From Bacillota bacterium (GTDB lineage: Bacteria; Bacillota; JADQBR01), in assembly GCA_016278515.1 (NCBI GenBank), contig JADQBR010000099.1:1-35439 (forward strand): a DNA stretch of 35,439 nucleotides. Direction: 5' to 3'. The position numbers and the translations under genes are program-made. This document shows, one piece after another, positions 1-35,439 of this stretch (positions are counted from its first letter, which is position 1; every line of letters begins with the position of its first letter). The notes beneath the pieces are model-generated. The model was not told the origin of the DNA. It ran no database searches and was given only the letters and a program-made list of their open reading frames with translations.

Positions 1-600
1 AGGGGTAGGGGTAGGGGTAGGGGTACGGGTACGGTTGCCGTAGGGGTTCCTCTCCGGGCACCGTAGGGGTACGGGGACCGTAGGGGGGTGACTGCACTTC
101 TCCTTCTGGCTCAGTCAGGCCACTATCTCTTGTGTCTCCGAGTTCAGCTGTAGCTTCTATTGGTGGTGCTGGGTCCATACTTGCCTGGTTAATTGCATCT
201 GTTGTAGTGTCATTACTGATATCCTTACCCGAGCTAGTTATATCAGTCTCAACCGTAGTGTCCGGATCACTGTCCTGCTCTGGATCGTATTTAAGACCAT
301 GCTCGTTTAGTAGTCGGATAAGGCCTTTTCGTTCTTATATTTCAAATCAGATATAAAAAAAGACCCTTCTCAAGGCCTTTAACAAGTTTTGAATTCAATG
401 GATCATTTAAGAAATAATAACTAGTTTCTTTGCCGGGCTCCCCTTCCCGAAAGCACAGGAGCCAGCCTTTTTATATACAAGATCATAGTGTCTTGGTCAG
501 TTGACCATTGCTTATTCTCGCTTCGCCGGTAAACTGCGATCTGCTAACACAGTCAAATTTCTTTTGCCAGCCCAGGGATTTTCTTGTTATCAAATGTAAA
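1..600 (-). pseudogene. Decayed, unrecognised gene, 3' end beyond window edge
   Basis: Read on the minus strand, several short open stretches in different frames join into one plausible protein. In order they include TFDNKKIPGLAKEI, a stretch with SRSQFTGEARIS, a stretch with GKETSYYFLNDPLNSK, FISDLKYKNE, and KGLIRLLNEHGLKYDPEQD. A Thr/Asp/Glu-rich linker follows, then a Pro-Tyr repeat (PYPYPYPYP) that runs off the left edge. Each join needs a one-base shift. Two lie in homopolymers: a T7 run (about 347-353 on the plus strand as A7) and an A4 run (about 327-330 as T4). I do not recognise the family. The acidic linker and PY repeat recall spore-surface proteins, but that is only an impression. 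The G-rich bases at 1-35 are the codons of the PY repeat. The gene is either a real pseudogene or carries several sequencing indels. Confidence 0.5.
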
Positions 601-641
601 AGTAGGGGGGAAATCCCGCCATTCGGCGGGATAATAATTTT

Positions 642-717
642 TGGTGGGCGATACTGGATTTGAACCAGTGACTTCTACGATGTCAACGTAGCACTCTACC
701 ACTGAGTTAATCGCCCA
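642..717 (-). tRNA. tRNA-Val(GAC)
   Basis: The minus strand folds as a cloverleaf. The acceptor stem is TGGGCGA paired with TCGCCCA, with an encoded CCA tail. The anticodon stem-loop is CTACG-TTGACAT-CGTAG, giving anticodon GAC (valine). The T arm contains GGTTCAAATCC. A GC-rich hairpin (614-631) lies downstream on the same strand and another (722-745) lies just upstream. Neither has a clean T-run on this strand. The 718-916 gap holds nothing else that I can identify. Confidence 0.95.
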
Positions 718-916
718 TACTGCCCAATTTAGTGATAAACTGGGCTACACTTAAAGAAAACTTATATTTTTTAGTTTAGAAAAATGACTTTCTCTGTGCT
801 TCACTCATCTAACTACCTGAGCTGCCATCTTAAATTTAACGTTTGATTTTTAAACCTGTAAAAGATATTATGACCGAAAATATATCAATTGTCAAGATTG
901 GCCCTGGTGTTATTTT

Positions 917-1651
917 TTAGTAGTGAGTATAAAGATTACCATAAGGTCGGGTATTATAAGGGATTAGCTTAGTAAATTTGGCTTTGAGTATTTCGTCAGC
1001 CTTGTAACCAAAATAGTCGGCAAAATTCGTAATATACGATGTCAACTGCCTTGTATCTTCATCATTTAGTTCTACGGATTTGACTTCTTTACCCAGTTTA
1101 TAACTTGGAACCTTTCCTCGCAGGTACATTACCCCACCATGCATGCCGGTTCCGCAGTAATCCCCAACAAGCTCAGTCCCTCCGTCTAACCCTAAAACAA
1201 TCAAAACTCCGCCTGCCATATACTCACCAAAGAAACTGCCTGCGTTCCCGCCTACCACAATAGCAGGTATCATATCTTTGTACTCTTTCATGTGAATACC
1301 TACTCTATAGCCCACGTCTCCTTTAACAAATACCTTGCCGCCCCGCATGGCGTAACCGGTAGCATCACCACTTCTTCCATGTATAACCAACTTACCGCCG
1401 CTCATGGTATTTGCGGTCCCTTCCTGAGTATTACCTTTAACTATTACTTCAGCGCCATCCATGTAGGCAGCCAGGTCATTTCCAGGCGTTCCTTCCAATT
1501 CTAACTTAACTCCTTGGGGGAGTGCATCTCCTATATAACGCTGCCCGTTAACATTCTTTATTATGATGTCTTTCTTGCCTTCTGCAATATAATTGTGAAT
1601 TTGCTGGTTTAATTCCTTATAATAAATACCTTGTGCATTTATTTCTATCAT
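917..1651 (-). CDS. Glutamate synthase GXGXG domain subunit (archaeal-type split GltB, third part)
   Basis: 244 aa built of short beta-helix repeats with many Gly-Gly and Gly-x-Gly turns, for example GNTQEGTANTMSGGK, GRSGDATGYAMRGGK and GDVGYRVGIHM. This is the C-terminal GXGXG domain that large glutamate synthases carry as a fused module. In archaeal-type split enzymes it is a separate polypeptide, as here. It has no catalytic residues of its own in the known family and acts structurally in the ammonia channel. Its ATG overlaps the stop of the preceding flavoprotein by four bases, so it is the last gene of a translationally coupled operon running 5968 to 917. The closing part of the protein (Leu/Lys-rich, ending YGNLYTHY) is ordinary. 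I see no strong terminator after the stop at 917. Confidence 0.88.
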   Translation of the reverse strand: MIEINAQGIYYKELNQQIHNYIAEGKKDIIIKNVNGQRYIGDALPQGVKLELEGTPGNDLAAYMDGAEVIVKGNTQEGTANTMSGGKLVIHGRSGDATGYAMRGGKVFVKGDVGYRVGIHMKEYKDMIPAIVVGGNAGSFFGEYMAGGVLIVLGLDGGTELVGDYCGTGMHGGVMYLRGKVPSYKLGKEVKSVELNDEDTRQLTSYITNFADYFGYKADEILKAKFTKLIPYNTRPYGNLYTHY

Positions 1652-2910
1652 TGGACAGCATCTCCCTTCAGGCGGGCTTTACGCAAATCTTGCGGCAAGT
1701 CTATCAAACCGATTTCTTCTGATATTAACTGGGGAATAAGATCGGTGACATCCTTTTGCTGCATCAACAGTCCCGTTAGGATACCGCTCCTATCTACGGC
1801 ATTAATTCTTACAAAACCAACTAATTTACCTTCCTTTATAACAACCTTCAGGTATCTATCTTCCGTCGGTTGGCTGCTGTATTCCTGGAATGTCTCATCA
1901 GGGGCTGTCGTTATGCCTGCTGTTACCATGGATAAACCAAAGAAACCAATAGCATTCTTAGCGAAGCCTCCGGGGTAAACGGACTTTTGCCCTGCCATAT
2001 TTGCACCCGCTACTTGTCCCTGCTCGTAGGCATTAGGTAGAATAGGAATAACACGATTTTGTCCAAATAAAACATCATAATTCTCCGCCACGTCTCCCGC
2101 AGCAAAAATGCCCTCAACCGAGGTTCCCATAGCATGGTCGGTCACTATCCCTCGGTTTACTTTTATATCCGTATCCTCCACTAGGTGCTTGTTTGGGACA
2201 ACACCAACGGCCACAACAACAAAATCTGCTACAACTTCCTTCCCATCAGCTAAACCGACAATCTTCCGTTCACCAAAGTTCTGAATAGTTTTTGCAGTTG
2301 TCCCTAGATGAAACTCCATACCTTTCTTTTCAAGACATTTTTTTACAATTCCTGCACCAGCAGCATCCAAAATGCTGTTTAATAACTGCGGCGCCAAGTC
2401 TACCACTGTCACTGCAACTTCGTTTTTCAATAGACCTTCCGCCACTTTTAGGCCGATTAAACCGCCGCCTATTACCACCGCACTTTTCCCAGGTTGAGCT
2501 ACTTCCTTCAGATCTTTGGCATCATCCAATTTGATGAAATTATAGATGTCCGGGCCGGTTGCTCCTTCAATGGGAGGCAGAAAAGGTTTCCCGCCTGTAG
2601 CAATAAGCAGTTTATTATAAGAAATTATTTCTTGATTATCTAATTTCAGTTGTTTTTTTTCGGTAACTACGGCTTCCACTCGACGGCCAAGCATGGTTTC
2701 TACCTTGTATCTATCATAGAAATTTTTAGGACGATACATAATACTTTCCTCATCCCGCAATCCAGTTAGGTAGTAAGAGATCAACGGACGAGAATAGGTA
2801 TGATAAGGCTCGTCGCTTATAACCAGGATTGGATTCTCTGTATCATAGTTTCTTATAGATTCAACCGCACCAATTGCTGCTGCAGAATTCCCTACTATCA
2901 CATATTGCAT
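1648..2910 (-). CDS. NAD(P)/FAD-dependent oxidoreductase of the glutamate synthase operon
   Basis: 420 aa from the ATG at 2910, which directly follows the ferredoxin stop (2912-2914) and has a G-rich Shine-Dalgarno. A longer reading from 2931 would overlap the ferredoxin gene and lacks a better site. The N-terminus YVIVGNSAAAIGAVESIR is an FAD Rossmann motif. SAVVIGGGLIGLKVAEGL near residue 150 is the second (NAD(P)H) Rossmann motif. GIFAAGDVAE is the conserved FAD-contacting GD motif. The family is NADH-dependent nitrite-reductase/rubredoxin-reductase-like flavoproteins. No GltD (standard NADPH small subunit) is present. With the polyferredoxin next door, this protein is the likely electron input module for the split glutamate synthase; the donor (NADH, NADPH or ferredoxin) cannot be read from sequence. 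Confidence 0.85.
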   Translation of the reverse strand: MQYVIVGNSAAAIGAVESIRNYDTENPILVISDEPYHTYSRPLISYYLTGLRDEESIMYRPKNFYDRYKVETMLGRRVEAVVTEKKQLKLDNQEIISYNKLLIATGGKPFLPPIEGATGPDIYNFIKLDDAKDLKEVAQPGKSAVVIGGGLIGLKVAEGLLKNEVAVTVVDLAPQLLNSILDAAGAGIVKKCLEKKGMEFHLGTTAKTIQNFGERKIVGLADGKEVVADFVVVAVGVVPNKHLVEDTDIKVNRGIVTDHAMGTSVEGIFAAGDVAENYDVLFGQNRVIPILPNAYEQGQVAGANMAGQKSVYPGGFAKNAIGFFGLSMVTAGITTAPDETFQEYSSQPTEDRYLKVVIKEGKLVGFVRINAVDRSGILTGLLMQQKDVTDLIPQLISEEIGLIDLPQDLRKARLKGDAVQ

Positions 2911-2911
2911 C

Positions 2912-3361
2912 CTATTCGCCCCCCTCTTCAATTTTTAACGCACCATTGGGGCAGTTTTTAACGCATGCCGGATCCCCTTGGTCTAAACAGTAGTCACACT
3001 TAGCCACTACTTTGCTTTTACTTTCATCACGGAAAATACCACCGTAAGGACAAGCTACAATGCAGGTCCAGCAGCCAACGCAACGTTCAGCATCATTCAA
3101 TATCGCTCCGCTTTCTTCGTCCCGATACATTGCTCCAGTAATACAAGCCTTAAGACAATGAGGTTCATCACAATGGCGACACTGCATAGCAAAGGATAAA
3201 GGACGATCTTCCTCTACTTTCACCCTGGGTGTAGGAACTATCTTTGATCTATTAAATGCCTTTACCAGGTCATTGGGATACTCACTGTGTACTGCAGAAC
3301 AATAAACTTCACACAAACGACAGCCAATACAATATTTTTCCTGTGCATAGATCTTTTTCAC
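2912..3361 (-). CDS. HycB/DmsB-type polyferredoxin, four [4Fe-4S] clusters
   Basis: 149 aa with four cysteine groups: CIGCRLCEVYC near the N-terminus, CRHCDEPHCLKAC, CVGCWTCIVACP, and CDYCLDQGDPACVKNCP near the C-terminus. This arrangement is typical of electron-transfer subunits with four [4Fe-4S] clusters (HycB/DmsB/CooF-like). It has no signal peptide, so it is cytoplasmic. It sits between the FMN subunit (13-nt gap) and the flavoprotein (1-nt gap) of the split glutamate synthase. It therefore probably relays electrons from the flavoprotein to the synthase subunit. That role is inferred from operon position. Confidence 0.88.
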   Translation of the reverse strand: MKKIYAQEKYCIGCRLCEVYCSAVHSEYPNDLVKAFNRSKIVPTPRVKVEEDRPLSFAMQCRHCDEPHCLKACITGAMYRDEESGAILNDAERCVGCWTCIVACPYGGIFRDESKSKVVAKCDYCLDQGDPACVKNCPNGALKIEEGGE

Positions 3362-3374
3362 TGTTTATATCCCC

Positions 3375-4877
3375 CTATTCCCCGGCAGCCTTAACGCCTA
3401 AGATTTCTAAATCACGGTCAGACAGACCTACTCCGCGTAGCATGAGCCTATTGCCCCGCAAACTTTCAATAGCATTTATTCCCATTCCACCCAGCATCTC
3501 TTTAATTTCATGTTTCCATGCCCTTAAGAGATTGGCAGCCCTTTGGGCACCAATTTCGGGATTTAGACGTTTTACCAAATTAGGGTCTTGAGTCGCTATT
3601 CCCCAGTTGCATTTACCGGTATAACATTTTTGACACATATGGCAGCCTAAGGCTAGTAATGCGGAACTAGCTATATAAACAGCATCCGCTCCTAGTGCAA
3701 TGGCTTTCATTACATCTGCACTGTTACGCAAACTTCCTGCAACAACCAAGGAAACCTGGTGGCGAATACTTTCGTTCCGTAAACGGCTATCCACTGCCGC
3801 CAGAGCCAATTCAATAGGAATCCCCACATTGTCTCTAGTACGTAAAGGAGTCGCTCCCGTGCCGCCGCGAAAACCGTCGATAGTTATGATATCCGCACCG
3901 GCTCTCGCAATTCCCGACGCAATGGCAGCCACATTATGGACTGCGGCGATCTTCACTGCCACAGGTTTTTTATAGCGGGTGGCTTCCTTTAAGGAATAAA
4001 TTAGCTGACGTAAATCTTCGATTGAGTAAATGTCATGGTGGGGCGCTGGTGATAGGGCATCGCTGCCTTCAGGAATCATCCTTGTTTCAGAAACCTCTCT
4101 CCCCACTTTTTCACCCGGTAAGTGGCCACCAATACCTGGCTTAGCCCCTTGACCTATCTTGATCTCTATTGCAGTTCCCGCCTCCAGATACTGGGAATGT
4201 ACGCCAAAACGTCCTGATGCAACTTGTACAATAGCATTATCACCGTAAGAATATAAGTCTTGGTGTAAACCGCCTTCACCGGTATTAAACATGGTTCCCA
4301 CCTCTTTAGCCGCTGCCGCTAAGGATTTAACGGCATTGAGGCTGATGGAACCGAAGGACATGGCGGAAAACATGATAGGTAATTCCAATTCCACCTGGGG
4401 TGCTATTTCAGTCAGCAATTCCCCATCACTAAAGTCCAATTTATCTGGCTTTCTGCCTAGATAGGTTTTTACCTCCATCGGCTCCCTTAATGGATCTATG
4501 GACGGGTTTGTAACCTGGCTGGCATTTAACAGTAGGTGGTCCCAGTAGATAGGGTAAGGTTTATCGTTACCCATTCCAGTCAATAGGATGCCGCCGCTTT
4601 CTGCCTGCTTATAGATAGCATTTATGGTACTAGGTGTCCAGTTAGCATTAGTCCGGAATTCCAACGGAAATTTTTTAATGGTTAAAGCATGTGTAGGGCA
4701 TAAAGTTACGCAGCGATGGCAGCCTACACAAGCCAAATCTTCACATGATAAGCTGTCAGTTTCTTTATCATATTTGTGTACTTCATTGGCACATTGGCCA
4801 ACGCAGACCTGACATTTGATACAACGATCCAGGTTCCTTTCTACTAAAAATTCAGGTGTATTCATAGATAATGTCAT
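3375..4877 (-). CDS. Glutamate synthase FMN/Fe-S catalytic subunit (archaeal-type split GltB, second part)
   Basis: 500 aa. Residues 19-60 carry two [4Fe-4S] motifs (C19/C22/C25/C29 and C50/C53/C56/C60), an N-terminal ferredoxin domain typical of the archaeal-type enzyme. Residues about 160-480 form the FMN-binding TIM barrel, with SAMSFGSIS, GEGGLHQDL, KIGQGAKPGIGGHLPG and DGFRGGTGATP. Cysteines 412, 415, 418 and 423 (CHMCQKCYTGKC) match the [3Fe-4S] region of glutamate synthases. The reaction is 2-oxoglutarate plus glutamine-derived ammonia plus two electrons to glutamate. Its ATG overlaps the glutaminase stop (ATGA), giving translational coupling and near-equal stoichiometry. Confidence 0.92.
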   Translation of the reverse strand: MTLSMNTPEFLVERNLDRCIKCQVCVGQCANEVHKYDKETDSLSCEDLACVGCHRCVTLCPTHALTIKKFPLEFRTNANWTPSTINAIYKQAESGGILLTGMGNDKPYPIYWDHLLLNASQVTNPSIDPLREPMEVKTYLGRKPDKLDFSDGELLTEIAPQVELELPIMFSAMSFGSISLNAVKSLAAAAKEVGTMFNTGEGGLHQDLYSYGDNAIVQVASGRFGVHSQYLEAGTAIEIKIGQGAKPGIGGHLPGEKVGREVSETRMIPEGSDALSPAPHHDIYSIEDLRQLIYSLKEATRYKKPVAVKIAAVHNVAAIASGIARAGADIITIDGFRGGTGATPLRTRDNVGIPIELALAAVDSRLRNESIRHQVSLVVAGSLRNSADVMKAIALGADAVYIASSALLALGCHMCQKCYTGKCNWGIATQDPNLVKRLNPEIGAQRAANLLRAWKHEIKEMLGGMGINAIESLRGNRLMLRGVGLSDRDLEILGVKAAGE

Positions 4878-5968
4878 ATGCTATCAGCTCCTTCCAGCAA
4901 GCCAATTACCGGTTCCCCGCCTCTAGGAGACCACACCCGCTCTGGTTTGGGACATACGGCCCTAATAGCCGATTCCTCACTTGCAACATAAAGAGTGTCA
5001 TTATCTTCAGCCGCCACCAAAGCGCGAAGCTTAATACGATCGTTTAGGGCTACAAAGCCATTTTTTGACCCGAGGATAATCGAAAAGGGGCCATTTATTA
5101 ACAAACTGCTATAGGTTATGCGTAATGCCTTAAAAACTTTCTGCTGCTTTTCGTCCATATGGGCAATACTATCCCAAAATGGCGCAGCTACAGTTTGTAT
5201 GGCCATGTCTAAAGGCAAACCGTGTTTTCTCAATAAAAGGTCAAACGCATAGGTGATTGCTTCCGTATCAGTCTGCAAACTACAGTCATAACCAAACATT
5301 TCCACATATCGCCTGTTAGCGTCATAGGATGAGATTTCTCCATTATGAACGACTGACCAATCCAACAAAGTAAATGGATGGGCACCGCCCCACCACCCAG
5401 GAGTGTTAGTGGGAAAACGTCCATGGGCTGTCCATGTATAGCCTTGATATTCCTCTAATTTATAAAATTCGCCCACATCCTCCGGGTATCCTACGGCTTT
5501 AAATGCGCCCATATTCTTACCGCTGGAAACAACGTAGGCCCCGCTGAACTTGCTGTTAATCTTCATCACGCACTGAACAACATATTCATCCTCGTATAAT
5601 TCAGAATCTCTTATCTTGTCGGGTAACGGTTTCATAAAGTAGCGCCAGATAATTGGCGATTTCTTTATGGAGCTTACTTTGCGTGTGGGAATTATTCCCG
5701 ACAATTCAACACTAAAATGCTCATTAAAAAAATGTTCAACATCTTCTTTTGCCTGAAGATTATCATAAAACATATGAAATGCATAAAAGTCCTTATATTC
5801 CGGGTAGATGCCATAGGCTGCAAAGCCCCCGCCCAAGCCATTGGAGCGGTCGTGCATTACGGCAATGGATTCTATGATTTTTTCACCGGAAAAACGGTTT
5901 CCTTTTCTATTAATAATTCCACTAATAGCGCACCCTGAGGGAATACGCACCTGTCCTTCCCTAAGCAC
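4874..5968 (-). CDS. Glutamate synthase glutaminase subunit (class II amidotransferase, split GltB, first part)
   Basis: 364 aa starting with GTG at 5968 behind GGAGG. Class II glutamine amidotransferases use an N-terminal Cys as nucleophile. Here the first suitable residue is Cys13 in PSGCAISGIINRKG, so about 12 residues must be removed, as in propeptide-bearing glutamate synthases. Other family blocks are HDRSNGLGGGFAAYGIYPEY, a TAHGRFPTNTPGWWGGAHPF stretch, SVVHNGEISS and SLQTDTEAI. The enzyme releases ammonia from glutamine and passes it to the FMN subunit. It is the first gene of the operon, 72 nt after the glnA1 stop, and could be transcribed by read-through from glnA1. A GC-rich inverted segment lies in that gap (about 6011-6035) but I see no T-run. 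Confidence 0.9.
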   Translation of the reverse strand: MLREGQVRIPSGCAISGIINRKGNRFSGEKIIESIAVMHDRSNGLGGGFAAYGIYPEYKDFYAFHMFYDNLQAKEDVEHFFNEHFSVELSGIIPTRKVSSIKKSPIIWRYFMKPLPDKIRDSELYEDEYVVQCVMKINSKFSGAYVVSSGKNMGAFKAVGYPEDVGEFYKLEEYQGYTWTAHGRFPTNTPGWWGGAHPFTLLDWSVVHNGEISSYDANRRYVEMFGYDCSLQTDTEAITYAFDLLLRKHGLPLDMAIQTVAAPFWDSIAHMDEKQQKVFKALRITYSSLLINGPFSIILGSKNGFVALNDRIKLRALVAAEDNDTLYVASEESAIRAVCPKPERVWSPRGGEPVIGLLEGADSI

Positions 5969-6040
5969 CTTCTACCACCTCCGCCTATTCATGTTGCTTT
6001 TTTTTTGACAACCCGCTGCCGTACAGCCAACAGCATTACA

Positions 6041-7372
6041 TTAAAACATAGTCAAATAATTATCTATTTCCCATTGATGTACTTGCACCCGATATTTTTC
6101 ATACTCCAATTCTTTAGCCTCAATAAACCGCTTCGCAATATGATTGCCCAATGCAGCCATTACAACTTCATCTTTTTTAAGTTCATCCAAAGCCTCTATT
6201 AGGCTGCCCGGTAAACTGTCTATGCCAATTTCCTCTCGTTGGACCGCATTCATATCATAAATATTCCGGTCTACAGAAGCAGGTGGCGTAATCTTATTCT
6301 TAATACCGTCTATGCCGGCTTTCAACATCACTGCTACTGCCAAATAGGGATTACATGCCGGGTCTGGATTTCTTAATTCAATTCTGGTACTAGCTCCCCT
6401 TTTTGCAGGTATCCTAATTAACGGGCTGCGATTTTTAGCAGACCACGCAATGTAGACAGGTGCTTCATAACCGGGAACCAAACGCTTATAGGAGTTTACT
6501 GTCGGGTTGGTAATCGCAGCCATGCCGCGCGCATGTTTAATTAGACCGCCTAAATAGTAATATGCTTCTTGGCTTAATTCCAGCTTTCCATTTGAATCAT
6601 AAAACACATTTTCACCATTTTTAAACAAAGATTGATTAGCATGCATGCCTGAACCATTAATGCCGAAAACCGGTTTAGGCATAAAACTTGCGTGCAGTCC
6701 ATGTCGTTGCGCTAATGTCCTTACTACATATTTAAAGGTTGAAATATTATCCGCTGTTTTAAGGGCCTCATCATATTTAAAATCAATTTCATGCTGCCCC
6801 GGTGCTACCTCATGGTGGGATGCTTCGACTTCAAAACCCATTTCCTGCAGAGTGAGTACCATATCCCTCCGGGCACTCTCTCCATGATCTACCGGTGTTA
6901 AATCAAAATAGCCCGCTTTATCATGGGTCTCTAGCGTAGGTCTCCCTTGTTCATCGGTATGGAAAAGGAAAAACTCTGCTTCAGGGCCAACATTCATTGT
7001 ATAGCCTAATTCTTTCGCCTCTGCGATAGTACGTTTTAAAGTGTTTCTTGGACAACCCTCAAACGGCGTCCCATCTGGGTTATAAACATCGCAGATCAAT
7101 CGTGCGACCGAGCCTTGTTGAGGGCGCCAAGGGAAAATTCCAAATGTATCAGGATCGGGCTTTAAATACATATCCGACTCCTCGATACGAACAAATCCTT
7201 CAATAGACGAACCGTCAAACATTAACTCCCCGTCCAAGGCTTTTTCCAATTGATGAATAGTAATTGCTACATTTTTCAATACGCCAAAAATATCCGTAAA
7301 CTGGAGCCTAATAAACTGCACATCCATCTCTTTTGCTTTTTCAAGAATTTCTTTTTTTACCTCTGGTTTCAT
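6041..7372 (-). CDS. glnA: Glutamine synthetase type I-alpha, first copy
   Basis: 443 aa from the ATG at 7372, preceded by GGGGAGGT. The upstream in-frame extension to 7480 is the structured RNA leader and is not coding. Diagnostic blocks are [33 protein letters not shown] (metal-binding glutamates), [26 protein letters not shown] and [13 protein letters not shown]. The length and the C-terminus [13 protein letters not shown] fit the GSI-alpha group of Gram-positives, which are feedback-inhibited and not adenylylated. It makes glutamine from glutamate, ammonia and ATP. It sits between the ANTAR regulator gene and the glutamate synthase operon, all on the minus strand. Its leader carries a dual-hairpin antiterminator. 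A close paralogue lies at 15115-16437. Confidence 0.96.
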
Positions 7373-7401
7373 TAAATACTCGACCTCCCCAAATTTTTGA
7401 A

Positions 7402-7487
7402 ATAAAAAACATTCCGAAATCAAGGTGTTTATACACACCTGTCTCGGAACGTCTTTGCTCCTTAATTCTGCAGACGCCATTGCCTGC
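7402..7487 (-). promoter_or_regulatory. ANTAR-type dual-hairpin antiterminator of glnA1
   Basis: On the minus strand, hairpin P1 (7470-7487) is GCAGGC-AATGGC-GTCTGC. After 8 nt comes P2 (7446-7461), GGAGC-AAAGAC-GTTCC. Both have six-base loops with A at position 1 and G at position 4, the published signature of ANTAR protein targets. The 3' arm of P2 is also the start of a long terminator stem (7410-7451) that ends in a T-run (7402-7409). P2 and the terminator are therefore mutually exclusive. Binding by the REC-ANTAR protein encoded next door (7616-8200) would favour P2 and allow read-through into glnA1. Confidence 0.85.
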
Positions 7488-7506
7488 TTTAGTTTGCGAT
7501 TAATTC

Positions 7507-7535
7507 ATTCTAACATTTAGACTTTAAAGACTCAA
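7507..7535 (-). promoter_or_regulatory. Sigma-A-like promoter of glnA1
   Basis: Minus strand: TTGAGT (7530-7535), 17-nt spacer, TAGAAT (7507-7512). The predicted start near 7500 is just upstream of antiterminator hairpin P1, as expected for a leader RNA. Confidence 0.65.
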
Positions 7536-7615
7536 TACTAAAATGCTATGTATACAATATAACCTGAAGGTTAATTATACCAACAAAAAGGCCGTAGACC
7601 GATTGCCTACGACTG

Positions 7616-8200
7616 TTAAACGCCAATTTCATGTGCTAAAATGATTGCTTCTGCTACTTTACCCATTGAAATACATTTATTCATGCTTTGTCTTCTCAGC
7701 AATTTATACGCTTCTCCTTCACTGACACTTTTTGTCTCCATCAATATTCCTTTTGCCCGGTCTATCAGTTTTCGTGTCTCAATGGTTTCTTTCAACTGGG
7801 CAATTTCTCTTTCCAGTTCCTGAATACGTTTGTAATTACGTAAGGCCACCCCAACACTGGCAGTTAAGTTTGTGTCAGTTACCGGCTTAATAAGCCAAGC
7901 CAGCATCCATGGTTCTGCTTCTTTTTTTTCTATATGCTCCAGCTGCCAATTGTTTAGAAGTACTACAGAAGGGGCAACATTATCTTCATATGTAATCTTC
8001 GCAATTTCCAAACCGCCCAAACCAGGCAGGTCAGCGTCCACAATAATAAGATCAGGAGTAGTAGCCCTGACCATCCGTATGGCGGCATTACCGTCATCCG
8101 CCTCCCCCACAATTTGGTTGCCGTCTCGGACTAATATTTGTTTTACTTTGGTTGATAATCTCTTATCCTTAACTGCCACAAACACTTTTGAACGAAACAT
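7616..8200 (-). CDS. Response regulator with ANTAR RNA-binding domain (antiterminator)
   Basis: 194 aa from the ATG at 8200 (GGAGGG seven bases upstream). The longer reading to 8371 covers the promoter and leader and is rejected. Residues 1-120 are a receiver domain with phospho-acceptor Asp55 (DLIIVDADLPG) and Lys105 (LIKP). Residues 125-140 form a coiled-coil linker. Residues 135-192 are an ANTAR domain with RAKGILM and EAYKLLRRQSM. The family (AmiR, NasR, EutV) binds dual-hairpin RNA and prevents transcription termination. Such hairpins lie upstream of glnA1, amtB and glnA2 here, so this is very likely the nitrogen-assimilation antiterminator. No partner histidine kinase is in the window, so the activating signal is unknown. 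Confidence 0.92.
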   Translation of the reverse strand: MFRSKVFVAVKDKRLSTKVKQILVRDGNQIVGEADDGNAAIRMVRATTPDLIIVDADLPGLGGLEIAKITYEDNVAPSVVLLNNWQLEHIEKKEAEPWMLAWLIKPVTDTNLTASVGVALRNYKRIQELEREIAQLKETIETRKLIDRAKGILMETKSVSEGEAYKLLRRQSMNKCISMGKVAEAIILAHEIGV

Positions 8201-8254
8201 ATTTAGCCCTCCAACCAGTCTCTCTCCTTTATTATACTTTAGAAAATAGTAAAA

Positions 8255-8300
8255 TATAAAAGAATCCTCACCAGCAGCACTGATGAGGACTTCGTTGCCC
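8255..8300 (-). promoter_or_regulatory. Candidate autoregulatory attenuator in the ANTAR gene leader
   Basis: Minus strand: a hairpin GGGC-AACGAA-GTCC (8287-8300) has an A1/G4 hexaloop. It overlaps a terminator with stem TCCTCATCAG/CTGGTGAGGA (8265-8289) followed by TTCTTTTA. It resembles P2 of the glnA1 and amtB leaders. I could not find a convincing P1 between it and the predicted transcription start, so ANTAR autoregulation is possible but less secure than for the other three leaders. Confidence 0.5.
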
Positions 8301-8327
8301 TTTGAATTAATATTCTGTTTAACATAT

Positions 8328-8356
8328 ATTATCCATGCAGGGGTCTGACTTGTCAA
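8328..8356 (-). promoter_or_regulatory. Sigma-A promoter of the ANTAR regulator gene
   Basis: Minus strand: perfect TTGACA (8351-8356), 17-nt spacer, GATAAT (8328-8333). It starts a leader of about 120 nt holding the attenuator at 8255-8300. The elements lie in the non-coding gap just before the rubredoxin-like fragment. Confidence 0.72.
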
Positions 8357-8361
8357 GGAAT

Positions 8362-8544
8362 TCACAAACAAATACTGTATACAATTAAATCTCTTGTTCT
8401 ACTACCCTTAGCTATTTGGTCCTTAGTCCTCAACTGGGCTGAAATCGTCGGTCCCACCCCGCATTCAGGACAGATCCAAGTATCCGGCAGATCTTCGAAG
8501 GCAGTACCAAGGGCAACTCCATTTTCCGGGTGGGACATACACAC
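8362..8544 (-). CDS. Truncated rubredoxin-like protein with one CxxC knuckle
   Basis: 60 aa. [19 protein letters not shown] followed by ICPECGVGP is the second half of a rubredoxin (PENG..PGT.FEDLP..W.CP.CG). The first iron knuckle (CxxCGYxYD, about 20 residues) is absent, and a non-rubredoxin tail of about 25 residues follows. A start with GGGGAGGAAGG upstream (about 8547-8557) suggests it may still be translated; GTG or ATG (MCMSHP) are both possible. A rubredoxin needs four cysteines. Only two remain from the motif plus Cys2, so a normal mononuclear iron site is unlikely. It is divergent from asnB. It is either a decayed gene or a repurposed half-domain. Confidence 0.55.
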
Positions 8545-8563
8545 TTTTCCTTCCTCCCCATAT

Positions 8564-8607
8564 AAATGATATTGAAAATCAATTCCTATTAGGAAGCAAT
8601 ATCATTT
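8564..8607. promoter_or_regulatory. Nested inverted repeat between the rubredoxin fragment and asnB
   Basis: Perfect 11-base arms AAATGATATTG (8564-8574) and CAATATCATTT (8597-8607) enclose a second palindrome, TTCCTATTAGGAA (8583-8595). The structure ends at the Shine-Dalgarno of asnB (AAGGAGG, about 8610-8616). It could be a protein operator for the divergent pair or an RNA hairpin controlling asnB translation. No T-run follows, so it is not a terminator. Confidence 0.6.
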
Positions 8608-8626
8608 TTAAGGAGGAATTAAAATT

Positions 8627-10468
8627 ATGTGTGGCATAGCAGGATGGATTAGCCGAGAAAACAACTTGTTATATCAAAAAGAGATACTAACTAAAATGTC
8701 TCAGACGCTTAAGAAGCGGGGGCCTGATGAACATGGCTCCTGGTTGTCACCCCAAGCAATATTTGCCCATCGCCGCCTTACAGTAATTGACCCGGTTGGC
8801 GGGTCTCAACCCATGGTTAAAAATCAGGGAGAGAATAAATATGTGATAGTTTATAATGGAGAACTCTATAACACATCAGAGTTAAGAAATCGCTTGTTGA
8901 AACTTGGTCACTCCTTTAAAAGTCATTCAGACACAGAGGTGCTTTTGACATCATTTATTGAATGGGGAGTAGAATGCGTCCAGTACTTCAACGGAATCTT
9001 CGCCTTTGCCATTTGGGATGAAGGCCGACACCGTCTGTTTCTCGCCCGGGATCGTCTGGGAGTAAAACCGTTATTCTTTAAAATTTGGGAAGGCAATCTA
9101 TTATTTGGCTCGGAGTTAAAAACTTTACTTGCTCACCCCTCTGTCAAATCGAAAATAAACGCAGAGGGATTAGCGGAAGTACTAGTGTTAGGTCCCGGTC
9201 GAACACCGGGCCACGGTATATTCCGCGGAATTAAAGAACTGAAGCCCGGGTACTGGCTGACTTATGGCGAACAGGGTTATCGGAAACAACAATATTGGTC
9301 TCTAAACAGTACTACTCACGAGGACAATCTAGAAACTACTACGGAAAAGGTTTACTCCCTTCTCAAAGATGCAGCCGAACGTCAATTAGTATCAGATGTA
9401 CCTATATGTACTATGCTGTCAGGCGGCCTGGATTCCAGTGCCTTGTCTGCATTTGCTTCTAGGTATTTACAGAAACAGGGACAACAACTAAATACTTACT
9501 CAATCGACTATGTCGAAAAAGAAAAATACTTTAAATCCACCGAATTTCAACCTAATTCGGACATCGACTGGATACCGATGGTTTCCGATTACTTGAATAC
9601 TAATCACCATTATGTGCAAGTCGAAACTAATCAACTTTTTAACAGTTTGAATACCGCTGTCACTGCCAGAGACCTGCCCGGGATGACCGATATCGATTCT
9701 TCTTTATACCTCTTTTGCCAAGAAATTAAGCGAGACGCCACTGTTGCGCTATCAGGCGAATGCGCCGATGAAATCTTTGGCGGCTACCCATGGTTTTTTC
9801 GGAAGGAGGCTCTAAGCAGTAACTCATTCCCCTGGATGCGTATGCAGAATAAGAGACTGAAGTTTCTGTCTCCTGAAATAATAGCGAAAACAAAGGCTGA
9901 AGACTATCTCGCAACCCGCTATGAAGAGGCCGTTGAGGAGACTCCGCTTGTTGCCGGGGAAAGCCTGCAAGAGCAGCTTATGCGCAAAATGCAGTACCTA
10001 ACGATTTTCCGCTGGATGCCCATTCTTCTGGATCGCAAAGACCGGATGAGCATGGCAACCGGGTTAGAAGTAAGGGTACCGTTTTGTGACCATCGTTTAG
10101 TTGAATACGCCTGGAATATTCCATGGAAGATGAAAACTACCGGAAACATGGAAAAAGGAATTCTTAGAAAAGCACTTAACGGCGTCATTCCCGAAGAAAT
10201 CATAACCCGCAAAAAGAGCCCTTATCCCAAGACTTTTAACCCAAATTACTTAAATGCAGTTCAGCAAGGCGTACTAGAAATATTAGGGGATTCTTCATCA
10301 CCGCTACTGCCTTTAATAAATCAAAAACTAGTAAAAGAATTGGCATTATCTGAAGCCGCTAAGATTAATCTTCCTTGGTTTGGTCAATTAATGAGCGGCC
10401 CCCAACTATTGGCCTATTTTATTCAGGTTGATATATGGCTTCGAAAATACAAAGTGTCAATAGTATAA
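8627..10468 (+). CDS. asnB: Asparagine synthetase, glutamine-hydrolysing
   Basis: 613 aa, ATG preceded by AAGGAGG. Cys2 (MCGIAGW) is the class II glutaminase nucleophile, with RGPDEHG, YNGELYN and SDTEV in the N-terminal domain (1-220). The synthetase domain holds the PPi loop SGGLDSSA (residues 265-272), GECADEIFGGYPW, DRKDRMSMATGLEVRVPF and RKKSPYPKT. It converts aspartate, glutamine and ATP to asparagine and glutamate. The length is typical of the bacterial AsnB/AsnO group. It is monocistronic, with its own terminator at 10499-10525. Placement among glutamine and glutamate genes fits general nitrogen metabolism. A wall or peptide-modifying role is known for some paralogues but nothing here supports it. 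Confidence 0.95.
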   Translation: MCGIAGWISRENNLLYQKEILTKMSQTLKKRGPDEHGSWLSPQAIFAHRRLTVIDPVGGSQPMVKNQGENKYVIVYNGELYNTSELRNRLLKLGHSFKSHSDTEVLLTSFIEWGVECVQYFNGIFAFAIWDEGRHRLFLARDRLGVKPLFFKIWEGNLLFGSELKTLLAHPSVKSKINAEGLAEVLVLGPGRTPGHGIFRGIKELKPGYWLTYGEQGYRKQQYWSLNSTTHEDNLETTTEKVYSLLKDAAERQLVSDVPICTMLSGGLDSSALSAFASRYLQKQGQQLNTYSIDYVEKEKYFKSTEFQPNSDIDWIPMVSDYLNTNHHYVQVETNQLFNSLNTAVTARDLPGMTDIDSSLYLFCQEIKRDATVALSGECADEIFGGYPWFFRKEALSSNSFPWMRMQNKRLKFLSPEIIAKTKAEDYLATRYEEAVEETPLVAGESLQEQLMRKMQYLTIFRWMPILLDRKDRMSMATGLEVRVPFCDHRLVEYAWNIPWKMKTTGNMEKGILRKALNGVIPEEIITRKKSPYPKTFNPNYLNAVQQGVLEILGDSSSPLLPLINQKLVKELALSEAAKINLPWFGQLMSGPQLLAYFIQVDIWLRKYKVSIV

Positions 10469-10498
10469 TTGTTATTGAAGGTTAATAATGTGCTCCCT

Positions 10499-10525
10499 AA
10501 GCCTCTTTTAAAAGAGGCTTTACTA
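10499..10525 (+). terminator. Terminator of asnB
   Basis: Ten-base arms AAGCCTCTTT and AAAGAGGCTT (499-508 and 511-520) with a two-base centre, followed by a weak T-rich tail. It lies 30 nt after the asnB stop. Confidence 0.7.
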
Positions 10526-10642
10526 TTTATTAGTGGAACTGTGACCAATATCACCATTCTATGTGACTTGCCCGGTTGTCAATTGACGAAATCTTAGATA
10601 TATTGGCTATAGAAGTAAAAACATGGGCAGAGGAGGACAAAT

Positions 10643-12385
10643 ATGAATAATGATATTAACGGTGAGTTCGGAGAAGTCATCTGGCAGGTTGGCGGCCAAC
10701 AGGGGGAGGGGATTGATTCCACAGGTGATATTTTGGCAAGTACTCTTAACCAGCTTGGTTACTATTTGTACGGTTACAGGGAGTTTTCCTCTCGCATAAA
10801 AGGGGGGCACACTCATTATCGCCTGCGCATCAGTGATAACCCCATTGGAGCAATCAGTCACAAGCTTCACTTACTAGTTGCTTTGGATCAGGAATCTCTC
10901 AGTACACAGAATCATTTCCTTGTCCCAAGCGGCATTATAATAGCAGATGAAAACCTAAACGTTAACAGCACCATGGTAAGGCACAATGTTGTTAAAGCCC
11001 CGTTAACCCGCTTGTCGGAAGATTTAGGCAATAAGATTGTTAAGAATATGGCAGCCTTAGGCATATCCATAGCCATCATGAATTTAAGATTAGCTGACTT
11101 TGAAGACGTTATCAACCAGCGCTTTTCAAAGAAAGGCAGTAAAGTAGTAGCACTAAATCTTGCTGCTATTGAGAGCGGCTTCGACTGGGCATGTCAGCAC
11201 GAGTTGTTGGGTAAACTGCCTTTAAAGTCCGGCGACAAAAAGAAACGTTTATTTATGATTGGTAACCAAGCTGCAGCTCTTGGCGCCATAATGGCCGGTT
11301 GTCGTTTTATATCTGCCTATCCAATAACCCCGGCAACAGAAATTATGGAATATCTAGGTAGACAAATGCCCGAAATTGGCGGAGCCGCTATCCAAGCGGA
11401 AGACGAAATAGCTGCAATCAACATGGTTTTGGGAGCAAGCTATGCCGGCGTTCGTGCCATGACGTCCACTTCCGGCCCCGGTCTATCCCTAATGATGGAA
11501 ACCATTGGGCTATCCGGCATGACAGAAACCCCGGTGGTAATTATAGATGCTCAACGGGGTGGTCCAAGTACGGGCCTGCCGACTAAACATGAACAAAGTG
11601 ATTTACTGTCAGCAATATTCGGGACGCATGGGGAAGTACCGAAAATAGTTATAACTCCAACCAGCGTATCCCAGTGCTTTTATCAAACTGCAAATGCATT
11701 TAATCTAGCAGAAAAATATCAGTGTCCTGTAATAGTATTATCTGACGTTGCCCTTTCTTTAGGCAAACAAACCGTGGAGCCCTTTGATGCCAGTAAAATT
11801 AAAGTTGACAGAGGGCAGATTCTTTTAGAAGTTGACCCTACTCCGGAAGACGGTACATTTTTTCAGCGATATGGTTATACTGCATCGGGCGTATCCCCCC
11901 GTCCTCTACCCGGAACAAAAAATGGAGTTCATTTTGTAACTGGATTGGAACATGATGAAACCGGACTACCTGCTGATGACCCTGCTTTACGAACTGCTAT
12001 GATGGATAAACGTTTAAATAAGATACCTGATTTATTGCCTGGAAGTACCTTTTACCACGGTCCGGATAATCCGGACTACTTGCTAGTAGGGTACGGTTCC
12101 ACTTACGGACCAATTGCGGAAGCTCGAGAAATGATGGCCAATGACGGTTTATTAGTCGGTCATTTGCACATCCTTATTATTTGGCCTTTCCCCATCGCAG
12201 AATTGGATTATAATATGGAAACTGCCAAAAACATCTTTATTATTGAAAACAACGCAACCGGACAATTAGAGGGACTTCTAGATATGCATTCTCCTTATGA
12301 CCGTAAAACTAAACCCATTAGGAAATATAACGGTCAGCCGTTTGTGCCTTTCGAAATATATCAACAAATAAAGGAGAGATTATAA
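10643..12385 (+). CDS. korA: 2-oxoacid:ferredoxin oxidoreductase, gamma-alpha fused subunit
   Basis: 580 aa, ATG preceded by GGAGGA. Residues 1-185 are the gamma domain (WQVGGQQGEGIDSTGD, FSSRIKGGHTHYRLR). Residues 200-580 are the alpha/pyrimidine domain with SAYPITPATEIMEYL (YPITP 226-230), EDEIAAINMVLGASYAG, TSTSGPGLSLMMETIG and PTKHEQSDLL. The fused gamma-alpha order and the separate beta gene are typical of 2-oxoglutarate:ferredoxin oxidoreductases (KorAB), which interconvert 2-oxoglutarate and succinyl-CoA with CoA and ferredoxin. Substrate choice (2-oxoglutarate versus other 2-oxoacids) cannot be proven by eye. The setting among glutamate and glutamine genes favours 2-oxoglutarate. Its stop overlaps the start of the beta gene. 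Confidence 0.88.
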   Translation: MNNDINGEFGEVIWQVGGQQGEGIDSTGDILASTLNQLGYYLYGYREFSSRIKGGHTHYRLRISDNPIGAISHKLHLLVALDQESLSTQNHFLVPSGIIIADENLNVNSTMVRHNVVKAPLTRLSEDLGNKIVKNMAALGISIAIMNLRLADFEDVINQRFSKKGSKVVALNLAAIESGFDWACQHELLGKLPLKSGDKKKRLFMIGNQAAALGAIMAGCRFISAYPITPATEIMEYLGRQMPEIGGAAIQAEDEIAAINMVLGASYAGVRAMTSTSGPGLSLMMETIGLSGMTETPVVIIDAQRGGPSTGLPTKHEQSDLLSAIFGTHGEVPKIVITPTSVSQCFYQTANAFNLAEKYQCPVIVLSDVALSLGKQTVEPFDASKIKVDRGQILLEVDPTPEDGTFFQRYGYTASGVSPRPLPGTKNGVHFVTGLEHDETGLPADDPALRTAMMDKRLNKIPDLLPGSTFYHGPDNPDYLLVGYGSTYGPIAEAREMMANDGLLVGHLHILIIWPFPIAELDYNMETAKNIFIIENNATGQLEGLLDMHSPYDRKTKPIRKYNGQPFVPFEIYQQIKERL

Positions 12386-13248
12386 TGATAGAACCTAAAA
12401 TATTCCGTTCTGGTGTTCGCCCCAATTGGTGTCCTGGCTGCGGGGACTTTTCAGTTCTTAACGCACTAACCCATAGTTTTAGCGAACTTGACCTGGCGCC
12501 GCACCAAATTACTACCGTTTCAGGGATTGGTTGTTCCGGTCGTATTTCCGGTTACCTTAACACATATGGTTTCCACGGCGTTCACGGCCGCGCCCTACCT
12601 GTGGCTCAAGGTGTAAAATTGGCAAACCGGGATCTGACAGTGATGGCAATTGGCGGCGACGGGGACGGTCTCGGTATTGGTCTAAACCATTTGATACATG
12701 CTATCCGCCGAAACGTTGATGTCACCTATATTATTATTGATAATCATATTTATGGCTTAACCAAAGGACAAACTTCACCTACTAGCCCCACGGGGTTCAC
12801 CAGTAAATCGACTCCAAAAGGAAGTCTGGATACAGCAGTCTCTCCTATCCAATTAGCTCTCAGCGCTGGCATCGGTTTCTTGGGGCAAGCATTCGTCGGT
12901 AATCCAAAGCAAATGATTAAATTAATTGAGTCTGGAATAAAATATAATGGTTTTTCTCTCATTATAGCGCTGTCTAACTGTATTACTTACAATAAGGTAA
13001 ATACCCTCAAATGGTTTAGGGAAAATATCCATGATTTAGATAACGATGAAACCTATTCACCCTCTGATCGCAAACAAGCGTTGCTTTCTGCGGTAGAGCA
13101 TAATGATTTGGTGACAGGCCTTATTTACCACGAAGAAAAGGCGAGCTGCCAGGATCTGCTCCCCGGTTATCCCAACAGACCGTTAGTCGCACAAAACCTT
13201 ACCCCTCAACAAGAAATACTTGATAACCTGACAGCGGCTTTTTATTAG
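12385..13248 (+). CDS. korB: 2-oxoacid:ferredoxin oxidoreductase, beta (TPP) subunit
   Basis: 287 aa. CPGCG (16-20) and GIGCSGRISGY begin the thiamine-diphosphate domain. GGDGDGLGIGLNHLIHAIRR followed by IIIDNHIYGLTKGQ is the TPP/Mg motif (GDGD at 91-94). This matches KorB/PorB-type beta subunits, which lack a long C-terminal ferredoxin domain. It is coupled to korA by overlapping stop/start. Together they make or use 2-oxoglutarate, the carbon acceptor of glutamate synthase and the signal sensed by PII, tying carbon flux to the nitrogen genes around it. A strong terminator follows. Confidence 0.88.
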   Translation: MIEPKIFRSGVRPNWCPGCGDFSVLNALTHSFSELDLAPHQITTVSGIGCSGRISGYLNTYGFHGVHGRALPVAQGVKLANRDLTVMAIGGDGDGLGIGLNHLIHAIRRNVDVTYIIIDNHIYGLTKGQTSPTSPTGFTSKSTPKGSLDTAVSPIQLALSAGIGFLGQAFVGNPKQMIKLIESGIKYNGFSLIIALSNCITYNKVNTLKWFRENIHDLDNDETYSPSDRKQALLSAVEHNDLVTGLIYHEEKASCQDLLPGYPNRPLVAQNLTPQQEILDNLTAAFY

Positions 13249-13278
13249 GATTTTTTTCAGCCTAATGAGTTGGCAAAC

Positions 13279-13321
13279 AGAATGAGAGAGGAAAAGTTTT
13301 TCATTTCCTCTCTCATTCTTA
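13279..13321. terminator. Bidirectional terminator between korB and glnK
   Basis: Long stem AGAATGAGAGAGGAAA (13279-13294) pairs with TTTCCTCTCTCATTCT (13304-13319). It lies between the convergent korB and glnK stops and can serve both strands. Confidence 0.85.
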
Positions 13322-13327
13322 ATAATA

Positions 13328-13666
13328 TTAAATAGCGTGGTCACCTTTTTCCCCGGTTCTAATGCGAATAGCCTCCTCAATATGGTAGATAAATATCTTT
13401 CCATCACCGATTTCTCCGGTGGAACCCTCTTCTTTAATAATCTCTGTTACCTGCTCAACTTGCTGGTCACTAATTACTAACTCAAGTTTAATTTTTGGCA
13501 GTAGGTTTATGGTAAAGGTGCTCCCCCTATATACTTCCGTTTTTCCTTGCTGAAGACCGCAACCGGTAACATGTGTTACAGTCATACCTTTTATTCCGTA
13601 GTTACCTAAAGCCTCTTTTACTTGTTCAAATTTAGCAGGTCTCATTATACATTCTAATTTTTTCAT
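13328..13666 (-). CDS. glnK: PII signal-transduction protein, GlnK-like
   Basis: 112 aa. MKKLECIMRPAKFEQVKEAL and GMTVTHVTGCG are the PII N-terminus. The T-loop is QGKTEVYRGSTFTINLLPK, and GEIGDGKIFIYHIEEAIRIRTGE is the C-terminal signature that binds ATP, ADP and 2-oxoglutarate. Position 51, the uridylylated Tyr of E. coli GlnB/GlnK, is Phe here (RGSTF, residues 47-51), so UTase control is excluded. Ser49, the cyanobacterial phosphorylation position, is present but may mean nothing. Its start overlaps the amtB stop by four bases, the standard amtB-glnK pair. It is expected to plug AmtB and relay energy and 2-oxoglutarate status. Confidence 0.94.
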   Translation of the reverse strand: MKKLECIMRPAKFEQVKEALGNYGIKGMTVTHVTGCGLQQGKTEVYRGSTFTINLLPKIKLELVISDQQVEQVTEIIKEEGSTGEIGDGKIFIYHIEEAIRIRTGEKGDHAI

Positions 13667-15009
13667 TTAGTAATCTCCCCCATACTCAAAACTGTTGTAC
13701 CGATCCTTTCTTCCAAATCGACATAAGCTTCACTTCCATGTTCATTTATGTCAAGCCCTCCGAGTTCTTCTGCCTCAGATACCCTCAGACCTACTAGAGA
13801 CTTTACGATGAGTGCCGCAGCAGTTGCACTAATTGATACAAACAGGAAGACAACAACAACACCTAAAAGTTGAATGAGCAGTAATTCTACTCCACCGCCG
13901 TAGAATAGTCCTCCATTCACAGCAAATAGACCAACACCAATTGTCCCAAAAGCACCGCAAATACCATGTACACTTATTGCTCCTACAGGGTCATCTATTC
14001 TTATCTTCTTATCAAATATCTCTACAGCAGCAACCATTATAATACCACCGGCTGCACCCAATATTAAAGCCCCTACCGAGCCAATGGAGGCTGCCCCGGC
14101 CGTAATGGATACCAACCCGGCTAATGCACCGTTTAAAACTAACGAGGGGTCCGGCTTACCATGCCTTAACCAGGTATATGCCATTGTGGACAATACTCCT
14201 GCTGCCCCTCCCAATAGTGTTATAACAGCAATAGAAGCAATGGCCATGTCAGTCCCTGCAACTGTGCTGCCTGCATTGAAGCCGAACCAACCAAACCACA
14301 GTATTAGAACCCCAAGCGCTCCTAAAGGCATACTATGACCTGGTATAGGCATCACCTTACCATCGGGTGAATACTTGCCAACTCTTGCTCCCAGTAAGAC
14401 CGCTATTACCAAAGCCGACCAGCCGCCTGTAGAATGGACCACGGTTGACCCAGCAAAGTCTATAAATCCAAGGTCACCCAACCAGCCGCCACCCCAAATC
14501 CAATGGCCAACGACAGGATAAATAAAAGCAGTAATTAAAATCGTTAATAAGAAATATGCACCGAATTTAATTCTTTCTGCAACTGCTCCGGATACGATAG
14601 TAGCAGCAGTGGCGGCAAACACCGCTTGAAAGATCCAAAATGCCATGGTCGGTATACCAAAGTCCATTTTATCTGCACCAGCCAATAGGAAATGGTTTAA
14701 TCCAATTATTCCACCAAGGGTATCACCAAACATAAAAGCAAATCCAACTATGAAAAATGTCACGGCCCCAACCGCAACTGTAACTATATTTTTCATGATA
14801 ATGTTTACAGCGTTTTTTGCGCGAGTAAAACCTATTTCAACCATGGTAAATCCGGCATGCATAAAAAAAACTAAAAAAGCAGCTATTAAAGTCCAGACCG
14901 TATCCAATGCCAATGCATTTGTAAGAGGCGTTGGGCTTTCTGCGGCAAACGTAGGCAATGCCAACACAAAAATTGAAGTCAGGCTGTAAAATAAGATTTT
15001 TTTTAACAT
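13663..15009 (-). CDS. amtB: Ammonium transporter AmtB
   Basis: 448 aa from the ATG at 15009 (AAGGGAGAGG upstream). The extension to 15042 runs into the attenuator. An N-terminal signal-like helix ending LALPTFAAE is followed by eleven transmembrane helices with family motifs GFTMVEIGFTRAKNAVNI, DFAGSTVVHSTGGW, GWFGFNAGS and HGICGAFGTIGVG. The conserved pore histidines lie in VVHSTGG and SVHGICG. It conducts ammonium into the cell and is gated by the PII protein encoded directly downstream. Expression probably depends on read-through from glnA2 and on the ANTAR antiterminator in the 105-nt gap. Confidence 0.95.
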   Translation of the reverse strand: MLKKILFYSLTSIFVLALPTFAAESPTPLTNALALDTVWTLIAAFLVFFMHAGFTMVEIGFTRAKNAVNIIMKNIVTVAVGAVTFFIVGFAFMFGDTLGGIIGLNHFLLAGADKMDFGIPTMAFWIFQAVFAATAATIVSGAVAERIKFGAYFLLTILITAFIYPVVGHWIWGGGWLGDLGFIDFAGSTVVHSTGGWSALVIAVLLGARVGKYSPDGKVMPIPGHSMPLGALGVLILWFGWFGFNAGSTVAGTDMAIASIAVITLLGGAAGVLSTMAYTWLRHGKPDPSLVLNGALAGLVSITAGAASIGSVGALILGAAGGIIMVAAVEIFDKKIRIDDPVGAISVHGICGAFGTIGVGLFAVNGGLFYGGGVELLLIQLLGVVVVFLFVSISATAAALIVKSLVGLRVSEAEELGGLDINEHGSEAYVDLEERIGTTVLSMGEITK

Positions 15010-15040
15010 AATATCCTCTCCCTTAAACGTTTTTATATAC

Positions 15041-15105
15041 AAAAAGCGACGCTTCTCCTTAAAAAGCGTCGCTGCTTATCTTCGCATGTACCTCATTGTA
15101 CCTGC
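15041..15105 (-). promoter_or_regulatory. ANTAR-type dual-hairpin antiterminator between glnA2 and amtB
   Basis: Minus strand P1 (15084-15105): GCAGGTAC-AATGAG-GTACATGC, one mismatch in eight pairs. P2 (15064-15077): AAGC-AGCGAC-GCTT. Both six-base loops have A1 and G4. The terminator (arms 15064-15073 and 15045-15054, ten perfect pairs, T-run 15041-15045) uses bases of P2, so the two folds exclude each other. The unit starts ten bases after the glnA2 stop, so it gates continuation of the glnA2 transcript into amtB-glnK. Confidence 0.85.
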
Positions 15106-15114
15106 CTAATTATA

Positions 15115-16437
15115 TTAAAATTTTGTCAAATACTGATCTATTTCCCATTGATGTACTTGCGTGCGGTATTTGTCCCACTCAAGTTTTTTAGCCTCAAGGT
15201 ACCTTGCGCCAACGTGTTCGCCCAATGCGCTAAGAATTACTTCATCCTGCTCTAAACACTTAACTGCGTCTATTAAACTGCCTGGCAAACTATCAATTCC
15301 AGCTTCGTCAAGTTGGGCAACCGTCATTTCATAGATGTTAACATCTGTAGATTTTGGCGGTATGATTTTGTTTTTAATACCATCCAAGCCAGCTTTCAAC
15401 ATTACAGCTATAGCTAAATAGGGGTTGCATGATGGATCTGGGTTACGCATTTCAATACGAGTGCTGGCACCTCTCTTAACCGGTATTCTAATTAATGGGC
15501 TACGGTTACGAGCCGACCATGCGATATATACAGGTGCTTCATATCCCGGTACAAGTCGCTTGTAAGAGTTAACTGTCGGGTTGGTAATTGCGGCAATAGC
15601 TCTAGCGTGCTTAATCAACCCGCCAAGATAATAATATGCAGTTTCGCTTAACTCTAAATCTCCATTAGAATCATAAAAAGCGTTTTCCCCGTCTTTAAAG
15701 AGGGACTGGTTAGCGTGCATGCCGGAACCGTTAATCCCGAATATTGGTTTTGGCATAAAGGTAGCAAATAACCCATGTCTTTGTGCCATAGTACGTACCA
15801 CAAAACGGAAAGTAGCGATATTGTCTGCTGTTGCTACCGCATCCGCATATTTAAAATCAATTTCATGCTGACCCGGTGCAACCTCATGGTGTGAGGCTTC
15901 AATCTCGTAACCCATTTTTTCTAAAGTAATAGCCATATCTCTTCTGGCGTTTTCTCCCTTATCAACCGGTGATAGGTCAAAGTAACCGGCATCATCATGG
16001 GTTTCTAGCAAAGGACGTCCTTTTTCGTCAGTGTTTAGCAAGAAAAATTCTGCTTCCGGCCCCACATTCATGCTAAAACCTAGTTCCTCCGCCTCAGCAA
16101 CTACTTTTTTTAACACATTTCGCGGGCATCCGACAAAGGGAGTACCATCTGGATTGTAGATATCGCAAATAAATCTTGCAACTGCGCCTTCGTTGGGACG
16201 CCATGGGAAAATAGCAAAAGAATCTAAATCTGGTTTTAGGTACATGTCTGACTCTTCAATTCTTACAAATCCTTCAATGGACGAACCGTCAAACATTAAT
16301 TCTCCATCCAATGCTTTTTCCAATTGACTTGAGGTTATGGCAACATTTTTTAAAACACCAAAAATATCCGTGAACTGAAGTCTGATAAACCTTACATCAT
16401 TGTCTTTTACTGTCTGTAATAATTCATTTCTCTTCAT
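15115..16437 (-). CDS. glnA: Glutamine synthetase type I-alpha, second copy
   Basis: 440 aa, highly similar to the copy at 6041-7372 ([62 protein letters not shown]). The ATG at 16437 follows AAGGAGGC. Both copies keep the active-site blocks, so both are probably active. Most differences lie near the N-terminus and in the C-terminal 90 residues. It heads a glnA2-amtB-glnK operon. A glutamine synthetase in front of amtB-glnK couples ammonium uptake to assimilation. The leader has its own sigma-A promoter, an ANTAR-like hairpin and a terminator. Confidence 0.96.
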
Positions 16438-16479
16438 AAAAATGCCTCCTTGATATATTTAATGCATTTGAATATAAAC

Positions 16480-16556
16480 AAAAAACGCCCTCCAAACTGA
16501 AAATCAGCTTTAGAGGACGTCATCGCCCAAAGATACTCTCGAACAACTTTGCTCGA
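16480..16556 (-). promoter_or_regulatory. ANTAR-type antiterminator leader of glnA2
   Basis: Minus strand P1 (16539-16556): TCGAGC-AAAGTT-GTTCGA, six pairs including one G-U, loop A1/G4. Eleven bases later, P2 (16515-16528): GGGC-GATGAC-GTCC, which has G4 but G instead of A at position 1. P2 overlaps a terminator with arms ACGTCCTC and GGAGGGCGT and a T-run (about 16480-16520). P1 resembles P2 of glnA1 (GAGCAAAG core). The non-canonical P2 may mean weaker control. Confidence 0.72.
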
Positions 16557-16575
16557 TTGTTATTTAATTAATGTA

Positions 16576-16604
16576 ATAATATAGAATATAGTCCGGTTTG
16601 TCAA
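16576..16604 (-). promoter_or_regulatory. Sigma-A promoter of the glnA2-amtB-glnK operon
   Basis: Minus strand: TTGACA (16599-16604), 17-nt spacer, TATTAT (16576-16581). The transcript would start about 12 nt before hairpin P1. Confidence 0.72.
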
Positions 16605-16628
16605 TATGTTTTCATTTTTTTATAATAT

Positions 16629-17636
16629 TCACATGAATTCAATATTCAACTTATCCAAAACAGTTTGAATTGGGTTTATAATCGTTCTAGTATCAGAACC
16701 GGCAAACAGTAACCCGACAGCTTCGCCTTTTTCATTTGTTACCAGCGATCCGCTGTCGCCAGGTAAAGATTTTATATCGGAAACTATTTGCCCTTCAAAG
16801 AATGCAGTAATGTTTTCTGACATGTTTACTTTTAGGCTAACGTCAACTGCCTCGATTGTACCTGAGGTAAAACCGCTGGTTCTACCCAACTTCCCAACAT
16901 TACTTCCAATATTGGCTTCACCCACGCCTTTTACCTCTCCGATCTTGGGTATTTGACTGGTTACTTGATTGCTGTCCTTAACCTTTGCAACGGCAGCATC
17001 TACGTAATTGCCTGAAGGATTAGCTCTTTCCATTTTAATCGTATAAGATGGCCTTATTAACTTGACAAAAATATTAGCAAGCCGCGTTACACCCTTAGCC
17101 AAAGGGCAAGTAGGCACCTCACTGTCTTTCACAATAGGGACAAAGTCTTCCAAATAGGCAATGGTATCAGTGTCCATAACACCTCCATCTGCCGGCCCTG
17201 GCTGTAGGATGGGATCACCTTTCTTAGATCTGCCGTCCGACCCGTTGGTAACGTTAGCTAAGACATGGTTATTTGATAATATTAATATATCTCCGTTTCT
17301 TTTACTTTTAACCACTGCGCCCAATGTACCAGCGGTTATGGCATAATGCCCTACACTAACCCCTGGATAAGCCGGTCTAATCCTATCAGTGGCAGCCAAT
17401 GCTTTTACCTCACCAATTTCAACAACATCCGTTTTAGCATTTCTTACGGTCCCAGGAATGACGCTTCTAGCTCGCAATTCTTTCCTATCCACTTTTTTTG
17501 TCACAAAAACTATAATTGAGGGCTCCTCTGTCTTTACTCCTTTGACAGTTTTATTGCCAATTCCGACACCAACTACATTATCTTTTCTTAAGATTGATCT
17601 TTTGCTGGCTGACAAAGCTTTTCGACATTTATCCAC
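16629..17636 (-). CDS. Trypsin-fold serine protease, no signal peptide
   Basis: 335 aa, GTG start behind GGGGAGGTG. The catalytic triad can be placed: His124 in LSNNHVLAN, Asp213 in YVDAAVAKV, Ser295 in LPGDSGSLV. The N-terminal 90 residues contain VVGVGIGNKTVKG and SIIVFVTKKV, a segment common in this bacterial family of chymotrypsin-like proteins with Nal1-like organisation. No signal peptide or membrane helix is seen, so it acts inside the cell or is delivered otherwise, for example within a developing spore. It lies between the nitrogen genes and the small-protein block, on the same strand as the latter, which may place it in sporulation. Substrate unknown. Confidence 0.82.
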   Translation of the reverse strand: MDKCRKALSASKRSILRKDNVVGVGIGNKTVKGVKTEEPSIIVFVTKKVDRKELRARSVIPGTVRNAKTDVVEIGEVKALAATDRIRPAYPGVSVGHYAITAGTLGAVVKSKRNGDILILSNNHVLANVTNGSDGRSKKGDPILQPGPADGGVMDTDTIAYLEDFVPIVKDSEVPTCPLAKGVTRLANIFVKLIRPSYTIKMERANPSGNYVDAAVAKVKDSNQVTSQIPKIGEVKGVGEANIGSNVGKLGRTSGFTSGTIEAVDVSLKVNMSENITAFFEGQIVSDIKSLPGDSGSLVTNEKGEAVGLLFAGSDTRTIINPIQTVLDKLNIEFM

Positions 17637-17702
17637 AATAACACCTCCCCTGCTTATATGTATATGCAGGATTGGCAGGGGCGGTGATTGCCGAAAATAA
17701 GT

Positions 17703-17736
17703 AAACCCTGCAGAAAAATCTTATTTTCTGCAGGGC
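17703..17736. terminator. Terminator after the 139-aa protein gene
   Basis: Inverted repeat ACCCTGCAGAAAA (17704-17716) with TTTTCTGCAGGGC. It lies directly downstream of the stop at 17742 and can work on either strand. Confidence 0.7.
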
Positions 17737-17741
17737 TATAA

Positions 17742-18161
17742 CTAAATAATATCCAGCAATAATAAACCCAGTAGAAAAATCACAAGTATATCTACTTCGT
17801 CTTGTAATAGCAGCACTACTAATATACCACCGACAAACAGCAAATCTATCCACTCTGATTCATGCGAACTTACCTTAGGCGTTTCTATCGGTTCCTGCTT
17901 AACGGGGAGGTTATTATTACTGTCCTCGGTATCCTGGGTAATTTCGTCGCTGGTCCCTGTATCATCACCCGCCATTTCATCGCCGTTCCATGTATTATTA
18001 CTCGTTGTTTCTTCGCTGTTCCCTGTCTCATTACTGCTGTTTTCTATTGGCAGGGTAGACGTTTCTTCTTCAATAGTCGCTTCGTCACCAACCACTCCAT
18101 CATTAGCCGAGGCACGCATATTAGATTGACTGCTGCGGCCTCTTCTGGACCTCCTTGGCAT
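17742..18161 (-). CDS. Small acidic low-complexity protein with hydrophobic C-terminus
   Basis: 139 aa, ATG behind GGAGGAAAAG. The start (MPRRSRRGRSSQSN) is basic. Residues 20-95 are rich in Glu, Asp, Ser, Thr and Asn. Residues about 102-139 form two hydrophobic stretches (WIDLLFVGGILVVLLL and ILVIFLLGLLLLDII) separated by QDEVD. There is no recognised domain. The short leucine/isoleucine core interrupted by acidic residues echoes the microprotein module at 20139-20655. It is probably a spore-envelope or mother-cell membrane component, by inference from neighbours. It is 17 nt downstream of the 121-aa gene, same operon. Confidence 0.65.
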   Translation of the reverse strand: MPRRSRRGRSSQSNMRASANDGVVGDEATIEEETSTLPIENSSNETGNSEETTSNNTWNGDEMAGDDTGTSDEITQDTEDSNNNLPVKQEPIETPKVSSHESEWIDLLFVGGILVVLLLQDEVDILVIFLLGLLLLDII

Positions 18162-18178
18162 ATCTTTTCCTCCTTCGA

Positions 18179-18544
18179 CTAAATTATCTTATTTAAATCT
18201 CTTAATAAAGTAGTAAGGCTGACTGATTTCACTACTTTATCCACTTTCTCAGCCCGGTAAGTACTTAAAAAGGGTTTAATTGCCAATAGCAGATTTACCC
18301 TAGGGTCCAAACTGGATGTGCTTTCGGCTGCTTTGCTTTGTTCCTGCATCCTTTGTAAAGCTTTGTTACTGATTAAATTCTTTACTGCCTCTGCTTTCTT
18401 TGGTTCTGATAGCATTCCAGCAATTTGAGAAAGATTCTTTGCCATGTCACCATTCTCCAAAACGCTTTTCATTTTTTCAATCATTTCAGGATCAATGCCC
18501 ATTTCGTTTCCGTTCCCATTGGCATTCTCATTGTTCTTTGTCAT
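18179..18544 (-). CDS. Conserved-looking helical small protein of the spore-associated block
   Basis: 121 aa. The N-terminus is Asn-rich (NNENANGNGNE). A helical segment follows, DPEMIEKMKSVLENGDMAK, which matches in pattern the start of the 98-aa protein at 19768-20064 (DPAVLEKLKQALENDELKE). The C-terminal half reads DPRVNLLLAIKPFLSTYRAEK and then KVDKVVKSVSL, an amphipathic pattern I associate with small hypothetical proteins of sporulating Clostridia. No known domain can be named. Its start overlaps the end of the 325-aa gene by 17 nt and has a G-run Shine-Dalgarno, so the two are co-translated. Confidence 0.68.
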   Translation of the reverse strand: MTKNNENANGNGNEMGIDPEMIEKMKSVLENGDMAKNLSQIAGMLSEPKKAEAVKNLISNKALQRMQEQSKAAESTSSLDPRVNLLLAIKPFLSTYRAEKVDKVVKSVSLTTLLRDLNKII

Positions 18545-19505
18545 TATTTAACCCCCCCATGAATTCACCTTCGAAAAGGAAAAAAAGTAATGCTAAAAAA
18601 AAGATTGTGTCGACTATATTTCCCTTGCGCGGCCTATAGCTTTTCTGCGTCACAGGGCGATCTTTCTTAGGCCTGGCCTTGGAGTAGTTGTTTTCACCCG
18701 CGTAATTGGAGTATTTATCGAAAATTGAGGATACCTTAGGTTTTTGATTTAATTGCTGCATCATTTCTTCCAGTCTTTTACCCAGTATAGTCAAGTCGTC
18801 ACTTTGGCCATGGTTCTTTTGCTCTCTTTCTATTTCTTTGAAGGAATCGTCACTCTTATTGGTTATAAAGTTTGGCGGCAATTTAATACCTTGGCCCAAT
18901 GCACCTAACTGCTTCTCTGTTTTTTCAAAGGCTTCGAAAAGTTTATCTTTGTCTGCTTTACTAAAATTCTCTCTGATGACATTCAGTTTTTCATTTGCCT
19001 TGATTAAAATATCGGAAGAATTAATATTAGGGTATTCATCCGGTTCATCATTGTCTTTACCTTCTGTTTGTAACAGCTGCTCTTCTTGCTCCTCCCCAAC
19101 TATTTCCTCATTTACCTGCTGTTCTTGAGGGATACTAGTTAGTGGCTGATGCGAATCAAATTCAACTTCAATCTCTTCCTGATTTTCAACCTCAACCTCT
19201 TCCTCAACTAACTTATCAGTTTCTTCCTGTGGTGGCCCTTGCCGTTCAATTACTTTCTTCTCTTTTAAGTTAACCTGATTTCCAACAATCCCGGTCTTAC
19301 TATTCGTTTGTTCATTTTCGTTTTGTTCCTGATTACGTGCTGTTGATACTTTACCAGGTATCAATTTAGTATTTTTCTTAATGGGGCGACTGGTGCCTAA
19401 CGGCCTAGTAATCGATTTTACATCGGACTTGTCATTTTTCTCCCCATTTAGATAACTTTTCACAAACGATTTTTCAGTACTATTAATGGCCACATTCTTC
19501 ACCAC
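18528..19505 (-). CDS. Large Glu/Gln-rich protein ending in the microprotein-like hydrophobic module
   Basis: 325 aa. Residues 1-75 are basic and Lys/Thr-rich. Residues 90-155 are extremely acidic (runs such as EEVEVENQEEIEVE). Residues 165-260 are helical (EKLNVIRENFSKADKDKLFE). The end has one hydrophobic stretch, DTIFFLALLFFLFEGEFMGG, then a short polar tail. This stretch matches the pattern of the 29-32-aa microproteins nearby (FLIILILLLFDGDLF): a leucine/phenylalanine helix followed by acidic-Gly-acidic and Phe/Leu. A GTG start behind AAAGGTGG fits. A sigma-K-like promoter (19534-19561) lies just upstream. No known family is recognised; a coat or exosporium scaffold anchored by the C-terminal module is an inference. 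Confidence 0.7.
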   Translation of the reverse strand: MVKNVAINSTEKSFVKSYLNGEKNDKSDVKSITRPLGTSRPIKKNTKLIPGKVSTARNQEQNENEQTNSKTGIVGNQVNLKEKKVIERQGPPQEETDKLVEEEVEVENQEEIEVEFDSHQPLTSIPQEQQVNEEIVGEEQEEQLLQTEGKDNDEPDEYPNINSSDILIKANEKLNVIRENFSKADKDKLFEAFEKTEKQLGALGQGIKLPPNFITNKSDDSFKEIEREQKNHGQSDDLTILGKRLEEMMQQLNQKPKVSSIFDKYSNYAGENNYSKARPKKDRPVTQKSYRPRKGNIVDTIFFLALLFFLFEGEFMGGLNNDKEQ

Positions 19506-19533
19506 CTTTTTTTAATCAAATCAAACTTTACCC

Positions 19534-19561
19534 CATAGTATGCAAAGTAATAGTTGGTTGT
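19534..19561 (-). promoter_or_regulatory. Sigma-K-like promoter of the 325-aa gene operon
   Basis: Minus strand: AC (19560-19561), 17-nt spacer, CATACTATG (19534-19542), against the sigma-K consensus AC-N16/17-CATAnnnTA (last base differs). It lies about 29 nt before the GTG start. Confidence 0.5.
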
Positions 19562-19593
19562 GAATATAGTTGTTTGGAAATATCTGGATTGGA

Positions 19594-19710
19594 CTAATAA
19601 AAGAACATCAAAGTCAAAACCAATAGAAATTCTCGCTCCCGACTCTCTAAGACCCCTTTTGTAAATAAACATAATGCTAAAATAATCAAAAATAACACTT
19701 CACTACCCAT
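19594..19710 (-). CDS. Unannotated 38-aa hydrophobic microprotein
   Basis: ATG at 19710 with GGCGGGTG upstream, TAG at 19594-19596. The protein begins MGSEVLFLIILALCLFTKG, has a charged middle (ESREREF) and a second hydrophobic end (LLVLTLMFFY). The first helix repeats the LFLIIL core of the four tandem microproteins at 20139-20655. It lies between the 98-aa gene terminator and the 325-aa gene promoter, same strand. Function unknown; probably membrane or spore-layer associated. Confidence 0.6.
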   Translation of the reverse strand: MGSEVLFLIILALCLFTKGVLESREREFLLVLTLMFFY

Positions 19711-19726
19711 GCTTTTCACCCGCCTT

Positions 19727-19757
19727 ATAAAAAAATATAGCCACGACTGGTCGTGGC
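19727..19757 (-). terminator. Terminator of the 98-aa gene
   Basis: Minus strand: GCCACGA-CCAG-TCGTGGC (19740-19757) followed by TATATTTTTTT. Confidence 0.8.
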
Positions 19758-19767
19758 ATCCAAAAAT

Positions 19768-20064
19768 TTATTTAGGTTTAGGTACTGCTTTGCCTAATAG
19801 CATTTCTTTCATAAAAATTATAAGCATTTCTTTTTCTTCAGGCGCCAGTTGATCCTTTATAGACTCATATAGTGGTAATAATTCAGTCATGTTTCTTCGA
19901 AGATATGAAATGAACGTCTCCATATTTCCCTGGTTTAGTTCCTCTGCAATTTCATTTATGACCTGAGGACCTCCAAGTGCTTCAGATAACTTTTCCTTTA
20001 ATTCATCATTTTCAAGAGCCTGCTTTAACTTCTCCAACACAGCAGGGTCTAGGTTTTTAGTCAT
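19768..20064 (-). CDS. 98-aa helical protein, paralogous in its N-terminus to the 121-aa protein
   Basis: ATG at 20064 behind AGGAGG. The sequence is all amphipathic helix (LDPAVLEKLKQALENDELKE, SYLRRNMTELLPLYESIKDQ). The first 30 residues align with the middle of the 121-aa protein at 18179-18544 (acidic-Pro-x-hydrophobic-hydrophobic-Glu-Lys spacing). No cysteine, membrane segment or known motif is seen. It lies in the minus-strand spore-associated block between two terminators, so it is a separate transcript or is reached by read-through from the microprotein array. Confidence 0.65.
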   Translation of the reverse strand: MTKNLDPAVLEKLKQALENDELKEKLSEALGGPQVINEIAEELNQGNMETFISYLRRNMTELLPLYESIKDQLAPEEKEMLIIFMKEMLLGKAVPKPK

Positions 20065-20096
20065 AGCGTCCTCCTAAGTTAAAAATCAAATATGAA

Positions 20097-20122
20097 ATCG
20101 GCCATACTTAAGTATGGCCGAT
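20097..20122. terminator. Palindromic terminator downstream of the microprotein array
   Basis: ATCGGCCATACTT (20097-20109) and AAGTATGGCCGAT (20110-20122) form a perfect 13-base inverted repeat with no spacer. On the minus strand it is followed by T-rich sequence. It sits 17 nt after the last microprotein stop. Confidence 0.75.
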
Positions 20123-20138
20123 AAAACAAATAGATTGA

Positions 20139-20237
20139 TTATTTCTTGTCGTCGAAAATGTCGCCACCAAACAGCAATAATATTAAAATTATTAAGAATA
20201 CTAAGCTGGAGTTACCTTCTTCACCAAAAAATCCCAT
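20139..20237 (-). CDS. Tandem spore-associated microprotein, copy 4 in transcription order (32 aa)
   Basis: ATG at 20237 with AAAGGGGGC upstream. The protein begins MGFFGEEGNSSLVFLIIL, continues ILLLFGGDIF and ends DDKK. It is one of four near-identical consecutive genes. The layout is a Gly/Phe head, an acidic pair, NSS, a hydrophobic helix of about 12 residues, then Gly-Asp-Ile-Phe. This copy has GGD where the others have DGD and carries the longest charged tail. Codons vary between copies while the protein is conserved, which points to selection on the protein. Confidence 0.82.
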   Translation of the reverse strand: MGFFGEEGNSSLVFLIILILLLFGGDIFDDKK

Positions 20238-20279
20238 TCTATTGCCCCCTTTCATTTTGTGTTTCGGGAAATTTTGTAA

Positions 20280-20375
20280 TTAATGTTTGTCGAATAAGTC
20301 TCCATCAAATAATAGCAGTATTAAAATAATCAAAAAAACTAAACTAGAATTGCCTTCCTTTCCAAAGAAACCCAC
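20280..20375 (-). CDS. Tandem spore-associated microprotein, copy 3 (31 aa)
   Basis: GTG start at 20375 with AAAGGGGGGC upstream, stop TAA at 20280-20282. It begins VGFFGKEGNSSLVFLIIL and ends LLFDGDLFDKH. Lys replaces Glu in the acidic pair. The spacing to its neighbours (141 and 148 nt start to start) shows tandem duplication. The ribosome binding site is also conserved between copies. Confidence 0.82.
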   Translation of the reverse strand: MGFFGKEGNSSLVFLIILILLLFDGDLFDKH

Positions 20376-20427
20376 TTTATTGCCCCCCTTTCATGTTGTA
20401 TTTCCGAAAATATTCGTTAATAAATGT

Positions 20428-20517
20428 TTAATCGAATAAGTCTCCATCAAATAATAGTAATATTAAAATAATCAAAAAAACCAAACTAGCATTACCTTCT
20501 TCACCAAAGAAACCCAC
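20428..20517 (-). CDS. Tandem spore-associated microprotein, copy 2 (29 aa)
   Basis: GTG start at 20517 with AAGGGGGC upstream, stop at 20428-20430. It begins VGFFGEEGNASLVFLIIL and ends LLFDGDLFD. It is the shortest copy, lacking the basic tail residue. Same operon and orientation as the other three. Confidence 0.82.
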   Translation of the reverse strand: MGFFGEEGNASLVFLIILILLLFDGDLFD

Positions 20518-20559
20518 CTTATTGCCCCCTTCCTTCTTGTTATCACATACCTAATCCTA

Positions 20560-20655
20560 TTAGTGATTGAATAGATCACCATCAAACAACAACAATATTA
20601 AAATAATGAGGAATACCAAACTTGAATTGCCTTCTTCGCCAAAAAAACCACTCAT
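20560..20655 (-). CDS. Tandem spore-associated microprotein, copy 1, first in operon (31 aa)
   Basis: ATG at 20655 behind AAAAGGAGGG, stop at 20560-20562. It begins MSGFFGEEGNSSLVFLIIL and ends LLFDGDLFNH. It is the promoter-proximal copy, with the strongest Shine-Dalgarno. A sigma-K-like promoter lies 58-84 nt upstream. I cannot name a family. The size and Gly/Phe-plus-hydrophobic layout recall small sporulation proteins such as the YjcZ family, but the sequence is different. Confidence 0.83.
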   Translation of the reverse strand: MSGFFGEEGNSSLVFLIILILLLFDGDLFNH

Positions 20656-20712
20656 TAAAATCCCTCCTTTTTTAAAATAGTGTTTTTCTCTACCTTTTTT
20701 GAACTTCTACTT

Positions 20713-20739
20713 TATACTATGAGCGTTTTTATAAAGTGT
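20713..20739 (-). promoter_or_regulatory. Sigma-K-like promoter of the microprotein array
   Basis: Minus strand: AC (20738-20739), exactly 16 nt, then CATAGTATA (20713-20721), a full match to CATAnnnTA. This predicts late mother-cell expression during sporulation. Confidence 0.65.
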
Positions 20740-20794
20740 GCATTAGGCGAACAAATTTCGCTAGGCGTCCAAAACATTAAAAGCATTTTTGAAC

Positions 20795-20822
20795 ACATGT
20801 AATTAACCAAAATCATAAAATG
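20795..20822 (+). promoter_or_regulatory. Sigma-E/K-like promoter of the ferritin-like gene
   Basis: Plus strand: AC (20795-20796), 17 nt, CATAAAATG (20814-20822), close to CATAnnnTA. It lies 31 nt before the start codon and is divergent from the microprotein promoter. Confidence 0.45.
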
Positions 20823-20853
20823 TAGAAAGTTGGAAAAATAGGGAGGTAATTAG

Positions 20854-21060
20854 ATGGCCAGTATTAAAAAAATGGATGCATTCTGTTCTATGATTGAAGA
20901 GGCAATACAAGACGAATTAAGTGCAGTTTCTATGTACGCCGAAATGGCAACTATGGTGGATAATGGTAACTTAAGGACTATTATTATGGGTATTGCAGGT
21001 GATGAATATGGTCACGCGCGAACCTGGATGACCTTATTAGAGCTTTATGACTGTGATTAA
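20854..21060 (+). CDS. Mini ferritin-like (diiron) protein
   Basis: 68 aa, ATG behind GGGAGGT. Helix one has MIEEAIQDELSAVSMYAEMA and helix two IAGDEYGHARTWMTLL. This gives the E...E and E..H spacing of ferritin-like/rubrerythrin diiron ligands. With only two helices it is half a ferritin fold and must dimerise to make a four-helix bundle, as known for encapsulated ferritin-like proteins and related short proteins. No encapsulin gene is in the window. The divergent partner is the microprotein array and the promoter is sporulation-type, so a role in iron or oxidant handling in the spore is plausible but inferred. Confidence 0.7.
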   Translation: MASIKKMDAFCSMIEEAIQDELSAVSMYAEMATMVDNGNLRTIIMGIAGDEYGHARTWMTLLELYDCD

Positions 21061-21309
21061 ATCTTAATTAAAATAAGAAAATGCCTTAGCACCATACTTT
21101 GGATACGAGCAAAGTCAAAATTTTATCAAAATATTAACCTTTTAGTACACCCCTTGGTCGGGTTTAATATTTTTAAAAAAATTGGCTCAGATAGTTTTTC
21201 CAACCAGGATATCCACCTATCTACTCGATTATTTCTTTGTTACAAAGGCAAACTAAAAATGCACCATCATGACTAGGCTAATACAAAAAATTTAAAGGAG
21301 GAACATTTA

Positions 21310-21558
21310 ATGACCGTAGGAACTAAAATGCATACTGCTTTAACAAGTATTGAAAGCGCAAAAGCTAGTTTGGAATCTTTTGCCTTGGAAACCCAGGACA
21401 AAGCAGCAAAACAAGATTTCATGAATCTTTCTCAACAACTTGAAACTACTGCCAACACTCTCAAGCAGAGAGTAAACTATATTGAGCAGCAGGAACCTGG
21501 ATATAAAATGCAACAACAGCCTCAACAAAATCAGAATCAGCAGAACCAACTTAAATAA
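21310..21558 (+). CDS. DUF1657 family protein
   Basis: 82 aa, ATG behind AAAGGAGGA. MTVGTKMHTALTSIESAKAS then LESFALETQDKAAKQDF is the DUF1657 pattern (about 65 residues, helical hairpin), ending RVNYIEQQEPGYK. A Gln/Asn-rich tail (QQQPQQNQNQQNQ) is extra. In other spore-formers DUF1657 genes accompany spoVAC/D/E and DUF421 genes and are forespore-linked. Here it stands alone, with its own terminator. The 249-nt gap before it holds no gene I can support. Confidence 0.85.
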   Translation: MTVGTKMHTALTSIESAKASLESFALETQDKAAKQDFMNLSQQLETTANTLKQRVNYIEQQEPGYKMQQQPQQNQNQQNQLK

Positions 21559-21580
21559 TCTTGTCCTACCAAACTTTTAA

Positions 21581-21612
21581 AACGCCATCGAAAGACGCTG
21601 GCGTTTTTTTTT
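21581..21612 (+). terminator. Terminator of the DUF1657 gene
   Basis: Stem AACGCCA/TGGCGTT around an 11-base loop, followed by a run of nine T. Confidence 0.88.
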
Positions 21613-21682
21613 GCATATAATAATACAGTTTAAAGACCACCGTAAGGGCCTTTATGAAATTCTGTTAACTGATAATAAATAA

Positions 21683-21725
21683 AAAGAGAATCGGTTTGCA
21701 TCACCAATACAAACCGACTCTCTTC
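21683..21725. terminator. Bidirectional terminator after the 38-aa ORF
   Basis: AAGAGAATCGGTTTG (21684-21698) pairs with CAAACCGACTCTCTT (21710-21724) with one mismatch. A-rich and T-rich flanks serve both strands. It lies six bases past the stop of the minus-strand ORF at 21732. Confidence 0.8.
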
Positions 21726-21731
21726 TAGCTT

Positions 21732-21848
21732 TTACAGGGGAAACCACATTTTTATTAGCGTCCTTTTGCTGGTTTCTTCTTTTTCAATATAATCGATCTC
21801 TTCACTTTGTTGGAACGCGTGGGACCATGGCAGACCACAACTTGTCAC
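21732..21848 (-). CDS. Candidate 38-aa protein downstream of the dikinase gene
   Basis: GTG at 21848, TAA at 21732-21734, followed at once by a strong terminator. The protein contains SCGLPWSHAFQQSEE, DYIEKEETSKRTL and the end KMWFPL. No clear Shine-Dalgarno is visible, which lowers confidence. The abrupt terminator after its stop and the 53-nt gap from the dikinase stop suggest it is the last gene of that operon. Family not recognised. Confidence 0.42.
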   Translation of the reverse strand: MTSCGLPWSHAFQQSEEIDYIEKEETSKRTLIKMWFPL

Positions 21849-21901
21849 AACAACTATTTTAAAAAACTAACAAGTTCTAACATAAACCCTTTACCCGTAT
21901 A

Positions 21902-24388
21902 TCAATCCATTGGCTGCTTGATAATCAACCCATTTGATCCGTCTACTGTTATTACTTCGTTATCCTTTAATAACTTAGTTACGCCTTTTACGCCCATAAC
22001 GGCTGGAATCCCATACTCCCTGGCAATAATTGCTGAATGAGAAATCGCGCTGCCATACTCAACAATCAAACCGCCAGCAAATGAAAACACAGGGGTCCAT
22101 GAGGGGTTAGTATACTGAGCTACAAGTATGTCCCCAGGCTGTAACCGATGGAAATCCTTTGGATCCAGTATTATCTTACACCTTCCCGAAACCTTACCGC
22201 TGCTTGCACCTATACCACGTAATACGTCCTCTTCGTTTTCTATCACTGTCTCTCTGTTTAACCACCGCTCTTTTCTCCGCTGATATTGTTCTCTTCTATT
22301 GGCTAACATCTCTTCTATCTCAAGAGTACTAATTTTTTTCATATTATAAATATCATTTAGAAGCTCCCTTAGCTCCCAATAAGTGAAGTACATTACGTCA
22401 TGTTCATCTGACAAAATTCCCCGTTTGACCAACTGTTTGCCAATGGTTAGAAATAGCACACGAAAGACCGGCATTGCCTGGGTTAAGAAAAAATGGCTGT
22501 CTTCCCTAAAAGCAGTATATTTTCTAGCGTAGTCAATAAGTCTATGTAGGATACCAACGGGGACTAACCTCTTAAAACCCTTAGAAGAAAGCTCCTTTAG
22601 TTTTTGTTCGGCTTTTATGCGCCGCTCCTTAACACCTATCTTTAAATAATAGGACTGGGAATTTTCTTCACCCGCCAACATGCCCTTTAACATCCCCCAA
22701 ACAACTTCAGGGTGCTCACGCCACGTATCAGCTGCAATACCTCCAAGACCTTGAGATAGTTCTCGATCACCGTAAATTGCAAGAAATACTTCAAAATGAT
22801 TCAATATTTTTTTCCCTTCTAAGCAACGCAATAGTTCCTCGGGGATCTGGATGGTATCGTATTTCAAAACAATACTTTTTGCCTCTGCGTTCTCTCGTAT
22901 CTTTCTTGCCAATTCTACCAGCTTTTCATTTAATTCCATAGTAACTTGGGGCTGACCGGACACAATATCATTAAATATATCTGATCCGTCAGAGCCATAA
23001 AGAAACTTTAAAACTCGGTGCAAAAACTTATAGACCACACCATATTGAATATAAAGTAAGTATCTGAATGTGTTTGTCCGTTGAAAATCCTTTAAAGCAT
23101 CTTCAAGATATTCATGAATAATTTCCATGGGGAATTCCTTCATTAAATCTCTTTTAAGAAGCCCAAGATATCTCTCAAAGATCTTTTCATTAACTTTCCA
23201 TTCTTTTTCTATATCTAATTTAAGCATTTTCCCAACTTTAAATATTCTTAAAAGATTAGGTTTTATAGCAGGCGGCACAAAATAATCCGGGAAAATTCCT
23301 TCTTCGACGCGATGCCAATTAACATAGGGAACTGTAAATCCCAGTTGCTTGTATGCTTCGAATAGACTAAGATAATAGGTTTTTGCTATAACACTATCTA
23401 TAGGTAACACAGGTTCTGGAAAGCGTTCATTTATATTAGTCCAAACATCCCTTTGAATAGAAGTCATCTTTTCTTCATCCAATGGCTCAGGTTCTTCATC
23501 CTTTAATGTTGTAATAGGCCTAGTCTGGAGAATAAAAATTTCACCCCAACTGTAAGCCCATTCAATATCCTGGGGAAATCCAAATAAGCCTTCCAGCTTC
23601 ATCCCCTCGTCTGCCAACCATCTAATATGAAAATCAGTAATAAGGGGTGCCTCAAAGACAGTCTCTTTTATAGGAATATATAGTCCTTCTTTTTTTACCA
23701 GGTATCTATCGCCATTTTCTTTTCCCTGCACCAGGTTTTCACCCAAGCCTTTAATGGCTTCAATATATAACTCGTCACGAGAGCTAGTCAGAGGATTAGC
23801 GGTAAACATAACTCCCGCTACTTCCGCAGGAACCATCTCCTGAATAATTACCGCCATCCCAGAGTTTTTTTGAGCAATACCCCTTTGATAACGATAATGT
23901 ATTGCTCTCGGATTCCAAAGAGAGCACCAACATTTTATCACTGCTTCCAATATTTCCGGGTAGGTTCCCAAATTGAGATAACTTTCCAACTGACCCGCAA
24001 AAGATGCGGACGGCAGGTCTTCTGCCGTTGCAGACGACCTAACTGCAAATTGCACTCCCGTCCGATCACCCACCAAGTGGTCATATCCATTTTTTAATGC
24101 CGCTTCCGCCTTAGGCGTTAATGACAGTCTTGAAATTAGTGCTTGAATTTCTTCGGCTATTTCATTAATCCTATCTATATCCAGATGCTGAGCCTTTTCC
24201 GCTAACTCAATTACCTCTTTGGTAACGCCACCTTCATATAATGCATCAAAGTATGCTTTGGTACTTAGACAAAACCCCGGCGGCGTCATCGATTTATTTG
24301 CCACCACTCCCAAATTTACAGCTTTACTACCGAAAAACGGTTCATGCCGCAGTCGGAGCTCAGGTAGTTGTAAAATTAAATCATTCAT
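21902..24388 (-). CDS. PEP-synthase-like dikinase, rifampin-phosphotransferase architecture
   Basis: 828 aa, ATG behind GAGAGGGGC. Residues 1-310 are the ATP-grasp domain (GSKAVNLG, VQFAVRSSATAEDLPSASFA, QDIEWAYS, FILQTRPITT). Residues about 330-730 are a large helical middle domain. Residues 735-828 are the phospho-histidine swivel domain with His784 in YGSAISHSAIIAREYGIPAV. The PEP/pyruvate TIM barrel of true PEP synthase is missing. The order ATP-grasp, middle, His domain is that of rifampin phosphotransferases and related uncharacterised dikinases, which transfer the ATP beta-phosphate to a substrate. The middle domain decides the substrate and cannot be assigned by eye. The long length and one-gene context argue for an antibiotic- or metabolite-phosphorylating role over central metabolism. 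Confidence 0.82.
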   Translation of the reverse strand: MNDLILQLPELRLRHEPFFGSKAVNLGVVANKSMTPPGFCLSTKAYFDALYEGGVTKEVIELAEKAQHLDIDRINEIAEEIQALISRLSLTPKAEAALKNGYDHLVGDRTGVQFAVRSSATAEDLPSASFAGQLESYLNLGTYPEILEAVIKCWCSLWNPRAIHYRYQRGIAQKNSGMAVIIQEMVPAEVAGVMFTANPLTSSRDELYIEAIKGLGENLVQGKENGDRYLVKKEGLYIPIKETVFEAPLITDFHIRWLADEGMKLEGLFGFPQDIEWAYSWGEIFILQTRPITTLKDEEPEPLDEEKMTSIQRDVWTNINERFPEPVLPIDSVIAKTYYLSLFEAYKQLGFTVPYVNWHRVEEGIFPDYFVPPAIKPNLLRIFKVGKMLKLDIEKEWKVNEKIFERYLGLLKRDLMKEFPMEIIHEYLEDALKDFQRTNTFRYLLYIQYGVVYKFLHRVLKFLYGSDGSDIFNDIVSGQPQVTMELNEKLVELARKIRENAEAKSIVLKYDTIQIPEELLRCLEGKKILNHFEVFLAIYGDRELSQGLGGIAADTWREHPEVVWGMLKGMLAGEENSQSYYLKIGVKERRIKAEQKLKELSSKGFKRLVPVGILHRLIDYARKYTAFREDSHFFLTQAMPVFRVLFLTIGKQLVKRGILSDEHDVMYFTYWELRELLNDIYNMKKISTLEIEEMLANRREQYQRRKERWLNRETVIENEEDVLRGIGASSGKVSGRCKIILDPKDFHRLQPGDILVAQYTNPSWTPVFSFAGGLIVEYGSAISHSAIIAREYGIPAVMGVKGVTKLLKDNEVITVDGSNGLIIKQPMD

Positions 24389-24515
24389 TAGGGCGCCCCT
24401 CTCATTAAAACTTTCTGTTAGTCCTTAAAACAGCCAATTACATTATAACAGGTAAGCATTCCTTTCGCATCATCACAAATTTTTTGTGAGGTTAGGCACC
24501 ATAAGTTCCCGCAAC

Positions 24516-24546
24516 AAAAAGCAGCAGAGAGTTTCTGCTGCTTTTT
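24516..24546. terminator. Bidirectional terminator between TRAP permease remnant and dikinase gene
   Basis: AAAAAGCAGCAGA (24516-24528) pairs with TCTGCTGCTTTTT (24534-24546). T-runs on both strands. Confidence 0.88.
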
Positions 24547-24591
24547 AGCAAGTTTGGACCTGATCATCTAAGAGTTTTGCTAATGAAGCAA

Positions 24592-25602
24592 TCACATTAA
24601 GCTTGGTAAAAATGTAGCCATTTGAGGAAAAACCATCAACAACGCTAGACAAATAATTACCGCTATTAAGAATGGCCATATTCCTTTAAAAATTGTTTCC
24701 AGAGGAATATCTGGGGCAACTCCTTTAATGATGTACACGTTCATTCCTACCGGGGGTGTGATAACACCCATTGCCACCACCATAACAATAATGACACCAA
24801 ACCAAATGGGGTCATATCCTAACACGTCAACAACCACCGGGTAAAAAATTGGTATGGTTAATACAACCAGAGCCAACGCATCAATAAAACAACCTAGAAT
24901 AAGGTAAATGAAAAGAATCACCGCCATAACCGCAAACGGCGGCCACGAGAGAGACCCTGCCCATGTCGCAAATTCAAAGGGAACCCTGCTAACTGCCATT
25001 AAACGCCCGAAGACAACCGCACCGGCAATCATCAGCATAATCATTGCCGTTGTGCGGGTAGTATCGGAGAGAGACTTCTTGAAATTTACCCAGGAAATTT
25101 TTCTCTCCCAAAGGGCTACTCCTAAAACTCCCGCGGCACCGACTGCACCTGCTTCGGTAGGTGTAAACCACCCTGCAAAGAGTCCACCTATTGAAATGGA
25201 AAATACAACTAGTACTTCGCCTAACCCTCCCCGTAGAGTTCTTAGTCGTTCATTCCAGCTTGCTTTAGGTCCAGCCGGAGCCAATTGAGGATTGCGTACG
25301 GCAAGTATGAATATAGCTGCCATATACAATAGCATTAATAAAATAGCTGGTATGATACCCGCCATAAAGAGTTTACCTATAGACTGCTCCGTAGCCGTAC
25401 CATAGACTAGTAAAATCACACTTGGCGGAATTAAGACTCCCAGCACACCACCAGCAGCCACACCGGCGGTGGCCAGAGAATCACTATAATGATATTTTTT
25501 CATTTCAGGCAGAGCAATAGCTCCCATTGTTGCGGCCGTAGCAGTATTCGAGCCGCAAATGGCACCGAAAATGGCGCAGGCACCTTGGGTTGCAATGGCT
25601 AA
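24592..25602 (-). pseudogene. dctM: TRAP transporter large permease (DctM-like), N-terminus lost
   Basis: The ORF reads from 25602 (LAIATQGACAIFGAICGSNT) through the ATG at 25527 to the stop at 24592. Motifs are the GSNTATAATMGAIALPEM stretch, GVLIPPSVILLVYG, GWFTPTEAGAVGA and VITPPVGMNVYIIKG, clear for the DctM family of dicarboxylate/TRAP permeases. A full DctM has about 425 residues. Here roughly the first 90-100 are missing, and the remaining reading frame is closed by a stop right at the junction (about 25603). The substrate-binding DctP and the small permease DctQ are absent. The gene cannot make a working transporter. The junction region 25603-25668 is low-complexity (repeated TTTTTTAAAG). 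Confidence 0.85.
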
Positions 25603-25668
25603 CGATTACTGCGATTTTTTAAAGTTTTTTAAAGTTTTTTTGGGGTTATGGTCTTCTAATTATTTCCA

Positions 25669-26112
25669 TCAAGTGCATAACTCCTGTAAATAAGTACATT
25701 TGCGATTAACATTAAACAGTTCTAACTTATCAGTTGTCTTGTTTTTAAGAACTTGCAAAGTGGAACAAACCTCAACCGTTGCTAAAACACAGATTAGACC
25801 TTCTTCAACCGGACTTTCTTGAAGGCATTTCATCGCAGTAGCTTCTTTAGAAATTTTAGATGAATTAAGGTAGATATATGGGCGGTTTAATTCTTCTGCC
25901 ATACTCTTGGCATGCTCTTTGATGGTAGCAGTAACTTTCTGAGCATGCTCACTAAAATCTATGTATTTTAAATTTTCTTGACTAAGAAAATGTTTTTTGC
26001 CAGAAGGGCTAAAAAACTGACGTATATGTCCTTTTAAAATCATTCGATCAAAAGTAGCTAGTGAACCATTGACTTTATCTTGGTACTTATTTAATAATAG
26101 CATTATAGACAC
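25669..26112 (-). pseudogene. N-terminal fragment of a conserved, often repeated uncharacterised protein
   Basis: 147 aa, start probably Met4 (MLLLNKYQDKVNGSL). Motifs FDRMILKGHIRQFF, YIYLNSSKISKEATAM and EEGLICVLATVEVCSTL fit a family of about 450-residue uncharacterised proteins that start with a YQ.KV.G.L..FDR pattern and occur in many copies in some genomes. I recall the family from general knowledge and cannot give a name. The family usually continues past an R-K-C motif. Here the sequence reaches NVNRKCTYLQ and stops six residues later, next to the truncated permease. So it is broken at the same junction. The following stretch 26113-26396 holds no gene. Confidence 0.6.
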
Positions 26113-26396
26113 TCCATCCGTCCGTTCTGGGAGAATAAGTCCTCGATTATTTTAGTGATATTTTATCACTTTTTAACGGTGGGCCATAGCCCTTTGGGGA
26201 GTGTCTTTCCCTTTTGATTGAAGCTGAAAGCTTCGGTATGGAATAGTTTCTTTAACTTTTGACCAAATAGGGTCAGCTCCCCCATGCGGGATGCTTTTTC
26301 TTTATATTCTCTGCTTCAAGTCTGTTCGGTAAAAGAAGGTTACTTAAAAAGGTTACCAAACGCAGGCACTATTTTAAAATAAAGGAGTGAATTTTA

Positions 26397-26708
26397 GTGG
26401 ACAAAAGTAGTAAAAAATTATCCTTTAAAAAAAACCTAGTAAGAATAATTATTTTATATCTAATGATTATAGTAATTGTTTATTATTTTTGGCTGGGGTA
26501 TTTTTCCGTAAGTTTTGCAAGTGACATACTGATTATAATTCATGGTGTGCTAGTATGGTCTTCGATAACCTCCTTTTTCATTATGCTGATACCAATTTTC
26601 TGTGAAGTGAGCACTATTTTTAATATTGGTAGATATACATTGAAGTTAACTATTACATTATCCGCATTAATTGTTTTATTAACTTTCTTATACGTATATA
26701 CCCACTAA
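26397..26708 (+). CDS. Small membrane protein, three predicted helices
   Basis: 103 aa, GTG start behind AAAGGAGTG. A Lys-rich N-terminus (DKSSKKLSFKKN) is followed by hydrophobic segments at about 17-36, 42-67 and 78-100. No family is recognised. It stands alone in a decayed region, with no visible terminator. The cytoplasmic N-terminus is predicted from the positive charges. Confidence 0.55.
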   Translation: MDKSSKKLSFKKNLVRIIILYLMIIVIVYYFWLGYFSVSFASDILIIIHGVLVWSSITSFFIMLIPIFCEVSTIFNIGRYTLKLTITLSALIVLLTFLYVYTH

Positions 26709-26857
26709 AGTCCGTGACTCTTATTATCGATTTAACGACGAACATTTTAGAATATATGTTAAGCTAAGGCCCTTTAAATTCTAGGCTCTTAGGGTTGCCA
26801 ACAGATTCAGGCAAGAGTTAGGGGTTTAGTTTGCTCTCCCATGACCTTAAAAACGAA

Positions 26858-26922
26858 CAGGGGAACCAGGGGGACAGGAACCAGGGGGGAACCAGGGGGG
26901 GAACCAGGGGGACGGTTCCTGT
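26858..26922. repeat. G-rich GGAACC/GGTTCC repeat cluster
   Basis: Four copies of GGAACCAGGGGG-like units, the last continuing into GACGGTTCCTG so that GGAACC and GGTTCC form an inverted pair. This resembles short dispersed repeats seen in Clostridia intergenic DNA. Runs of five to seven G could also form a G-quadruplex. The rest of 26709-27073 shows nothing I can support; the ORF through the repeat is not a gene. Confidence 0.6.
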
Positions 26923-27073
26923 GGTTTATGCAAGCATCCATGAGTTCTGCAGCATCTATACTGAAGTTCGTGTCTTACTGTGGTATTAAATACATAGGGG
27001 GAGAGGATATCTTGCCGCGAAGTGCGGACTATACCTCAAGTATTAACTTAAGCCTGTCTCATCAAATCTATTA

Positions 27074-27902
27074 CTAAGAACTAGCATTAGCCATTGATAC
27101 AAAACACTCAACCAAACCAGCCTCAAACTGAGTGCCGCAGTTCAATTCTAATTCTTGACAGCAGACTTCCATTGCCATTGGCTCACTGTTAAGGTCTTGA
27201 AGAAACCATGGCATCAAAAGCATCCGCAATGCAGATTATTTTTGCCCCCAGACAAATTTCCCCTCCTGAGAGACCATAATACCCTGAACCATCCACCTTT
27301 TCATGATGATGTCCTATCATTGAAATCATATCATACGACCAAGGATACTTTGCCAGAAAAGCTACACCCTCCCGTGGGTGTTCTTTTATTAATTCCCATT
27401 CTTCATGACTTAGCCTTCCAGGCTTATTAAGTATAGATGAAGGTATTTTCGTTTTGCCAATATCATGAAGGAGTGCAGCAATGGTAATGGGAGTCACCCC
27501 ATCTTCCGAAAGACCAAATTCATTGGCCAATCTGGTGGAATAAGAAGATACGTTTAGAGAGTGTTGATAAGTAGGCCGGTCGTGGGATTTCAGCATTTCA
27601 GTCAATTTAAAAATGTCACACATAAGTTCCTCTTTAAGTGAGACATACGATTTAGATAAAACTAAGCCCTCAAGAATATCTCGAATATTAGTTTGTTGGT
27701 TGCTACATCTATTGTTTCTTAATGACAAAAAAAGCACCCCTTCGGTAACTGGCAGCCATGGCTTGGTAGTAAGCTGTAGGCCCTGTAGCTTTGCGCCCCT
27801 ACCTTTCGGTAAGTTTGCCTTTATCGGTGGCATACATAAAAGTATATACACCATGTTATTATTCACATATATACTGTGGCACAATATATTCTGCAAAACC
27901 AC
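27074..27902 (-). pseudogene. HD-GYP domain phosphodiesterase, frameshifted near its end
   Basis: The frame from 27902 to 27189 encodes 237 aa. The HD-GYP domain lies at about 100-237, with HSLNVSSYS, ALLHDIGKTKIP, ELIKEHPREG, IGHHHEKVDGSGY and IADAFDAMVSSRP. The family degrades cyclic di-GMP. The frame stops right after SSRP, where HD-GYP proteins continue RPY. Removing one base near 27188-27190 restores the frame and gives the expected family ending, ELELNCGTQFEAGLVE, to a stop at 27074. So the gene has a single +1 insertion. It is either recently inactivated, a sequencing error, or still partly functional with all metal ligands intact. The N-terminal 90 residues have no recognised domain. 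Confidence 0.8.
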
Positions 27903-27990
27903 CCAAAATATCCTTCAATCCGACAAAATATGTCACATGATTTTTTACTTTTATCATTCAGAGAAGTTAATTTGAATAGCTGTTCAATCA

Positions 27991-28161
27991 TTAGGGACCG
28001 AACCCAAGGTAGAAATTCGGTAATAATGCATATCCAGCCGTAGTAACCCCAACACCAACTATCAACGCTAATATGCTTATTGAAAGGCCATTTTCTTCCC
28101 CCAATAGTCCCAACAATACCGCCGTAACTCCTAACGCTACTGATAACGCTATTATAGACAC
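27991..28161 (-). CDS. Hydrophobic ORF of 56 aa, doubtful
   Basis: GTG at 28161, TAA at 27991-27993. Two hydrophobic segments flank GLLGEENGLS; the C-terminus is LPNFYLGFGP. No Shine-Dalgarno is seen and the frame is open only for about 40 bases further upstream. It may be a short membrane protein or the tail of a decayed permease in this degraded stretch. Confidence 0.28.
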   Translation of the reverse strand: MSIIALSVALGVTAVLLGLLGEENGLSISILALIVGVGVTTAGYALLPNFYLGFGP

Positions 28162-28189
28162 ATCAAGAAATTGCCCATATGCTGTAAAG

Positions 28190-28385
28190 TTTTCAAAGCA
28201 AAGGACCCTTCAGGGATTGTTAACGCTTGATTAGGTGAGAGGTTTCTTATATCCCCTGCCATGCCGCAGCTTTAATTTCTTCAAACATGTCTAGCGTAAC
28301 AGCACTGCCGGCCCCATCGGTTCCTAGGCCAACACTAACCCCTAAATCCAATAGCTCAGTAACTGGGCACAGTCCACAGCCAAGT
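28190..28385 (-). pseudogene. Amidohydrolase/deaminase remnant
   Basis: Minus strand, about 28385 to 28250: CPVTELLDLGVSVGLGTDG then AGSAVTLDMFEEIKAAA. This is the metal-binding Asp region (GTDG) of the cytosine/SAH/guanine deaminase group. A stop and a frame change follow, then NLSPNQALTIPE, which fits the next part of the family. Only this C-terminal portion survives, with an internal deletion just before ELLD. Confidence 0.6.
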
Positions 28386-28613
28386 TTCTGATTACTACTT
28401 TAAATTCCAAGTAATTAGCCCCTATAAAATAATAATCAATAAGAGTTCCATACCGTCTTTATAATCTTTTTTCTTGCTGAAATTTGGGTAATCTTTCGCG
28501 TATGTAAAACACCCACCCAAATTGACATCATTTTAACATCATCTTAATCCCAACTAGAGTTATCATAAAAGCGCCCACATAGCTTCAGAAAAATAAATTC
28601 GGGGACCCATTGG

Positions 28614-29102
28614 TTACACCCTACTTCGAAGAATTTCTTGACCGTAGAAGAAGCTGAATGATTCGTATGGTGACTTGTCATTCAGCTTCTCTCTGCTGTA
28701 AGAATTAATATGATTCATCATTAGAAGGATATCCGATTGAGTCAAGTCATCAAAACTACGGCCTTTAGGAAGAATCCGCCTGATAAACTCATGGTTGTTC
28801 TCGATTGTGCCTTTTTGATAGGGTGAGGACGGATCACAATAAAAGATAGAAGTTATTCAGGTGCCATCATTGGCAGTTTCCAGGGCCGAAGGGTTAGAAA
28901 ACTCTGATCCATTATCAGTAAGGATAACAGGGAAAAGCCTTTTGAAGAAATCTTTACCTAAAATAGAGTACAGGTGCCTAAAAACATTGATGACAGACTG
29001 AGATGTATTGCGGTAACGGAGAAAAGCAATCATAAAGCCGCAGCTTTTGAAGTGCAGGGTGAGAAGAACACTACCACCCTTTTTTCCGCGATGGTACATT
29101 TC
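28614..29102 (-). mobile_element. IS30-family transposase remnant
   Basis: The catalytic core starts near 29099 (YHRGKKGGSVLLTL) and includes PVILTDNGSEFSNP (second Asp). An in-frame TGA follows at about 28858. The same frame then continues FYCDPSSPYQKGTIENNHEF and KSPYESFSFF to a stop at 28614. The helix-turn-helix N-terminus is absent. The interruption is one CGA-to-TGA-type change, since the reading frame is otherwise unbroken. No terminal repeats are identified. 28390-28613 holds nothing else recognisable. Confidence 0.78.
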
Positions 29103-29197
29103 CTATTTGTTTAGGGAAAAATTTGGTTCAAAAGGTTGCTTTTCGAACAGGCTCTTTAAATAAAATAACAGATAAATTGAATAAATTTTTTATTAAT

Positions 29198-29231
29198 TCC
29201 CTTTAGCAATAAAGCTCAAGGGATTTTTTTA
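29198..29231 (+). terminator. Weak terminator-like hairpin upstream of the cytochrome gene
   Basis: Stem TCCCTT/AAGGGA (29198-29203, 29218-29223) followed by seven T. It has no gene to serve on this strand, so it may be a remnant. Confidence 0.4.
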
Positions 29232-29331
29232 TTTTAAAAATTTAGTTTTGGTTGCATATATATTCGTTAAAGTTGCCATTATAAGAGTAATAAGGGTATT
29301 GAAAAATTACAATAAAAAGGAGGAGAAATGC

Positions 29332-30441
29332 GTGTTAAACAAAAAGAGTTCACTACTTAAAATGTTACTAATTGTAGCTGTTTTAGTGTTTACAGTTACA
29401 TTAGTAGGTTGCACTGGGGGTGACAATGAAGGAGATAATAATAACCAGGACAACCAACAACAAGGTGACCAGAACAATGGTAATGACACAAATGAAGTTG
29501 CAGCTTTAGATTCAGTTGAAAAAATTAGTGCAGAGTGGTTACAAGCAGGCCACGCAAATGTGAGTAGGCCTTTATCCTATGCAGGAATCAGAGGTAGTCA
29601 ATGTGCACCTTGTCACTCAGGTAATAGCCTAGAGAGAATCGATACTGAAGACCCGTATACGGCTGAAGGAATTGAATCAGGTGAAGCGCATGGTACGTTT
29701 ATAGTTAATGGTAATGAAGCTGAACTACCTAGCCCAATCGGTTGTGCTACCTGTCACGCTAGTACAGGTGGAGAGATTTTTGAATCCGGCGTTGTGCCAG
29801 CAGAATTTAATATATTTGGCGAAGAAGAGTGGAACGTTGGAAGTTCTAACGCTTTATGCTTCACTTGCCACAACGGTAGAAGAGATGTAGATGAACTGCA
29901 TGAGGTCTATACAAGTGGAAGTGAAGAAAACAAAACCGAATATCCACATCATGGTTGGAGTTCACTGGCTACTGGTAAGGGTGGAATAGAGTATCCTGAT
30001 GCAGACTACCCACAGTCTGAGAAACACAAAGAGCTTGGATGTGTTGGATGTCATATGGAAGAAACTGAAGATGGCTATGCATCCCATACCTTTAAACCAG
30101 ATGTTGCTACTTGCCAGAGGTGCCATAATGACGCAACTGACTTTGAAATTGGTGCCTTAAAGGCCGAGCTTGAAGAAAAACTTGCAACACTTGAAGAGCT
30201 TGTACTGGCCCAAATCCCAGGTGCAGTTGAAATTGGTGTATCGCATGGAACAACGCCTGCAGTTGATGCTAATGGTGAGGTAGTTTGGAACGCAGATATT
30301 CCTGCTGAAGCATTGATAGGCGCTTATAACTATGCGATTATTAAGATGGAATTGGAAGACGGTGCAAGTGGTGCACACAATCCAAAATATGCTAAGGCTC
30401 TATTAGACGAATCTATTAAGAAACTTGAAGCTTTAGAGTAA
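29332..30441 (+). CDS. Pentahaem c-type cytochrome lipoprotein
   Basis: 369 aa from GTG at 29332 behind AAAAAGGAGGAG. A longer reading from 29248 lacks a ribosome site and would bury the signal peptide. Residues 1-27 are a lipoprotein signal with lipobox LVGC (Cys27). An Asn/Asp/Gln-rich linker follows. Five CxxCH haem sites lie at residues 91-95 (CAPCH), 138-142 (CATCH), 176-180 (CFTCH), 237-241 (CVGCH) and 261-265 (CQRCH). A helical C-terminus ends HNPKYAKALLDESIKKLEAL, a pattern shared with multihaem cytochromes of the nitrite-reductase/dissimilatory type. It is expected on the outer face of the membrane. Extracellular electron transfer is inferred. It has its own terminator and no cytochrome partners in the window. 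Confidence 0.88.
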   Translation: MLNKKSSLLKMLLIVAVLVFTVTLVGCTGGDNEGDNNNQDNQQQGDQNNGNDTNEVAALDSVEKISAEWLQAGHANVSRPLSYAGIRGSQCAPCHSGNSLERIDTEDPYTAEGIESGEAHGTFIVNGNEAELPSPIGCATCHASTGGEIFESGVVPAEFNIFGEEEWNVGSSNALCFTCHNGRRDVDELHEVYTSGSEENKTEYPHHGWSSLATGKGGIEYPDADYPQSEKHKELGCVGCHMEETEDGYASHTFKPDVATCQRCHNDATDFEIGALKAELEEKLATLEELVLAQIPGAVEIGVSHGTTPAVDANGEVVWNADIPAEALIGAYNYAIIKMELEDGASGAHNPKYAKALLDESIKKLEALE

Positions 30442-30500
30442 GAAAGATAACTTAGCTCTACAGGTGGAAATGCTTTTGTATATTGCCACATAACAAATGA

Positions 30501-30533
30501 GTGGTAGGTTTTTTATTAAACCTACCACTTTTG
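30501..30533 (+). terminator. Terminator of the cytochrome gene
   Basis: GTGGTAGGTTT pairs with AAACCTACCAC, followed by TTTT. The stem is perfect over 11 bases. Confidence 0.85.
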
Positions 30534-30712
30534 GTGCGCCACGCATGGGGATTCATAAGGCATAGGCGGTCTCATGGACGTAGGGAGATTAACTTCGAGC
30601 TACGGTTGAAACAAGATTTGTCATGAAAAGTCAGCAGATACCATAGTACTCAATGAAGTCGACGTCATTGAGGAAGGGTTGCCAGTTTTATCTAGCGAAA
30701 ATATATATTATT
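30534..30712 (+). mobile_element. Possible 5' remnant of a group II intron RNA
   Basis: The segment starts GTGCGCC, the usual 5' start of bacterial group II introns. It later has AGTCAGCAGATACCATAGTA and a hairpin CAATGA...TCATTG followed by GAGGAAGGG, a pattern I associate with the region before the intron-encoded protein. No reverse-transcriptase gene or domain V is present. The match is from memory and needs a covariance search. The remainder up to 30833 is unassigned. Confidence 0.35.
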
Positions 30713-30833
30713 AACTCAACTTTCTCAGTTAAATAATCGTCTCAAACCCTTGAAATTATAAGGTTTTTGCCAAGAAATTTAGGGAATAAACAACGAAAAC
30801 ATCCCTTTTTATTGGTATAATAGTTTAAAAGGA

Positions 30834-31617
30834 ATGTTTTCGTTGAATCCTATTATCCCAGAGCATAATCATGAGGAAAAGCAGATTCGATCAACTATCA
30901 AACGTTTTTTCAAAGAATACCATATTGCAGCGCTTTTACGGCAATCAAATTTCTTCAAAGCTAAGGGCTTTTCTGCCAGCTTCTTGTTTGAGTTCATCTT
31001 CAGCTTGATTTTTAGCGGTAAAAATTTGTTTCGATTGTTGGACTCCTCGTCTAAAACGAATTGTGGTAAGGATGCAGTTTATCGGTTCCCGAATTCTGCT
31101 AGATATAACTGGCGTAAGTTCCTACTGGCCTTGGCTTCAGTTATTATTAAACAAAAAGTGTCTCCTCTTACTTCGGATGAAAGGGAAAATGTTTTAATTG
31201 TAGACGATTCCCTTTAAGCCGCAACAGAAGTAAACTGGTCGAACTTCTTGCCAGGGTTTATGATCATGTTGAACACAAGTATGTCAATGACTTTCGGCTT
31301 TTAACACTGGGATGGTCTGACGGCAACACTTTTCTGCACTAGCTTTTTCGCTTTTGAGTTCCAAAAAGCAGCAAAATCGGCTCTGTGATATCGATTCTGG
31401 CATTGATAAACGTACAAATGGCTACAAAAGAAGAAAAGAAAGTGTTAAAAAAGCTACAGAAGCGCTATTTGATCTTCTAGATCAGGCTACAAAATATGCT
31501 ATCCCAGCAAAATATATTCTTTTTGACAGTTGGTTTGCCTATCCAAAGGTTATCAAAGGGGTTGTGGAGTATAATATCCATGCAATCTGCATGATCAAGG
31601 CGATACCCAAGGTTTAC
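30834..31617 (+). mobile_element. IS4-family-like transposase, frameshifted and missing its end
   Basis: The start codon ATG at 30834 sits in an inverted repeat (about 30792-30844) that may be the element's left end, with a TATAAT-like box inside. The first frame (to 31217) has FKEYHIAALLRQSNFFKAKG and ends at VDDSL, the first catalytic Asp. A frame change continues with SRNRSKLVELLARVYDHVEH (about 31219-31330), then another change to LSSKKQQNRLCDIDSGIDKR (from about 31354) and LFDSWFAYPKVIK, the second Asp. At about 31618 homology switches to a different transposase family. At least two frameshifts make it inactive. Confidence 0.7.
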
Positions 31618-32226
31618 TATATCTGGAGCAAACCGACCCAGATGCTATGCATACTCAGGTTGAGCATGCTAAATATCTCAAGGAACAGAAAAAAGCTGAC
31701 TATTTCTTTACTGTTAAGGGTAATCAAAAAACACTTTTGCAAGCCATCGAAGATTTAGACGACGGGGATTTTTCCCCCTGAATACAAAACATTGGATAAA
31801 GGCCATGGCCGGATTGAAGTGCGGAAAATCCGAACCAGTACGGCATTAAATGATTACATTGAATTTCCTTACGTGGCACAAGTTTGCCGGATTGAACGCA
31901 TTACCTATAAACTGAACGGAGAATTAAAGCGTAGTGAAATCGCCTATGGTATAACAAGTTTGTCCCCCGAAAAGGCTGATGCCAAGCGGTTGCTATCCCT
32001 AAATCGTGGTCATTGGTGCATTGAAAACCGTTTACATTGGGTTAGGGATGTAACATTTGATGAAGACCGTTCCCAGGTTCGGGTCGGCGAAGGGCCAAGA
32101 GTAATGGCCACTCTCCGCAATGTTGCCATAAGTCTGTTTCGATTGCATGATATTAAAAATACAGCGCAGGCTCTTCGAAAATGTAGTCGGAATATGGAAA
32201 TTGCATTAAATTACGTTGGACTATAA
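31618..32226 (+). mobile_element. ISAs1-family transposase C-terminal remnant
   Basis: From about 31618 the frame reads DPDAMHTQVEHAKYL, ADYFFTVKGNQKTLL and DLDDGDFSP and meets a stop at about 31780. The next frame continues LDKGHGRIEVRKIRTS and NRGHWCIENRLHWVRDV, then FDEDRSQVR and ATLRNVAISLFR, to a stop at 32226. These are the ISAs1-family ends (DALHTQ, LKGNQ, HW.IEN.LHWV.DV). The N-terminal 60% is absent, replaced by the unrelated transposase on the left. It has one frameshift. Confidence 0.8.
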
Positions 32227-32612
32227 AAATCATTATCCCAAGTTTGACACGAAAATTTCTCATAACTGGATGTGCAAGGCATTCAGGGTTTCTCTATGTA
32301 ATTTAGGGAATACATCAAATTCTCCGCCTTGTTCAGATCCTTAACCTCGATACTGTTCAGTTGGCATCTGCCCAGTACCTCAAGGGCATCAATCCATTTG
32401 TATCACTGGGTTTGGAAACTTATGTCGCCGAATTTTGATTAAAACAAAACACCACCAACATTTTAAATTAATCGATTACCATGAAACAGCAACATTATGA
32501 CTAGGACTTTGACGTTTCCCTGATAAACATACGACAAAATCTACACATATACCTTAACTTAATATATAATAGTTAATGTATGGGTAGACCGAACGGAAGG
32601 GCAGGATTTGTT
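32227..32612. other. Gap with a short reading-frame remnant
   Basis: There is no gene. On the minus strand at about 32275-32400 a short stretch WIDALEVLGRCQLNSIEVKD ends in a stop and looks like the tail of a lost gene, family unknown. The promoter of the XRE gene probably lies near 32560-32572, where a TATAAT-like box is seen. Confidence 0.35.
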
Positions 32613-33023
32613 ATGACAGATATTGGGGCTCGATTAAAAAAAATAAGAACAGATAAAGGTCTCTCACTTAGGGAACTAGCCAAACATGCTCACATCTCAC
32701 ACTCATTCATTGCCGATATTGAAACAGGGCGTAGCAAGCCTTCCATTGATACCCTTGAAGCATTGGCTACTGCTTTAGATGTGTCTTTGAGTGCACTAAT
32801 TGATCACTCTGCCGAAAAACAAACCAATTCAAAGAAACAGTCTAAGAAAGATAGTGGTGATTCAGAGAATTTGCGGGAACCTTCCCAAAAGGAACTGGAA
32901 GAAATCATGAAACAAGAAGGGATAATGTTTGATGGGGCCCCGCTTGATGATGAAGACAAGCAAGACATAATGGAAGTAATGAAAATTGTTTGGAAAACCA
33001 TTCAGAAACGCAAAAAGAATTAG
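32613..33023 (+). CDS. XRE-family repressor (ImmR-like)
   Basis: 136 aa from ATG 32613, with GCAGGA upstream. ATG 32580 is in frame but overlaps the likely promoter. Residues 1-60 are a helix-turn-helix of the Cro/CI type (IGARLKKIRTDKGLSLRELA, FIADIETGRSKPS, LATALDVSLSALI). The rest is a charged linker and a helical C-terminus ending KTIQKRKK. The downstream gene is an ImmA/IrrE-type metallopeptidase, the pair that regulates ICEBs1-like elements and many prophages: peptidase cleavage of the repressor switches the element on. Confidence 0.85.
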   Translation: MTDIGARLKKIRTDKGLSLRELAKHAHISHSFIADIETGRSKPSIDTLEALATALDVSLSALIDHSAEKQTNSKKQSKKDSGDSENLREPSQKELEEIMKQEGIMFDGAPLDDEDKQDIMEVMKIVWKTIQKRKKN

Positions 33024-33057
33024 CCTGATTAATTTATATCTTGTTTTTGATTTCTTG

Positions 33058-33087
33058 GACTGCTACTAACCCGTAGCAGTCTTATTA
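33058..33087 (+). terminator. Hairpin between repressor and peptidase genes
   Basis: GACTGCTAC/GTAGCAGTC, nine perfect pairs, followed by TTATTA. It may reduce peptidase expression relative to the repressor. Confidence 0.55.
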
Positions 33088-33145
33088 ATATCGACCCTTT
33101 TCGACAAATTATAGTCCCATTTTTTACAGATTCGGAGGTAAATAA

Positions 33146-33568
33146 ATGACTTTTGTCATTCATGAAGCACACAAGCTCTTTCGCAAGTACGGAACATCCA
33201 ATCCACGGTTATTAGCTGACTACCTAGATATAGAGGTCATTAAATATCCCATGGCTAAACTTCACGGTATATATTTTTCAATTGAAACCAAAAAATTTGC
33301 AGCAATTAACTCCAATCTAAGTTACTCAGAGCAGCAATATATACTATTACACGAAATTGCTCACGCTAGATTACATCCGGAAAAGAATTATTTTGCCATA
33401 AATAAAAACCGGTTAATAGTAACCGGTAAATATGAACGACAAGCTAGGATATTTGCAATTATACTTTTCTTGAAACTTACCCCTGAAGAAGATAGGCCCT
33501 ATATTCAAAAACATCTTGTTAAAGAATTGCCTGAAAGTTATCTTGAATCTCTTGGTGTAAAATCTTAG
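33146..33568 (+). CDS. ImmA/IrrE-family metallopeptidase
   Basis: 140 aa, ATG behind GGAGG. The zinc motif HEIAHARLH (HExxH) is at about residues 69-77, and EIAHARLHPEK is typical of DUF955/ImmA proteins. The family cleaves XRE repressors. A following Glu in GKYERQARIF is the expected third ligand region. Length and partner fit ImmA. An integrase would normally follow in ICEBs1-like elements but none is present before the att-like sequence at 33591. Confidence 0.87.
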   Translation: MTFVIHEAHKLFRKYGTSNPRLLADYLDIEVIKYPMAKLHGIYFSIETKKFAAINSNLSYSEQQYILLHEIAHARLHPEKNYFAINKNRLIVTGKYERQARIFAIILFLKLTPEEDRPYIQKHLVKELPESYLESLGVKS

Positions 33569-33590
33569 ATTACTATAGCCCTTTGGTTCG

Positions 33591-33642
33591 AGCTGAGGAC
33601 CGGAATCGAACCGGTACGGTCGTTGAGGACCGCAGGATTTTA
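33591..33642 (-). repeat. 3' half of tRNA-Leu(UAA): attachment-site scar
   Basis: Minus strand: CTTAAAATCC (anticodon loop, UAA, and 3' anticodon stem), the variable arm with stem CGGTC/GACCG, the T arm ACCGGTTCGATTCCGGT, and the acceptor end CCTCAGC. The 5' half is missing and homology ends exactly at the anticodon loop. That is where P4-type and ICE integrases recombine. Confidence 0.75.
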
Positions 33643-33720
33643 AGTTAGAATTCCGTAGTTTTTCGTGTATTTCTCAGTTTTACCAAATCTTATGAATCCC
33701 ATAATACCAGGCTTTCAGGC

Positions 33721-33792
33721 TCGAGGTAATCCAACTAATAACCTCGAATGTTTTCACGTGTTACCGCGTTCGTTAGCAAAATGTTAGCAAAA
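33721..33792. repeat. Hairpin and direct repeats next to the tRNA scar
   Basis: TCGAGGT (33721-33727) and ACCTCGA (33741-33747) form a stem. Direct repeats GTTAGCAAAA occur at 33772-33781 and 33783-33792. Such paired repeats beside a tRNA core resemble integrase arm-type sites. 33793-33924, between them and the CRISPR array, has no gene. Confidence 0.45.
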
Positions 33793-33924
33793 ATAAAAGT
33801 TTAGGTAGTCCCTCTTGGATCCTAAATGCTAATGGACGCGTAATTAACAATAGTCCAATCTGCTTTAAGCCCTCATGTAATGACCAACAACCTTTTTCCC
33901 ATGACTAAGGTGTGCACATTATTA

Positions 33925-35391
33925 CTTTACATCCCTCTAAGTTCAGATATAACCGATTTTCGATATTCAGGAGTAGCAAATTTGTCTTCCTTTACATCCC
34001 TCTAAGTTCAGATATAACTTGTACCATCCACCTGGCTGCGGTTCTACTACCACCTTTACATCCCTCTAAGTTCAGATATAACTTAAGCTAGATATTATTA
34101 GCCTACTATCACCCTATGCCTTTACATCCCTCTAAGTTCAGATATAACTCAGTATCATATTTGCCGACAATGTACTCGTCAAATGACTTTACATCCCTCT
34201 AAGTTCAGATATAACGTTCTACTATTGCATCAATATCACGCCAAGCAACTGCCTTTACATCCCTCTAAGTTCAGATATAACAAAGAGTGTCCACGCCGCA
34301 TCAGATAAATTGTCACCTGCTTTACATCCCTCTAAGTTCAGATATAACCGCAAACATGACTACGTTTTCTAGATAGCTAGATGACTTTACATCCCTCTAA
34401 GTTCAGATATAACCGATTACGCCTCTAGGTAAGTGCTCTTCCTTTACTCCCTTTACATCCCTCTAAGTTCAGATATAACATTTACCAGTACCGGGCCCAC
34501 CGGTTATGATACTCACCTTTACATCCCTCTAAGTTCAGATATAACGTGACCGCAAACGAGTACATGAGGGCGCCGGTGCTCCTTTACATCCCTCTAAGTT
34601 CAGATATAACTCTGCTGTTCGATCCGATATATCCGCCTGCTTAACCCTTTACATCCCTCTAAGTTCAGATATAACCATGTAGAATGAACGAATTAATGGG
34701 GTTATTACTAACTTTACATCCCTCTAAGTTCAGATATAACAGTCAAAATATCGCTACAATCCCAACACCCCTTTAACTTTACATCCCTCTAAGTTCAGAT
34801 ATAACTAAAATAGCTTTTCTACCTGCTGACTGGCGCATCGACTTTACATCCCTCTAAGTTCAGATATAACATTCCGGCGGTGGCTATCTCATAGCACCTC
34901 AAGAAACTTTACATCCCTCTAAGTTCAGATATAACTTGGGTGTAAGATTTGACACCCAATAGATATACACCTTTACATCCCTCTAAGTTCAGATATAACA
35001 TTTTTATCACGCACAGTCTCTTTCGATCGATCCCACTTTACATCCCTCTAAGTTCAGATATAACTCGATTAATCGAAACAACCTCATGAAAGGGGGAGTT
35101 ACTTTACATCCCTCTAAGTTCAGATATAACGTCCATAACAAGTATTGGAGTTGGACTGATACTAAAGTCTTTACATCCCTCTAAGTTCAGATATAACCCT
35201 TCTGCGTTTTGGCTTCTTTGGCCGCTTCTTCAAGACTTTACATCCCTCTAAGTTCAGATATAACCTAGATACTGCTTGCCGGTACCCACCTTCTGATATA
35301 CTTTACATCCCTCTAAGTTCAGATATAACATGATCATCTGTCGCCCCGTCTGCCGGGTATATTCCTTTCTTTACATCCCTCTAAGTTCAGA
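33925..35391. CRISPR. CRISPR array, 22 full repeats plus one truncated repeat
   Basis: The repeat is 29 nt, beginning CTTTACATCC and ending AGATATAAC, and is identical in all 22 full copies (first at 33925-33953, last at 35301-35329). The 23rd copy (35369-35391) keeps its first 23 bases and then diverges. There are 22 spacers of 35-39 nt. On the minus strand the repeat ends GGGATGTAAAG, similar to type I-B repeats of Clostridia (C. difficile repeats end ATGTAAAT). That predicts minus-strand crRNAs. No cas gene, adaptation gene or obvious leader is in the window; the sequence ends 48 nt after the array. Confidence 0.98.
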
Positions 35392-35439
35392 ACTCTGGAC
35401 ATGATATAGCATTACGGGTTGACCTCGCCCTCCCTAGAA

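Follow-up and report, generated by a model that had tools for sequence, protein, structure and literature searches.

Tandem genes for a hydrophobic microprotein behind a sigma-K-type promoter: a candidate spore envelope component in Bacillota

Spore envelope proteins are poorly known beyond Bacillus and C. difficile, and very short genes are the ones most easily lost. The window, i.e., the whole stretch of 35,439 nucleotides that was analysed, contains four consecutive minus-strand ORFs of 29 to 32 codons, which raises the questions whether they are genes and what a cell would gain from four nearly identical microproteins (Table 1). A preliminary description had reported matched ribosome binding sites, the starts ATG, GTG, GTG and ATG, and a spacing of 132 to 148 nt. 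All of this was confirmed from the coordinates and the sequence, with ribosome sites AAAAGGAGGGATTTTA, GGAAGGGGGCAATAAG, AAAGGGGGGCAATAAA and GAAAGGGGGCAATAGA and measured start-to-start distances of 138, 142 and 138 nt. The start of copy 4 was set at the ATG at 20237, because its ribosome site matches those of the other copies, and not at the in-frame ATG at 20255 given in the ORF list. At the protein level the other copies in the window are 87–93% identical to copy 1, and a genome search found no further copy outside the array. The hairpin directly 3' of copy 4 would stop or weaken the transcript, so that the four cistrons may share a single one; taken alone it is weak evidence, with two terminator-like hairpins found in the 2.2 kb region versus 1.7 expected.

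Table 1. Features of the array and its neighbourhood in the window. G001 and G120 are the two other genomes with orthologous arrays; percentages are protein identities.
Feature	Position	Strand	Remarks
Putative sigma-K-type promoter	20713..20741	-	GCACA (-35), 15 nt, CATAGTATA (-10)
Microprotein, copy 1	20560..20655	-	31 aa, ATG start, MSGFFGEEGNSSLVFLIILILLLFDGDLFNH
Microprotein, copy 2	20428..20517	-	29 aa, GTG start
Microprotein, copy 3	20280..20375	-	31 aa, GTG start
Microprotein, copy 4	20139..20237	-	32 aa, ATG start
Terminator-like hairpin	20097..20122	-	11 pairs; consensus scan
Small helical-looking protein	19768..20064	-	98 aa; weak relatives in G001 (29%) and G120 (24%)
Second microprotein	19594..19710	-	38 aa, two hydrophobic segments; G001 relative 56%
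Charged protein	18528..19505	-	325 aa, short hydrophobic tail IFFLALLFFLFEGEF; G001 and G120 relatives end alike
Conserved protein	18179..18544	-	121 aa (NLLLAIKPFL); 62 and 56%; best conserved array neighbour
Double-tail protein	17742..18161	-	139 aa, variable hydrophilic body, conserved double hydrophobic tail LLLQDEVDILVIFLLGLLLLDII
NAL1/trypsin-like serine protease	16629..17636	-	335 aa; relatives close the conserved block in G001 and G120

The substitution pattern answers the first question. Pairwise comparison of the 21-codon core revealed dN values of 0.02–0.08 among the window copies, whereas synonymous change is near saturation (pS 0.85–1.08, at or near saturation, in five of the six pairs); copies 2 and 3 represent the youngest pair (dS 0.36, dN 0.02). 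When these nucleotide changes were redistributed at random, a pair showed on average 3–10 amino-acid changes versus 0–3 observed, and none of 2000 trials reached the observed value in five pairs (0.0255 for copies 2 and 3). The differences are distributed 21/3/58 over codon positions 1, 2 and 3, and among the six frames change is lowest in the coding one (0.16 versus 0.42–0.67 in the others). The four copies are selected protein genes under strong constraint, and duplicates rather than products of chance. Most of the duplications are old, the sequence having since been kept alike. The preliminary description had named two results that would refute it, a lack of synonymous excess and a lack of conservation of the ORFs in related genomes; the excess is present, and the conservation was found as well.

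Orthologous arrays are present in G001 (same family; MAG GB_MAG15_131, JACDOG010000007.1), where five copies lie within ~1.2 kb of a syntenic locus, and in G120 (different class; K_7_2_bin.50, JAICDB010000009.1), where two ORFs of 55 and 62 aa each comprise two tandem units, i.e., four units fused two by two. Together with the window genome (G000) the array holders span three genera. A profile search across ~400 sampled genomes of the phylum retrieved the tight family in these three only; the searches at family, order and class level covered just three genomes, and a scan of named genomes with the neighbour profile matched only the loci of G001 and G120. Single hits in G290, G044, G027 and G241 (E ~0.04) were weak and treated as chance hydrophobic matches. 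The copies are absent from G002, a further member of the same family, and this absence together with the presence in only three of ~400 genomes indicates that the microprotein is not a core spore component. The hydrophobic cores are typical of their lineages: the window copies read ILILLLF, most of those in G001 ILVLLIF or ILVLLLF, and those in G120 IILLLLLF or IVLLLLLF. The closer similarity of copies within a genome than between genomes suggests lineage-specific duplication or gene conversion of the units. The amplification noted initially for the window accordingly extends to more than one lineage, and each array of the three genera retains a similar number of units, four to five, despite differing gene arrangements, which fits the dose effect suggested in the preliminary description but does not prove it.

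A near-identical element, GCACACTT-N-CATAGTATAAA-TAGAA, precedes the array in all three genomes, at distances of 57 (window), 55 and 60 nt from the first start; the complete promoter sequences are GCACACTTTATAAAAACGCTCATAGTATAAAGTAGAA (window), GCACACTTCAATCTGCCTCTCATAGTATAAAGTAGAA (G001) and GCACACTTTACCGTTTGGAGCATAGTATAAACTAGAA (G120). The exact -10 form of sigma-K promoters is CATANNNTA. The element exhibits AC rather than ATA at -35, a gap of 15 nt and a -10 of the CATANNNTA type. In C. difficile, AC at -35 distinguishes sigma-K promoters from the ATA of sigma-E, and sigK is driven by its own sigma-K promoter (PMC3789822); the sigma-K gap of B. subtilis, counted after the five-base -35 element, is 14–16 nt (PMC517825). 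Genome-wide, GCACA-N13-17-CATANNNTA has 8, 6 and 6 matches in the three genomes, compared with 3, 3 and 0 for the reversed control. These few matches include sigK of G000 (recognised as SigK by NCBIfam at 1.5e-64 from the 140 residues supplied), sigK of G001, where the motif lies 30 nt ahead of the start, and a SipL/LysM coat-type gene of G120. Several matches precede no plausible spore gene, and the motif alone is therefore weak; it is the conservation before three arrays and the occurrence before sigK that carry the argument. Based on these motifs, the array promoter is predicted to be of the sigma-K and not of the sigma-E type.

The array is embedded in a block common to all three genomes, which comprises the charged tail protein, the 121-aa protein, the double-tail protein and the NAL1/trypsin-like protease, and the relative of the 98-aa protein sits further along in the G120 locus. 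The G120 block runs on into a subtilase, a CAP protein and a SipL/SPOCS-LysM protein of the spore coat assembly type; among the neighbours in the window, no match to a named coat protein was seen. One property of the locus is more telling than any other: the tail pattern of the free microproteins returns at the ends of larger proteins.

Several further observations concern the surroundings of the array. The NAL1-like protease, which lies beside the array in three genera, resembles plant NAL1 in its profile matches and also gave a strong PHROG match (7.9e-67). The array block of G001 harbors two more hydrophobic microproteins with good ribosome sites (L010:10485-10580 and L010:9814-9903; MSPATQQNYGGYYWFFIIFIVIFFLLIFIDC, MPAQDYSYDYFYFFIIVIFFFLLFCGFFY), and no counterparts of them were found in the window. 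Divergent from the array lies a gene for a 68-aa ferritin-like protein (20854-21060, plus strand) with an EncB-like (encapsulin cargo) match of 1.4e-7, below the cut-off. A DUF1657 protein is encoded at 21310-21558 on the plus strand (3.6e-14), and this family often accompanies spoVA-type spore genes. A nitrogen assimilation cluster with two glutamine synthetases, parts of glutamate synthase, an ammonium transporter, P-II and an ANTAR regulator occupies positions 3375-16437, and glutamine-synthetase-like ORFs likewise adjoin the block in G001 (L010). Adjoining short ORFs at 31354-32226 (plus strand) match transposases (DDE_5, DDE_Tnp_1) and are likely broken insertion sequences.

What, then, is the microprotein for? 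We consider it fairly likely that the four ORFs represent a single gene in multiple copies, whose product is a hydrophobic, one-helix microprotein of the spore envelope, expressed late in the mother cell under sigma-K. This proposal builds on gene status, selection, promoter type and synteny, all of which are strongly supported by the comparisons above. The predicted structure is a single helix (residues 9–29; mean pLDDT 71, moderate confidence) with a short acidic end; a model of the fused G120 protein was poor (pLDDT 63) and left out. The mother cell would produce the microprotein at a late stage of sporulation, the tandem copies raising its output, and its 12–16-residue core LVFLIILILLLF would insert into the outer forespore membrane; alternatively, the peptide would be packed within a hydrophobic coat or exosporium layer. 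Larger neighbours whose tails match may dock beside it, and the microprotein would then be either a bulk filler or a surface to which these proteins are anchored. Location, abundance and docking are what we infer here, the membrane and docking role from the character of the sequence. The spore envelope had already been named in the preliminary description; the link to the spore gained support from promoter motif, synteny and neighbours, while the presence of the proteins in the spore is a prediction.

A parallel set of tail proteins also speaks for the proposal. The distant family f76 (G125, G155, G181, G255) exhibits tails of the form GF-S-x-LFLIILILLLFPGFF, which are found (GFSTLFLIILILLLFPGFF) on proteins of 38–55 aa and on CPGYGPG-rich proteins of 117–158 aa. 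These tails share with the window microprotein the order S-x-LFLIIL-x-LLLF-x-G and the occurrence both on short proteins and at the ends of larger ones. They also share the sigma-K-like sites: a strict site is located 37–76 nt upstream in eight of nine distinct f76 genes (background ~0.01–0.02 per 150 nt). The family differs in PGFF instead of DGDLF, in its Gly/Cys/Pro-rich N-terminal parts and in the lack of identical tandem copies. The profile comparison between both families scored 28.8, above the maximum of 24.2 over 150 shuffles of the hydrophobic core, thus indicating that residue order is shared beyond mere composition; the match spans 16 columns only, and homology is therefore not proven, the likeness being due to either common descent or convergence. 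The CPGYGPG-rich proteins with LFLIILILLLFPGFF tails and sigma-K-like promoters (L023:7099-7708, L024:7481-8173, L066, L069) probably represent a separate unannotated coat-protein family.

A further reading generalizes this likeness. The 16-residue hydrophobic unit S-x-L-x-FLIIL-x-LLLF-[DP]-G might be a common assembly module that separate lineages of the phylum use, under sigma-K, in two ways: free, as a microprotein in multiple copies, and attached to larger coat-like proteins, as their C-terminal tail. A spore layer would then be built by tails packing against each other within a membrane or a hydrophobic sheet. We regard this as a tentative possibility, on balance doubtful. It is unlikely that the microprotein is a small membrane regulator of sporulation in the manner of SpoVM or CmpA, tuning an envelope enzyme or a morphogenetic protein instead of providing bulk. 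The similar size (SpoVM has 26 aa), the membrane helix and the spore-type promoter are in accordance with such a role, as is the recruitment of coat and cortex proteins by SpoVM (PMC7911427), but four to five copies per genome better suit a bulk component, and SpoVM is controlled by sigma-E (PMC7911427), which places it earlier than a product made under sigma-K. Moreover, the core of the microprotein is uniformly hydrophobic rather than amphipathic, and no SpoVM or CmpA profile of Pfam or NCBIfam matched.

Tandem secreted signal peptides or leaderless bacteriocins would also be small, hydrophobic and multi-copy. The very strong identity across copies and genera and the sigma-K-type promoter make this origin very improbable, and the neighbourhoods of the arrays in the three genomes showed no recognisable exporter, receptor, immunity or processing genes other than that of the NAL1/trypsin-like protease. 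Type I toxins, which are silenced by antisense RNA, typically form tandem arrays of ~30-aa hydrophobic peptides. The form of the array and one open antisense frame recall such repeats of the Ldr/Ibs/Fst style, an identity that is scarcely credible in view of the synteny with spore-type genes, the sigma-K-type promoter and the fusion of two units per ORF in G120. Promoters are not in excess (10 found versus 8.9 expected), Pfam, NCBIfam and Rfam gave no match to type I systems (Rfam matches below threshold were taken as chance), and relatives are absent from the phages and plasmids searched. A conserved repeat that is not a gene, or a product coded antisense, is practically untenable: the core units compared do share one open antisense frame, but this reading is already contradicted by the substitution pattern, with changes concentrated at third positions of the minus-strand frame, a value of 0.16 for that frame versus 0.42 for the open antisense frame, and a minus-strand ribosome site at every copy.

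The initial impression that the microprotein belongs to no named family has been borne out, with no match in Pfam, NCBIfam, PHROGs, PDB, phages and plasmids, and the tested readings as YjcZ_2, SpoVM, type I toxin, phage or plasmid element were not supported. No earlier description of the family was found among open-licence texts, and an earlier report elsewhere is possible. The analysis defines a microprotein family that is under selection and has a promoter signature of its own as well as a conserved neighbourhood of unnamed spore-type genes, and it offers a testable idea of how larger proteins might be anchored to a spore layer. Two tiny sporulation proteins provide the closest comparison. 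YjcZ (PF09680, YjcZ_2) is likewise tiny and consists mostly of one hydrophobic segment, and its gene in B. subtilis, a member of the sigma-K regulon (PMC517825), sets a precedent that favours the proposal. Membership in YjcZ_2 was rejected, since the microprotein gave no match at the curated cut-off and the PF09680 profile matched no protein of the window nor of G000, G001 and G120, with a positive B. subtilis control; the microprotein further differs in its motif SSLVFLIILILLLFDGDLF and in near-identical tandem copies behind a single promoter. SpoVM is a membrane-associated spore peptide of similar length with a curvature-sensing helix, and its Pfam and NCBIfam profiles matched no protein of the window. 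It depends on sigma-E and its helix is amphipathic (PMC7911427), whereas the microprotein is multi-copy, has a predicted sigma-K-type promoter and possesses the uniformly hydrophobic core LVFLIILILLLF. In kind, the microprotein thus resembles YjcZ and SpoVM, and its new features are the tandem array and the tails that it shares with larger proteins.
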